Assembly: GCA_029260655.1 (NCBI GenBank)
Contig: JAJDCU010000061.1
Span: 1-52,484 of the forward strand
Source: Phycisphaeraceae bacterium
GTDB taxonomy: Bacteria; Planctomycetota; Phycisphaerae; Phycisphaerales; Phycisphaeraceae
Direction of reading: 5' to 3'
DNA length: 52,484 nt
Of this stretch, positions 1 through 52,484 are shown in pieces. The translations under genes and the position numbers were made by a program. Numbering within the stretch: the first letter of the stretch is position 1; each line of letters begins with the position of its first letter. Below the pieces are notes generated by a model. The model searched no databases and had not been told where the DNA came from. It saw only the letters and a list, made by a program, of their open reading frames with translations.

Positions 1-50
1 GTGTACCACTCGCCCTTGTTTCGACCGTTAAGCACAACGATAGTAGCCAT
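1..50 (-). CDS. FHA-domain protein, N-terminal fragment (runs off left edge)
   Basis: Only the first 16 codons are inside the window. They read MATIVVLNGRNKGEWY, which resembles the opening beta strands of a forkhead-associated (FHA) domain; these domains bind phosphothreonine peptides in Ser/Thr-kinase signalling. An ATG is preceded by a GGGAGG ribosome-binding site 9 bases upstream (plus positions 60-65), which makes a genuine start likely. The rest of the protein, and any fused domain, cannot be seen. The FHA call rests on a very short stretch and is an inference. Confidence 0.5.
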   Translation of the reverse strand, partial: MATIVVLNGRNKGEWY

Positions 51-226
51 AGACAGAAACCTCCCACCGGCGTTACGCCGGCTCCCGGTTCCCCCGCCAA
101 CCCCAATCGAATGGCTGAAATGCCCACGAGTAGTATACACGCGCAGGCGTAGGAGCGGTCAAATCCAAGCCCATCGCCTGGCTGCTACCAGGCCAGAGAG
201 CGGACCTGCTACCACGAACTTGGCCG

Positions 227-1744
227 TCATTCCTTGCCACCGCTTAGGGATTCAAGCGCGTAGAGTGCCAGGGTGATTGTCGGGTCCTTTGCCCCAGCCC
301 AGATCGGCTCCGAGATGACCCTAGCCCCAGGTTCATCCAGCGGCTTGATCAGCCACAGGGCCTCTGGCGGTTTCACGGGATCGATGTGAGTCTGGTTGTA
401 TCCAAGCAGGGCCTGAACGGGTGTGTAATCGGTGTCTTGAAACAGCAGGGGCTGGCCTCCTGTTTGTTGATGAACTTGCCAGGCAAACGCCTTGATGTTT
501 TGGCCGTAACCTTCTCGCGCGGCGGGGGAGGCGGCATACTCGTACACGCCAATCACCAGGGCCACAGCCAGCCCGGCCGAAGCCACCGGCCCGGGGCGCA
601 GGTTCAGGAAGCGTCTGCCCTCGAAGACCAACCAAAACGAGGCCAGCACCGCCGCGGCGGGGCACGCCGGCGCCAGGTAATCGGCGCGTTTGCCGCCGGA
701 AAAACCGAAGAACACGATCACAAGAAATAACCACAACACAGACAGCCCTAGCAGGTCGCTCGGTCGGTGTGGCCGATGTTTCTTACCCATGACGTGGGCC
801 GCCCCCATAATCGCGAACAACGACCAGGGTGCGAACCTGGCCACGAACCAGGCGGGCATCTTCCACTGCTCGCCTACGATAGTAAGAAACCCGCCTCGGC
901 CGACCCGGTTGATCACCTCGTCCTTGATATAGGTGCTTGTGAAGTGCTCGGGGTTGGAGGCATACGCGGCGTAACCCCACAACCCGACCAGCCCGATAGC
1001 CAGGGGCAGGCCCCAGACGATCCCCGTACTGCGCACCGCCGACCACCGACCGGCGATCAATCTTGCCCCCAGGACGGTGTAAATAATCAGCAGCATCGCG
1101 GGCAAACCCTTGGTCAACGCGGCGCCGGCGACGCACAGCCACAGTACGGCTTGAAGACCAAGCCTGCGTTGACTAGCTCTGGAATGAAGTGCTTCGTGTT
1201 GATCGGCTTTCCTCTTATCTCTGATCAGCAGCACAGACGAAGACAACCACCCGGCGGTCGTGAACGCCGTCAACACCATGTCTGGCCTGGCGGTGTAGCA
1301 GAGCTTGGAGAAGCTGTAACTGGCCAGTAAACATATGCAGGCGATCGAGGCGGTGGCCGTGGACAGCGCCGGTTTCGTCGGCGGTTTTTCGGGGTCTAAC
1401 GGGCCGTCGACACTCAAGATGTTGCACCCGACACGACGCGCGGCGTACCAAGTCAGAGCGAGCGTAACCATCGCCGCCAAGGTGGAAGGCAGTTTCAAAG
1501 CAAACTCGCTGTGCCAGCCCGCCGCCACAGCTGGGGCGCCAAGCCAGTTGTACATCGGTGGCTTGGTCGCGGGCCTGCCCAGCATGTCCACCGGAATCAG
1601 CCAGTGTCCTTGACGGACCATGTCCACCGTGTAAGCCACCGTCTTGGGCTGGTCATTGTCGTACAGGTCGCTGGGGCCGAACCATCGGAAACCAAAGGTG
1701 ACGAATACCGCCAACGCTGTCAGCAAGTAAGGCCAGTGTTTCAT
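227..1744 (-). CDS. ArnT/GT39-like membrane glycosyltransferase
   Basis: 505 aa with many hydrophobic segments. It appears to be a family 39 (ArnT/PMT-like) glycosyltransferase, which moves sugars from polyprenyl-phosphate donors onto lipid or protein acceptors at the outer face of the inner membrane. After the first membrane helix, residues 25-70 carry the family layout: an acidic DNDQP in the first periplasmic loop, then HWLIP, GRP and KPPMYNWL, corresponding to the usual DEP...WL.P...KPP..YW pattern. A long run of membrane helices follows, then a soluble C-terminal region. The acceptor cannot be told. It stands alone, 216 bases downstream of the amidase gene on the same strand. Confidence 0.8.
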   Translation of the reverse strand: MKHWPYLLTALAVFVTFGFRWFGPSDLYDNDQPKTVAYTVDMVRQGHWLIPVDMLGRPATKPPMYNWLGAPAVAAGWHSEFALKLPSTLAAMVTLALTWYAARRVGCNILSVDGPLDPEKPPTKPALSTATASIACICLLASYSFSKLCYTARPDMVLTAFTTAGWLSSSVLLIRDKRKADQHEALHSRASQRRLGLQAVLWLCVAGAALTKGLPAMLLIIYTVLGARLIAGRWSAVRSTGIVWGLPLAIGLVGLWGYAAYASNPEHFTSTYIKDEVINRVGRGGFLTIVGEQWKMPAWFVARFAPWSLFAIMGAAHVMGKKHRPHRPSDLLGLSVLWLFLVIVFFGFSGGKRADYLAPACPAAAVLASFWLVFEGRRFLNLRPGPVASAGLAVALVIGVYEYAASPAAREGYGQNIKAFAWQVHQQTGGQPLLFQDTDYTPVQALLGYNQTHIDPVKPPEALWLIKPLDEPGARVISEPIWAGAKDPTITLALYALESLSGGKE

Positions 1745-1846
1745 GACGAGATAAGCATACCGGATCGTGACGCCGCGGCCTCAGGCCGGACAATGATTAA
1801 CGATAGTGCGCAGAGAAGAACGAAGAGGTGGAACCAGGATGGATGC

Positions 1847-1950
1847 GGATGAACGCAGATGAACGCAGATGAAGAAAGAGGGAAAGTACGCCAGTCGGGC
1901 TGCCTTATCTGCGTTCATCCCGGCTTCAACTGCTTTCTCCGTGTCTTTGT
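1847..1950. repeat. Intergenic repeat with 14-bp inverted arms
   Basis: The motif GGATGAACGCAGAT at 1847-1860, followed by another GAACGCAGATGA copy, is matched by its perfect reverse complement ATCTGCGTTCATCC at 1907-1920. Shortly after comes CTCCGTGTCTTTGTGGTT (about 1938-1955). From memory, strings like these recur between genes in many unrelated environmental bacteria, but I could not search. It lies in the gap between the GT39 gene and the amidase gene, where no protein is encoded. Confidence 0.5.
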
Positions 1951-1960
1951 GGTTAAAGAC

Positions 1961-2683
1961 CTAATGCGGCAGCGGGATCATCTCGGTCGGGCCATCTTCC
2001 AGCGGTGGGCCCAGATCGATATCCGGCTCATCACCGGTGCGGACCCGGTTGACCCAACCCAGGAACTGCCCGCCTTCGAGGTAGCGATAGAAGTCTTCGC
2101 CGGGACAACTCGTGTCCTTAGCCACGTCGCGGTGGCCACGGATCAGCGCATCATCCACGCCGTAAGTCTGCGACAGCCACGCGACCAGACGCACCGCGGA
2201 CGCAACTTGCTGAGGACTGATCCGCTGATTCTCGAAGTTGCCCCATAGCTGCACCCCGATGTGGCCGTGCACATCGTAGTTCGTATTGGTCTCCGGTTCG
2301 TACTCGATCGGCCGGCCCTCGAAGATTTGGCCGTCAGGCGCGATCAAAAAATGATAAGGCACATCCGGCCAGTCCTTGCCGCCGTCCTCGACCGTCTTCT
2401 TACCCCACGCCTGAAGGTTGCCGATCTTCACATAAGGATCGCTCCCCGCTTTCCAGTCGACACCCGCATGATGAATCGTGATGAACCCCGGCACATGCCT
2501 GCGCTCTTCCGGGATCGGCAGCGGGTCCGACCCCCACTGCTCGGAAGTGATCGTCGCTGGCTTATGAATTGCCGGCGGCGCCGCCGTTGCCCGACCGGTT
2601 GATCCAGGTTGTGTCCCGACGGCACAGCCCGACATCACGACAGACAGAAACAACCCAAGGACCACACCCGTCGTTGCCGACAT
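1961..2683 (-). CDS. N-acetylmuramoyl-L-alanine amidase, PGRP/Ami_2 type, putative lipoprotein
   Basis: Peptidoglycan amidase of the PGRP/Amidase_2 fold. Visible family marks are FITIHHAGVDWKAG (first zinc histidine), VPYHFLIAPDGQIFEGRP, HIGVQLWGNFE and IRGHRDVAKDTSCPGEDFY, the last carrying the second histidine and the cysteine ligand. The N-terminus is hydrophobic and reaches VVMSGC about 20 residues in, a plausible lipobox, so the enzyme probably sits on a membrane facing the periplasm. The start is uncertain: ATG at 2683 is used here; a GTG at 2698 has a GAAGGA site 6 bases upstream; a TTG at 2716 is also in frame. It probably works in wall turnover or recycling. Confidence 0.85.
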   Translation of the reverse strand: MSATTGVVLGLFLSVVMSGCAVGTQPGSTGRATAAPPAIHKPATITSEQWGSDPLPIPEERRHVPGFITIHHAGVDWKAGSDPYVKIGNLQAWGKKTVEDGGKDWPDVPYHFLIAPDGQIFEGRPIEYEPETNTNYDVHGHIGVQLWGNFENQRISPQQVASAVRLVAWLSQTYGVDDALIRGHRDVAKDTSCPGEDFYRYLEGGQFLGWVNRVRTGDEPDIDLGPPLEDGPTEMIPLPH

Positions 2684-2745
2684 CTCATCACCCAGCACGA
2701 TGTTTCCTTCAATCAAGGGCCGACCTCTCGCCTGTCAAGGCCCGT

Positions 2746-3654
2746 CTACCCCGGCTCGATAAAATCAATCCCACCGCAGTCCGGCACCAACCCCGCCGCT
2801 ACGGCCTCGCCCAGCAGCACACGCACCGCCTCCCGGCCGCGATCGCCGTAATCGAGCGTCCACTGGTTGACGTACATACCCACAAACTCGTCCGCCAATT
2901 CCGAGCCCATGTCGCGTGCCCAGTTCAGCGCGAAGTTCACCGCTTCCTCGCGGTGTTCCAGCGCATACTCGATCGAATCCAGCAGCACCCGGCAGATCGT
3001 CGGCATCTGGCCTCCAAGGTCTCGGCGGATCGCGTTACCGCCCAAAGGTAGCGGCAGCTTCCGCGAGTCGGTCCACCACTTGCCAAGGTCACTGACACAC
3101 GCCAACCCGTCGTTGCCGTAAGTCAACTGCCCTTCGTGGATGATCAGCCCGGCATCGAACTCGCCGGAGACGACCCTGGGGATGATCTCGTCGAACATCA
3201 CGAACTCGTGCGTCACATCGTCCTTACTCATCCCCTGCTCGGCGAGCATCAACTGTGCCGCCAGCCATGCCGTCGTCCGGTACCCGGGGATCGCCAGACG
3301 TTTGCCCTTGAGGTCTAGGACGCTCATCGGCTTGGTCGACACGATCATCGGGCCGTACCCGTCGCCCATCGACGAGCCGCAACTGGTCAGCGCGTACTTG
3401 TCCGCGATGAAAGGGTACTGATGGATCGACAGCGCGGTGATTTCAAGCTCGCCTTTTTCACTGCGCTCGTTCAGCGACTGGATGTCTTCCAGCACATGCA
3501 CGAAGTCGTACCGCCCGGTGTCGACCTTGGGGGTCAGCTTCTTACCGTCGGGCGCGGTGAAGTTGGCAAGCGGGTACCACATGAACGCGTCATCGGGGTC
3601 CGGGCTGTGCCCGATGCGCAGGGTCTGTCGTTTAGCGTCTGTCGCGGTGGTCAT
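2746..3654 (-). CDS. mqnD: 1,4-dihydroxy-6-naphthoate synthase (futalosine menaquinone pathway)
   Basis: MqnD converts cyclic dehypoxanthine futalosine to 1,4-dihydroxy-6-naphthoate in the alternative menaquinone pathway. It has a periplasmic-binding-protein-like fold but acts in the cytoplasm. Seen here: RIGHSPDPDDAFMWYPLA near the N-terminus (family SPxPxDxF motif), ITALSIHQYPFIADKYALTSCGSSMGDGYGP, LAIPGYRTTAWLA, and DAGLIIHEGQLTYG with the conserved late histidine. About 302 aa from ATG 3654, which is normal for the family; an ORF extension to 3711 looks non-coding, and no clear ribosome site precedes the ATG. No other mqn gene is nearby. Confidence 0.88.
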   Translation of the reverse strand: MTTATDAKRQTLRIGHSPDPDDAFMWYPLANFTAPDGKKLTPKVDTGRYDFVHVLEDIQSLNERSEKGELEITALSIHQYPFIADKYALTSCGSSMGDGYGPMIVSTKPMSVLDLKGKRLAIPGYRTTAWLAAQLMLAEQGMSKDDVTHEFVMFDEIIPRVVSGEFDAGLIIHEGQLTYGNDGLACVSDLGKWWTDSRKLPLPLGGNAIRRDLGGQMPTICRVLLDSIEYALEHREEAVNFALNWARDMGSELADEFVGMYVNQWTLDYGDRGREAVRVLLGEAVAAGLVPDCGGIDFIEPG

Positions 3655-3794
3655 GAGGAGAATTGTAGCCGGATCGGCCTGGCCAGGCGAAGGGTTGGCT
3701 TGGCGGCCCAACGGGTACGCTATGACGTGGATGCAGAGCCCTGAAGCATCTGACCGTCTTATTCGCCGATCTTAGAGGTGTGCATCCGTGGCGA

Positions 3795-4379
3795 CTATTT
3801 CCCCTCTTGGGCACGATCGATAATCTGCTTGACCAGCCTGGCTTCGAGGTAGGGGTCTCTGCCAACGGGTTGCCAGTAGGAGCCGGTGATGCCGCGGTCG
3901 GCGAGCTCCTTGGGGGCAGCGGCGAGGTTGGAGAAGACATTGCGTCGGGCGGAGCCGACGAGGCGGCGGGTGGGGGCTTGCCTGCGTTCGAGAATCACCT
4001 CAACCTCAAGCTGGAATTCATTCTCGGGGTAGCCTTCGGTGTCGGCTTGGCTTGGCTGATTGATCGTGACATTGACCCGCCGCCGTTCACTGGCGAGGGT
4101 GGATTCGACGGCCTGCTCGCGGGTGGTGTTCTGGTCGTTCCATACCTCGAAGAGGTTGGGCGATCCCAGGGGCAGGGTCGTGATCCGTCCGAAGCGGTAG
4201 TCCCGACGGTCGATAACAAAGCCGTTGTCGCGCAGGACGTCGATGGCGACCTCAAACGTATCGTGGTAGTCGTTGCCGGTAATAGCCACAGGGTTGTCGG
4301 CCTGGACGATCGGCCGGGCACAGCCCATGGCGGCGAGACAGATCACGATCAGGACCCATCGGGCCCGGTGGTGGTTCAT
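3795..4379 (-). CDS. Putative lipoprotein of unknown function
   Basis: 194 aa. The N-terminus MNHHRARWVLIVICLAAMGC is a textbook lipoprotein signal: positive charges, a hydrophobic core, then lipobox AMGC with Cys20 as the lipidation site. The mature part is soluble, with alternating strand-like stretches (FEVAIDVLRDNGFVIDRRDYRFGRI; VNVTINQP; LEVEVILERRQA) and no motif I recognise. The pattern resembles planctomycete lipoproteins with a small alpha/beta domain. It is 140 bases upstream of mqnD on the same strand, but no functional link is evident. Confidence 0.75.
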   Translation of the reverse strand: MNHHRARWVLIVICLAAMGCARPIVQADNPVAITGNDYHDTFEVAIDVLRDNGFVIDRRDYRFGRITTLPLGSPNLFEVWNDQNTTREQAVESTLASERRRVNVTINQPSQADTEGYPENEFQLEVEVILERRQAPTRRLVGSARRNVFSNLAAAPKELADRGITGSYWQPVGRDPYLEARLVKQIIDRAQEGK

Positions 4380-4779
4380 GACGCATCAAGTCTACCGCGT
4401 AGGTCGGCCCGCCGCCACGCAGGGGGCTTGTGTGAGTCGCCTGGGCTGTGGCGTGTCTATCTTGGGGGAAGGGGTGATCAAAAAAAGCGGGGGCTGGGGA
4501 CAGCTCGTGGCCGTCCCCCTCATCTTCATGTGACAAGCCTTGGCCGAAGGAGTTTGGTTGGGCCGTACCCAGCCGAACTCATCCGATAACCCGCCAACCC
4601 TCACCACCATCTGATTCTCTGGGCGTTTCGATGCGGTGACCTAAAGCGATGACCTGCCGTTTCCGATGCAAGAAGTAACCGTGGCGGCGCAGGACCCCCC
4701 CGGCGCTGTGCGGCAGCATGAGTCAGCAAAGGTGGGCGAGAAACCCTATCCGGCCGAACATCCGACGGAGACACAGACC
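4380..4779. other. Gene-free gap before the chemotaxis cluster
   Basis: 400 bases between divergent genes. No ORF here looks like protein. A GGGGAC/GTCCCC hairpin (4496-4518) lies beside an A7 run at 4480-4486; on the minus strand the hairpin is followed, after a GC-rich spacer, by seven T. The rest presumably holds the promoters of the lipoprotein gene and of cheW, but I cannot point to a convincing -35/-10 pair. Confidence 0.5.
4480..4518 (-). terminator. Hairpin followed by T-tract on the minus strand
   Basis: On the minus strand GGGGAC...GTCCCC forms a 6-bp stem, then a C-rich spacer and TTTTTTT. No gene on that strand lies immediately upstream, so it may be a stray terminator or a REP-like hairpin. 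Confidence 0.3.
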
Positions 4780-5316
4780 ATGGCAACCCAGTCATCCAGC
4801 CCGGCGCAGTCAACCGAAGATATCAACACCGCTATCAGCCAGGCTTCCGCCGACGGCGAATTGCTTCAGCTTGTGAGCTTCGAGGTTGGTGACGAGGAGT
4901 TCGCCGTCCCGATCCTCAGCGTGCAGGAAATCAACCGGATGATGCAGATCACGCCCGTGCCTCAGAGCCCGCCGTTCGTGGAGGGTGTGATTAACCTCCG
5001 CGGCAAGATCATCCCCGTCATCGACCTGCGTAAACGATTTGGGATGAGTGAGCTGGAGAACTCGGACGATGTGAGGATTATCGTCGTCGAGGTCGCCAAC
5101 CGGGTGCTTGGGTTCACCGTCGACCGCGTGAACGAGGTCTTGCGGATCAATTCGAGCATCGTGGAGCCGCCGCCTTCGATGGTGTGTGGGCTGGATACCG
5201 ACTACGTACAGGGCGTGGGCAAGCTGGAAGACAGGCTGCTGATCCTTCTGCATCTGGAGAAGCTGTTCACAGCCGACGAGATGGCGGAGATGGAGCAGAC
5301 TTCCAAGGCCGCGTAA
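4780..5316 (+). CDS. cheW: Chemotaxis coupling protein CheW
   Basis: Adaptor that couples CheA to chemoreceptor arrays. 178 aa from ATG 4780, with a GACGGAG ribosome site about 10 bases upstream. A roughly 30-residue polar N-terminal extension precedes the CheW beta-barrel domain. Typical pieces are LVSFEVGDEEFAVPILSVQEINR, PPFVEGVINLRGKIIPVIDLRKRFG and IIVVEVANRVLGFTVDRVNEVLRI. A longer in-frame ORF from 4666 looks non-coding upstream of this ATG. First gene of a plus-strand chemotaxis cluster; cheR follows after 92 bases. Confidence 0.93.
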   Translation: MATQSSSPAQSTEDINTAISQASADGELLQLVSFEVGDEEFAVPILSVQEINRMMQITPVPQSPPFVEGVINLRGKIIPVIDLRKRFGMSELENSDDVRIIVVEVANRVLGFTVDRVNEVLRINSSIVEPPPSMVCGLDTDYVQGVGKLEDRLLILLHLEKLFTADEMAEMEQTSKAA

Positions 5317-5408
5317 CGGGTTGAAGCGGGCCGGCTTACTCTGAGCATGGCACGTTCCGGCTTGGTGGGGAGTGAACGGACACCGACGAAAGACCAGGGA
5401 TTTACTTC

Positions 5409-6251
5409 ATGCCGGCAACTAACCTCACGATGAGCGCCACGCAGTTCGAGAAACTGCGCAAGGTCGTCTACGACCGATCCGGGATCCATTTTCAAGACTC
5501 CAAAAAGTACGTCCTGGAGAGTCGTTTGTCGCGGCGTCTTGAGGAGCTCGAGTTCGATGATTTCGATCAGTACATCATGTTCCTGACCGCCGGGCCCTAC
5601 CAGACCGACGAGTTCCAGGAGATGTTCAACCGGATCACGATCAACGAGACCAGCTTCTTCCGCAATGAACCCCAACTCGACGTTTTTGAGCGCCAGGTGC
5701 TGCCTGGGATCCTTGAAGCACGCAAGTCAAGCAAAACCTTGCGGATATGGTCGGCCGCCTGCTCCAGCGGTGAGGAGCCCTACACCCTTGCGATCCAGGT
5801 GCACAGGTCCCTGGGCGTTCGCTTGCAGGACTGGAAGATCGAAATCCTCGGCACCGACATCAGCGAGAAAGTCCTGATGACCGCGCAGAGCGGCAAATAC
5901 CCGCACTACGCCATACGCTCGGTCAACGAGATGGTCCTCAGCAGATACTTCAAGCAGGACGGCAGCATGTATCAACTGGACCCGACCATCCAGAGCATGG
6001 TCCATTTTGAAAAGCTAAACCTTAAGGACCGTCTGGCGGCGAAGCGCTTCGGGTCCTGGGACGTGATCTTCTGTCGAAATGTGATGATCTATTTCGACGA
6101 CGAGATGAAAAACCACTGCGCCACGCTGTACCACGAACAACTTCAGGACGACGGCGCGCTGTTCATCGGCCACAGTGAGACGCTGAGAAACCTCAGTGCG
6201 TCGTTTGAGGCTCTGCCGTACCCACAGGGGTTTGCGTACAAGAAGGGTTGA
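5409..6251 (+). CDS. cheR: Chemotaxis protein methyltransferase CheR
   Basis: SAM-dependent enzyme that methylates glutamates on chemoreceptors for adaptation. 280 aa, normal length. The N-terminal helical CheR domain (FEKLRKVVYDRSGIHF, LSRRLEEL) is followed by the Rossmann methyltransferase domain with WSAACSSGEEPYTLA as the SAM-binding motif, ILGTDIS, and VIFCRNVMIYFD. The C-terminal GHSETL is also typical. No tetratricopeptide extension. It ends 17 bases before the GTG start of cheA. No receptor gene is in the window, so its substrates are encoded elsewhere. Confidence 0.95.
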   Translation: MPATNLTMSATQFEKLRKVVYDRSGIHFQDSKKYVLESRLSRRLEELEFDDFDQYIMFLTAGPYQTDEFQEMFNRITINETSFFRNEPQLDVFERQVLPGILEARKSSKTLRIWSAACSSGEEPYTLAIQVHRSLGVRLQDWKIEILGTDISEKVLMTAQSGKYPHYAIRSVNEMVLSRYFKQDGSMYQLDPTIQSMVHFEKLNLKDRLAAKRFGSWDVIFCRNVMIYFDDEMKNHCATLYHEQLQDDGALFIGHSETLRNLSASFEALPYPQGFAYKKG

Positions 6252-6268
6252 TAAGAGAGGTAACCGCC

Positions 6269-8671
6269 GTGTCATTTGATTCCATGGATCCCAGTCTGCT
6301 TCAGGATTTCCTGACCGAGTCGTCGGAGTTGATCGAGCAACTCGACACCGACCTGGTTAAGCTCGAAGCCGCTGACTCTGCCGAGCAGGCGCAGGAGCTG
6401 TGCAACGGCTGTTTCCGTGCCCTGCACACGATCAAGGGCGCCGCGAGTTTCCTTGGGCTGACCGCTGTCACCACCTTCTCACACGCGGCGGAAGACGCCC
6501 TGAACCGCCTGCGCAAGGGCGAGATTTCTGTCACCGAAGAGGTGATGGATGCACTGCTTCAGAGCGCCGACGTCGTTAAGGCAATGATCGAGCAGTTGGG
6601 CGCGGGCGAAACGGCAGAGGATGGGCCCCAAGCGCTGATCGACACGCTCCATGCCCTCGCCGAAGGGACGGGCGACACGCCACCAACGGCCGACGCGCCG
6701 AAGGAATCCGATGCCGCACAGGCAGACTCTCAGGATGAATCCGCACAGACCCCCGGCGATGACAAGCCAGGCGTGCCCCTGGAGCTTGGGCCTCAGAAGC
6801 TGGACCTGCTGGAGTTTATGGTCACCGACCTGCTGGATGCATCCAAACTCGTCGCCGATGCGATCGAGGGCCTGAGCAACGACGCAACATTGGAGGAGTC
6901 CGCACAGCAGCTTTCTGAGGTGTGTGATGAGATGGAGAAGACGGCCGAGTTCTTCGAGCTCGACGACCTCACCTCCTTGGTCAAGTTGTTGAATGCTACG
7001 GCACCGAAGATCCCCAGTGCCTCTCACGAAGCGATCGAGGAGATCGCGATCCGTCTGAAAGCCGCCAACCACCTGATAGATCTACAGGCCCGGGCACTGA
7101 GCGATCTGCGGGCTTTGAGTTGGCCTCTGGAAACGTTCCGTCAGCGCCTTATGCAGTTGGCCGAGGACGGATCGATTGATCCTCAGGTCAAGGGTAAACA
7201 CGGTGGAGACGTACAGAAACTATTGGCGTTGGACGGCGTGGAAGAGGCGCAAGAGCAGCCCGGAAGCCCGGCTCCCGTCGATAGCGAACCAGACTCCTCA
7301 TTGCCACCCGATGTGGTCGGCAAGGTAGGCGGCCAGGACGAGCCAGCCTCTGTTCCTCCGCCAGCAGGTCAGGAAGAGGCCGGGACGAAGGACGCCGAGA
7401 AGACCGAAGAAAAATCCAGCGGCGACAAGCCCGCAGCTAAGCAAGCCACCAAGACGGTCGTTGAGCAAACGATCCGTGTCGAAGTCAGCCGGCTCGAATC
7501 GCTGCTGAACCTTGTCGGGCAATTAGTGCTGAACAAGAACCGCGTGCTGGCGCTGACCCGCAACATCAAGAGCCTGACGATCCCCCCGGAGGTGGCGGAG
7601 GACTTCACCGGCGCCGCGGGCGATCTGGACCACCTGATGAGCGAATTGCAGGTCAGCGTGATGCGGACCCGGATGCAGCCGCTTGCGAAACTATTTGACC
7701 GCTACCCGCGCGTGATCCGTGACATGGCACGGATGACCGACAAGAAGATCAACCTCGAGATCGTCGGCAAAGACACCGAGGTCGACAAGACCGTCCTGGA
7801 GCAGTTGGCCGACCCGCTGGTTCACATCCTGCGCAACTCATCGGATCATGGCGTCGAGCCGCCGCAGGAGCGCAAGGAAGCCGGCAAGCCCGAGGTTGGA
7901 ACGATCCGGCTCGAGGCCGAGCACCAGGGCAGCCACGTCCGCGTCGCCATCACCGACGATGGGCACGGGCTGGACCGGCAGGTGCTGGGCCAGAAAGCGA
8001 TCGAAAAAGACCTGACCACCCCAGAGAAGCTCGAGCAGATGCCGGACGAGGACGTGTTCGCGTTCATCTTCGCCGCCGGGTTCTCCACCGCTAAGCAGGT
8101 CAGCGACCTCTCCGGCCGGGGTGTCGGCATGGACGTGGTCCGCACCAACATCAATAAGCTCAACGGCACGATCAATATCACCAGCAAGAAGGGTAAGGGC
8201 ACCACGATCGAGATCCTGATCCCGTTGACGGTGGCGATTATGCCGGCGATGGTGGTTGGGGTTGGCTCGCACCCCTACTCGATCCCCTTGCAGTGCATCG
8301 TTGAGATCGTTCGGCCCGAGCCGGACGAAATTAAAAGCGTATCCGGGCACCCGGTCATGCAGCTGCGCGACTCCGTCCTGCCTCTGGTAGACATGCGTCA
8401 ACGCTTGGGCGAGCAGCCGGTCGAAGACGGGGGCAAGTTCGCGGTGGTTGTCGCCATCGGCGGGCAGCGGGTGGGTCTGTGTGTCGACAAACTCATCGGG
8501 CAGCAAGAGATCGTGATCAAACCGCTTGACGACACCTACACCCAAGGCGGCCCCTTCAGCGGCGCCACCATTCAAGAGGACGGTGAGGTCTGCCTCATCC
8601 TCGATATCGTTCAACTCATCCGCAACAGTAGCACGAAGACATCCGGCCGTGACACAAAGGCGGCGGCCTGA
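6269..8671 (+). CDS. cheA: Chemotaxis histidine kinase CheA
   Basis: 800 aa from GTG 6269, chosen because AGAGAGG ends 8 bases upstream; the ORF also extends to a TTG at 6248 that overlaps the cheR stop. Domain order: P1 HPt with phospho-accepting His53 in LHTIKGAASFLGL; an acidic linker; a second helical domain (about 165-285) without an HPt histidine motif; an acidic Ala/Pro-rich linker; P3 dimerisation (VEVSRLESLLNLVGQLVLNKNR); P4 ATPase with N-box HILRNSSDHGVE, G1 DDGHGL and G2 GRGVGMDVV; and a C-terminal P5 CheW-like domain. No receiver is fused. Phosphate is passed to CheY and CheB, both encoded downstream. Confidence 0.95.
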   Translation: MSFDSMDPSLLQDFLTESSELIEQLDTDLVKLEAADSAEQAQELCNGCFRALHTIKGAASFLGLTAVTTFSHAAEDALNRLRKGEISVTEEVMDALLQSADVVKAMIEQLGAGETAEDGPQALIDTLHALAEGTGDTPPTADAPKESDAAQADSQDESAQTPGDDKPGVPLELGPQKLDLLEFMVTDLLDASKLVADAIEGLSNDATLEESAQQLSEVCDEMEKTAEFFELDDLTSLVKLLNATAPKIPSASHEAIEEIAIRLKAANHLIDLQARALSDLRALSWPLETFRQRLMQLAEDGSIDPQVKGKHGGDVQKLLALDGVEEAQEQPGSPAPVDSEPDSSLPPDVVGKVGGQDEPASVPPPAGQEEAGTKDAEKTEEKSSGDKPAAKQATKTVVEQTIRVEVSRLESLLNLVGQLVLNKNRVLALTRNIKSLTIPPEVAEDFTGAAGDLDHLMSELQVSVMRTRMQPLAKLFDRYPRVIRDMARMTDKKINLEIVGKDTEVDKTVLEQLADPLVHILRNSSDHGVEPPQERKEAGKPEVGTIRLEAEHQGSHVRVAITDDGHGLDRQVLGQKAIEKDLTTPEKLEQMPDEDVFAFIFAAGFSTAKQVSDLSGRGVGMDVVRTNINKLNGTINITSKKGKGTTIEILIPLTVAIMPAMVVGVGSHPYSIPLQCIVEIVRPEPDEIKSVSGHPVMQLRDSVLPLVDMRQRLGEQPVEDGGKFAVVVAIGGQRVGLCVDKLIGQQEIVIKPLDDTYTQGGPFSGATIQEDGEVCLILDIVQLIRNSSTKTSGRDTKAAA

Positions 8672-8690
8672 CCATCAAGGAGATTTACCC

Positions 8691-9173
8691 GTGGACCAGT
8701 CCTACATCATCCCATTTGTGAAGTCTGTGCAGAACGTCTTCGAGACGATGCTCCAGTTGCCTGTACAGATCAGTCAACCCGAGCTGAAGCACCCAGGCGA
8801 CTCCAGCCACGATGTCTCCGCAATCATCGGCATGTCCGGTGACGTGGAGGGGTCCGTCGTCCTGAGTTTCCCGACCGCGACCGCTGAGCGGATCGTGGCC
8901 ATCTTCACCGGTACAGAACTGGACGCCAGCCACGAAGACTTCGCCGACGCCGTTGGCGAGCTGGTCAACATGGTCTCGGGCGGCGCCAAGGCCCAGTTCA
9001 CCGGCAAGGAGGTAACCATCTCCTGCCCCTCCGTGGTGATCGGTTCAAGCCATCAGGTATACGGACGCAAGGACGTGGTCGCGATCTGCATCCCATGCGA
9101 GTCGGACTGCGGGCAGTTCAACGTCGAGGTCTCAATACGCCAGGAGTCGGGGGCGCCTGCTTCTTCAAACTAA
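8691..9173 (+). CDS. cheX: CheX-type CheY-P phosphatase
   Basis: 160 aa from GTG 8691, preceded by AAGGAG 8 bases upstream; the ORF to 8526 overlaps cheA in another frame and is not used. CheX/CheC family proteins dephosphorylate CheY-P. The family pattern is visible: FVKSVQNVFETML at the N-terminus, ISGDVEG-like IGMSGDVEGSVVLSFP, and DAVGELVNMVSGGAKAQF carrying the catalytic Glu and Asn spaced as E-x2-N. There is a single such helix, as in CheX rather than CheC. No cheZ, cheC or cheD is present, so this is the likely signal-termination enzyme of the cluster. Confidence 0.85.
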   Translation: MDQSYIIPFVKSVQNVFETMLQLPVQISQPELKHPGDSSHDVSAIIGMSGDVEGSVVLSFPTATAERIVAIFTGTELDASHEDFADAVGELVNMVSGGAKAQFTGKEVTISCPSVVIGSSHQVYGRKDVVAICIPCESDCGQFNVEVSIRQESGAPASSN

Positions 9174-9250
9174 CCACCTTGCTTTAGCTGCTCGATTAAC
9201 CACGCGAGGCCGAACAACCTAAGCCTCGACAGACCTGGGAGTAAATGATC

Positions 9251-9619
9251 ATGAAGATCATGCTGGTAGATGACTCAAAAACGATGCGGAACATCCAGAA
9301 GGGCATTCTGACCCAGCTGGGCTACACCGAGTTGGAAGAAGCGTCCGACGGTCTGGACGCCCTGTCCAAGGTCGGCGCGTTCCAACCCGAGCTGTTGCTG
9401 GTGGACTGGAATATGCCCAACATGGACGGGCTGACGTTTGTCAAGAAGTTCCGTGAGCAGGGCAACAAGGCCCCGATCATCATGGTCACGACCGAGGCCG
9501 AGAAGTCTCGCGTGGTCGAGGCGATCAAGGCCGGCGTGAACAACTACGTTGTCAAGCCCTTCACCCCCGACCTGCTCAGCGAACGGATCAAGGAAACACT
9601 CGCCCGGGTCGCCGCCTGA
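9251..9619 (+). CDS. cheY: CheY-like single-domain response regulator
   Basis: 122 aa receiver domain with no output domain. Acidic pocket VDDS, phosphoacceptor Asp in LLLVDWNMPNMDG (about residue 52), conserved Thr in MVTTEAEK, and Lys in NYVVKPF. Start ATG 9251 is preferred over ATG 9245 because GGGAG at 9237-9241 is then 9 rather than 3 bases away. Between cheX and fapA in the same direction. It probably acts as the diffusible signal of the CheA system. Confidence 0.93.
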   Translation: MKIMLVDDSKTMRNIQKGILTQLGYTELEEASDGLDALSKVGAFQPELLLVDWNMPNMDGLTFVKKFREQGNKAPIIMVTTEAEKSRVVEAIKAGVNNYVVKPFTPDLLSERIKETLARVAA

Positions 9620-9666
9620 GTGTAAATCTCAGCCGCGACTAATCCTGTTGGGGGTGGAGTCGATCC

Positions 9667-11136
9667 ATGACTTCGGACGCAAGCCAACCTGCGCCCTCTG
9701 CAGTCATTTCCGATGACAAGCTGACGGCTCAACTGCTCATCCCGCCAGGTTATGACCGCGCGATGCTTACCGAAAATCTTCTTGAGTCGATAATCCGGGA
9801 CGCCGGCGTCGAGGTCACCGACTATACCAAACAGGCCCTGGCAAACCTTGTCCAGGACCCGCCCCCGCAGGATCAAGCGGCAACCGTGGACATCGCCTGC
9901 GGTCAACCGGTCGTCAATGGGACCGACGGGAAGCTTCAGTGGCTGGTCGATCAGGACGATCCCGAGCAGGACGCCCCGGCTCAGGATGCACAGAACACCT
10001 CCTATTACGACCACAGCAGCTTCGTGATGGTCCACACCGGCGACGAGATCGGCCGGGTCCACCCCCCCACGCCCGGGCAGGACGGCAGGGACGTCACCGG
10101 CGGCACGATATCCGCGAAGGATGGCAAAGACGTCACGATTTTGATCGATGAATCGATCATGCGCCGCGCGGACGGGTTGTTGATCGCCCAGGACGACGGG
10201 GTACTCCACCGTGAAACGGGCAAGGCACAGGTACGCAAAAAGATCGAGATCCAGGAATACGTCGACTTCTCGACCGGGAACATCGAGTTTGACGGTGACA
10301 TCGAGGTATGCCGGGGCGTACGCGACTGCTTTGTCGTTAATGCGAGCGGGAACATCAAGGTGCTTGGGCTGATCGAGGCGGCGATTATCGAGGCCGGCAA
10401 CGACCTGATCGCCGCCGGCGGGTTCGCCGGGAGGGAGCGGGGGCACGCAAAGATAGGCGGGTCCCTGAGGGGGAAATACCTGGATAACGTGCAAGGCAAT
10501 GTGGAAGAAAACCTGGTCATCGATCGGGAGGTAATCAACTGCGAGTTGACGATTAACGGGTCGATCGATTCGCCGCACGGTTCGATCATCGGCGGGCGAA
10601 TCACTTCGACCGGGGCTGTGAGCATCGGCACCCTCGGCAGTGGCGCCGGCGTGGTGACCGAGCTGGTCATCGGGTCCGTCCCCAAGCTCCAGCCTTTCGC
10701 CAGCGAGCTTGAGGTGATGGTTGAAACATTCACAACCGAAGTGGACAAACTTACCGCCGAGCAGGACCTGATCAACAAGATGTCGGTCAAAGGGCGCATG
10801 ACCGCGACCGACAGGGAACGCCAAACAGAGATCATGTTTGATCTATCGATGGCCTCAGCCCGCCTGGACAAGGCCCTGCGCACGCTGGACAGCGTCCGCA
10901 AAGAAATCAGCAAGCGTCGGCGTGTCGACATCAGCGTCCACCGGAAGATCAACCCCGGGACAACTTTTATCCTCGATGATAGATGCTTCAAGATAACCGA
11001 GGAACTAAAGGGCCCCGCCAGGATATTTTTCGACGACCGAGGTAACCCGGTTTGCCGGCAGGGCGAATCTCAGGCATGCCCGCTGGCGCAGATCACCGAA
11101 GTCAAGGCCATCATCCCCGAGAAGAAGGCCGCATGA
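9667..11136 (+). CDS. FapA/DUF342 family polymer-forming protein
   Basis: 489 aa with the FapA (DUF342) layout: an N-terminal domain, then a right-handed beta-helix-like core with repeated strands such as STGNIEFDGDIEVCRGVRDCFVVNASGNIKVLGLIEAA, followed by SLRGKYLDNVQGNVEENLVID and ELTINGSIDSPHGSIIGGRI, and a C-terminal coiled coil (about 350-425, DKLTAEQDLINKM). FapA proteins are linked to flagellar assembly control in some bacteria, but their biochemistry is unclear. A GGGGGTGGAG site lies upstream. Its place between cheY and cheB suggests it belongs to the chemosensory operon. No flagellar gene is nearby. Confidence 0.82.
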   Translation: MTSDASQPAPSAVISDDKLTAQLLIPPGYDRAMLTENLLESIIRDAGVEVTDYTKQALANLVQDPPPQDQAATVDIACGQPVVNGTDGKLQWLVDQDDPEQDAPAQDAQNTSYYDHSSFVMVHTGDEIGRVHPPTPGQDGRDVTGGTISAKDGKDVTILIDESIMRRADGLLIAQDDGVLHRETGKAQVRKKIEIQEYVDFSTGNIEFDGDIEVCRGVRDCFVVNASGNIKVLGLIEAAIIEAGNDLIAAGGFAGRERGHAKIGGSLRGKYLDNVQGNVEENLVIDREVINCELTINGSIDSPHGSIIGGRITSTGAVSIGTLGSGAGVVTELVIGSVPKLQPFASELEVMVETFTTEVDKLTAEQDLINKMSVKGRMTATDRERQTEIMFDLSMASARLDKALRTLDSVRKEISKRRRVDISVHRKINPGTTFILDDRCFKITEELKGPARIFFDDRGNPVCRQGESQACPLAQITEVKAIIPEKKAA

Positions 11137-11221
11137 TGATTACCCATGAACGGGTCAGATCGTGACCCGATCCGTCAGACAGTACGAATGATCAGGAACA
11201 GTAAACAAACGGAGTGAATTG

Positions 11222-12271
11222 ATGCGAGTCCTAGTAGTCGATGATTCGGCCTTCATGCGTCGCGCGGTATGCACCATGCTCGGGGCGGACCCCGATATCG
11301 AGATAGCCGGCGTAGCGCACAACGGCAAGGAGGCGGTCCAGCTCGCCAAAGAGCTCAAGCCCGATGTGATCACACTCGATATCGAGATGCCTGAGATGGA
11401 CGGGCTCACCGCCCTGCGCCACATCATGCGCACGGCACCTACACAGGTGCTCATGCTCAGTTCCCTCACGACGGAGGGCTCGGTTGCGTCGTTACAGGCG
11501 CTTAAGCTCGGCGCCGCGGATGTCTTGGCCAAGGAACAGTCTCAGTTCTCGATGAATATGAGCAAGCTCCAGATCAAGCTCATCAAGATCGTTAAGGCGC
11601 TTGCACAGTCCAACCCTCATCGCCAAGCCACACGGACGGTGGAGAAGGTTGCCAGCACGGCCGTCCCCAGCTTCAGGTCGAACCAGTTCGACCTGGTTTG
11701 TATCGGTTCCTCCACCGGCGGGCCTCCGATCCTGGAAACGATCCTCGGGTCGCTACCCGCCACGTTCAAGCCGCCGGTCGTCGTCGCCCAGCACATGCCC
11801 GAGGTTTTCACACGGTCGATGGCCGAGCGTCTTGACAAGATGTGTGCCTTGAGCGTTATCCACGTCGAGGAGCGCGAGACAATCACAAGCGGCAATATCT
11901 ACCTGGCGCGCGGGGGCAAGCACATGCATGTGCACAAACTCCCGTCTGGCAGACTCGAGGCACGGATCAGCGCTGAGCCCGCCGAAGCGGTGTACCGCCC
12001 TAGCGTCGACACGCTGCTCGGCTCGGCCGCCGAGGCCACCGGCGCCAAGACCCTGGGCATCGTCTTGACCGGCATCGGAGCAGACGGACTGATCGGAGGC
12101 AAAACGCTACACGCCAAGGGCGGCACCCTGCTCGCACAGAATCAGAGCTCGTGTGTTGTCTACGGCATGCCCAAGGCTGTGGCCGAAGCCGGCATCACCA
12201 GTGCGAGTCTGGCGCCGACAGATATCGCCAAGGCTTTGTCCGGCCTAGCCGCCACCCCCGCCGCCGCGTGA
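11222..12271 (+). CDS. cheB: Chemotaxis methylesterase CheB
   Basis: 349 aa from ATG 11222 (GGAG 7 bases upstream). The N-terminal receiver domain shows VVDDSAFMRR and phosphoacceptor Asp in VITLDIEMPEMDG. After a linker, the C-terminal methylesterase has the serine triad: Ser in IGSSTGGPPIL, His in AQHMPEVFTRSMAERL, and Asp in LTGIGADG. Phosphorylation by CheA activates removal of receptor methyl groups, opposing CheR. Last gene of the cluster. The presence of both CheR and CheB implies a methylation-adaptation system with receptors encoded elsewhere. Confidence 0.95.
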   Translation: MRVLVVDDSAFMRRAVCTMLGADPDIEIAGVAHNGKEAVQLAKELKPDVITLDIEMPEMDGLTALRHIMRTAPTQVLMLSSLTTEGSVASLQALKLGAADVLAKEQSQFSMNMSKLQIKLIKIVKALAQSNPHRQATRTVEKVASTAVPSFRSNQFDLVCIGSSTGGPPILETILGSLPATFKPPVVVAQHMPEVFTRSMAERLDKMCALSVIHVEERETITSGNIYLARGGKHMHVHKLPSGRLEARISAEPAEAVYRPSVDTLLGSAAEATGAKTLGIVLTGIGADGLIGGKTLHAKGGTLLAQNQSSCVVYGMPKAVAEAGITSASLAPTDIAKALSGLAATPAAA

Positions 12272-12328
12272 CGTGTCAGGGCAAGCCGCCGGAAACCCGA
12301 GCTGAACATCGAAGGCCCTATTTCGTCA

Positions 12329-12360
12329 AACGCGCCGCGCCCTTTCATTCACGGCGCGTT
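12329..12360. terminator. Hairpin between convergent cheB and prepilin-like genes
   Basis: A perfect 9-bp stem, AACGCGCCG (12329-12337) with CGGCGCGTT (12352-12360), overlaps the stop of the minus-strand gene and lies 58 bases after cheB. No strong T-run on either side, so function as a bidirectional terminator is a guess from position. Confidence 0.4.
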
Positions 12361-13176
12361 CGGCGGTTCCTGGGCGTCCCACTTGGCGTGCCACTTCAGT
12401 GACCACAGGTCAAGGATGTTCACCCGCCTGGTCGAGCCATCAAGAAATGCCACATTGATCGCCATGCTGTGACGGTTCACACAGAAACGTTTCAGTTGCC
12501 CACCGACGGATATGTCTCGCCCCGGGTCTTCAAAATCTCTTGGCAGTGGGTGGGTTTCCAGTGGCCAACCCGAGTCCGCCCAGACGTTATCCCCGAATAA
12601 TGGGGTCGTACCGGTGGCGACCTGGGCGTCGATCCCTCGGTTGATCACGTGGTCTTTGCCGCGGTTGCCAACCGAAGCAGACACATAATTGGGCACACTG
12701 CTTTCCAGCCAGTTGTTGTACCCAAAGCCCCCGTAATTATCTTCGGTAGCGGTGAGCAGGTTTTCCCCGGCGGGGAGCCAAGCATGTGTCGATGTCCCGA
12801 AGTTATTAACCGTGGTGGAAAAGGTCAACGGCTCGGGCGCCACAGGGCATCGAATAAGTTGGGGGTTTGATCCGTAATAGGGGAAGAGCGTAACGTACCA
12901 GTGCTGGATCGGTAGCAGTGCCTGACGGAAACTCCACGAACTACCTGCCGCGGCACCCTCGTTATCTACCGAATAGCCGAACCACGCCACGGCCATCTGT
13001 TTCTGATTCGATGCGCACTTGATCGCCATCGCCGTCCTGCGTGCGGCGCCGAGCGCGGGCAGGAGGACCCCCACAAGCAGAGCGATGATCGAGATCACGA
13101 CCAAAAGCTCGATTAAAGTAAATCCTTTTCTAATAGGGCGGGTCGTGAATGGTCTCGGAGATGCGTCTCGCCCCAT
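12349..13176 (-). CDS. Prepilin-type protein, DUF1559-like, H-X9-DG
   Basis: 275 aa. A basic leader ends in [27 protein letters not shown], a class III prepilin signal cut after the Gly by PilD-like peptidase, leaving an N-terminal pseudopilin helix. Near the C-terminus [12 protein letters not shown] is the H-X9-DG motif typical of planctomycete pseudopilin-like proteins. The start has GAGGG 6 bases upstream. Likely exported through a type II/IV-pilus-like machine; specific role unknown. Planctomycetes usually carry many of these, and a second is at 42050. Confidence 0.88.
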
Positions 13177-13370
13177 GACAATCCCTCATCCATCCAGGTC
13201 AAGACATGTACATCCGCCCCGACGTCTGGCGCCCCATAGATTACCACCAGCAATTACGGCACAGAGGGCTCACCTGATGATGCCTTGAATGGCCGTTTAG
13301 TCCAATCGTTATCCGTATGAATCGCTAATCGGCCGTGAGCTTGAATCAGTCACCGATCAGCCCGAGCATT

Positions 13371-14402
13371 TTATTGTATCTCTACCCCAAGCTTCCCGAC
13401 GAGTGCGTCGAACTGATCCAGCGAATAGAAATCAAGGCTCAATGCCCCAGTCCCCTTCTTCCGTCCTGGACGTATCTTCGCCTTCGTACCCAACTGCTGG
13501 GATATCTGCTTCTCGAGATCCGTCAGGTACGCCGACCTGCCCGGGCTGCTAGCCTTGCCCGGCTGAGGGCCCCCGGATGCCAGCCGACGGACCGCGGCCT
13601 CCACCTCACGGACGCTCATCCCCTGCCGGACCGCACGCTCGGCCAGCATCCGCTGCTGGTCAACGTCCGATAATCCAGCCATCGCCCGGGCCTGGCCCAT
13701 CGACAGCAATCCCTCGCGGATCAACTGTTGCACAGGCTCGCCGAGCGACAGCAAACGCAAATGATTTGAAATACTTGATCTATCCATGCCTATTCGGGTC
13801 CCGGCCTCTTCGTGGCTGAGCCCGAACTGATCGATCAGTCTGGAGAAGGCCTCCGCACGCTCGATCGGGTTGAGATCCTCCCGCTGAAGGTTTTCGATCA
13901 GGGCCCACTCCGCCAATTGCCGGTCGTTGAGCTCTCGTACGATCGACGGGATCGCGGTGAGTCCTGCCTGCTGCGCCGCACGCCAGCGACGCTCGCCGGC
14001 GACGATCTCATAACCCTCACCTTTGCCTGACCAGATCCGTCTTACGACGATTGGCTGCATCACGCCCTCGGCCTTGATCGAGGCAGCCAGTCGCTCAAGC
14101 CCGGAAGCATCAAACCGCTGACGGGGCTGATGCCGGTTGGGCTGCAAACTGTCGATCGGCAGATGATGCAACTCGTTGCCGTCATCCACACCGGCAGGGG
14201 GCGGGCTTCCGGTGTTGGGCTCGCTGCTGGATAGCGTAACCGAGGGCGCTTGCTCCAAGGTCTCGGCTCCCGCCTCGACGACCTTCTCGCCCTCGGTGTT
14301 CGTTGCCGATTCGACTTGGGGTGGGATGACCTTGACCGGACTGGACATCAAGCTGCTTAGCCCTCGGCCAAGTCTGGGGGGACGTTTTTTGCTGGTAGTC
14401 AT
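13371..14402 (-). CDS. parB: Chromosome partitioning protein ParB
   Basis: 343 aa. ParB binds parS, spreads as a CTP-dependent clamp and loads SMC for chromosome segregation. Visible: N-terminal LGRGLSSLM (the ParA-interacting type motif), CTP-binding QPIVVRR and AGERRWRAAQQAGL, ENLQREDLNPIERAEAF, an HTH region (LSHEEAGTRIGMDRSSISNHLRLL), and a C-terminal dimerisation domain. Ribosome site AAGGAGG is 10 bases before ATG. An insertion of about 45 residues, rich in Ser/Glu/Pro, follows the N-terminal motif. Two parS-like palindromes lie just upstream. No parA is adjacent, unlike the usual parAB pair. Confidence 0.95.
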   Translation of the reverse strand: MTTSKKRPPRLGRGLSSLMSSPVKVIPPQVESATNTEGEKVVEAGAETLEQAPSVTLSSSEPNTGSPPPAGVDDGNELHHLPIDSLQPNRHQPRQRFDASGLERLAASIKAEGVMQPIVVRRIWSGKGEGYEIVAGERRWRAAQQAGLTAIPSIVRELNDRQLAEWALIENLQREDLNPIERAEAFSRLIDQFGLSHEEAGTRIGMDRSSISNHLRLLSLGEPVQQLIREGLLSMGQARAMAGLSDVDQQRMLAERAVRQGMSVREVEAAVRRLASGGPQPGKASSPGRSAYLTDLEKQISQQLGTKAKIRPGRKKGTGALSLDFYSLDQFDALVGKLGVEIQ

Positions 14403-14622
14403 ATCGAAGTGACCTCCTTGTCGGTGTAATGGGTGGCGTCAGTTTACACCCAAGCCCGCATATCGCCAAGGCCCCCGCCGCCTGGCACCAGCATAAAGCC
14501 AGCAGCTATTGGGGTGGCATCCATCTAATCCGCTCAATGACCGGCCACAGCCTCCCCCGCTATCCCGCCAGATTCGTTCATCATGCCCGGTGCCGGCAGG
14601 ACAGCACGGGGCTGACGACGTA

Positions 14623-14638
14623 CGTTCCACGTGGAACA
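14623..14638. promoter_or_regulatory. parS-like ParB binding site 1
   Basis: CGTTCCACGTGGAACA contains a perfect 14-bp palindrome GTTCCACGTGGAAC and closely fits the near-universal parS consensus TGTTNCACGTGNAACA. It is 221 bases upstream of parB. Confidence 0.88.
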
Positions 14639-14829
14639 GATGGCTTGCGCAGCCACAAGTCTGCCACCGAGCCCGGCGCGGTGATGAGCCGCAGAAGCAG
14701 GGGGCTGAGGCGTTCGTCAGACTTGATGCGGCGCTGACCCGGCTGACATAACTTGGCTGGGAGCCACGCCGGCCCAGGCGTCCATTTCGTCATGGGATTC
14801 AGTCAATCAGGCAGCAGGCTATCAGGCGG

Positions 14830-14845
14830 TGTTCCACGTGGAACG
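14830..14845. promoter_or_regulatory. parS-like ParB binding site 2
   Basis: TGTTCCACGTGGAACG has the same 14-bp palindromic core as site 1 and starts 207 bases after it. The two copies beside parB make chance very unlikely and suggest that this part of the chromosome is origin-proximal. Confidence 0.88.
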
Positions 14846-15124
14846 CGGCCTACCAACCGACATCTTGCCAGGGTATGTCCGCACAGCCCCTGGGCCGAGC
14901 CAAATCAATCCGCCAATGAACTATGTTCACACGATCACCGACCTGTATCCATAAAGGTCCGATAATATCTTGCATGTTGGAGGCTAAAGGGATGTAATCT
15001 CTTGATTTCTTTCGATTTATTAAATCGCTGCTCGGTGGCGGAGTTAAAGGAATCAACTGACCTGTTGAGACATAATCGAAGCCGGCTTCAGACACAGCCG
15101 ATAGCTCATATAAGGATCCGGAAT

Positions 15125-16012
15125 ATGCCGCGAGACAGGTCAAGTGATTCCCTTAAGCTGGCTCATGCCGAGGAGGTACTGGGCTACTTTCAGCAGATCG
15201 AAGGGCAGTTTGCGCAGGTCCGTGAGGGGCTGACCCATCTTCAAAGATTAGCGACGCTGGGAACACTGGCTTCGATGGTCGCCCACGAATACAACAACAT
15301 CCTCACGCCGATCATCAGCTACGCCCAGATGGCGCTGGCCAACCCAGACGATCTGGCGTTGTCTCGCAAGGCGTTGGAAAAGGCGCTGTCGGGCGCCCAA
15401 CGCGCTACGCATATTTCGTCGACCCTGCTGGGTTTTTCACGTGAGCAGGACACGCGCACGCGGGCGCACCTTCCGCAAACTGTCCATGAAACATTAAGTT
15501 GCCTGGCGCACGACAGCCAAGATGGCATCGAATTGCGCGTGGATGTGCCGGAGGTCGAGGTCGCGATATCACCGATCGATCTTCAGCAGGTGCTGGTGAA
15601 CCTTGTGCTGAACGCGAAGAAAGCCATGCGCAGCGATCGGGACATGCCGAGCAACGGGCCCGCTGAAAAAGACGGAATCACAGCGGAAAACAAGGGTGCC
15701 CCAGGTTGTGGGGGCGGCAGGGGACAACTCTGCATCGTAGCGCAGGTCGATGAGGAATCCGTGCGGATTGACGTGTCGGATACGGGTAGGGGGGTCCCGC
15801 CCCAGATCGCCGACCGCGTCTTCGAACCGTTCGTGACGCAGGATTCATCGGCAAGCCCCAACAGCCAGAAGGGCACCGGCCTGGGCCTGTATATCTGCAA
15901 GGATTTGCTGGTCAACGCCGGCGGCCAGATCAGCTTCGATAGCAAGCCCGGCCAGGGTACCACCTTCCACATCGTGATCCCACGCGCCAAACCACTTCGC
16001 AAATCAGCCTGA
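15125..16012 (+). CDS. Soluble sensor histidine kinase
   Basis: 295 aa from ATG 15125 (AAGGA 8 bases upstream). Short N-terminal coiled-coil-like region (about 10-40), then the HisKA dimerisation domain with phospho-His54 in ASMVAHEYNNILTPI, then HATPase with N-box QVLVNLVLNAKKAM, G1 DVSDTGRGVP, F-box FEPFVT and G2 GTGLGLYICK. There is no membrane segment and no sensory domain, so the kinase is cytoplasmic and its input unclear. No response regulator is adjacent. A low-complexity insert (about 180-200) lies between the N and G1 boxes. Confidence 0.88.
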   Translation: MPRDRSSDSLKLAHAEEVLGYFQQIEGQFAQVREGLTHLQRLATLGTLASMVAHEYNNILTPIISYAQMALANPDDLALSRKALEKALSGAQRATHISSTLLGFSREQDTRTRAHLPQTVHETLSCLAHDSQDGIELRVDVPEVEVAISPIDLQQVLVNLVLNAKKAMRSDRDMPSNGPAEKDGITAENKGAPGCGGGRGQLCIVAQVDEESVRIDVSDTGRGVPPQIADRVFEPFVTQDSSASPNSQKGTGLGLYICKDLLVNAGGQISFDSKPGQGTTFHIVIPRAKPLRKSA

Positions 16013-16037
16013 GCATTAACGGCCAGGGATAGCGTTC

Positions 16038-16078
16038 GACCCGCCGGTGCAAATCCTGTCGGTATCCGCAGGCGGGTC
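16038..16078 (+). terminator. Hairpin downstream of the histidine kinase gene
   Basis: An 8-bp stem, GACCCGCC/GGCGGGTC, encloses a 25-nt loop 26 bases after the stop codon. It lacks a following T-run, so a terminator role is uncertain. Confidence 0.35.
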
Positions 16079-16144
16079 CCATCTACCCCCAATACCCACC
16101 CTCGCTGGTTGCCGAAAATCGGGCTTCTCTAGTTTTTTTCAAAA

Positions 16145-16171
16145 AAAGTGGAGAACTGAGGGGCCAAGTGT
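16145..16171 (+). promoter_or_regulatory. Candidate MraZ operator: three 10-bp-spaced repeats
   Basis: AAAGTGG (16145), ACTGAGG (16155) and CAAGTGT (16165) recur with exact 10-base spacing upstream of mraZ. MraZ autoregulates by binding three short direct repeats one helical turn apart in other bacteria. The middle copy is weak, so this is a suggestion only. Confidence 0.4.
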
Positions 16172-16227
16172 TGCAAATAGTCGCGCATCGGGATACGCTC
16201 CTACTTCGATATGGAGCAAGTCACGTT

Positions 16228-16743
16228 TTGATTTTCACAGGGACCTATGACCATTCGATCGACAAGAAGAATCGCCTGGCCATCCCGGCCGAAGTCCGAT
16301 CGCAGATTATGCGGTCGACCGGCAAGGGCAAGGACGACGCGATTGTTCTGTATGTGACCCCAGGCCAGGACGGGACGCTGTGCCTGTACACGGAGCAAGG
16401 CTGTGAGCAGAGAGCCAATGAGCTGGACAACTCCGAGATGGACCCGGTTGAGTTGGTGGCTTACGAGACCGTGCTGTATGCGATGTCTCAGCCGGTCGAA
16501 ATCGACAAGCAAGGACGGATCACACTTCCGGGCGAATTGTACAAACGCTCGGGCCTTGGAGTAGAGATCGTACTGATCGGGGCGAAGGATCATCTGGAGA
16601 TCCGCGATCGTCAAACCTGGTACGCGTATCTGGAACAGATACTACAAGATCGGCCCGACATCGTGATGAACCCCCGGCTGGCCATGCGGCGACGCCGAAG
16701 CAACAACCAAGACACCAACGCCCGGGATACACCGGACGCATGA
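16228..16743 (+). CDS. mraZ: Transcriptional regulator MraZ
   Basis: MraZ is an AbrB-fold DNA-binding protein that normally heads and represses the division/cell-wall (dcw) cluster. Two AbrB/MraZ domains are visible: FTGTYDHSIDKKNRLAIPAEVR and VEIDKQGRITLPGELYKRSGL, each with the D-x-K/Q-x-R-x-x-x-P signature. Start is taken as TTG 16228, giving MIFTGTYDHS as in other MraZ proteins; GTG 16168 is an alternative but would overlap the candidate operator. A basic C-terminal tail (AMRRRRSNNQ) is unusual. rsmH and ftsL do not follow; a long non-coding stretch does. Confidence 0.88.
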   Translation: MIFTGTYDHSIDKKNRLAIPAEVRSQIMRSTGKGKDDAIVLYVTPGQDGTLCLYTEQGCEQRANELDNSEMDPVELVAYETVLYAMSQPVEIDKQGRITLPGELYKRSGLGVEIVLIGAKDHLEIRDRQTWYAYLEQILQDRPDIVMNPRLAMRRRRSNNQDTNARDTPDA

Positions 16744-17119
16744 CAGGGGACCGAATGAAACACAACGCCCGCGGGTAAACGCCGATCATGGCCGATCGAC
16801 GACCCCAGGGCAACAAGACAAGGCAAATCCCCCATTGACTCACAAGGGTTTGCCCCAGCACCAGCGAAGGTCAACGAACGGACTCAATCAACGCCGTCTG
16901 AACGTGACCGGCTGACCAGCCCGCTTGATTCAAGGACGAACAGGCGAAACTCTGGGAGTCAGAAGCATCAGTGATCGGTTGCTCCGCTTCCGCCCACGAA
17001 ATTCTGACATAGGCCGTCCACCTCAACGGCACCTTCGCTGTTTGCCACAGACGTCGTCCTGCCCCCAGGGCAACGCTGCCCACGAAACCTTCCTGGAACA
17101 GGGTAGGACGATAACACGC

Positions 17120-17327
17120 CGTAGATCACAGGCAAAGGGTATTTCAGGTTATTTCCTGTCTTGCCCGAACCGCCTGGTGTGAACCGGCGTACAAATAGGT
17201 GGATGATAAGTCGTGGCGGGCACGTGATACCCCGCCCGAGCCAAAGACCCACTAGGCTCAAACACTGCATCCTCCTCCTCCTACCACGCCGCTCGGTTCA
17301 AAGACCCGGTCGGCGTGGTTTTTTTGT
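17120..17327 (+). ncRNA. Possible structured RNA of unknown family
   Basis: Plus-strand hairpins in order: ACAGG/CCTGT around 17128-17159; CGCC-GGT-GTGA-ACC-GGCG (GNRA-like loop) at about 17170-17189; GGCGGG/CCCGCC at about 17215-17236; GAGCC/GGCTC at about 17238-17260; then a terminator. There is no open reading frame to explain the terminator. The 5' end is not defined. Confidence 0.35.
17283..17327 (+). terminator. Strong intrinsic terminator
   Basis: ACCACGCCG pairs perfectly with CGGCGTGGT (9 bp) around a 19-nt loop and is followed by seven T. No protein gene lies directly upstream on the plus strand, so it probably ends a non-coding transcript, or much less likely the mraZ message. Confidence 0.75.
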
Positions 17328-17690
17328 CGATGCCGGTCGCACCGCCCCAGCCGCCAAACACCCGCTGTGGGGTCGGGCAGATCCGCCACCGGTCTGCTTG
17401 CGGACACGCACGTCCGGCCAGACGGATGCAAGGTGTTACGGAAAAGCGTGTTACGCCTAGCCCCTGACTCAGAGCACGGGCAAAGGGCTGTTAGCGGCCA
17501 TATCAATTTCGGGTGAGTAGGCTAAGCGGTGATCTTATCTGCCCGCCATCACCCGGTCCCCGGACTGATTTTCCTTGTATTCGGACCTCTCAGCCCTCAT
17601 AATGTGGGGTGCTTTCTCCCGTTTCTCTCCGCGATCGAACTGAGGGCGACCTCAGTGACGTGCTGTGCGTCAGACATGGGAGATCAGAAA

Positions 17691-18533
17691 ATGGTGGGGA
17701 AAACACGTCTTAATGGCCGTACGCTGACAGTTACTTCCGTCTTGCTAGCGATTGGATTGGTGGGGTTGGTCCTGCCTGCCCAGCGCGCCAGCGCCGACGC
17801 CGTGATGGGGACGTACGCCCAGCCCAGCATCATGGTCGCCGACGGTACCACGGTCTACACCGCCTGGGTCTTTGCTGACAACAATGGACTCAACGGCGCG
17901 TTGACCTGGGGAACCCAGCATCAATTCTTCCTCCCGCCGTACGCCACGCTCATCCCCGGCGGCCTGGGGATCGCCTACGGCAAGCCCGACCCGTCGCGCG
18001 ATTTCTTTGAAGGCAACCCCATGGTCTTCGAGGTCCTCTCCGCCCCGAATATCGTTTCCGGCAGGCTGGTCAACCAGGCCGACCAGATCGCCAACAAGCT
18101 CGGGGACCTGCAGTTCTACCGCTTCACGGTCAACCCCGGCGCGCCGACAGGGCCAGGCAACTTTGACTTAGGCCCAAGCTCCGTCATGACCGGCCCGGAC
18201 GCCGCCGCCCAGCCCTACACCAAGCAGAACATCCCCTTTACCATCACCAGCCTCGCGGGCGACTTCAACCTCGACGGCTTCGTCGGCATCGAAGACCTCA
18301 ACCTGGTCCTGGGAAACTTCAACGCCAGCACCAACACCTTCAACCCCCCGCCCGGCGACGCGACAGGCGACGGTTTCGTCGGCATCGAAGACCTCAACTG
18401 GGTCTTAGGCAACTGGAACGCCGGCACACCACCGCCGCCACCCGCAGCCGTCCCCGAGCCAGCCACCGCAACCCTGCTCGCCGCCGCGTGCCTGTCACTG
18501 CTGCGCAGGTCCTTACCTCTGTCGCTCGATTAA
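17691..18533 (+). CDS. PEP-CTERM protein with two dockerin-like repeats
   Basis: 280 aa from ATG 17691 (GGGAG 8 bases upstream). An N-terminal signal peptide (basic start, hydrophobic VTSVLLAIGLVGLVLPA, cleavage near ASA) leads to a domain of unknown function (about 35-190). Two EF-hand-like calcium loops follow, [14 protein letters not shown] and [14 protein letters not shown], each ending in VLGN(F/W)N, as in dockerin repeats. The tail is a Pro-rich linker, VPEP, a short hydrophobic stretch and arginines, which is the PEP-CTERM signal processed by exosortase. The 3' end overlaps the convergent glycosyltransferase gene by 21 bases. Confidence 0.85.
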   Translation: MVGKTRLNGRTLTVTSVLLAIGLVGLVLPAQRASADAVMGTYAQPSIMVADGTTVYTAWVFADNNGLNGALTWGTQHQFFLPPYATLIPGGLGIAYGKPDPSRDFFEGNPMVFEVLSAPNIVSGRLVNQADQIANKLGDLQFYRFTVNPGAPTGPGNFDLGPSSVMTGPDAAAQPYTKQNIPFTITSLAGDFNLDGFVGIEDLNLVLGNFNASTNTFNPPPGDATGDGFVGIEDLNWVLGNWNAGTPPPPPAAVPEPATATLLAAACLSLLRRSLPLSLD

Positions 18534-19754
18534 CCTGTGGTAAACATCCAGGATGTCGGCGGCGATAGGCTCCCAGGCGAAACGTGTATCCGACAGGTGT
18601 TTGGCGTAAGTGCCCATCTGCTCGCCGCGCTGTGGATCAGTTACGACCTGCAGGATTGCATCGGCCAGACGCTTGGGGCAGTTCGGCGGTACGAGCAAAC
18701 CGCTGCGCCCCTCCTCCACGACATCCGCCAGGTTGCCAACGCACGTGGCCACCACCGGTCGACCGAAAGCATAGGCCACCTGTAATGCCCCGCTTTGCGT
18801 ACCGCTTCGGTAGGGATAAACCAAGACACAGGCCCGCTTGACCAGGGCGCCAACCTGCTCGATGGGTACGTACCGCGTATCAAAGACGACCCGATCTTCG
18901 ACGGCGTAGTCGACCGTCATGCGGCGAAGCTGGTTGATGTCGATGAGTTTCGACGGGTAGCCGACTATGAGTAGCCGTGCATGCGGAGACTGCTGGCGTA
19001 CCAGTGCGAATGCCTCGATTAGATCCGGTAGGCCTTTGCTGGGCTGTAGGATACCGAAAAACAGAACGATCCTGTCATGTTCCTCTAGTTGGTAATACCG
19101 ATCCACGTCAAAGGTCTCTTGATCGGTCTGAGCCTTGGGCAGGAACAAGGATTCGTTGCCGTGCGCGATCAGGTGTGTTTGATTGACTGGGTAGCGAAAC
19201 ATCGACAAGAACCGTTTGCGCGTAGCTTCGCCGTGGAAGAAGATGGCATTGAAATATTGGTATGCAGGTGCCTGCAAACGAGTCAGGGCTGCAGCGAATC
19301 GTGAGCCAGACCGTTCTCGCAACTCATGCTCGTGCCCGATCTGCGACATGACCAGTCCGTGCCGCCGGAGCCTTGCCAGGAAGTATGCCATGAAGGGGAA
19401 GCGGACGATGCCAAATTGAACCACGTCGGGTTTCTGCTCGATTAGGTAACGAGCTAACGCAACGTGTTGGTGGACCAGACGCAGGCCCCGTGTGAGCCGC
19501 CTCAACGACCAAGTAGCCTTGCGCCATACGACCGAAAAAGGCCCCCTTGGAAGGCGCGTGGATTTTGGATCGAACGCGTGCCATAGTTTCAGACGGTTAT
19601 CAACACGGAAATTATGTGGTAGACCTTCTAGCTCGTATCCCCGTGCGGTGATCAGAGTCACCTCGGCTCCCTGGTCGGCCATGGCGGTACACAGCTGATA
19701 GGCGTAATGAATCAGGCCTCCCTGAGCGACCGGCTCGACGACGATGATCTTCAT
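18513..19754 (-). CDS. GT4-type glycosyltransferase
   Basis: 413 aa, GT-B fold, family 4-like. N-terminal domain opens MKIIVVEPVAQGGLIHYAYQLCTAM (nucleotide-sugar transferase type GG motif). The C-terminal domain has IVLFFGILQPSKGLPDLIEAF, ARLLIVGYP and SGALQVAYAFGRPVVAT...EEGRSGLLVPP, the donor-binding block of GT4 enzymes; the first glutamate of the usual E-x7-E motif is not obvious. Cytoplasmic, probably adding a sugar to a lipid-linked repeat unit. Last gene of the exopolysaccharide operon; its ATG overlaps the upstream stop by 4 bases (ATGA). Confidence 0.88.
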   Translation of the reverse strand: MKIIVVEPVAQGGLIHYAYQLCTAMADQGAEVTLITARGYELEGLPHNFRVDNRLKLWHAFDPKSTRLPRGPFSVVWRKATWSLRRLTRGLRLVHQHVALARYLIEQKPDVVQFGIVRFPFMAYFLARLRRHGLVMSQIGHEHELRERSGSRFAAALTRLQAPAYQYFNAIFFHGEATRKRFLSMFRYPVNQTHLIAHGNESLFLPKAQTDQETFDVDRYYQLEEHDRIVLFFGILQPSKGLPDLIEAFALVRQQSPHARLLIVGYPSKLIDINQLRRMTVDYAVEDRVVFDTRYVPIEQVGALVKRACVLVYPYRSGTQSGALQVAYAFGRPVVATCVGNLADVVEEGRSGLLVPPNCPKRLADAILQVVTDPQRGEQMGTYAKHLSDTRFAWEPIAADILDVYHRLIERQR

Positions 19755-20914
19755 GGGCTGGCCAGTTCGGTGTGGGGTGCCAGGAGCTCTTCATAGATCT
19801 CAGTCACACGCCGGATATGCACGTCGATGTCGAATCGCTGATCGGCAGCGCGGCGAGCGGCATGCGCGATGGATGAGGACAGGTTAGGTTGGTTCAGCAG
19901 TCTGAGGCAGGCATCGGCGAGCTTCGACGGATTTGATGGCGGCACAAGCAGCCCCGTGACCCCGTCCTCGATCATCTCGGCCACGCCGTCGACGTCACTG
20001 GCCACCACCGGTGTTCCTGCCGCCATCGCTTCAATGATGACCGTCGGCAACGAATCACGCAGTGTCGGTAAAACAAAAAGGTCGCTCGCAGTGAGTAGGT
20101 GAGGGACATCGTCGCGGTGCCCTGCAAACGTGATCCGGTCTGCCACACCCAGTGCCGTGGCTTGCGCCTTTAACATCAATTCATTCGGCCCGCTTCCAAC
20201 CACAAGCACACGGATCGCCGGTAGCGCTTTCGCCATTGTCGGCATCGCTTCAATCAGGTGCTGGATCCCCTTGGCGGGACGCAGCACCGCGACCGTGGTA
20301 ATCAGTGGCGCGTCAAATGGGATATTAAACGACCGACGTGCCGCCTCGCGGTCCGTCTGGCTCTGGCGGGCGAATTGCTGAAGATCGATGCCGTTATGGA
20401 CCGTCACGATCTTTCCCGGATCGAGGTTCGATCGTTTCAGGTGGTGCTCACGGACGGATTGTGAAACGGCGATGATTTGATCGCACGACCGGCTGAGCAC
20501 GCGATAGAGAAGTCGCTGTCGCCAGAGCGCTCGCGTGCCTCGGGGCGGATCCCCCAGGGTGTGAAGCGTCGTGATGTGCGGGATTCCAAGTTTCCGGCAC
20601 GCCGTGCCTCCCAAAGTCGCCGAAAAATCAAGATGCGTGTGCACGAGCGCCGGTCGCCGAGCACGAAGGTGGCGCTTAAGACGCAGGAAGCCTAGCGGGT
20701 CCAGAAGCCGGTGCACGCGGACCAAGTTTACGTCGAGGCCTGATTGCCGGATATCATCCGCGTTCACGTTGCCCTGCCGTACCGACAACGCACAAACGGA
20801 TGGGTCGTACCGATCACGGTTAAGGTGCTGGAGGAACCGTACCAGTTGGCGCTCCGCTCCACCAAACCCCAAGGCGTCGATCATGTACAGGATGCGTATG
20901 CGGCCGGCCGACAT
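19751..20914 (-). CDS. GT4-type glycosyltransferase
   Basis: 387 aa from ATG 20914, with AGGAGG 8 bases upstream; a TTG one codon earlier is less likely. GT-B fold: ILYMIDALGFGGAERQLVRFL (acceptor-domain GGAE motif), VHTHLDFSATLGG, VHNGIDLQQF, TVAVLRPAKGIQHLIEAM, LVVGSGP and DSLPTVIIEAMAAGTPVVASDVDG...EDGVTGLLVPP. It matches bacterial family 4 enzymes of capsule and O-antigen pathways. The start codon overlaps the previous stop as TGATG, implying translational coupling. Sugar and linkage cannot be predicted. Confidence 0.9.
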   Translation of the reverse strand: MSAGRIRILYMIDALGFGGAERQLVRFLQHLNRDRYDPSVCALSVRQGNVNADDIRQSGLDVNLVRVHRLLDPLGFLRLKRHLRARRPALVHTHLDFSATLGGTACRKLGIPHITTLHTLGDPPRGTRALWRQRLLYRVLSRSCDQIIAVSQSVREHHLKRSNLDPGKIVTVHNGIDLQQFARQSQTDREAARRSFNIPFDAPLITTVAVLRPAKGIQHLIEAMPTMAKALPAIRVLVVGSGPNELMLKAQATALGVADRITFAGHRDDVPHLLTASDLFVLPTLRDSLPTVIIEAMAAGTPVVASDVDGVAEMIEDGVTGLLVPPSNPSKLADACLRLLNQPNLSSSIAHAARRAADQRFDIDVHIRRVTEIYEELLAPHTELASP

Positions 20915-22104
20915 CAAAGATCCTCCTGACGTCGCACGCGATCCCAGAGCGGGGATTGTCGACCGGTGACGAAGCGAAACAACCCGATCACGGCTGCGAT
21001 GTTGCTGTTTACCAGGTAGGCAGGAACATACGCAAGACGCCGGACGCGGCTGGGGCCCTTGACATACTTACCAAGCAGGGCAGACACGTAAAACAATATC
21101 TGGGCGCCAAGCCCAAGCCAATTAAAAGGCATCGCAAGACGCCAAACCGCATAGCCGACCGCCTGCACCGGATCAATCACAGCCATCAGATTGGTCACCA
21201 GTGCTCCAGCCATACCCAGCGGCACCAACGGTCGCGCAAACTTGTGCGACAGCACCTGCCAGACGATCACCGGTCGGCCCCACGGCAAACACCACGGCGC
21301 CATCAGCATGGACTGGTAGCGACCTGCTACGATCCGGGCACGGCGTGACGCCTCTTCACGCGGTGTCGGCGAGACACGCTCGATCGAGCGCGCCTCCGGC
21401 TCATACACGATCCGGTAGCCTCGGCGAATCACACGCATCGCCAGATAAAAGTCGTCGTTAATCACGTTGGCGGGGATCGGCTCCACCAGCTCGCGCCGCA
21501 CCGCCAGCACTTCGCCCGCCACGGCCGTACAGCACCCAAGCCGTGTTTCCTGGCGCTTGATAAACGATTCGTATTTCCAGTAAATACCTTCGACCTCACC
21601 GAGCCTACCGTCGCCGGACCGGATCACCTTCGCACCGCTGACCGCACCTACCGAGGGGTCGTTAAATGGCGCAACCAGCTTACACAGGGTCTCAGGTTCG
21701 TAGAGATTGTTTGCGTCTGAAAAGACAACAACCTCACCCTTCGCCTGGCTCATCGCGTGGTTGATCGCAGCCGACTTGCCCCTCCGATCCGGTGAGAAGT
21801 TCAGTGTCACGTGTCGGTCCGCGAAGCTTTCGACGATTGCGACCGTCCGGTCATCGGACCCATCGGCAGCGACGATGGTCTGCAACAAGTCGCTTGGATA
21901 GCTGGAGGCCAGGCTATTTTCAAGTTTGTCGGCGATTACCTGCTGCTCATTGTATGCGGCGATCAGAAGCGTCACGCCAGGCAAGCAAGGAGGGTAAGGC
22001 CCGGGCCGCCTTCGCATATGAGCCAGAACCGCCAGGGCCAGCGGGTAGCCGGCATACACGTAGAACACACCACTGACACTTATCCAGAACAGCAACGCAA
22101 TCAT
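20914..22104 (-). CDS. GT2 glycosyltransferase, membrane-bound
   Basis: 396 aa. An N-terminal membrane helix (LLFWISVSGVFYVYAGYPLALAVLA) is followed by a GT-A catalytic domain: VTLLIAAYNEQQVI, IVAADGSDDRTVAIV, VVVFSDANNLY (DxN metal site), VINDDFYLAMRVIRRGYRI, and RRARIVAGRYQ at the place of the QxxRW motif. Two or more membrane segments end the protein. This resembles processive or membrane-anchored family 2 enzymes of exopolysaccharide systems. ATGA overlap with the flippase gene upstream. Confidence 0.88.
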   Translation of the reverse strand: MIALLFWISVSGVFYVYAGYPLALAVLAHMRRRPGPYPPCLPGVTLLIAAYNEQQVIADKLENSLASSYPSDLLQTIVAADGSDDRTVAIVESFADRHVTLNFSPDRRGKSAAINHAMSQAKGEVVVFSDANNLYEPETLCKLVAPFNDPSVGAVSGAKVIRSGDGRLGEVEGIYWKYESFIKRQETRLGCCTAVAGEVLAVRRELVEPIPANVINDDFYLAMRVIRRGYRIVYEPEARSIERVSPTPREEASRRARIVAGRYQSMLMAPWCLPWGRPVIVWQVLSHKFARPLVPLGMAGALVTNLMAVIDPVQAVGYAVWRLAMPFNWLGLGAQILFYVSALLGKYVKGPSRVRRLAYVPAYLVNSNIAAVIGLFRFVTGRQSPLWDRVRRQEDL

Positions 22105-23552
22105 GGCCGATTGTCCTGTTTCTCAGGCACGATCATCGAAGCGGTGTGACGGACTAAGTCTGGCTGGATTACCCACAAAGCCGCCCCATAAAGCACGGCC
22201 CCTGCCAACACGGATAACGCCAGCCGATGAGGCGCACCATAATCGGACAATGCCCAGCGGAGCGCCGTTGTCCCTATGAACATGACCAGGGAGGCGCACG
22301 CCGCCGGCCCCAAAGCCTTGAACAGGTCCAGGGCCCTAAGGTCAAGAAATCGGCCGACAACCGCCAGACGTAATACGGAATGGACCAGGCCCGTTATCAC
22401 AAGGCCGATCGAAACCGCGTAGATACTCCGACCGGCAGCCCACCACAGCACGGGGGCGGTCACTGCAAGCTGCAGAAGTATCAGCTTGTACAGCACATCA
22501 AGTCGCCCCGTGGCCTTGTAGACATCCCCCTCGTTCCCGGTCAGTGAATGGGTAAGAGCAAACAGTGAGAGCATCTGCATCACCGCAATCGAAGGTATCC
22601 AACGGTCAGAATAAAAGACCGTGACAAACTCGGGGCTGATCATGTACAAGCCCACGCCAAGCGGCGCGGTAAGTATCGCCATATACCGAAGTGTCATGAG
22701 GTATCCAGTGCGGAGTTGGTTTCGGTCGTGTTGGATCCGGGCATAGGCGGGGAACAACACATGGCTCATCGAGTAGCCGACGCTGAGGATGGCTAACTCC
22801 GGCATCCGGAACGCGATCGCATAATACCCCGCTTGTTCGGCATCCATGCGCAGGCCGATGAACAGGTAGTCCAGGCTGCTGCCTAGTGTTCCCAGTAGCG
22901 ACAGCATGACGATCGGTGTGCCATAGGCAAGGATCGCTCTGGCGATCGAACGATCAAAAGACAGCCGAGGCCGCCATCTGCAGAGCCCCCAATACAACGA
23001 CATAGCCGCGGCTCCGCCGGCGACCTGACCCCACACCAGGCTCCAGACACCCCAGCCCCACCACGCCATCAGGATTGCCACGCCGCCCTTCACGATGCTC
23101 TTGAACAGTTCAGGGACAAAACGCCGGTGAAAGGCCAGGTCCTTTTTGATCAGTGATTCGGGGATGTTTTTAAGATTGGCGACAAAAAAACCAACCGCCA
23201 ACACGCGCACGATGGGCGTGATTTGTGGATGATCAAATACGGCCGCGATACAAGGCGCCACGAGGATCACAGACAGGGCCAGCGCAGCGTCGATCACGAT
23301 CGAGAGAGTTAGCGCAACCCCCGCACTGCGATTAGGCGCTTCCTGACGGTAGATCAGCGCGGCGCCCACCCCCATACCGCTGATGCGATCCAGGTAATTG
23401 ATCGCGACCAACCCCAGCGCCAAGAGACCAAAATCATCCGGCGCTAACAAGCGGGCCAAGATAACGGTGCTTAAGAATATCAGCAGTTTGCCAACGGCAA
23501 AGGCGCCATAGTTCCAGACCCCGCCGATGGCCGTAGCACGTTTGAGGCTCAT
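22101..23552 (-). CDS. Wzx-type lipid-linked oligosaccharide flippase
   Basis: 483 aa, about 12-14 hydrophobic segments across the whole length. The N-terminus ATAIGGVWNYGAFAVGKLLIFLSTVILARLLAPDDFGLLALG is characteristic of the MOP-family polysaccharide transporters (Wzx/WzxC). It probably flips undecaprenyl-linked repeat units to the periplasmic side, where the neighbouring O-antigen ligase/polymerase acts. Overlaps both neighbours by 4 bases (ATGA). A clean ORF of the normal size. Confidence 0.9.
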   Translation of the reverse strand: MSLKRATAIGGVWNYGAFAVGKLLIFLSTVILARLLAPDDFGLLALGLVAINYLDRISGMGVGAALIYRQEAPNRSAGVALTLSIVIDAALALSVILVAPCIAAVFDHPQITPIVRVLAVGFFVANLKNIPESLIKKDLAFHRRFVPELFKSIVKGGVAILMAWWGWGVWSLVWGQVAGGAAAMSLYWGLCRWRPRLSFDRSIARAILAYGTPIVMLSLLGTLGSSLDYLFIGLRMDAEQAGYYAIAFRMPELAILSVGYSMSHVLFPAYARIQHDRNQLRTGYLMTLRYMAILTAPLGVGLYMISPEFVTVFYSDRWIPSIAVMQMLSLFALTHSLTGNEGDVYKATGRLDVLYKLILLQLAVTAPVLWWAAGRSIYAVSIGLVITGLVHSVLRLAVVGRFLDLRALDLFKALGPAACASLVMFIGTTALRWALSDYGAPHRLALSVLAGAVLYGAALWVIQPDLVRHTASMIVPEKQDNRP

Positions 23553-24913
23553 GCCGATGTCTCAGCTACCCGTGGCAGTGCAAAACCAAGCCCGAGCAAA
23601 AACCACATGTGATATGTAAACGTCGCGTGCAGGAATAGTGCGGCCACAAAATAGCCTATAGATCCGATTGTCAAAGCCGCGACCAACTCGGCATCCTTGC
23701 TCGTGCCGCTTCGGCTTAACACCAGCCGTGATCGCCTGGCGCCACACAGCAGGACGCAGAGCATGGATCCAAAAACAACACCGCCGGGCAAGCCTGTTTC
23801 GGCCAGCGTCTCCATGTAGAGATTGTGCGCCGAGCGTCTTTCCGTCCGCGGATCAATCCCCAGTTTCTGCGAATAGCGCTGGTAGTTTGCTTCATAGTTA
23901 TTCACGCCAACGCCCAGAACGGGGTGATCGCGAAACATCTGATAACTGACGATGTTCTCACTAATTCGGCCACGGAAACTCGGCTCAAGCAGCAGCTGAT
24001 CTGTAGCCGTCATGGTTGTCTCGGCAGTCTTTTGCACGGAGGTCTTGTCTCCACGGCTGGTCAGGAAATGGTGAAATCCCGTCATGCGACTTAAATAACC
24101 CTCTGGCAAGAGCGGCGCCAATGCGATCAGCAGCACACATGTGACCGCCAGGTTCACCAACCGTGGCCGCCGACGAATCACCACCGGAGTTAGCAAGGCC
24201 AGCATAACAACAGCCGACAGTCCCCCGGCTCGCGAATAGGTCAATACAATCGAGTACAGGCTGACAAAAAAAGCCCACGACGGCAAAACTAACTGCCAGA
24301 AGCGTTTGGCCGACCATAATCGATCCAGCGCCAATGGCACAACCACGAGCATGACCTGGGCGTAATAATTCGGGTCGCCGATCGACCCGGACGCCCGGAA
24401 GGCGTGTAGTTGGCCGACAATATGGCTGTATCTCGTCTCGCCGAAACCGCCAAGCGGGTGCTCGAACATGCCGGTCATATGCTGCGCTGTGCTGATCGTG
24501 CCCATCACGATGCCGGCAGCGAGGACCGCCCACACAACACGCCGAAGTGAAACCGCGGATTGAATCAGCACGGCCAAGATCATCACGATTAGGGCGCCTT
24601 TGCCCAAGAATGCGATCGCGTCCCAGGCGCGCTCGGGTTCGGTGGCGCCGGAGATCGACGCGATGCAGATCAGCCCATACCCCCCAATCCACAGCGCCGG
24701 CCGAAGCCACGCGCTCGGTCTTTGGCCCTCGAATAACCAACGCATTCCAGTGGCCAGCGCAACGATCCCAGACAGCAGACTCATGACCCGGCCTACGCCA
24801 AACACCGCACTGACCTGTGTGGACAGACACGTATAGAGAACAAACACCAATAGAGCCAAGCCACGGTCATCCCGCAGCACCGCACGATACGCCGTCTGCA
24901 GCCAGCCCATCAT
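23549..24913 (-). CDS. O-antigen ligase/polymerase family membrane protein
   Basis: 454 aa with about 10-12 membrane segments and a large periplasmic loop (about 265-370) carrying RGRISENIVSYQMFRDHPVLGVGVNNYE and RRSAHNLYMETLAETGLPG, the Wzy_C/WaaL signature with its conserved histidine. Such proteins either polymerise repeat units (Wzy) or ligate glycans to an acceptor; the sequence alone does not separate these. AAGGA lies 6 bases before ATG. The 52-base gap upstream to the glycosyltransferase is the largest within the operon. Confidence 0.88.
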   Translation of the reverse strand: MMGWLQTAYRAVLRDDRGLALLVFVLYTCLSTQVSAVFGVGRVMSLLSGIVALATGMRWLFEGQRPSAWLRPALWIGGYGLICIASISGATEPERAWDAIAFLGKGALIVMILAVLIQSAVSLRRVVWAVLAAGIVMGTISTAQHMTGMFEHPLGGFGETRYSHIVGQLHAFRASGSIGDPNYYAQVMLVVVPLALDRLWSAKRFWQLVLPSWAFFVSLYSIVLTYSRAGGLSAVVMLALLTPVVIRRRPRLVNLAVTCVLLIALAPLLPEGYLSRMTGFHHFLTSRGDKTSVQKTAETTMTATDQLLLEPSFRGRISENIVSYQMFRDHPVLGVGVNNYEANYQRYSQKLGIDPRTERRSAHNLYMETLAETGLPGGVVFGSMLCVLLCGARRSRLVLSRSGTSKDAELVAALTIGSIGYFVAALFLHATFTYHMWFLLGLGFALPRVAETSA

Positions 24914-24965
24914 TGGCTTCCTTCTAATCGACCCGCTGCGAGTTCAGCAGCCGTGAGTCGAGGTC

Positions 24966-26207
24966 TCAGTGGCGTTGAGCTTCGATTGTATCCTTAAACA
25001 GTGCCGCCAAGCGTTCTACACTACGGCCCAGATGAAATTCACGATGCACAAGCTCTCGCCCGGAAAGCCCCATCTCTTCGGCCTTGTCCGGCTCCTTATG
25101 GATCAAAGTCAGGCGGTCACACAATGCCGCGGCATCCGCTGGCGGTGTCAAGTACCCGGTTCTGCCGTCTTGGACCAGCTCCGGGATCCCGGATAGATGA
25201 CTCGCCACGACCGGCATGGCACAGGCCAAGGCTTCCATAATCGCCACGGGGATACCCTCCATTTTACCTGAGCGCGTCACGATGCTGGGCTGAACGTAGC
25301 AGTCGGCCGACGGCAGCATGGCCGATATCTGTTGCTGCGTCCTGGCGCCGAGCAACTGGACATGCGCATTGAGGTCGGCATCATCGATCATTTTTTGAAG
25401 CGCAGGACGAAGCTCGCCTTCACCCACAATCCGGCACCGTACCGGTATCCCACGGCTCCGAAGCAGCGAACAGGCCTGGATCAGATAGGCAAAGCCCTTG
25501 TAAGGCTGCAGGCTTCCCACGCTGACGATCTCGAAGGGTTCGGTCTTGCGGGTTTCGGCCTTGCGGGGTGCGTAGTTGTCCGGGTTAATGCCGCAGTGGA
25601 TGACGTGCGTCTTTTCTTGAACCCAGGGGCCGACCGTCTGCGTCAGGTATTCACGATTAAACCGAGAGATCGCCACAACAAACGCGGCGCTCCGTAGTTT
25701 TGTCGCCAGCATGGCTTTTCGCACGAAGATATCGTGCGCATGAACGGTCACGCTGTAGCTGATCCCCGTCAGGCGGTGGATCAGGTAGGCGAACAGGGCC
25801 GGATGTGTTGCGTAGTGAGCATGGATATGCTGAATGCCCTCCTGCTGCATCATGCGCGCTGCGTAGGCGGCCTTCGGAAACAGCATCAAGGCACGCAGGA
25901 GAAGATTTGGACTTGCTATGTTTTGGCTAACCACTTCGGCGGCAAGAGAGGCAAGGCAAGCCGGTCTGCGGATCAGTTCTACCCCGGCGCAGCCGAGGAT
26001 CGCTGGGGAAATAAGCCCGGGGCACCTCGAATCGGACAACCAGGATCGAGCCTCGTCATGGATCACCTCCGGCCTCTGCACGATCAACGGGTACAACGCC
26101 ACCTGCCAACCGAGCTGGCGGAGCTGAGTCATCTCACGCAGGATAAACGTCTCCGGCAGATGTGGGAAACGCGACATGACGTAGGCGACTTTGGACAACC
26201 GCGCCAT
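24966..26207 (-). CDS. GT4-type glycosyltransferase
   Basis: 413 aa from ATG 26207, which overlaps the upstream stop as TGATG; the ORF extends further upstream, but that part is out-of-frame shadow of the sugar transferase. GT-B fold: KVAYVMSRFPHLPETFILREMTQL at the N-terminus, a motif of the colanic-acid-type WcaL/ExpE subfamily; HIHAHYATHPALFAYL; VTVHAHDIFV; VIHCGINPDNY; IVSVGSLQPYKGFAYLIQA; and MEGIPVAIMEALACAMPVVAS...QDGRTGYLTPP with E-x7-E. It follows the initiating sugar transferase directly, so it may add the second sugar. Confidence 0.9.
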   Translation of the reverse strand: MARLSKVAYVMSRFPHLPETFILREMTQLRQLGWQVALYPLIVQRPEVIHDEARSWLSDSRCPGLISPAILGCAGVELIRRPACLASLAAEVVSQNIASPNLLLRALMLFPKAAYAARMMQQEGIQHIHAHYATHPALFAYLIHRLTGISYSVTVHAHDIFVRKAMLATKLRSAAFVVAISRFNREYLTQTVGPWVQEKTHVIHCGINPDNYAPRKAETRKTEPFEIVSVGSLQPYKGFAYLIQACSLLRSRGIPVRCRIVGEGELRPALQKMIDDADLNAHVQLLGARTQQQISAMLPSADCYVQPSIVTRSGKMEGIPVAIMEALACAMPVVASHLSGIPELVQDGRTGYLTPPADAAALCDRLTLIHKEPDKAEEMGLSGRELVHREFHLGRSVERLAALFKDTIEAQRH

Positions 26208-27772
26208 CAGTACACGCCTCGGATACAGATGACCGCCGGTATGGTGCGCAGCAGGATCTGTATGTCCAGCCATAGGCACCGGCGCTCGATGTAAGCGATG
26301 TCGAATCGGACGCGGCCTCCCCATTGCGCGTCTCCACGGCCGATCAATTGCCAAAGGCCGGTGATGCCCGGCATCACTTCCAATCGCTCGGTCTGCCATC
26401 GCTGATAGGTCTGCGGCGCAAAGGAGGTCGGCCGTGGACCGACCAGGCTCATGTCGCCCTTGAGAACGTTGAAAAGCTGGGGCAGTTCGTCAAGGCTTGA
26501 CTTCCTAAGGAAACGACCGATGCGCGTGACCCGCGGGTCATCGTCGATCTTATAATCGGGCCACTGACGGATATTTCGTGCCGCGTGCTCATGCTTGAGC
26601 AGTTCGGCATTAGACGCCATCGTTCGCAGCTTATACATGGTAAACCGTCTGCCGCCCTTGCCCGTGCGTTGCTGATAGAAGAAAACCGGATCGCGAGGGG
26701 AATCAAGTTTAATCAGCAAGGCGCAGATGCCCAATACAATCAGCCAGAACGGCATGGTGACTATAACGAGCGCCATATCCAACACCCACTTGGCGACCAG
26801 ATACTTATGCCCCCGTAACCAGCACCGATAGGGATTGATCCGCCTAAGCCACGGCGCACGGATGTACACGGAGCTTTCATCAGCCGACTGTGCCGTTGGC
26901 ACATCGTCCGTCTTTCCGTCCTCTTCGGCGTGATCGGTCCCTCCTTCCGGATTGTTATTGGGTGGCTCGTCGTCAGCACGGCCTTTGATACCGGCAAGCA
27001 GCCGATCTTCTGCGCAATGCGCCAAACCCTCGAACGTGACCCCATCGCCTGGGAAGCTCGCCATCGCGCAGTTGACTGATAGATCCAAGTGTTGACGGGT
27101 CTCGGCATAAATGCGCTGGATCAGTATTTCAGATCCATCAGCGCCTGTCTGTTGGCAAACGATAACCAGGTGGCCACCACTGGGTTGCTCCATCAGCAGA
27201 TCGGTGCTGCGGAGCAGAGGAAGCACCAAGTCGGTCAGTCGTGTATCCGGCGTAGACGGGCCCCGCGATGCATCCGAGGCAACCACCACAACGGATAACG
27301 GCTGGTTATGCCGTCGGGACAGCGCTAAGGCAGTCCGGACCATCTCCGCTGCCGACACCATCCGAGAAGTCGCTCGGCGAACGTCCGCAAGACGCGTCTT
27401 CCCGTAAGCCGTCTCAAACACACGCAGCGCATGCGCCAGGTGGTGAGCGATGACCACCAGGGCAGACAGCATCACAACCTCCACGCAGGAGATCCAGGTG
27501 TAGATGCCGCCGATCATCGGGTGGCTATTAAAAATGAGCAGCTTGGCGATCAGGTAAACGCTGAGGCAGATACCCACCAATAGGGCTGGAGAGATCCACA
27601 TCATCCACGGGATGGCGATGATCGCAACGGCGGCGAGGCTGGCGATCACGTAGACAAACGAACTGATGTCGATCAGGTTGTCTGACCCGAAGTCCAGCCG
27701 TTCGATGTTGAATAGCACCACCATCCCTATCAGCAAAACAACAACAGTAGCCGTGGGCCGAGAGGATGCCAT
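26207..27772 (-). CDS. Polyprenyl-phosphate sugar-1-phosphate transferase with degenerate GGDEF domain
   Basis: 521 aa. Residues 8-115: four hydrophobic segments. Residues about 130-262: a domain with the outline of GGDEF, where [20 protein letters not shown] stands in for the catalytic signature (GGHLV instead of GG(D/E)EF) and [10 protein letters not shown]...[14 protein letters not shown] fits the GGDEF C-terminal helix. Acidic linker 265-300. Residues 325-521: bacterial sugar transferase domain with [53 protein letters not shown] and PGITGLWQ. It should start repeat-unit synthesis by moving a sugar phosphate to undecaprenyl phosphate. First gene of the coupled operon. Confidence 0.88.
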
Positions 27773-27920
27773 ATCTTGTCTAAATCAGATGGCGGCGAAA
27801 CGGGTTGAGCGATTAATTCACGGGACTTCTAAGCGTGGTCCCCCGATCAATAACGTTCGTAGGATCTTGTCCCCCCAAGGCTTGCGTAATCCACTAATTA
27901 TCGGGATCGGGCCGTTGCCG

Positions 27921-28748
27921 TCAATTATCAAAAAAATCGGCCCACGGGGTGTCCGAAAAACGACGCCTTAATTCTGCGTAGTTGCTTATCGCTCGCGATA
28001 ACGGTTCTCTTGATTGCTTGAACGTTGTGGGTTCAACGGGACTCGGCGCAAGTCCTAGGAATGTCTGGACGCGGTAGATCTGTTCCACGTAATCGCTAGC
28101 CAATTCTTCGTACGTCAACTCTAACTTGTCGTGTCTCGAGAAAATCGTGTCGCAGGCTTGTTCGTGGCGTCGCGTCCGCTCGAATGAATCAAGGCAATCT
28201 TCATAATCCAGAGGAACCGACACCGCGGCCTCTTCCGCCCCGTGGGTGTTGACCCAACTGCCCGTACGGTTGGCCCTGCATCGCGACAGATACGCCTTGA
28301 GCATGTTCTTCCGCTTAAGGTGGATAATCCGTATCTCGCGATCGGTTTTCAGGTAGTCCCACACCGACCGCCACGTATCGTCGCGGGCGTGATGATAAAA
28401 AAGCTTAAACCCAACAGCCCTAAGGCGTTTGGGATAGCGCCTGAACAGCGTCTGTCGGAGAAATGCGACGGGGTCCGCCTCGATCAGCGCCAACGTTTTC
28501 CGTGAACGGGGGTATCCACGGATGTCCCAACCGATCGTACCGTGCTCCCGGAAGATTTCACCCAGCGCTACGGCGGTCGGGTGAGCGTTTAGCAGACCGC
28601 GCAAAAAGTTGGACCCCGAACGCTCTGTACCGATGATGACGAATCGCACATACGCTTGATGACCCGTTATTAACCCAAGATCGATCGCCCCAAGCGTAGA
28701 CCAGGTGACGCAGGCGCCCGTCGTCTTCTTGATGAACCTATGGAGCAA
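27921..28748 (-). CDS. Sulfotransferase-like protein
   Basis: 275 aa. Start is a TTG at 28748, supported by a GAGGA site (28757-28761) 8 bases upstream; GTG 28649 is an alternative. FVIIGTERSGSNFLRGLLNAHP is the P-loop-like 5'-phosphosulfate-binding motif of PAPS-dependent sulfotransferases, and IIHLKRKNMLKAYLSRCRA the 3'-phosphate-binding segment. C-terminal helix with TYEELASDYVEQIYRVQTFLGL fits Stf0/sulfotransfer_3 members. Lying 148 bases upstream of the polysaccharide operon on the same strand, it may sulfate the glycan; that is an inference. Confidence 0.85.
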   Translation of the reverse strand: MLHRFIKKTTGACVTWSTLGAIDLGLITGHQAYVRFVIIGTERSGSNFLRGLLNAHPTAVALGEIFREHGTIGWDIRGYPRSRKTLALIEADPVAFLRQTLFRRYPKRLRAVGFKLFYHHARDDTWRSVWDYLKTDREIRIIHLKRKNMLKAYLSRCRANRTGSWVNTHGAEEAAVSVPLDYEDCLDSFERTRRHEQACDTIFSRHDKLELTYEELASDYVEQIYRVQTFLGLAPSPVEPTTFKQSREPLSRAISNYAELRRRFSDTPWADFFDN

Positions 28749-28810
28749 AATCAGCGTCCTCGAATGCTTGGGCCGCGGTATTTATCATCCATAATCATGT
28801 CATGTGATAT

Positions 28811-28816
28811 TATAAT
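28811..28816 (+). promoter_or_regulatory. Candidate -10 box for the esterase gene
   Basis: TATAAT in an AT-rich stretch 122 bases before the esterase ATG. No convincing -35 is seen. Confidence 0.3.
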
Positions 28817-28937
28817 GTGCTTCGGCGACATAGTTCAGAATCCTTATCGAGCCACCGATCCTTTCATCGATGATTCCCGCACCGATTGGTGGCAAAATGG
28901 TTGGTCTTTACATGCTAGAAACCCGCTGCCTCTTCTC

Positions 28938-30497
28938 ATGAAAACAAAGATCCTGCTGCTAGCCTTCGCCTGGATAGTCATCACAGGAACAGTTGTGATC
29001 TCGTGGCGGGCCACACGCCCGGCGCCCGAGACGATGGCCACCCCAGCTACTCCGCCAACCGCCCTGAAGCTTCCGGCCGTTTTCGGCCACCACATGGTTC
29101 TTCAACGCGACAGGCCCGTCAGGGTATGGGGCTGGGCGCCACCGGGGCAGCGCGTTGAACTGCGCATCGCTTCACAATCCCGATATGTCCAAGCTGATGA
29201 CGGAGGGGATTGGTCCACCACGCTCGACCCCATGCCTGCCGGCGGGCCGTTTACTATGGATGTTTCTACCGAAGCGAGTTCAATTTCCGTAAACGATATC
29301 CTTGTCGGAGATGTCTGGCTCTGTTCGGGTCAATCCAATATGGAGATGACTGTTGCGCCCGACTATTACCCCGGCGTTAACGACTACGAGCAAGTCCTGG
29401 CAGGGGCCAACCAGCCAGATATCCGTCTGTTTAAGCTGCGTAACCGTACATCCAGCCGGCCCGAGACAGACGTGCAAGCGGCATGGCAGCTGTGTTCGCC
29501 CGAGCGGGTCCTTCAGTTCTCAGCCGTGGCCTACTGCTTCGGTAAACAGTTGAACGAGGAGTTGGACGTACCGATCGGCCTGATCAGTACGTCATGGGGA
29601 GGGACACCTTGCGAAGCCTGGACCTGCCGAGCTGCGCTCGAATCGCTGCCCTCGGCCCGTAATATCCTGACCACCTGGGATCAAGCCGTCAGCCGTCACA
29701 AGCACGATGCGCAGCAATCAGAACGACGCGACCCCGCTGATAGTCAGCGCCGCCCCGCTAACCTGTTCAACGCCATGATCCGACCGCTGATCCCTTACAC
29801 ACTTCGCGGTGTCATCTGGTACCAGGGAGAGCAGAACGTCTCACGGGCGGAGCAGTATCAAACGCTGTTCCCCTTGATGATCCGTGACTGGCGCGAACAT
29901 TGGGGGCAGGGTGACTTCCCCTTCTACTTCGTGCAGATCGCCAACTACACCCGGCCGACCGCGCAGCCGGCCCCCAGCGCGATGGCTGAACTCCGCGAAG
30001 CACAACTCATGGCCGTGAAAGTCCCGAATACGGCGATGGCCGTCTCCATCGACATCGGTGAATCCGACAATATCCACCCACGCAATAAGCAGGAGGTCGC
30101 CCGTCGCCTGGCGCTCTGTGCGCTGGCCAATGAGTATGGCCAAACCAACATCAACCACAGCGGCCCGCTCTATCAGCGGATGGCGATCGAATCCAATCGC
30201 ATCCGGCTTTATTTTGATCACACCGATGGCGGGCTCGTCGCCCAAGGCGGACCGCTACAGCGCATCCAGATCGCGGGGGCCGATCGGCAATTCGTCTGGG
30301 CAAAGGCCATGATTGACGGCGACACGGTTGTCGTTTTCAGCGAACAGGTCCCAGCCCCACGGGCCGTCCGTTACGCATGGGCAGATAACCCGCAAGGCTG
30401 CAACCTTTATAACGGACAAGGCCTCCCCGCTTCACCCTTCCGCACGGATCGGTGGCCAGGCATCACCGCCGGGAAAACCATCCCATCGGTGAATTAG
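28938..30497 (+). CDS. Sialate O-acetylesterase family (SASA) enzyme
   Basis: 519 aa from ATG 28938; an ORF extension to 28740 overlaps the sulfotransferase start and is not used. An N-terminal signal anchor or signal peptide (KILLLAFAWIVITGTVVIS) is followed by LKLPAVFGHHMVLQRDRPVRVWGWAPPG, the usual N-terminal beta domain. The catalytic SGNH-like motifs are WLCSGQSNMEMTV (Ser), GGTPCEAW, VIWYQGEQNV and DNIHPRNKQEVARRLAL (Asp/His). Such enzymes deacetylate sialic acid or other acetylated sugars outside the cytoplasm. Divergent from the sulfotransferase gene, possibly part of glycan use or remodelling. Confidence 0.9.
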   Translation: MKTKILLLAFAWIVITGTVVISWRATRPAPETMATPATPPTALKLPAVFGHHMVLQRDRPVRVWGWAPPGQRVELRIASQSRYVQADDGGDWSTTLDPMPAGGPFTMDVSTEASSISVNDILVGDVWLCSGQSNMEMTVAPDYYPGVNDYEQVLAGANQPDIRLFKLRNRTSSRPETDVQAAWQLCSPERVLQFSAVAYCFGKQLNEELDVPIGLISTSWGGTPCEAWTCRAALESLPSARNILTTWDQAVSRHKHDAQQSERRDPADSQRRPANLFNAMIRPLIPYTLRGVIWYQGEQNVSRAEQYQTLFPLMIRDWREHWGQGDFPFYFVQIANYTRPTAQPAPSAMAELREAQLMAVKVPNTAMAVSIDIGESDNIHPRNKQEVARRLALCALANEYGQTNINHSGPLYQRMAIESNRIRLYFDHTDGGLVAQGGPLQRIQIAGADRQFVWAKAMIDGDTVVVFSEQVPAPRAVRYAWADNPQGCNLYNGQGLPASPFRTDRWPGITAGKTIPSVN

Positions 30498-30775
30498 GCA
30501 AGGCTCTCCGAAACATCTGTTTAACGAAATGCGGGACCAAACTTTATGGTGACCATTAGCTCGGCCATCAATACCTCTACACCAGCGGCTTGAGGCTTTG
30601 TGCCATTGTAGTTGTCGTTTCTTTGATCGAGGCATAGATCGTACTCCGTCGCCGAAGTTGGTTAGCTGGCGGGCTCACGTTACGCTGGAACCTATGGACA
30701 TCCAAGTGCTGAATCTCAACATGGTCATACCGGTCTTATAAGAACATCTATCAGAATGTATTGGAAGGTAGTTGT

Positions 30776-30781
30776 TATACT
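30776..30781 (+). promoter_or_regulatory. Candidate -10 box at a possibly leaderless gene
   Basis: TATACT lies 6 bases before the ATG of the TPR gene. If it is a -10 box, transcription would start at or near the start codon; no ribosome site is seen to contradict this. Confidence 0.3.
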
Positions 30782-30787
30782 AAAGCT

Positions 30788-31408
30788 ATGATCTGGCCAT
30801 TTGGGAAAAAGTCGTCATTGACCGATCTTCAACGTGGCAGCCAACTCTTGGTGGCGCAGAATTATGATGAAGCCATCGAAATGTTTCTGCGCCATGCGCG
30901 AAAAAATCCTGATGATAAGTCTAAATCTTATGCGAAAATTGCAGAGTGCTATTTGCGTACGAACATGCTGAAAGAGCCAGAAGAGATCGCGTCTGGGATA
31001 ACGCTCATTTCACAAGGGAATCGCCGGTCTGCTGAGTATTACTATAGGCTTGCCCTCCAACACAACCCCAGGCACTTTACTTCTCTAAGGGGTCTGGCCG
31101 ATGTGCTGCCGCAAAGTTCAACTGAGCGATGCGAAATACTTGAAAAAGCAGTATCGATTCAACCCGACACTGTCATGTTGATTGATCTTGGAGATTTCTA
31201 CCGATCTGTTCAGAAGAACTACGACCGAGCATATGAGACATATAAAAATGCACAGTCTCACGCCCCCAAAGATCAGACGGCATATCTCCGATTAGATGAT
31301 CTCTGTCGGCGTATGGGACGCGATGATGAGGCGAAAGAATGGTCGGGTCGATGGAAAGAAGCAAAAGCCCGCAAGAAACGATTTGGTCAGCCTCCGGGTG
31401 GCGGATAA
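30788..31408 (+). CDS. TPR-repeat protein, AT-richer than neighbours
   Basis: 206 aa from ATG 30788. Repeated helix pairs of the tetratricopeptide type are seen: LVAQNYDEAIEMFLRHARKNPDD, SAEYYYRLALQHNPRHF, and NYDRAYETYKNAQSHAPKDQTAYLRLDDLCRRMGRDDEAKEW. No enzyme domain, signal peptide or membrane segment; probably a cytoplasmic scaffold. Base composition and codon use look AT-richer than the surrounding genes, suggesting foreign origin. It is followed after 24 bases by the zinc-ribbon gene, so the two may be co-transcribed. Confidence 0.75.
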   Translation: MIWPFGKKSSLTDLQRGSQLLVAQNYDEAIEMFLRHARKNPDDKSKSYAKIAECYLRTNMLKEPEEIASGITLISQGNRRSAEYYYRLALQHNPRHFTSLRGLADVLPQSSTERCEILEKAVSIQPDTVMLIDLGDFYRSVQKNYDRAYETYKNAQSHAPKDQTAYLRLDDLCRRMGRDDEAKEWSGRWKEAKARKKRFGQPPGGG

Positions 31409-31432
31409 TTACAGTCAGGCAGAGGAATGGTA

Positions 31433-31819
31433 ATGGGTATAAGCGATTATCCGTACTCGATGCAGTGTTCATCTTGCAGCAAGACTATCCGATACATGCG
31501 ATACAGCGGGATGAGCGGTATGTCGCCGCATTTCTACTGCGACCGATGTTCGAACATCATTTTCAGGGACTGTGACCTGAAGCTTTTGTACGAGAACGAG
31601 CCGTCGGAAGAGTTGCTCGAACGTATCGCCTCGACACTTCCAAACTGCCCCTGTGGTGGCCAGTTTGCACCAGGGAACAATCCGAAGTGCCCACATTGCC
31701 ATACGGAACACCCGCACCAACACGATCCGCTGGCAAGGCTCTCGGACCCGTTCGTTATCAAAGTCGAAGGTGCTGATCTGCTCATCAATCCATATGGATC
31801 ATTACCGCCCCCCGAATAA
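31433..31819 (+). CDS. Cysteine-rich zinc-ribbon protein of unknown function
   Basis: 128 aa from ATG 31433 (GAGGA 6 bases upstream; an ATG at 31427 would overlap that site). Four Cys-rich knuckles are visible: CSSC, CDRC, CPCGG and CPHCH, which could form two zinc ribbons (about 10-40 and 70-92). A histidine-rich HPHQHD follows, and the C-terminal part resembles nothing I know. It ends only 10 bases before the left inverted repeat of the mobile element, and its stop codon is intact, so the insertion did not break it. Confidence 0.68.
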   Translation: MGISDYPYSMQCSSCSKTIRYMRYSGMSGMSPHFYCDRCSNIIFRDCDLKLLYENEPSEELLERIASTLPNCPCGGQFAPGNNPKCPHCHTEHPHQHDPLARLSDPFVIKVEGADLLINPYGSLPPPE

Positions 31820-31829
31820 TCATAAGACA

Positions 31830-31867
31830 GCGATCTAAGTGGGATTTCGTGGCAGAAGACGGGATTT
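31830..31867 (+). repeat. Left terminal inverted repeat
   Basis: Begins GCGATCTAAGTGGGATTT and ends in ACGGGATTT. Pairs with 40234-40271 over 38 bp with 6 mismatches. It contains two copies of the GGGATTT core (31841 and 31861) 20 bp apart. Confidence 0.88.
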
Positions 31868-31971
31868 AATGGGATTTATTTACTGGCAAGGACTTACGTC
31901 ATATCCGGCCCGGCGAGCTAAATGGGATCTGGGCCTGATTTTGGGCAGGCCAGTTGCGGTAAATGGGATTT
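31836..31971 (+). repeat. Array of five putative transposase-binding sites, left end
   Basis: Copies of a 12-bp motif close to TAAATGGGATTT start at 31836, 31856, 31866, 31919 and 31960. The copy at 31856 reads AAGACGGGATTT and overlaps the one at 31866. Several ordered sites at each end are the hallmark of Mu- and Tn7-type transposition. Confidence 0.78.
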
Positions 31972-31973
31972 GA

Positions 31974-32002
31974 AACCGCGATGATGGGCCATCATCGCGG
32001 TT
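31974..32002. repeat. 29-bp palindrome with perfect 14-bp arms
   Basis: AACCGCGATGATGG and CCATCATCGCGGTT flank a single G. It directly follows the last left-end binding site. There is no T-run, so it may be a protein site or a barrier hairpin rather than a terminator. Confidence 0.7.
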
Positions 32003-32059
32003 CTAATTTCGTGATCCCTGCGCGCTGCGCGCTCCCTGCGCGCGGTTTTGGCCCGATAA

Positions 32060-32695
32060 TCAGGGAATCGTCAAAGTGGGGGCCGGGATCAGACGGCGTT
32101 TTTTAGGGCCCGATCGGCTCGCTGTCGGTGGAAGTTCCGGTCGTCGGATCGCTCCGGCAGCGGGGCTGCCAGGTCGCCCGGCAGGGGCTTCTCTCCACGG
32201 CCCGGCGGGACCATCGAATTGCCCCCGGAAGTTGTCCCCGGAACCCGACCCGGGACGGTCGGCCTGATCTATAGAGGGCGTGGGCTCGCCGGGGTCGGCC
32301 TGGGCGGCGGTCCTGGCATCGGCTGCTTCGAGCTGGCGGCAGGCGGTGTAGAACGGCGTGACCCAGCGGTAGACGGTGGACCTTGGAAGCTCCCGGCCGA
32401 AGCGCTCGGCGAGCAGGGTTTGAGGCTGCTTCAAACGGCCTTCGGGGGTCAGTAGCAGGCGGGCGAACTCGGTCAGCTCATCGGGCGTCAACTCGAAGAC
32501 GCGGCTCTTGGTGCCGACCATTTTTAAGCGGTGGATCGCCCGGCGGGCCATGAGCAATTCGGGGCTGGTGGTGGTGATGACGGCACGGGCGGCTTCGTCG
32601 TCCAGATCGGCCAGGAGGTCCGACGCACGGCGGATCACGTCGCGCAGGTCGGCGACGATCGCGTGGTATCGGGCGTGTGTGTTCGGCTCGCTCAT
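32060..32695 (-). CDS. HTH-like element protein, paralog of the gene at 37841
   Basis: 211 aa, leftward arm. The middle (about 55-120) has SRVFELTPDELTEFARLLLTPEG followed by LLAERFGRELPRSTVYRW, which reads as a helix-turn-helix like that of DUF3486 (Mu gp27-like) small proteins. The same pattern is in the 140-aa protein at 37841, so the two are related. The C-terminal 90 residues are Pro/Gly/Arg-rich and low in complexity, possibly disordered. Possible roles are DNA binding in packaging (small-terminase-like) or regulation; neither is shown. It is the last gene before the left end. Confidence 0.68.
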   Translation of the reverse strand: MSEPNTHARYHAIVADLRDVIRRASDLLADLDDEAARAVITTTSPELLMARRAIHRLKMVGTKSRVFELTPDELTEFARLLLTPEGRLKQPQTLLAERFGRELPRSTVYRWVTPFYTACRQLEAADARTAAQADPGEPTPSIDQADRPGSGSGDNFRGQFDGPAGPWREAPAGRPGSPAAGAIRRPELPPTASRSGPKKRRLIPAPTLTIP

Positions 32696-32743
32696 CCGGT
32701 CGATCGTCCGTGAATTAATCCGGTATGGAAGATCCGAATAATA

Positions 32744-33232
32744 CTATTTCAATAGGCTTTTATCGTCGTCACCGACGTCTTCATCGTATGGATAGCCACG
32801 CACTGGAGGCCCGAGGTCTTGATTCTCAACGATATCACTAACATCGTCACGTATGCGTTTCAAGGCGTCTTCATTGGCAAGCTGAAGCCAAATCATAATG
32901 TCACGTCTAAGCAATCTAGCTGGTTCACTTTTTGCCCAATCGGGCACGGGCAGGTCAGGGGGTGTTCTTGTTCTGGCAAGCTTATAGGGGTCGGTGTGGT
33001 ACCAAGTAAAGAAGAGTGCGTGCTTGTCCACTTCAAGAGCTGCACATAACGCCTCATCCAAGCCCATGCGCATTTCAGCGGGTGGCCGGGACATACCCAT
33101 CCAACGACTCAACTGTTGACGTGAGCAACCGACCTTTTTCGCCAGGTCCAATTTACGTTTGATACCGATCGCCTGGGCACGCGATTCGATCCAAAATCCC
33201 CAGTGATTTTCATAGGTCTTACTCACATTCAA
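32744..33232 (-). CDS. XRE-like HTH protein, probable element repressor
   Basis: 162 aa. N-terminal helix-turn-helix about residues 25-50: KRKLDLAKKVGCSRQQLSRWMGMSRPP. The rest is a helical C-terminal region with no peptidase or membrane segment. It is encoded next to a divergent, AT-rich intergenic region with palindromes, the usual place for a phage repressor (c-type) gene. Transcribed leftward with the gene at 32060, 48 bases downstream. The name is inferred from fold and position. Confidence 0.72.
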   Translation of the reverse strand: MNVSKTYENHWGFWIESRAQAIGIKRKLDLAKKVGCSRQQLSRWMGMSRPPAEMRMGLDEALCAALEVDKHALFFTWYHTDPYKLARTRTPPDLPVPDWAKSEPARLLRRDIMIWLQLANEDALKRIRDDVSDIVENQDLGPPVRGYPYDEDVGDDDKSLLK

Positions 33233-33389
33233 GTTGTACGTCGTAAATCCATTTATTTCAACGGGCTATGTCTCATTAATGAGCTAATTAATCGACAAAT
33301 TTCCTTACACCGAGCTTGCGTGACATTTATGCGTCATGTAATATACGTTTAGTTGCCGATGATATATCGGGCTCAAGGATGAGACAACT
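33233..33389. promoter_or_regulatory. Divergent control region of the element
   Basis: 157 AT-rich bases between repressor-like and rightward genes. It contains the perfect 12-bp palindrome CTCATTAATGAG (33271-33282), a nearby CTAATTAAT, and TGAC-8-GTCA (about 33319-33334). For the rightward transcript, TTGCGT and TAATAT are 17 bp apart (about 33313-33341), a fair sigma-70 promoter that overlaps the TGAC/GTCA repeat. Operator roles are inferred. Confidence 0.5.
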
Positions 33390-33620
33390 ATGCCAGTCAC
33401 AATCAAACACCCCAAACTCGAAGCGAAGCTGGCCCTCCTGGGCCGTGCCAATCCTGTTCCGGCATCAAAGCGTGCCCTCACGTTGGCTATCCTGAACGCG
33501 GCCGTCGACGCGGCCAGAAAGCGCGGCGTAACGATCGGCCGGATCATCACAGAACTAAGAACAACGGGCAGATCCACGGCAGCGAAGCCGCGACGTAGGA
33601 AGCGAGCCACCAAGCAATGA
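33390..33620 (+). CDS. Small basic element protein
   Basis: 76 aa, first gene of the rightward arm. One helical region (ASKRALTLAILNAAVDAARKRGVTIGRIITELRTT) and a strongly basic tail (KPRRRKRATK). Likely binds nucleic acid. An AAGGA site is 11 bases before the ATG. Its position opposite the repressor-like gene is that of a Cro/Ner-type regulator, but no clear HTH is seen. Function unknown. Confidence 0.6.
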   Translation: MPVTIKHPKLEAKLALLGRANPVPASKRALTLAILNAAVDAARKRGVTIGRIITELRTTGRSTAAKPRRRKRATKQ

Positions 33621-33736
33621 CACAACCCAAACCGTCGGCGACGTAGCCGGCGTGGTGTGGGCGGGTGCTTAAATCAAAGTGCCTCCCGCACCGGTGAGAC
33701 CTTGGCAGGAAACGCACCAGAACGAAAGGCAGCATC

Positions 33737-34060
33737 ATGGTACAGGCAACGAAGGCGAAAACAAACGGACGATCCAGAGCGGCCCGTAACGGGAACGGGC
33801 ATACACCCGGTCGTATCGCGGTTGAGTTCCCCGAGCTACGCGGCGAGGAAAACGCGGATGGCGACCGGATCAGCAACGCGGACAGCCGCTACGGCGTACC
33901 TGTGCCGATCGGCGCGACGGTATTGACCGGCCAAGGTGACGGCGTTGTGATCGGCGGGACCGATCAGCTCGCCATCATCCAAGATGAAAAGGGCTGGCAG
34001 TACGCGGAGCGGTGGGGCGTGATCCACGTCCAGGCATCCGGCCCGGCGTTCGATGTGTAG
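33737..34060 (+). CDS. Hypothetical element protein
   Basis: 107 aa. A disordered basic N-terminus (residues 1-25) leads to a beta-rich region: YGVPVPIGATVLTGQGDGVVIGGTDQLAIIQDEKGWQYAERWGVIHVQ, which suggests a small SH3-like barrel. No family recognised. GAAAGG precedes the ATG at a usable distance. In line with the neighbouring rightward genes. Confidence 0.55.
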   Translation: MVQATKAKTNGRSRAARNGNGHTPGRIAVEFPELRGEENADGDRISNADSRYGVPVPIGATVLTGQGDGVVIGGTDQLAIIQDEKGWQYAERWGVIHVQASGPAFDV

Positions 34061-34122
34061 TGACGTTTGGTTACAAAAGGTGACAAAGACACAGGGAAGT
34101 TCAGGAAAACAGAGGATGACCA

Positions 34123-34572
34123 ATGCCACGGACGGCAGCCAACACACCCAAGCAACCCGGACGGGCCACACGCGCGCTTATGTTTTTGTATCGGCTGATC
34201 CGTGCAACGCGCACGCTCGGCCGCGAGATCAAGCGGGCCAACGCGCTGCGTGTGGAATACAACCGCCTGGGTAAGAAGTTCCCGGCCACGCTTGAGGACT
34301 TGAACGACGACGAATACGCGGAGGTCTACGACCGCAATGAGTGGACGCTGGATCAGCTTATCGACATCGCCGGCCGGATGGAGCACCGGATTGCGCCTTC
34401 GCAGATTATGCGCGCCAGCATCGACGCGGTGGCGGACGCGGCCGCGATCGGTGAATTGGACCTGAGCATGTGCCGCAGCGAGGCGGAACTCAAGGCCCGG
34501 CTATTAACCCGGCTATTGATCTACAGCCAACGCGAGCGCGACCAGGCGGCGGCGCCGGGGGGTGAAGGATGA
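34123..34572 (+). CDS. Hypothetical helical element protein
   Basis: 149 aa, mostly helical (FLYRLIRATRTLGREIKRANALRVEYNRL; DQLIDIAGRMEHRIAPSQIMRASIDAVADAAA). No membrane segment or signal. Its stop overlaps the next start by 4 bases (ATGA), so the two are coupled. A role before the head genes (packaging or regulation) would be a guess. Confidence 0.6.
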   Translation: MPRTAANTPKQPGRATRALMFLYRLIRATRTLGREIKRANALRVEYNRLGKKFPATLEDLNDDEYAEVYDRNEWTLDQLIDIAGRMEHRIAPSQIMRASIDAVADAAAIGELDLSMCRSEAELKARLLTRLLIYSQRERDQAAAPGGEG

Positions 34573-34892
34573 CGGCGGGGTCGAAGCCCTACAACGCGAC
34601 CGGGCAGTTGATCGACAACCTGCCCTGTGTCCAGGCGGCGGGCGGGCTGGACGGCTGGCTCCGCGAGGTCGTGGCGGAAACTAAGACGAAGGTCATGGCA
34701 AGCCTGGATGAGATTCGCGGCCAGGACGACCTCACCATTGTCGATCACTGCTACGACGTGCTTTGTGACGTGATGCTGCGCCGTATCACGCCGGACGCCA
34801 AGGCGATTCTTTTACAGATGGCGAAGAGTGGCAAGCTGTACGAACGCTACGCAAATGAACATTCGGGCGACCACGGAGGCGACAAGCTATGA
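34569..34892 (+). CDS. Hypothetical element protein
   Basis: 107 aa. Small helical protein (GLDGWLREVVAETKTKVMASLDEI; VDHCYDVLCDVMLRRITPDAKAILLQMAKSGKLYERY). ATGA overlaps on both sides link it to the upstream gene and the prohead protease, so it belongs to the head operon. No family recognised. Confidence 0.6.
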   Translation: MTAGSKPYNATGQLIDNLPCVQAAGGLDGWLREVVAETKTKVMASLDEIRGQDDLTIVDHCYDVLCDVMLRRITPDAKAILLQMAKSGKLYERYANEHSGDHGGDKL

Positions 34893-35875
34893 GGCCATTT
34901 CTTAGCGATGAAATGCAACCCATCCGTGAGCCGCGCGTCGGTTGCCGCAGCTTCGGATTCGGGGAGGTACGCGGGATCAATGAGGCCAGGCGTGAAGTCA
35001 CGGCGATCCTGTCCACGCCGACGATCGACAGGTACGGCGAAGTGATTTTGCCCGAGTCGGTGATGAAGCGCCTGGACGGGTTCAAGAAAAACCCTGTGCT
35101 CCTGGCGAACCACGTCCACTCGGCAGACGACGGGTCATCCGGCATCATCGGCAAGTGGGTAGAGATCGGCATCCGCAAACTCCCCGGTGTGGGTAAGGCT
35201 GTGGTCGGGACGTGCCGGCTAATGGAAGACGACCCACTCGCCGAGAGTTGGTGGCAGCGTTTCCGTCAGGGCGTGGCGGTCGCGTTCTCTATCGGGTTCA
35301 TCGTCCACGGCTGGGAGATGCGGGACATCAAGCACGAAGGCCAGACGCGGCGTGTCCGGGTGTTCACCGACATCGAGTTGATCGAGGTCAGCGCTGTGAG
35401 TGTGCCGGCGTGCGAGGACGCGGTGATCCTGGCGGCGTCGCTGGGGGCCGGTGGACGCGGCGTGCCGGCTTCGATGATGGAACCCGACACGGGCATCCAC
35501 GGCCCGGCCGGCGGTGCTAACGGGCTGTCCAGGCGTCGTATGAACAAACAGCTAAGCCTATCCATCGGGCCGTTGATTCGGGGGGAAGTAAGCCGGGCAT
35601 TGAATACCGATCCGGGGTCGGAATTGTGTGTCCTGATTCAAAACATCGTTGAGCTAACGGTGGGCTCTATGCGCCACCCTGTGTTAGCGCCTTCCAGCCA
35701 GAAAAGCAGTCGCGCGACCCGCGCGCCATCGAAGCCGGATGACGGCCTGGATGATCTGCTGGACGGACAAACCGCCTCGGCCGGCAAGCCGGGCGGTGCC
35801 GGGACCTTGAGCGAAGGGTCGTTTGCCGACGGCTACTTCGACGAGGGCCTGGCAAGAAGGTTTAGTGAGGTTTGA
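34889..35875 (+). CDS. HK97-type prohead protease with long C-terminal extension
   Basis: 328 aa. The first about 185 residues form the prohead protease (peptidase U35/S78) domain: LSTPTIDRYGEVILPESV, NPVLLANHVHS with the catalytic His (75), VAFSIGFIVHG with the catalytic Ser (134), and IELIEVSAVSVPACEDAV with the third conserved region. It would cleave scaffold and capsid N-terminus during head maturation. Residues 185-328 are an extra region, low in complexity, that could act as a fused scaffold; the capsid protein itself has a short N-terminal delta-like arm. ATGA overlap with the gene before it. Confidence 0.88.
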   Translation: MRPFLSDEMQPIREPRVGCRSFGFGEVRGINEARREVTAILSTPTIDRYGEVILPESVMKRLDGFKKNPVLLANHVHSADDGSSGIIGKWVEIGIRKLPGVGKAVVGTCRLMEDDPLAESWWQRFRQGVAVAFSIGFIVHGWEMRDIKHEGQTRRVRVFTDIELIEVSAVSVPACEDAVILAASLGAGGRGVPASMMEPDTGIHGPAGGANGLSRRRMNKQLSLSIGPLIRGEVSRALNTDPGSELCVLIQNIVELTVGSMRHPVLAPSSQKSSRATRAPSKPDDGLDDLLDGQTASAGKPGGAGTLSEGSFADGYFDEGLARRFSEV

Positions 35876-35893
35876 CGCCTCCCTTGTGTTAGG

Positions 35894-35926
35894 GGCCGGG
35901 GCCGTTCGTCCATAGCGGCCCCGGCC
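35894..35926 (+). terminator. Hairpin between protease and capsid genes
   Basis: Perfect 11-bp stem GGCCGGGGCCG/CGGCCCCGGCC, 11-nt loop, then GTTTTGG, 18 bases after the protease stop. Could reduce read-through or protect mRNA ends. Confidence 0.6.
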
Positions 35927-35999
35927 GTTTTGGACCCTAAGCGAGCAGTAACCCGGCCCCGGCCGGTATCAAAAACCAACGAAAAAAGGAAATGAGAGT

Positions 36000-37190
36000 A
36001 TGACTGCATTAACCAGAGAATCTCTTGAATCGACGCTCGACGATCACCAGTTGGCGATCATGCAGCTCGAAGGCGATATCAAGCAGGTCGTGGGACAGAT
36101 CGACAGAAAAATCAAGCAAGCGCCGAACCTCGCCGGCGGCGACGCCCTGTACCGTGGCATCTTCGCCGGCGAGTACGAGGCCCGCGATGCCGGGCTGTTC
36201 ATCCTGGCCGTGACCGGCGCGACGCCGGACATCCGTGACAAAGCGGCGAAGGAGTTCAGCCAATACGGGCGTGCCATGAGCACGACGGACAGCTCCACCG
36301 GCGGGGCCCTGGTCCCGATCGAGTTCAGCAACCGGATCAAGCGGCTGGTCGAGGAACACGGCGTGTTTGCGCGTCGCGCATTCCCCATGCCCATGACCGG
36401 CGATCAAACCGTGTTCCTCAAGCAGGTCGGCGACGTGACGGTGTTCCTGCTGACCGAAGGTGCCGCCGGCGAAGATTCGGAACTGGGCTGGGAGCGTGTG
36501 CTGCTGCAATCAAAAGAATACGGCACGCTCGTTTTCTACCCGCGCAGCCTGGCCGACGATTCCGCGGCCGATGTGGCCGAACTGGTGTTCCGTTCGATCG
36601 CGTGGGCGTTCGGCAACAAGATTGACAACATCGCCTTCCTGGGCGACGGTAGCGCGGCCTATTTCGGTATCCAGGGCATCGTGCCGAAGCTGATTTCGAT
36701 CAACGGCATCGACGACGGCGGCGGTCTGGTCCTGGGCAGCGGCAACCTGTGGAGTGAGTTGGTCCTCACCGACTTCGAGGCGGTCCAGGGGCGTCTGCCA
36801 GAGTACCCCGGCATGGAGCCGCGCTGGTACTGCTCGCGGGCGTTCTATTACAACGTCATGGTCAAGCTCATGCTCGCGTCCGGCGGGACCACCGCCACCG
36901 AGATCGCGCAGGCCAGTCAGAAGATGTTCCTGGGCGACCCGGTCGAGATCGTCAACGTCATGCCGCGCGTCGAGGGCAACAGCCAGGTCGCGTGCCTGTA
37001 TGGCGATCTCTCGATTGCGGCGACCTTTGGCCTACGTCGTGAGATGACGATGGAGGCCAGCAAGGAATACAAGTTCGCCGAGCGTCAGGTGACCGTGCTG
37101 GGCACGATGCGCCCGGCGATCAGCATCGAGGACTTGGGGACGGATGCCGATGCCGGCCCGATAGTCGGCCTGATTACCCAGGCGGCGTAA
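36000..37190 (+). CDS. HK97-fold major capsid protein
   Basis: 396 aa. A helical N-terminal arm (about 1-70, LESTLDDHQLAIMQLEGDIKQVVGQIDRKIK) may act as a scaffold. The remainder has the HK97 pattern: STTDSSTGGALVPIEFSNRIKRLVEEHGVFARRAFPMPM, LGWERVLLQSKEYGTLVFYPRSLADDS, AWAFGNKIDNIAFLGDGSAAYFGIQGI, YYNVMVKLM and VEIVNVMPRVEGNSQVACLYGDLSIAATFGLRREM. GGAAATGAGAGT lies before the ATG. It should assemble an icosahedral shell. Intact ORF of normal length. Confidence 0.93.
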   Translation: MTALTRESLESTLDDHQLAIMQLEGDIKQVVGQIDRKIKQAPNLAGGDALYRGIFAGEYEARDAGLFILAVTGATPDIRDKAAKEFSQYGRAMSTTDSSTGGALVPIEFSNRIKRLVEEHGVFARRAFPMPMTGDQTVFLKQVGDVTVFLLTEGAAGEDSELGWERVLLQSKEYGTLVFYPRSLADDSAADVAELVFRSIAWAFGNKIDNIAFLGDGSAAYFGIQGIVPKLISINGIDDGGGLVLGSGNLWSELVLTDFEAVQGRLPEYPGMEPRWYCSRAFYYNVMVKLMLASGGTTATEIAQASQKMFLGDPVEIVNVMPRVEGNSQVACLYGDLSIAATFGLRREMTMEASKEYKFAERQVTVLGTMRPAISIEDLGTDADAGPIVGLITQAA

Positions 37191-37209
37191 GCGACAACCT
37201 TCCGACCCG

Positions 37210-37252
37210 AGCGCCGGGGGTGTTTGCCTCCAACACTCCGACCCCCGGCGCT
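37210..37252 (+). terminator. Hairpin after the capsid gene
   Basis: Perfect 12-bp stem AGCGCCGGGGGT/ACCCCCGGCGCT with a 19-nt loop, followed by TTCT. Nineteen bases after the capsid stop. Confidence 0.6.
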
Positions 37253-37309
37253 TTCTATCAACCCACAGCGACACACAAAGCAACACCAACCCCAAAAGGA
37301 AATCGCACG

Positions 37310-37756
37310 ATGCGACCCATACAAGAAACCAAGATACTCCCGGCCATCCTGCCGGGCGCGATCGTAGATAACGCAGCGTTTGTTTCACAGGTGATCGACC
37401 TGAACGACATCGAAGGGGCGGGGTACTTAGAGTTCCTCGGGCAGCTCGGCGCGACCGACGTGGCGATGGCCGTGCTGAAGGTGATGGAGTCGGCCGTCAA
37501 GACCGACGCCACCACGCTCGGCGGCGTACCCGTGCTTGTCAAGGCGGCTACGGCCCTGCCGGGTGCGACCGATGACAACAAGCCCTTCGTGTTCGGCGTG
37601 GATCTTCGCAGCCCACGCGAGCGCTACCTGCAACTCCAGGCGACGGCCGGCGACGGCACGGCGGGTACATTCCTCACGGCTGTGGCGATCGCCAGGCCGG
37701 GGCGTCTGTCCAGCGTGGCGGCGGTGCGTAATCTGCTGTTCGCGGAGTATGTCTAA
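37310..37756 (+). CDS. Capsid-associated protein (possible decoration protein)
   Basis: 148 aa from ATG 37310 (AAAAGGA 9 bases upstream). Beta-rich sequence with ILPAILPGAIVDNAAFVSQVIDL, GYLEFLGQLGATDVAMAVLKVMESAVK and PFVFGVDLRSPRERYLQLQATAGDGTAGTFLTAVAIARPG. A similar jelly-roll-like pattern is common in phage proteins encoded right after the capsid gene. The role is inferred from position; I do not recognise the family. Confidence 0.6.
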   Translation: MRPIQETKILPAILPGAIVDNAAFVSQVIDLNDIEGAGYLEFLGQLGATDVAMAVLKVMESAVKTDATTLGGVPVLVKAATALPGATDDNKPFVFGVDLRSPRERYLQLQATAGDGTAGTFLTAVAIARPGRLSSVAAVRNLLFAEYV

Positions 37757-37775
37757 CCAAGGCGGAACCCCTGGA

Positions 37776-37799
37776 CCCGCCTCGTCCAGCGTGGGCGGG
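37776..37799 (+). terminator. Hairpin after the capsid-associated gene
   Basis: CCCGCC/GGCGGG 6-bp stem with a 12-nt loop, followed by GCGGGCTTTTAG. Third hairpin in succession in the head module. Confidence 0.45.
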
Positions 37800-37840
37800 G
37801 CGGGCTTTTAGGGTTTAGATAATCGAAGGGAGCGCAGTCG

Positions 37841-38263
37841 GTGAACGGAAGTGGCCAATACAACGGCACGCACGATCGGCCGGAGATAGACCACGACCGG
37901 CTCGGGCCGCTGTCTGCGCTGTCGATCGCCGAGTTGGCGCACCTGGCGATCCTCATGCTGGCGTGTGAAGGCTACCGGCACAGCGTCTTCGAGCTGGACC
38001 TATCCATCGTCGAGGACTTCGGCCGCTTCCTGCTGACGCCACGGGGCTACGGGATCAGTGATCGCAAGTGGCTCGCCGATCGTTCCGGGACGCACTTTGG
38101 CCGGTCGGTGGTCTCCCGCTTCGCGGTGAGGTTCAAGAGGGCCGCGTCGTCGATGCTGATTGAATACACCAGAGCGGCGGCCACTAAGACGCCATGGGAG
38201 CCACGCCCCAGCGTTCCCGGAACCAACCGGGCCATTAGACCCGAAGACGTGACGACGCGCTGA
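37841..38263 (+). CDS. HTH-like element protein, paralog of the gene at 32060
   Basis: 140 aa from GTG 37841 (GAAGGGAG upstream). HSVFELDLSIVEDFGRFLLTPRG and KWLADRSGTHFGRSVVSRFAVRF line up with SRVFELTPDELTEFARLLLTPEG and LLAERFGRELPRSTVYRWVTPF in the leftward protein at 32060. The shared VFEL...FxRxLLTPxG...L(A)xRxG...RSxVxR pattern is a clear relationship. Probably a DNA-binding domain; location among head genes would fit small-terminase-like or regulatory duty. Confidence 0.65.
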   Translation: MNGSGQYNGTHDRPEIDHDRLGPLSALSIAELAHLAILMLACEGYRHSVFELDLSIVEDFGRFLLTPRGYGISDRKWLADRSGTHFGRSVVSRFAVRFKRAASSMLIEYTRAAATKTPWEPRPSVPGTNRAIRPEDVTTR

Positions 38264-38315
38264 GGCGGCGAACGCGGCACGCACAGATGATCGGACAAGG
38301 CAGGGAGGTCAGGCA

Positions 38316-40007
38316 ATGGACGACGGGATTAAATTCCGAATCGAAGCCGACGCCGACGACGCGATACAAGGTCTGCGCGATGTAGTCCGTGAGCAGGGCA
38401 AACTCTCCGACGAGGTTAAAGAGTCGGGGCAGGTGGCAGACCAGGCGTCGGACAAGGCACGCGACCGCACCAGGGAAAACAAGAAACTCACCCGCTCGCT
38501 GAAAGATACCGGGCGTGCGGAACGGCGGGCGGCGGATGGTGCCGATGACTACGGCCGGTCCGCGTCATCAGCGGCGGGCAACACCGGGCTATTCGCCAAG
38601 GCTGCTTCGGCGGCTCGCGGGGCCCTGACCGGGATGATCGGCGGGTTTATCGGGGTGTCCGGCATCAACGCGGCGATGGCGGCATACGAGCGGCACCTGG
38701 ATGCGGTGAACAGCCGGCTCAAGGAAAACGCGCAGCTCACCCGCGCCGCCGCCGACGCTGCGCTAGAGCTTCAATTCCTGAGCCTGGTGCCGGACCCCAC
38801 CGAGCGAGCGTTCGCAGAAGAACAGGCGGTGCTGGCCGGCCGTGACCCCAGCGAGGGCGTGCGTGCCTTCGGTTCGTTGCGCAGCAAGAACCCGAACGCC
38901 GACCGCGAGCAACTCAAGCAACTGCTGACCCTCGCGGCCCTCAAGGGCCAGCAGACGACGGCCCCGCTGATCGACATCGCGGGGGGGCTGAGCACGATCA
39001 ACAAGTTCACCAACGACCCGATCGCCGCGTCGAATATCTTGGAACAGGCGATCGACGAGGCCGGCGAGTTGCAAGTTGCGAAGTTCGTACCGCTGCTGGC
39101 TAAGTTCCTGTCGACCGGCGTGAATGTCGCCGGACTCACGCCGGGTCAGTCCGCAGGATTCGTGTCCGGCATCACGGGCCTGGGCCTGCCCAACGAAGAA
39201 GCGGTCACTTCGCTGAAGAACATTGCGCTGTCCATCAAAGGCCAAGGCACACCCGAAGGATCCAAAATCCTAGAGCGCGAGGACATCAACCGCGACGACC
39301 TGCCCACCGCATTGCGTGAAATCGCTGCGGCGTTCAGTGAGGGCCGGATCGCCCCGGAGGAGCTGCAACTGATCGGCGGCGACAGCGCATTGACCGGGCT
39401 CGCTGCGCTGGCCGATGAGCGCATCCTCGATGACCTGCTCGCCAGTGTGGGCCGGGTAGATGAATCAGGGCGCAGCAAGACGTTGCGCGTGTCGCAGAAA
39501 GCAGCCGCTCAGTTCGGTGCCGATGAGATACAGAGCCTGAACCTGAACCTCAAGCAAAATGAATCACGCCTGCTCCTTCAGCGGCAGAACGACACGCGGG
39601 CGATTCGCATAGCGACGGCACGGGCGATCATTGATCGAGAGTTAGGGAATGCTGTCCAGTCCGGCGAACTCAGCGAGGTTGACTCCCAGGCCAAGCTGGC
39701 AGCCTTCGATCGAGTGATGGCTCGCGGTAACAGCAGCATAGTTAACGCCGCCGAGATCACAGAGTTTGAGGGCACGTTCTTCTCGAAGTTTGATCCCCGG
39801 CTGCTGGTTACTGGGGGGGACGGCCGGATAGGACCGGAGCTTGGCGACGTGGTCCAGCGATCGCTTCAAGCCGGCCCCGACATCACGGGCGAGGGGCTCG
39901 GGGCTGCCGGTCGGCCCGTCATCCAACACATCAACCACGGCACGATCATCAACCAAGGCCGTGACCCAACGCGCGCCGACCTCGAAGTCGGCGAACCACT
40001 GAATTAG
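38316..40007 (+). CDS. Tape-measure-like protein
   Basis: 563 aa. Opens MDDGIKFRIEADADDAIQGLRDVVREQ and continues as a charged coiled coil with an AASAARGALTGMIGGFIGVSGINAAMAAYE hydrophobic stretch, the plan of phage tail tape-measure proteins. The middle is helical with repeated Ala-rich segments, and the C-terminus ends in HGTIINQG...LEVGEPLN. It is short for a tape-measure protein and stands without tail-tube, chaperone or baseplate genes. It may set the length of a helper's tail, or may be a structural or injection protein. Last gene of the element. Confidence 0.68.
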   Translation: MDDGIKFRIEADADDAIQGLRDVVREQGKLSDEVKESGQVADQASDKARDRTRENKKLTRSLKDTGRAERRAADGADDYGRSASSAAGNTGLFAKAASAARGALTGMIGGFIGVSGINAAMAAYERHLDAVNSRLKENAQLTRAAADAALELQFLSLVPDPTERAFAEEQAVLAGRDPSEGVRAFGSLRSKNPNADREQLKQLLTLAALKGQQTTAPLIDIAGGLSTINKFTNDPIAASNILEQAIDEAGELQVAKFVPLLAKFLSTGVNVAGLTPGQSAGFVSGITGLGLPNEEAVTSLKNIALSIKGQGTPEGSKILEREDINRDDLPTALREIAAAFSEGRIAPEELQLIGGDSALTGLAALADERILDDLLASVGRVDESGRSKTLRVSQKAAAQFGADEIQSLNLNLKQNESRLLLQRQNDTRAIRIATARAIIDRELGNAVQSGELSEVDSQAKLAAFDRVMARGNSSIVNAAEITEFEGTFFSKFDPRLLVTGGDGRIGPELGDVVQRSLQAGPDITGEGLGAAGRPVIQHINHGTIINQGRDPTRADLEVGEPLN

Positions 40008-40193
40008 GGACGTGCTCAAGGCCGAGGCAATCGGGCTTAACTGACCGATCGACCCAGGATGGAAGCCCGTTCAAACGCTCTTTGAAAACCGAATAACCCC
40101 CACCCAAAGCCGGCGGCGGCGGGCCCCTACCGGGGCCGATCGCCGACCCGTCAATCCCCGCCGGCAGGCCCCAGGGCCGGGTGAGTTTCTTAC

Positions 40194-40215
40194 AAGCGTG
40201 GTGACGGCCACGCTT
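40194..40215 (+). terminator. Hairpin near the right end of the element
   Basis: AAGCGTGG/CCACGCTT 8-bp stem with a 6-nt loop, 187 bases after the last gene and 19 bases before the right inverted repeat. No T-run. Confidence 0.45.
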
Positions 40216-40233
40216 ATCCTGTGCGCGTATAGC

Positions 40234-40271
40234 AGATCCCGTTTGCTGCAACAAAATCCCATTTAGATCGC
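40234..40271 (-). repeat. Right terminal inverted repeat with two binding sites
   Basis: Read on the minus strand it begins GCGATCTAAATGGGATTT and ends ACGGGATCT. The two motif copies are 40254-40265 and 40234-40245, 20 bp apart, mirroring the outermost pair of the left end. Confidence 0.88.
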
Positions 40272-40286
40272 GGTACCATGACTATG

Positions 40287-40324
40287 AGAGCGTACAGAAG
40301 AGCATATTTGGGAAGAGCGTACAG
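40287..40324. repeat. 11-bp direct repeat beside the right end
   Basis: AGAGCGTACAG at 40287-40297 and again at 40314-40324. Too short to interpret; could mark a regulatory site of the old intergenic region. Confidence 0.4.
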
Positions 40325-40337
40325 CTATAAACGAACA

Positions 40338-40372
40338 AGCCCTCCGCAACCTGTTGGCTGGGAGGGCTTTAC
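40338..40372 (-). terminator. Terminator of tRNA-Gly
   Basis: On the minus strand AAGCCCTCC pairs perfectly with GGAGGGCTT (9 bp) and is followed by a T-rich stretch (GTTCGTTT), directly downstream of the tRNA. Confidence 0.75.
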
Positions 40373-40375
40373 GAA

Positions 40376-40447
40376 AGCGGGTGATGAGATTCGAACTCAC
40401 GACATTCACGTTGGCAACGTGACGCTCTACCACTGAGCTACACCCGC
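40376..40447 (-). tRNA. tRNA-Gly (anticodon GCC)
   Basis: 72 bases on the minus strand. Acceptor stem GCGGGTG/CACCCGC, D-arm AGCTCAGTGGTAGAGC, anticodon loop TTGCCAA giving GCC, and T-loop GTTCGAATC are all complete. CCA is not encoded. Confidence 0.96.
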
Positions 40448-40448
40448 G

Positions 40449-40986
40449 TGTCCTGGCGAGTCGTCAATCTTACCTTACACGGCGGACGGTTCAAGTCCCG
40501 GGGTCGCTTTCCGGGGCTGAGTCGGGCGGGGAGGGGGGATTTGCGGGGGTCGGGGAGATGGGGTAGCGTCTGATTGTGAACCCACGGGTGCGTGGCGTCG
40601 GCAGATAGGCTGTCGGGGCTGCGTGAAAAGGGAAGTGGGGTGCTTGAGGCGAGGCTTTTATCGGGCTTTGACCTTGAAACTCCCCCGCGGACGCGCCGCC
40701 GTAATGGGTGGCCCGACTTTTGGAAGTCGGACCAGCGTCCCGCCGAATAAGCCACTGCCTGGCCTGCAACGGGTCGGGTGGGAAGGTTGGCGGGACGAAG
40801 CCCTAAGCCGGAAGACCTGCCTGAAAGGGTGCCGATAGTGTCCTCGCGAACGGGACGCTCGGGCAGGTTCCGCGTCGCCGTCTCCCCTCGTCGGCCCCGC
40901 ATTCGCCCAAGCAATCATCGTGAGGACGGACATTCTTTTTGTCAGTCGAGGGGTTGCCCTGCGCGAAACAGGGCAAGGAGAAAACG
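40449..40986. other. 538-base gap without genes
   Basis: GC-rich sequence between tRNA-Gly and the PEP-CTERM gene. ORFs in it have unlikely composition on both strands. It must hold promoters for the tRNA (leftward) and for the PEP-CTERM gene (rightward), but I could not identify them. Confidence 0.5.
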
Positions 40987-42036
40987 ATGTTTGCAAAGTC
41001 ATGGAAGATGATTGGATGGATGGGCACGGCAGGGGTATGTGTGTCGGTATTCAGTACGCCGGCGTCAGGCGCACGGTACGCCGATGTTCCTGGCTACTAC
41101 GAGCCGGGCAGCAATGTGGACGCGGTGTTCGGCTCCGACCCGGCGGAGCTTTTCGACAACGCACAGGCGGCGCTGGGCGGGCCCGGCGAGCAGGTCGCTT
41201 TGTCACAGGGAACGTTGACGCAAGTCGTTTCACTGGGCGGATGGACAGACGACCCAGCCACCGGCGCCAACAACCGCACAACAGGCCTGGTCGTGGGTTT
41301 CGGTGTCGAAGTGGTCAACGGACCGGGTGACGATCTGTTGGTTGTCGGCAACGCGCCGTCGGCGTTTCAGTTTTACGAACCCGGATTCGTCGAGGTCGCG
41401 GTCGAATCCGACGGCGGCGGGGCCAAGCCCGGCGGCTGGCAGGACGAGACGTTCTATCTTCTTAAGCCCGGCAACTACAACCAGATCACCGACCCACGCT
41501 CCGCGAACAACCCGATCACCATCACCAGCAACCCGGACTTCAGCCTCAATTACTCGGCCCCGTTTGACGACGACACCAACCTCCCCGGCTACTTCGACGT
41601 TACGCCCGGCGGCGACGCATTCGACCTGTCTACCGCGATCGATATCAACGGCGACCCAATCGTTTTGACCACGATCGCTTACCTCCGTCTGCGATCGGTC
41701 AGCGACAGCGCGTTTCCCTTCGGCTCGTTCATCGCGCCGGACGTGGACTACATCGAGGTGCTTGAGTTCGAGGGCGACTTAAACGGCGACGGGTTTGTCG
41801 GTATCGAAGACCTTGGGATCGTGCTGGGGGACTGGAATAACACCGTGGCCTCTGGGGCGATACGGCAAGGCGACGTCAGCGGCGACGGTTTCGTCGGGAT
41901 CGAGGACCTGAACTTGGTGCTGGGCAACTGGAACGCGGGAACGCCGCCGCCACCGACAGCCGCAACCGTTCCCGAGCCAGCGACGGCTGTCATCCTTACC
42001 GCATCCGCATGTGCGTTGGCGACACGGAAACGCTGA
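40987..42036 (+). CDS. PEP-CTERM protein with two dockerin-like repeats
   Basis: 349 aa from ATG 40987 (AAGGAG 6 bases upstream). A signal peptide ([22 protein letters not shown]) leads to a beta-rich domain (about 35-255) with [32 protein letters not shown] and [10 protein letters not shown], which suggests a carbohydrate-binding-like or cell-surface domain. Next come two calcium loops, [14 protein letters not shown] and [14 protein letters not shown], each with VLG(D/N)WN, a Pro/Thr linker, and a PEP-CTERM tail ([22 protein letters not shown]). Exported, probably anchored or processed by exosortase. Followed after 13 bases by a prepilin-like gene. Confidence 0.87.
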
Positions 42037-42049
42037 CGATCGTTTCATA

Positions 42050-42913
42050 ATGACGCTACCAGTCATACAACCCGTACCTCCCGTGACGCCGCTTGATCGG
42101 CGGCGTCGCGGCTTTACGTTGATCGAGTTGCTGGTCGTCATCTCGATCATCGCGCTGTTGCTGAGCCTGCTACTCCCGGCACTCGGCGGGGCACGCGAGT
42201 CGGGGCGCGGCGCGGTCTGCCTGTCGAACCTGAGGCAACTCACACTGGCGAACTCCGCCTACGCCGAAGATGCAGGCGGATACTACGTCCCGGCGTCGGA
42301 AGACGTCTTCGTCGGTTTCGGCGGAACCAAACGCTGGCACGGCCAACGCGACGCGCCCGGCAACGGCACCCTCGAAGAAAACACCTTCGACCCGACACGC
42401 GGACCCCTAGCCAACTACATCGGTGCGGACGGGCGGGTACGCTACTGCCCGACATTTGAAAACCAACTCGACCACGATGCGCCCGGCTTCGAGGTCGGAA
42501 CGGGCGGGTACGGGTACAACCGCGCCTACCTCGGCGGACGCAACGACCTCTACGGCACAAGCCCCGAGGCCGCGCGCAACACCGCCCGCGCCGACGACCC
42601 GGCGCAACCAAGCGCCACCGTCATGTTCACCGACGCCGCCTTTTTCAAAATCGTCGCAGGCCGCAACCTGCTGATCGAATACTCTTTTGCCGAGACGCCC
42701 TTCGTTCAGCAGTTCCCCGGCCCGCCGTCGGCGCAGCGCTGGAGCCCGTCCATCCACTTCCGGCATATGAACAACACCCACGTAGCCTGGGCCGACGGGC
42801 ATGTCGACGCCGAAACCATGACCTTCACCCACCCGCAGTTCGAGGACTTCTACCGAAACCTGGGCTTCGGCTGGTTTGGCCCAGAGTCCAATGAACTCTT
42901 CGACCTTCAATGA
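42050..42913 (+). CDS. Prepilin-type protein, DUF1559-like, H-X9-DG
   Basis: 287 aa from ATG 42050; in-frame upstream codons overlap the preceding gene. The leader ends in [28 protein letters not shown], the class III prepilin cleavage site and helix. [12 protein letters not shown] is the H-X9-DG motif. A pseudopilin-like protein exported by a type II secretion or pilus machine. It lies directly after a PEP-CTERM gene, a pairing common in planctomycetes. Confidence 0.87.
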
Positions 42914-42954
42914 CGTAACGGTTGCTAACCAGACAGTTGCTACAATCCCCCGCC

Positions 42955-43992
42955 ATGAGCGAAACACACCCCATCGAGAAAGTTACGATCATCGGCTCCG
43001 GCCCCGCAGGGTGGACCGCCGCGATCTACGCCGCACGCGCCAACCTCAACCCCCTGGTCTTCCCCGGCCGAGCGACCGGTAAAGACCTGCTCCCCGGCGG
43101 GCAACTCATGCTCACCACCGAGGTCGAAAACTACCCCGGGTTCCCATCAGGCATTACTGGCCCAGACATGATGCAGGACTTTGCCAAGCAGGCCCTGCGC
43201 TTCGGCACCCGCGTCGTCACCGATGATGGCATCCAGACCAACGAGCAAGTCAACAAAGACGCCCCCCTCTACACCCCGTTTCAGAACGTCAAGAGCGTCG
43301 ATCTCTCTAAGCGACCTTTCACAATCGTCGGGGACAACGGCGTCGAGGTGAAGTCCCACGCCGTCATCATCGCCACCGGTGCAAAAGCCAACTGGCTCGG
43401 CCAGGAGAATGAACTGCGCCTCGCCCAGTCCGGCGGGGGGGTCAGCGCCTGCGCGGTCTGCGACGGTGCGCTGCCGATGTTCCGCGACGCCGAACTTGCC
43501 GTCATCGGCGGCGGGGACTCGGCCGTGGAAGAAGCCAGCTACCTCACCAAGTTCGCTTCCAAGGTCTACATGATCGTCCGCCGCGACGTCCTGCGCGCCA
43601 GCAAGATCATGGCCGACCGCGCGATGAATAACCCCAAGATCGAGGTACTCTGGAACACCAAGGTCGCCGACGTGCTCGGCGATAAGGTCATCACAGGCGT
43701 CACACTCCAAGACGCCAAGACCGACGAGCAACGCGAACTCCCACTCACCGGCCTGTTCATGGCGCTCGGTCACACCCCGATCACCGAGTTTCTTAACGGC
43801 CAACTCGACCTGGACGACGCCGGCTACATCAAGCTCAAAGACCCTTACCGATCGACGTCGAATATCGAAGGCGTCTTCGTCGCCGGCGACGTCGCCGACC
43901 ACGTCTACCGCCAGGCCATCACCGCCGCCGGCATGGGCTGCAAAGCCGCCATCGATGCCGAACGCTGGCTCGCCGAGCAGGGGATCGATTAG
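42955..43992 (+). CDS. trxB: Thioredoxin reductase
   Basis: 345 aa. NADPH-dependent flavoenzyme that reduces thioredoxin in the cytoplasm. FAD motif IIGSGPAGWTAAIYAARA (about 12-29), redox-active CAVC (Cys166/Cys169) within SACAVCDGALP, NADPH motif AVIGGGDSAVEEASYL (about 182-197), and C-terminal FVAGDVADHVYRQAITAAGMGCKAAIDAERWL. Start ATG 42955; an ATG 33 bases upstream is possible. No thioredoxin gene is adjacent. Spacing and clean codon use suggest an ordinary housekeeping gene. Confidence 0.95.
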   Translation: MSETHPIEKVTIIGSGPAGWTAAIYAARANLNPLVFPGRATGKDLLPGGQLMLTTEVENYPGFPSGITGPDMMQDFAKQALRFGTRVVTDDGIQTNEQVNKDAPLYTPFQNVKSVDLSKRPFTIVGDNGVEVKSHAVIIATGAKANWLGQENELRLAQSGGGVSACAVCDGALPMFRDAELAVIGGGDSAVEEASYLTKFASKVYMIVRRDVLRASKIMADRAMNNPKIEVLWNTKVADVLGDKVITGVTLQDAKTDEQRELPLTGLFMALGHTPITEFLNGQLDLDDAGYIKLKDPYRSTSNIEGVFVAGDVADHVYRQAITAAGMGCKAAIDAERWLAEQGID

Positions 43993-44101
43993 ACCCAAGC
44001 CGTATCTTGTTTTTCTGCTCTCAAACCAGGCCGACCCGAGATGGCTTTCTCGACGATTGTTTGGGGGTGGGCTGTGCACCAGATAAAAATACTGAATTAT
44101 C

Positions 44102-44110
44102 TGATATAAT
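44102..44110 (+). promoter_or_regulatory. Extended -10 promoter element
   Basis: TGATATAAT is a perfect -10 with the TGn extension, 45 bases before the alkaline phosphatase ATG. No -35 is obvious, which extended -10 promoters can do without. Confidence 0.45.
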
Positions 44111-44154
44111 GACTTCCACGCGGCCCAATGCTCGGGCCCGGTGGAGATTGATTC

Positions 44155-45492
44155 ATGCTAAATCAGATCTGTTCACTACTTACCGCCACGTTGACTTGCG
44201 CGATAACCGCTTCCCTCGCATCAGCACAGCCGAAAAATGTCATCTTTATGATCGGTGACGGGATGGGCCCGGATCAGGTCGAGGCGGCCAGGATGTTCAA
44301 TGGCGGGCCGCTGTCATTTGAGTCGCTGCCGTACCAGGGCCTGGTCACGACTAACGCAGCCAACGCCGCCATCACCGATTCTGCCGCCGCAGCGACCGCG
44401 CTGGCGACCGGGCAGAAGGTCAACAACAGCGTGATCTCTTTGGCATTGCCGGGTGACGGCAGCGAACTCACCACGTTGCTGGAACACTACCAGGCGCTGG
44501 GGCGCGACACCGGGCTGGTCACCACGACGTACATGACCCACGCCACCCCCGCGGGGTTCGGCGCGCACGAGCCCAGCCGATACAACTCAACACAGATCGC
44601 CGGCGACTACCTCAACCAGACCCGGCCGAACGTGCTGTTCGGCGGCGGCGCTCACGGGATGTCGGTCGCCTCCGCGCAGTTAGCCGGTTACAACGTCGTG
44701 ACCGACGCCGCCGGGCTGCTTGCTTTGAACACCAACACGCAGACATTTGTCTCCGGGCAGTTCGGCACGACCCACCTGCCCTACGAAGTCAATGGGCTCG
44801 GTGCGCTGCCGCACCTCTCACAGATGACCACCACCGCGCTGGACATCCTCGACAACGACCCCGACGGCTTCTTCCTGATGGTCGAAGGCGGCAAGATCGA
44901 CCACGCCGGACACAGCAACCTGCTCGCGCACAACATCGGCGAGACGATCGAGTTTTCCAACACGGTCCAGGCCGTGCTCGACTGGGCCGGGGGCCGAAAC
45001 GACACGCTCGTCATTGTCACCGCCGACCACGAGACCGGCGGGCTGAACGTCCTCGCCGACAACGGCCCGGGCAACCTCCCGACCGTTTCCTGGTCAAGCA
45101 CCGGCCACACCGCCGCAAACGTCCCGGTCTACGCTTTAGGCGCCAACGCTTACCGCGTCACCGCCACGATGGACAACACCGACTTCTTCGACCTCGTTAC
45201 CGCAGCGGGCCTGCCGGGCGATCTGAACCTCGACGGGTTCGTCGGGATCGAAGACCTCAACTTCATCCTCGGCAACTGGAACCTGAACGTCGCCATGGGT
45301 GATCTGCTGCTGGGCGATCCGTCCGGCGACGGGTATGTCGGGATCGAGGACCTCAACGTCGTCCTGGGCAACTGGAACACCGGCACGCCCCCGCCCCCCG
45401 GGTCGGTCGTTCCCGAACCCGCCGCGACAATATTCTTCTTAATCGCTTCACTGGTCTTACTTAAGCGACGTACTAGATCTCGGCCGACTTGA
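44155..45492 (+). CDS. Alkaline phosphatase with dockerin-like repeats and PEP-CTERM tail
   Basis: 445 aa; GGAG 8 bases before ATG. A signal peptide (LLTATLTCAITASLASA) leads to the PhoA-type phosphomonoesterase domain: NVIFMIGDGMG (metal Asp35), DSAAAATALATG (nucleophile Ser76), TTTYMTHATPAGFGAHEPSR, GGKIDHAGHSN and VTADHETGGLN (metal His/Asp). It would release phosphate from organic esters outside the cytoplasm. Two calcium loops, [14 protein letters not shown] and DPSGDGYVGIEDLN with LGNWN, precede a VPEP tail with hydrophobic stretch and KRRTRSR, a PEP-CTERM signal. Probably surface- or matrix-attached. Confidence 0.9.
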   Translation: MLNQICSLLTATLTCAITASLASAQPKNVIFMIGDGMGPDQVEAARMFNGGPLSFESLPYQGLVTTNAANAAITDSAAAATALATGQKVNNSVISLALPGDGSELTTLLEHYQALGRDTGLVTTTYMTHATPAGFGAHEPSRYNSTQIAGDYLNQTRPNVLFGGGAHGMSVASAQLAGYNVVTDAAGLLALNTNTQTFVSGQFGTTHLPYEVNGLGALPHLSQMTTTALDILDNDPDGFFLMVEGGKIDHAGHSNLLAHNIGETIEFSNTVQAVLDWAGGRNDTLVIVTADHETGGLNVLADNGPGNLPTVSWSSTGHTAANVPVYALGANAYRVTATMDNTDFFDLVTAAGLPGDLNLDGFVGIEDLNFILGNWNLNVAMGDLLLGDPSGDGYVGIEDLNVVLGNWNTGTPPPPGSVVPEPAATIFFLIASLVLLKRRTRSRPT

Positions 45493-45552
45493 CGGCCCGG
45501 TTCATCCGCACCCACCCATCGCAACACCCTTGACAGGCTCGCTCCACATCAT

Positions 45553-45576
45553 ATACTTAACCAAATGGTTAAGTAT
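45553..45576. promoter_or_regulatory. Operator palindrome overlapping the arsR-family start codon
   Basis: ATACTTAACCA-AA-TGGTTAAGTAT: perfect 11-bp arms with 2-bp centre. The ATG start codon lies within the centre and right arm, so binding by the regulator would block its own promoter or translation start. Confidence 0.7.
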
Positions 45577-45963
45577 GTAGGCCCATCCCTCAACGCCACC
45601 TTCTCGGCCCTGGCGGACCCGACCCGGCGGGCGATCGTGGCCAGGCTGGGCGAAGCCGATTTCAGCCAGGGCGTATCCGTCGGCGAGTTGGCCGAGCCGT
45701 TTGACATGTCGCCCCCAGCGATCAGCAAACACCTGCGCGTCCTCGAACACGCGGGCATGCTCACCCAACAACGCGACGGCCGGGTACGACGTTGCCGCCT
45801 GGACCCCAAGCCCATCAACGAGGCGGCTCAATGGATCGAACACCACCGACAATTCTGGAACCACCAACTCGATGCGCTTGCCGGCTTCCTGGAGAGCGCA
45901 GGCGGTGACGATGTGGGCTTTGGTATCGATGGGAATCACCCCGGGGAAGAGGGCGGGCCATGA
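45565..45963 (+). CDS. ArsR-family transcriptional regulator
   Basis: 132 aa. Winged-helix ArsR type: LNATFSALADPTRRAIVARL, GVSVGELAEPFDMSPPAISKHLRVLEHAGMLTQQRDGRVRRCRL. No metal-binding ELCVCDL-type motif, so it is of the non-metal kind usually paired with AHSA1 (SRPBCC) genes. The start codon lies in a 24-bp palindrome, a likely self-operator. It overlaps the next gene by 4 bases (ATGA), so both should be controlled together. Confidence 0.9.
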   Translation: MVKYVGPSLNATFSALADPTRRAIVARLGEADFSQGVSVGELAEPFDMSPPAISKHLRVLEHAGMLTQQRDGRVRRCRLDPKPINEAAQWIEHHRQFWNHQLDALAGFLESAGGDDVGFGIDGNHPGEEGGP

Positions 45964-46445
45964 CAGACCCAACGACACCCTCCGTGCGCCTGACACGCTG
46001 GCTCAAGGCAACGCCGCAGCGTGTATTCGATGCCTGGACGAACGCGCAGCAGGTCGCGCGCTGGCTGTCGCCCAACGAAGCGATCAAGCAGGCATTCACC
46101 GAGGTCGACGCCCGTGTCGGCGGCAGGTTCAGGTTCGGCTACGCCAACCCGGACACCGGCCATGTCAATACCGTCGCCGGTGAGTACCTCGTGGTAGACC
46201 CGCCGCGCCGTCTTGTTTTCACATGGGCATGGATACCGCCGCACGACGAGTTCACCGCGGACCAGATGAACTTCGATTCTACGGTGACAATCGAGTTGAC
46301 CGACCGCGACGGCGGGACACAGATCACCCTGACCCACGAAAAACTGCCGACTGGCCCAATTACCGAGCGGCACATCTGGGGTTGGAACGGCGCATTGGAC
46401 CGGCTTGTTGGGCATGCCGGGCATGGTCCACATAGACCCAGGTAA
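45960..46445 (+). CDS. SRPBCC/AHSA1-family protein
   Basis: 161 aa. AHSA1-type helix-grip fold: VRLTRWLKATPQRVFDAWTNAQQVARWLSP, VGGRFRFGY, VAGEYLVVDPPRRLVFTWAW, TVTIELTDRDGGTQITLTHEKLP, HIWGWNGALDRLV. These proteins bind hydrophobic ligands, but their biological roles are mostly unknown. Coupled (ATGA) to the ArsR regulator before it. The last 12 residues (HAGHGPHRPR) do not follow the family and could reflect a small frameshift near the stop. Confidence 0.88.
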   Translation: MTDPTTPSVRLTRWLKATPQRVFDAWTNAQQVARWLSPNEAIKQAFTEVDARVGGRFRFGYANPDTGHVNTVAGEYLVVDPPRRLVFTWAWIPPHDEFTADQMNFDSTVTIELTDRDGGTQITLTHEKLPTGPITERHIWGWNGALDRLVGHAGHGPHRPR

Positions 46446-46486
46446 CGGGAAGTACGACGCACACAAGCCCCGACTGCGCTCACAGG

Positions 46487-46855
46487 ATGCCCGTCATGCA
46501 CAGCGACCTCAAACTCACCGAACGCCTGCGTAGCGCCGCTGCCAACAGCCCCCTGACCGAACGCGTCATGTTCGGCGGCGTGGCGTTTTTCCTGAGTGGA
46601 AACATGTGCTGTGGCATCTATCACGACGCCCTGGTCCTGCGCATCGGTGAGGAGCAAGCCGAGAAGGCATTGAATAAGCCCCATGTCCGCCCGATGGATA
46701 TCACCGGCAAGCCCATGCGCGGTTGGGTGATGGTGGATCCGCCCGGCTGCAAGACCATGCGCCAACTCGACGGGTGGGTCGCCATGGCAACGGCTTTTGT
46801 CGGAGATTTACCCGCAAAGAAACAGCCCGCCCGCGGACTCAAGAAAAAGAAATAA
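46487..46855 (+). CDS. TfoX N-terminal domain protein
   Basis: 122 aa. TfoX/Sxy N-terminal domain: LTERLRSAAANSPLTERVMFGGVAFFLSGNMCCGIYHDALVLRIG, GWVMVDPPGCKTMRQLDGWVAMATAFV, and a basic tail (LKKKK). Only the N-terminal half of Sxy-type competence regulators is present; such stand-alone domains are common and need not control competence. ATG 46496 would also be possible and has a better-spaced AGGA. Between two AHSA1 genes in the same direction. Confidence 0.85.
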   Translation: MPVMHSDLKLTERLRSAAANSPLTERVMFGGVAFFLSGNMCCGIYHDALVLRIGEEQAEKALNKPHVRPMDITGKPMRGWVMVDPPGCKTMRQLDGWVAMATAFVGDLPAKKQPARGLKKKK

Positions 46856-46881
46856 CCAACCTAAACACCCTATGGAGACCC

Positions 46882-47355
46882 ATGATGCCTCAAGCCGTTG
46901 GAGACTACGTCCGCCTGACTCGACTGATCCGTGCCCCACGCCAAACCGTCTACGACGCCTGGCTGGATCCGGAAATCCGCAAGCGGTGGTGGTGCGCCTC
47001 GCCCGAGATGAAGCCCGGCGTCTGTACTATCGACCCAAACCCCGGCGGGAAATACCGCGTCGGGATGATCGCACCCGATGGCAAAGAACACATCGTCGTC
47101 GGCGAGTTCATCGAACTACAACCGCCAGACAAACTCGTTTTCACCTGGACATGGGAAACAAACCCCGACTTCGGCGGCACCTCGCTTGTCACCATCGAAC
47201 TCTTCGATGCAACTTTCAACGATGAACCCGCCACCGAGCTGCTGCTCACCCACGAACGCCTCACCAAACCATTAGAGCGCAGCGACCACACTACCGGCTG
47301 GCTGGGTTGCCTTAAGAGCCTGGGCAAGTTCTACGCCGACCAGGCCGGCAACTAG
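46882..47355 (+). CDS. SRPBCC/AHSA1-family protein (second copy)
   Basis: 157 aa from the first of two adjacent ATGs (46882 or 46885; GGAG upstream favours the second). RLTRLIRAPRQTVYDAWLDPEIRKRWWCASPEMKPG, NPGGKYRVGMIAPDGKEHIVVGEFIELQPPDKLVFTWTWE, SLVTIELFDA and TGWLGCLKSLGKFYAD follow the AHSA1 pattern closely. A relative of the protein at 45960, so the cassette carries two members. It may share the ArsR regulator. Confidence 0.88.
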   Translation: MMPQAVGDYVRLTRLIRAPRQTVYDAWLDPEIRKRWWCASPEMKPGVCTIDPNPGGKYRVGMIAPDGKEHIVVGEFIELQPPDKLVFTWTWETNPDFGGTSLVTIELFDATFNDEPATELLLTHERLTKPLERSDHTTGWLGCLKSLGKFYADQAGN

Positions 47356-47394
47356 AGCACTCTCAATCCACCGGTCGAGCTTTTTCGTCGATAG

Positions 47395-47415
47395 CCGCTG
47401 GCTAACAGTCAGCGG
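47395..47415. repeat. Short hairpin after the AHSA1 gene
   Basis: CCGCTG/CAGCGG 6-bp stem with a 9-nt loop, 40 bases after the stop; no T-run. Possibly a weak terminator. Confidence 0.3.
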
Positions 47416-47518
47416 ATTCCGCCCAGAATATGGGCCTTGACAAGTACCGTACAAAACCCTATCATTGATACACCTTGATTGTCACTCATCCCTAATCCCT
47501 ATGAAAAGGACCCATCCC

Positions 47519-47929
47519 ATGCCCACCGACACCCCCGGAATCTCCGACGCCCTGGCCATCGGCAAACAGCTAGCCGACTTGTGCAACCAGGGCAAGAACC
47601 TCGACGCCATCAACACCCTCTACGCCGACAACGTCGTCAGCGTCGAGGCCTGCGACTGCGGCGGCCCTGACATGCCCCAGACCATGACCGGCATCGACGC
47701 CATCCGCGGCAAGAACCAGTGGTGGAGCGAGAACAACGAGGTCCACTCCGGCAAAGTCACCGGCCCGTTCCCCCACGACGACCGCTTCATCCTCATCTTC
47801 AACTACGACGTCACCGCCAAGTGCGGCCCCATGGCCGGCAACCGCATGCAGATGGTAGAAGCCGGCCTGTTCACCACCGAAAACGGCAAGATCACCAAGG
47901 AAGAGTTCTTCTACCACATGGGCGGGTAA
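47519..47929 (+). CDS. SnoaL-like (NTF2-fold) protein
   Basis: 136 aa from ATG 47519 (AAAAGGA 8 bases upstream; ATG 47501 and 47465 are in frame but less likely). LADLCNQGKNLDAINTLYADNVVSVEACDCGG, MTGIDAIRGKNQWWSENNEVHS and DDRFILIFNYDVTAKCGPMAGNRMQMVEAGLFTTENGKITKEEFFY match the cone-shaped SnoaL/NTF2 fold. Many act as small isomerases or have no known activity. Likely the last member of the ArsR-AHSA1-TfoX cassette. Confidence 0.8.
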   Translation: MPTDTPGISDALAIGKQLADLCNQGKNLDAINTLYADNVVSVEACDCGGPDMPQTMTGIDAIRGKNQWWSENNEVHSGKVTGPFPHDDRFILIFNYDVTAKCGPMAGNRMQMVEAGLFTTENGKITKEEFFYHMGG

Positions 47930-48041
47930 GCCGCACCTTCACCCTTGATCTTTCAATGCTCCACGACAACGTCCAGGTCTATCTATACACGCTTCGCCGG
48001 GCGATTGGACCCTTCATCTACGGGCAATTATCTGAAACAAG

Positions 48042-48248
48042 TCATAACACACCAAGTAACTCCAAAATCCCGAATATGATGAAAAAAGGGCTGGCAATCT
48101 TCATCGGTTTTCCGAATTTGCGGTGCCACAAATCCATTTTTTCTGGATCTTTGGGCTTTCGGGGCACCACACGGTAAGCCAGCAGGAGTCCGTAGATCCC
48201 GCAGAGTATCGGAATCAAGCCGCTCCATTGATCATAAGTATCTAGCAT
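48042..48248 (-). CDS. Small membrane protein of unknown function
   Basis: 68 aa with two hydrophobic segments (LIPILCGIYGLLLAYRVV and IASPFFIIFGILELLGVL) joined by a charged loop (PRKPKDPEKMDLWHRKFGKPMK). AAAAGGATGAG precedes the ATG, which directly follows the stop of the gene upstream. AT-richer than its surroundings. No family recognised. Confidence 0.62.
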   Translation of the reverse strand: MLDTYDQWSGLIPILCGIYGLLLAYRVVPRKPKDPEKMDLWHRKFGKPMKIASPFFIIFGILELLGVL

Positions 48249-48470
48249 TTACTCATCCTTTTCCGGGCGATTCCACCACCATACTACGCTCCAAACAATT
48301 CCCAAAAACAACAGTACGGCAATAGCCATACTCACAACATCGATTTTGTCGATGTAACCCTTGTGGGTGTAGCTACGATATATGGAAAGAGCAACTCCCC
48401 CGAATAAAGCCAAGCCCATTAGGCTGTATTTCTGCCACGAAAACAGTTTGATGGGCTTCTTCTCGTTCAT
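48249..48470 (-). CDS. Small membrane protein of unknown function
   Basis: 73 aa, two hydrophobic segments (YSLMGLALFGGVALSIYRS and VVSMAIAVLLFLGIVWSVVWWW) with a positively charged N-terminus and an acidic C-terminus. Its TAA stop is immediately followed by the ATG of the next small membrane gene, so the two form a pair. Function unknown. Confidence 0.62.
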   Translation of the reverse strand: MNEKKPIKLFSWQKYSLMGLALFGGVALSIYRSYTHKGYIDKIDVVSMAIAVLLFLGIVWSVVWWWNRPEKDE

Positions 48471-48526
48471 CTCTCATGTCTTGAATAGAAGGTTTAATCT
48501 ACTTCAATCACTTATTACGTTACGGG

Positions 48527-49171
48527 TCAACCCCCGCCCTTGATCCGATAGACCTCGGCGACCAACGCCTCGGCATCCGCCGGGGCTTTGTCGCTTGACA
48601 TGGCGCGGTCGATCCAGGCGACTGCTTGGGCGCGGTTTTCGCCGAGTTGTAAGAGGACGTGGAGTGCGTCGCGTGCCAGGCCACCGGAGGGTGTTGCTGC
48701 GGGTTCGCCATCGGGTCCGATCGTGCCGGCGGGCAGGGCGTCGAGGAAACGATCGACTTTGCCCTTAAGCGTCACGGCGATGGTCTCGGCGGTGCGCTTG
48801 CCGACTTCTGGCAGGCTCTGGAGCATCGCCAGGTCGCGGTCGGCGATTGCGCCGGCGATCTGGGCGGACGACAGGGTCATCGCCCTAAGCGCCCGGCGGT
48901 TTCCGATCCCTTTGCAGGTGACGAACAGCTCGAAGAAACGCTTATCGGTCACGGTCAGGAACCCGGCCAGACGGGGGTAGATCGTTGCGCCCTGGGCCTG
49001 GGATTCCAGGTAGTGCAGGGTGTGCAGCGTGATGTCCCGGCCGATCGATCCGTTAAGCCGCGCCGCGGTGTAGGCCGGCAGCAGAAGCTCGTAGGTCAGC
49101 CCGTCCGGGGTCCGGACATACGCCTTATCGGCGTCCACGGATTCCAGCAGGCCCTCAATCTTGGCAATCAT
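48527..49171 (-). CDS. ruvA: Holliday junction branch migration protein RuvA
   Basis: 214 aa. RuvA binds Holliday junctions as a tetramer and loads RuvB. Domain I opens MIAKIEGLLESVDADKAYVRTPDGLTYELLLP; the HhH domain II has FFELFVTCKGIGNRRALRAM and LAMLQSLPEVGKRTAETIAVTLKGKV; a linker leads to domain III (ARDALHVLLQLGENRAQAVAWIDRAM). Start ATG 49171 gives the family N-terminus; the ORF upstream of it is antisense to the DUF3592 gene. ruvB and ruvC are not adjacent. Confidence 0.92.
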   Translation of the reverse strand: MIAKIEGLLESVDADKAYVRTPDGLTYELLLPAYTAARLNGSIGRDITLHTLHYLESQAQGATIYPRLAGFLTVTDKRFFELFVTCKGIGNRRALRAMTLSSAQIAGAIADRDLAMLQSLPEVGKRTAETIAVTLKGKVDRFLDALPAGTIGPDGEPAATPSGGLARDALHVLLQLGENRAQAVAWIDRAMSSDKAPADAEALVAEVYRIKGGG

Positions 49172-49282
49172 GTAACCGATAATACCCACCTGCGGCCCGC
49201 ACGTCCTCGGCCGGGGAAGGACCGGGGGTGTGGCGGCGAGCCGCGATGGATGCAACACCCCGAGCGGATCGATCACAAGCCT

Positions 49283-50380
49283 ATGCGGATCGCGGCATAC
49301 ATCCTGTTCATCGTGCTGGCTGCGGCCACGATCGCGGGCCTTGGCGTGCGCGGCGTCTGGCGTCAGCACCGGATGCTCACGGCCTACAAGCAGGTCCCCG
49401 TCTCGGTCCAGCAAAACGAGGTGCAGCCCAGCCGGGTGGGCGGTTTCGAGCCGGACGTGCTGTTCAGCTACAGCATCCGGGGCAAGACCTACGAGAGCAC
49501 GCAGGCCACCCCCTTGGGCGTCCACGGCGCACGTGAATCGATCGAGGCCCTGACGCGCCGTATCCGATCCGAAGAAGGTTCGACCGCCTACTACAACCCG
49601 TCGGACCCGGGCCAGGCGTTCCTGCTGCGGGTCGGTCGGTTCTACCCATACAGCCTGGTCCTGGCGGGCATCGTGCTGCTGTGCATTGGCCTCTTGCCGA
49701 TCCGCGCCGGCGGGGTGTTTGCCCACGAGCCGGTCGCGATCACCGGCGGGCCGTTCGACTGGTATTGCCTGACGCCGGGCGGCTCCTATGCCGACCGTGT
49801 GTTGGGTTGGTCGGCGGTGTCGGTCTTGTGGTACATGCTGGGCGCGGTCGTGTTGGCGCACTACTACCTGTACACGCCGGCACCCTACGAGGTGAAGTCC
49901 GGCGTCGTGGCGGCGCTGTATGTCGTCGCGGGTTTCTGGCCGGCATTCCGCGCCGTGGGCGCCGCCGGCGCCGCGTCCAGGATCGGCACGCCCAAGGCCC
50001 ACATGACCCAGAAGGTCGCGCACCTTAGCGAACAGGTCATCGTCCGCATCGAGCAACCGTTCCTGCGCGACATACTCGTCCGCGAGGTCCGTGTCGCCCT
50101 GACGTGCACCCGACGAAACGGGCTCGGGTCCGTGCGTTACTACACCTCGTCGCAGACCGCCGTCGAAGACCGGGCCGTCCACGCTGGCGAAGTGATCCAC
50201 GGCGAGTTCACCTTCGAGGTCCCCGACAAGAAGCGCCATCCGAGCACGCCGTTTAGCCGATGGGAATACCCCCGCACCGACTGGCTGATCGAAGTCACGA
50301 TCCACACCGCCAGCTCGGCTGTCACCGTCGGCTTCCCCATCTTCGCTGAAAACCAAAAGCCCGCCGCCAAGGCCGCCTAA
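49283..50380 (+). CDS. DUF3592-domain membrane protein
   Basis: 365 aa from ATG 49283. Membrane helices at the N-terminus (AAYILFIVLAAATIAGLGV) and in the middle (YSLVLAGIVLLCIGLLP; VLGWSAVSVLWYMLGAVVLAHYYLY; VVAALYVVAGFWPAF). Between the first two lies the DUF3592 extracytoplasmic domain: EPDVLFSYSIRGKTYES and GSTAYYNPSDPGQAFL. The C-terminal third is soluble, beta-rich, and of unknown function. Divergent from ruvA. Much of the long in-frame ORF upstream is antisense to ruvA and is rejected. Confidence 0.8.
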   Translation: MRIAAYILFIVLAAATIAGLGVRGVWRQHRMLTAYKQVPVSVQQNEVQPSRVGGFEPDVLFSYSIRGKTYESTQATPLGVHGARESIEALTRRIRSEEGSTAYYNPSDPGQAFLLRVGRFYPYSLVLAGIVLLCIGLLPIRAGGVFAHEPVAITGGPFDWYCLTPGGSYADRVLGWSAVSVLWYMLGAVVLAHYYLYTPAPYEVKSGVVAALYVVAGFWPAFRAVGAAGAASRIGTPKAHMTQKVAHLSEQVIVRIEQPFLRDILVREVRVALTCTRRNGLGSVRYYTSSQTAVEDRAVHAGEVIHGEFTFEVPDKKRHPSTPFSRWEYPRTDWLIEVTIHTASSAVTVGFPIFAENQKPAAKAA

Positions 50381-50553
50381 GCCAGACCGGCTAGACCTAT
50401 ACTCCCGATCATCCATGCTGCACCGGACGATTATGTGGCCCGGTGTTCTTTCGCGCGCCGTAGTAACATGCGTTACCTCACCGATCCCAACCCAACTTGA
50501 TACACCGAAGGCGAGTCAATTTTGGGCGGCCGCAAATACCCGGAGCACTCCCC

Positions 50554-52041
50554 ATGAAGCACATCAAGAACCTACGCGGTTTAGCAGCGACAGCCGCTGT
50601 CCTTCTCCTGTTCGCCCACAACCTCCAGGCCGCCGAGCCGCTGGACACCGATGCGCTTCGCCGGACACTCGACAAGCTCATCGAAGGACACCCGACCGCC
50701 GACCGCACCACCATCACGCTCAAGGTCGTCGACCTGCAGACCGGCGAAGTGGTATACAACCGCGGCGGGAACAAGCTGCTGGTCCCCGCTTCCAACCTGA
50801 AGATCTACACCGCAGCCGCCGCACTCGATCTGCTTGGCCCCGACTACCGCTGGAAGACCGAGGTGGTTTCAACCGACGGCATCAAGCGGGGCGTGTGCAA
50901 AGGCGACCTGCTGATACGCGGTGACGGCGACCCGATGCTGAATACCGATGGCCTCGCAAGCCTCGCCGATGCGCTGGTCAATGATCACAACCTGCGTGTG
51001 GTGCGTGGGACCGTGTCGGTTCAAGAAAACCCCAGGTGGGGCGGGGTGCCCATCAAGGGGCCGGGCTGGATGTGGGATGACGACCCGGACGACTACAACA
51101 TCTCGATTCGATCGGTGATGCTGAACTTCAACACGCTGACCGTGGTCGCATCGTCGGGGAAGTCAGCCCCCGTAGTGGCATTAGAGCCGGCGTCTGCGTG
51201 GCCCGCAGTCGAAGTTGTCGCCAAGGCCCGCGGCGACAGGCCCGGCTTAAAGATCACGCGTGAACCGTTCCACGAGACTATCCGTGTCACGGGGAACCTT
51301 CCGCCCGATGCCGAGCCGGTGCGTAAAACGATCACGATGCACGATCCCTCACGATGGATCGCCGCCGTATTTAGGCAGATGCTGTCCGATCGCGGCGTCG
51401 AGTTCCATAGCCAGACGGTTGCGACATCTATAACACGTCCCGCATCAGCACCCGGCAAACCCCTCGCCTCACAAGAAGGCCAAACCCTCAAGGGGGCGAT
51501 GCGTCACTTCCTGAAGGTCAGCAAGAACGCGGTGGGTGAGATGGTGCTGCTGAAGCTGGCGGAGACGTACGCTGAAGACGATGTGAGTTGGCCCGCCGGC
51601 GCGAAGGTCATCACCGAATGGCTGATCAACACCTCGGGCCTTGAGGAAGGCTCTTTCCGACTGGTCGATGGTTCTGGGCTGTCACGTTACAACCTGATAT
51701 CCGCCGACTCATCCACCAAGCTCCTGACCTTTATGAAAACACACGAACACTTCGGCCCCTTCTTCGACGGCCTACCCATCTACAAAGTCGCCCTCCCCGA
51801 AAACGACACATGGGACGGCACCCCCCTAAACACCTTCGACCCTAAACGCGTCTTCTCCAAGGGCGGCGGCATGTCCAGCGTCTCAACCAACTCCGGCTAC
51901 ATCCAAACCCTCGACGGCCATTGGCTGGCCTTCTCGTTCCTGGGCAACGGCTACGCCGGCAGCAACAAACCCATCAAAGAACTACGCAACAAAGTCTGGC
52001 AAGAACTCATACGCTTCCGGGCGACCGCATCAACCCGGTAA
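50554..52041 (+). CDS. dacB: D-alanyl-D-alanine carboxypeptidase/endopeptidase, PBP4 (S13) family
   Basis: 495 aa from ATG 50554 (CGGAG 8 bases upstream). A signal peptide (LRGLAATAAVLLLFAHNLQAA) leads to a periplasmic S13 peptidase. Active-site motifs: SxxK as S-N-L-K in VPASNLKIYTAAA; SxN as S-K-N in KVSKNAVGEM; and KGGG in the place of KTG in FSKGGGMSS. The usual large insert between the first two motifs is present. It trims peptide stems of peptidoglycan. Its presence agrees with peptidoglycan in this group. Confidence 0.88.
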   Translation: MKHIKNLRGLAATAAVLLLFAHNLQAAEPLDTDALRRTLDKLIEGHPTADRTTITLKVVDLQTGEVVYNRGGNKLLVPASNLKIYTAAAALDLLGPDYRWKTEVVSTDGIKRGVCKGDLLIRGDGDPMLNTDGLASLADALVNDHNLRVVRGTVSVQENPRWGGVPIKGPGWMWDDDPDDYNISIRSVMLNFNTLTVVASSGKSAPVVALEPASAWPAVEVVAKARGDRPGLKITREPFHETIRVTGNLPPDAEPVRKTITMHDPSRWIAAVFRQMLSDRGVEFHSQTVATSITRPASAPGKPLASQEGQTLKGAMRHFLKVSKNAVGEMVLLKLAETYAEDDVSWPAGAKVITEWLINTSGLEEGSFRLVDGSGLSRYNLISADSSTKLLTFMKTHEHFGPFFDGLPIYKVALPENDTWDGTPLNTFDPKRVFSKGGGMSSVSTNSGYIQTLDGHWLAFSFLGNGYAGSNKPIKELRNKVWQELIRFRATASTR

Positions 52042-52130
52042 CTGGGGTCGATGCTTATCCTTTCCGGGAAAGGACGAGAAGAAGTCGCCAGATTCGGGAA
52101 TGAATAAGATCCGAAGTTCGAACGCTTTAA

Positions 52131-52484
52131 TCACCCCAGCCGATCCGTCGCGACGTGGTAGTGGGGGTCATCCGAGATATTCGCTTCAACCAGGTCGCCG
52201 GCCTTGCCCAGCAGTTCCTGGCACTCCTCGCTTAGGTGCGTGAGGTGGACGCGTTTGCTCAGCGTGCTGTACCTGTCTGCGATAAAGTTGATCGCCTCCA
52301 GCCCGGACTGGTCGTAGACGCGGGTGTAGTAGAAGTCGATCACCACGTCGTCGGGGTCGTTGGCCGGGTCGAATAGCTCCTTGAAGGAATTGACCGAGGC
52401 GAAGAACAGCGGGCCGTGGATCTGGTAGACCTTGCTGCCGTGGTCGTTGTGTTTTTCGTCGGCGAACAGGTGCGTCGACTTGGT
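52131..52484 (-). CDS. SulP-type anion transporter, C-terminal STAS domain (runs off right edge)
   Basis: The last 117 codons of a minus-strand gene whose start lies beyond the window. [49 protein letters not shown] and [20 protein letters not shown] follow the STAS domain of SulP sulfate/bicarbonate permeases. The membrane part is not in the window. The frame is open from 52484, and a GTG at 52346 is an internal valine, not the start. Confidence 0.8.

Follow-up and report, generated by a model that had tools for sequence, protein, structure and literature searches.

Why should the sugar transferase at the head of an exopolysaccharide pathway carry, between its membrane helices and its catalytic domain, a GGDEF domain that has lost its signature, and which signal, if any, could such a domain receive? 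The question is raised by a gene in the stretch of DNA analysed here (52,484 nucleotides, hereafter the window), whose features and neighbours are collected in Table 1. The first-pass annotation of this gene had correctly read the order membrane helices, GGDEF-like domain and sugar transferase and had left out the strand, which is the minus strand; the GGDEF-like domain that it placed at residues 130–262 does exist, but its better limits, from the structural model and its VIA superposition, are 134–267. At equal threshold, hydropathy detected four membrane segments in the window protein, the last ending near residue 108, and three in its ortholog L014. Four helices ahead of the catalytic domain, taken as membrane helices as such, are a feature of large monotopic PGTs of the WbaP type, and they appeared in the window protein both by hydropathy and in the AlphaFold2 model.

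Table 1. Coordinates in the window of the gene under study, its parts and its neighbours (aa, residues of the encoded protein)
Feature	Positions	Strand	Basis
Whole gene, 521 aa, ATG start: N-terminal membrane helices, degenerate GGDEF and monotopic PGT	26207..27772	-	
N-terminal membrane part, aa 2-133; model helices 2-22, 38-59, 62-80 and 90-133; four hydrophobic segments	27374..27769	-	predicted secondary structure and hydropathy
Degenerate GGDEF domain, aa 134-267	26972..27373	-	family profile, alignment, predicted fold
I-site motif RxxD, R188-S-T-D191	27200..27211	-	alignment; family RxxD column against 6zxm and 4zve
SGGHL, aa 198-202, at the GG(D/E)EF position	27167..27181	-	alignment
Acidic low-confidence linker, aa 268-298	26879..26971	-	pLDDT < 50 at 269-297
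Monotopic PGT domain (Bac_transf, PF02397), aa 321-521; Asp-Glu pair D428-E429 in SLDELPQLF	26210..26812	-	
Sulfotransferase (Sulfotransfer_3), upstream gene	27921..28748	-	
GT4-type glycosyltransferase, next gene; start overlaps PGT stop (TGATG)	24966..26207	-	
Wzy_C / O-antigen ligase-polymerase type protein	23549..24913	-	
Wzx-like flippase (Polysacc_synt_3)	22101..23552	-	
GT2-type glycosyltransferase	20914..22104	-	
GT4-type glycosyltransferase	19751..20917	-	
GT4-type glycosyltransferase	18513..19754	-	

PF02397 matched the protein at residues 328–515 (E 3.1e-59) and was the only Pfam family found at E ≤ 10. Sugar-transferase families of NCBIfam also matched, below their cut-offs and nearly all over the C-terminal PGT part; TIGR03025 (EPS_sugtrans) reached 246.6 bits, short of its cut-off of 295.55, over residues 325–519 only. 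WbaP alignments show no difference in the stretch that contains D428-E429, the presumed catalytic Asp-Glu pair of monotopic PGTs. Foldseek searches with the window model returned PglC and WbaP first, through the PGT part, and then GGDEF domains, and the VIA comparison with WbaP (8t53) gave Z 20.9 over 215 residues at an rmsd of 6.7 Å. With both the Bac_transf domain and the Asp-Glu pair in place, the protein is, as judged from its sequence, a monotopic PGT whose catalytic domain appears intact.

The middle domain escaped single-sequence searches. Neither Pfam nor NCBIfam yielded a GGDEF match to the window sequence at E ≤ 10, a PDB search with it found in effect the PGT part only, and an HMM built here from 18 GGDEF sequences scored the window protein at E 3.7, within the scores of ordinary PGTs, so that this HMM alone is undecisive on GGDEF. 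We regard the single-sequence misses as a limit of sensitivity, since the matter was settled by the family profile and the fold. Searched against the PDB, the profile of alignment A1, comprising 32 related modules of helices and GGDEF-like domain, placed diguanylate cyclases at the top (best E 3.1e-11); row by row, Pfam GGDEF matched 23 of the 32 at E ≤ 1 (best 3.4e-6) and TIGR00254 matched 17 of them at the same threshold, the window row belonging to neither set. The AlphaFold2 model (43 rows) had a mean pLDDT of 83.4, with ten-residue means of 76 to 96 over residues 141–260 and low confidence (pLDDT < 50) at 127–135. Foldseek matched it to the GGDEF structure 4urq (E 7.7e-7), and VIA superposed 131 residues (134–265) on the GGDEF domain of YfiN (4iob) with Z 17.5 and an rmsd of 1.8 Å. 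PleD structures with c-di-GMP and ppGpp or pppGpp were among the fold matches; PelD and BcsE were not among the matches listed for the window model, which is no evidence of absence. By profile, Foldseek and VIA, the domain belongs to the GGDEF fold superfamily. The first-pass annotation had named a fold unlike GGDEF as the outcome that would speak against its reading; the profile search and structure prediction have been run, and the predicted fold is that of GGDEF.

Weak but in-register matches to true GGDEF domains were also obtained with the N-terminus of the window protein, for example against RNSDILARYGGDEFVIILPETG. Across 397 genomes of the class, this N-terminus recovered its own gene and weak matches (best E 6.8e-4), six of which were aligned besides L043: L125, L126, L132 and L133 are GGDEF domains in register, L140 is a match to a diverged GGDEF domain and L128 resembles a chance reading frame. 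SGGHL aligned in register with the GGDEF-VII of true diguanylate cyclases, so that the GG(D/E)EF motif of an active cyclase is replaced in the window protein, and GG[DE]EF occurs in none of the 32 A1 rows. Both observations uphold the earlier view of a degenerate domain for which c-di-GMP synthesis is unlikely.

End-to-end matches to the full protein were confined to one of 100 other genomes (G004, at 70% and from a set of five further members of the genus). A scan of genome contigs with the full protein returned at least 596 matches, of which 80 were taken; ordinary PGTs dominated it, and from it came L043, a Chloroflexota protein of identical layout, together with soluble proteins of the Methylobacter type. 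The N-terminus of L043 in turn matched 30 of 298 genomes of its class. Thirty loci were taken from these matches, two further ones standing outside the counts, and they comprise four PGT fusions (L043 included) and 26 standalone reading frames, 25 of 277–337 aa and one of 418 aa. In 24 of the 26 standalone loci, the module is succeeded on its own strand by a PGT reading frame, which opens less than 100 bp after the module stop in 21 and about 500–590 bp after it in three. In the window's phylum, a full-length module was found in four of 294 genomes, among them that of the window, and these stand far apart from the next matches (E 2.5e-68 versus 8.8e-22); a PGT frame adjoins the module in all three of the others, upstream in two. 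When 400 Chloroflexota genomes were sampled later, 23 gave matches, five of them already known; a PGT frame lies directly downstream on the same strand in 18 of 18 new standalone modules, six of which (L292–L297) are close relatives of each other. The searches of the window's phylum, of the later Chloroflexota sample and of the soluble family described below were capped at 6 to 12 candidates per genome and at 30 loci each, and their counts are of loci taken. In total, 45 of 47 standalone modules (44 from Chloroflexota and three from the window's phylum) stand beside a PGT reading frame. One of the two exceptions has unread bases (N) in the gene, so that no judgement is possible, and the other is the divergent L181, close to which a protein of 1334 aa weakly resembles the GT2 of the window. 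The helices and the dead GGDEF domain form a mobile module.

The PGTs that accompany the modules are also related to that of the window. The window PGT domain shares 66% identity with the split partner of L290, the L290 module itself being 38% identical to the window module, and the split partners of modules with an RxxD motif, treated below, show 53–64% identity; PGT-only matches in 101 genomes reach at most 50% among the matches listed. By these identities, the PGTs of the split pairs are the closest relatives of the window PGT seen outside the genus. Module and PGT distance matrices, compared for 33 of 35 pairs, correlated with r 0.63, a value to which shared species history contributes and which was reached in none of 5000 permutations. 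Sequence identity between module relatives is low; alignment A2 left out three of the 26 standalone modules and ten of the 24 partner PGTs.

Within the degenerate domain, an RxxD motif is kept, reading R188-S-T-D191 in the window protein and R-G-T-D in the 70% ortholog L014. This motif had gone unmentioned in the first-pass annotation. The family RxxD column falls on the corresponding motif of DgcR (6zxm, whose title names a c-di-GMP complex) and of DosC (4zve), and R220, by counting along the sequence, presumably stands for a further I-site arginine of PleD. Six residues separate RxxD from the lost motif in the window, where five is canonical; apart from this spacing, the window protein shows the arrangement of I-site receptors with a degenerate GGDEF domain of the PelD and PssE kind, in which RxxD lies upstream of the lost motif. 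Shortly before RxxD, the window domain also has a 16-residue gap with respect to most Chloroflexota relatives. The presence of RxxD alone is not special, since it is common in intact GG[DE]EF domains as well, being found in 7 of 11 from the window's own genome and in 55 of 62 over all loci, a query-biased set; the argument that its retention proves an I-site was rejected on this ground. What counts is that RxxD was retained after the A-site motif had been lost, together with a sister clade which shows that the fold is possible without RxxD. Over all membrane modules examined, 37 of 53 have RxxD (18 of 32, one of three for L184–L186, and 18 of 18 standalone modules in the later 400-genome sample, none of which has GG[DE]EF).

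A ranking of columns by conservation proved circular, the group having been defined by RxxD, and was replaced by a tree in which the RxxD columns were left out. In this tree of 32 modules (alignment A3, which omits the same three standalone modules as A2 and adds L184–L186), the 16 modules that have RxxD are separated by a single branch (96/91) from the 16 that lack it. The fusion shared by the window and L014 sits within the split RxxD modules and the Chloroflexota fusions L043 and L154–L156 lie on the RxxD-less side, so that fusion occurred at least twice. Fusion that recurs between the same two genes, and with their order unchanged, counts as classical evidence for a joint action of the products. 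In the 16 A3 rows that lack RxxD, the module still stands beside or is fused to a PGT, and coupling to the PGT therefore needs no I-site; this clade is real evidence for a further role, or for another ligand, of the module in part of the family.

A second, soluble family joins a dead GGDEF domain to a PGT. Several PGTs from relatives and from Methylobacter/Methyloglobulus (L049, L052 and L077) carry an N-terminal domain with R-x-T-D and no membrane helices before it. Searches of the window's class (248 genomes) and of L049's class (229 genomes) gave 60 loci, 18 of which hold a reading frame with a PGT fusion. Two of these 18 had been seen before, and together with the six proteins found at the outset the fused set amounts to 22. 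Most of the other matches examined in these searches were ordinary GGDEF proteins. RxxD is present in all 22 fused proteins, and GG[DE]EF is absent from them, as determined by pattern for 18 fusions and by eye for the remainder. In a 20-row alignment (A5, without L234 and L240; mean identity 24%), only seven columns are invariant, and the R and D of RxxD account for two of them. The model of the soluble domain, with ten-residue pLDDT means of 84–97 over residues 21–130, matches GGDEF folds, PelD among them (E 3.3e-4), and lacks the last helix of GGDEF.

The order of nine genes around the window PGT, esterase included, is kept in G004 (locus L224). In four of 14 other context loci (L215, L216, L218 and L220), the gene after the PGT is a match to the GT4 of the window (E 1e-153 to 1e-158); L216 and L220 then continue with genes of Wzy- and Wzx-like type. 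These four loci belong to Chloroflexota. The exchange of whole clusters between phyla is a likely origin of this shared GT4/Wzy/Wzx order. Concerning the messenger, the genome of the window contains 12 GGDEF, 8 EAL and 12 PilZ matches, and c-di-GMP is hence very probably both made and sensed in the host. The gene content points tentatively to Planctomycetota.

Taken together, the data point to the window protein as a probable c-di-GMP receptor of the I-site type, which would gate the first step of a Wzx/Wzy-type pathway in a manner comparable to PelD and PssE. The protein would act as the initiating PGT of the exopolysaccharide cluster, fused to a regulatory membrane module. c-di-GMP supplied by the active diguanylate cyclases of the cell could dock at R188xxD191 and alter the packing or the dimer state of the GGDEF/helix module, a change that may switch the adjacent PGT domain, most likely on, activation appearing the more plausible direction than inhibition. 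Sugar-phosphate transfer to the scarce undecaprenyl-phosphate carrier would then be gated so as to proceed only when the messenger is high. The finding of split module and PGT genes as neighbours in relatives suggests that the messenger could directly switch the first step of the polymer. Control of glycan synthesis at its first step had already been put forward in the first-pass annotation, and operon linkage, repeated fusion and synteny now support it; between the ligands envisaged there, the retention of RxxD favours c-di-GMP, and GTP is weakened by the absence of GG[DE]EF and by the 16-residue gap. On balance, we are inclined to think that gating of initiating PGTs by I-sites of dead GGDEF domains could be a widespread, unnamed control of Wzx/Wzy pathways with at least two forms, membrane and soluble. 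The first would be the membrane module, split or fused, of Chloroflexota and the window's phylum, and the second the soluble N-terminal domain of the window's class and the Methylobacter relatives.

The dead GGDEF domain might instead be structural, holding the PGT dimer together or anchoring the PGT to the membrane module with no ligand, RxxD being kept for the fold at a helix-strand corner. Such a role would fit the linkage of module and PGT in the RxxD-less clade, the frequency of RxxD in intact GGDEF domains and passages of the WbaP report according to which the cytoplasmic domain helps to stabilise the dimer (PMC10942596). Yet the RxxD-less clade shows that the fold needs no RxxD, and the motif is nonetheless kept in 16 of 16, 18 of 18 and 22 of 22 cases elsewhere, so we consider a purely structural role unlikely, if worth keeping in view. 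The sensing of another nucleotide, be it GTP, (p)ppGpp or the product UMP as in WbaP, with feedback control of the PGT as the outcome, would extend to the RxxD-less lineages too and recalls both the PleD complexes among the fold matches and the domain in the same slot of WbaP, which the available passages report to sense UMP (PMC10942596); against it, the conserved residues lie at the I-site and not at the A-site motif, GG[DE]EF is absent from every A1 row and the window domain lacks 16 residues that most relatives have shortly before RxxD, and we hold it to be quite improbable. That the domain is a functionless diguanylate cyclase remnant joined by chance to a PGT gene, as the lost catalytic motif and the low identity between relatives might suggest, is scarcely credible in view of the 70% ortholog that a second species of the genus carries within an identical order of nine genes, the pairing of 45 of 47 standalone genes with a PGT frame and the repeated fusion.

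If gating by c-di-GMP holds true, commitment of the lipid carrier would come under the same messenger as the synthase-dependent polymers. The analysis provides a defined module that fusion and gene neighbourhood link to the initiating PGT and that bears a known docking motif, as well as a rule for annotation: a membrane protein of this kind, of about 300 aa and encoded directly before a short PGT gene, is likely to be a PGT regulator. The ingredients are all of known kinds; open-access PMC text yielded no instance of their combination, an I-site dead GGDEF domain in or directly beside an initiating PGT.

Among the known systems, PssE of Listeria monocytogenes, whose N-terminal part we assume to be membrane-spanning, offers a close parallel. 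The relevant passages on PssE describe a degenerate GGDEF protein with RxxD whose domain 107–285 binds c-di-GMP (Kd 0.79 µM) and which is needed for EPS (PMC4125290). Both proteins thus combine a degenerate GGDEF domain and RxxD within an exopolysaccharide operon, RxxD lying five residues before the lost motif in PssE; according to the same passages, PssE stands on its own as a protein, and its cluster is compared with those for cellulose, alginate and Pel, whereas the domain described here is fused to the initiating PGT of a Wzx/Wzy-type cluster or encoded immediately next to it. Together with BcsE, PelD is a precedent for degenerate-GGDEF I-site receptors, and PelD of Pseudomonas aeruginosa shares with the window protein four N-terminal helices, a degenerate GGDEF domain, an RxxD (c-di-GMP-binding in PelD) and a place, putative for the window protein, in exopolysaccharide control, as far as described in the excerpts of PMC8461298. 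In PelD, however, a GAF domain precedes GGDEF and the protein serves the Pel system, whereas the window protein has no GAF domain and would serve a PGT. Membership of the PelD family was rejected accordingly: the last hydrophobic segment ends at about residue 108 and GGDEF starts at 134, and the interval, a single helix in the model, is too short for a GAF domain.

Regarding the PGT side, the WbaP type (8t53) and the window protein both present four helices (presumably a bundle in the window protein too), a cytoplasmic domain and then the PGT domain. The middle domain of WbaP is PF13727, a UMP sensor according to passages of PMC10942596, whereas this slot is occupied in the window by a degenerate GGDEF domain with an I-site motif, and the window protein had no Pfam match to PF13727 at E ≤ 10. 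Post-translational, allosteric switching of an initiating PGT in a Wzx/Wzy-dependent EPS pathway has a parallel in EpsZ/EpsW of Myxococcus xanthus, in which, as the excerpted text has it, EpsW is a separate phosphorylated response regulator (PMC12802240), in contrast to the fused or operonic dead-GGDEF module described here. Finally, NfrB of Escherichia coli and the window protein would both be glycan enzymes with a built-in c-di-GMP-binding domain, putative in the window; in the portions of PMC8669472 that bear on it, NfrB pairs a c-di-GMP domain of MshEN-like type with a BcsA-like GT for which a polymerising role is proposed, whereas the enzyme of the window would be a PGT that initiates.

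In the module tree, a clade of membrane modules lacking RxxD, the I-site motif for c-di-GMP, comprised L185, L186, L164-L167, L170, L171, L175-L177 and L182 together with the Chloroflexota fusions L043 and L154-L156, and in this clade the initiating phosphoglycosyl transferase (PGT) still adjoined the module or was fused to it. As regards the divergent standalone module L181 (listed in the table below), no PGT ORF was found within the 13 kb read at its context locus, L214, where a nearby 1334-aa protein weakly resembles the GT2 of the window.

The secreted-looking protein encoded on one side of the EPS operon, by a gene convergent with it, had no Pfam match at E<=0.001. On the other side, the SASA-type esterase has an ortholog holding the equivalent place in the congeneric genome G004 (L224). 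By eye, the ORFs of the window at ~32000-37200 include protease- and capsid-like ones resembling prophage genes.

Features flanking the EPS operon or associated with modules in other genomes
Feature	Location	Strand	Remark
Secreted-looking protein, dockerin-like repeats and PEP-CTERM-like tail	window 17529-18530	+	by eye
SASA-type carbohydrate esterase	window 28740-30494	+	divergent from EPS operon
Small ORF (194-196 aa) separating module from PGT	L217:4775-5356 and L219:8242-8829	-	
L181, divergent 413-aa module	L214:6285-7523	+	motif RTVD present

In two further loci, L247 and L248, a PGT ORF shares the stretch with a 584-aa protein whose GGDEF motif is intact, and this protein is perhaps a local c-di-GMP source for the PGT.
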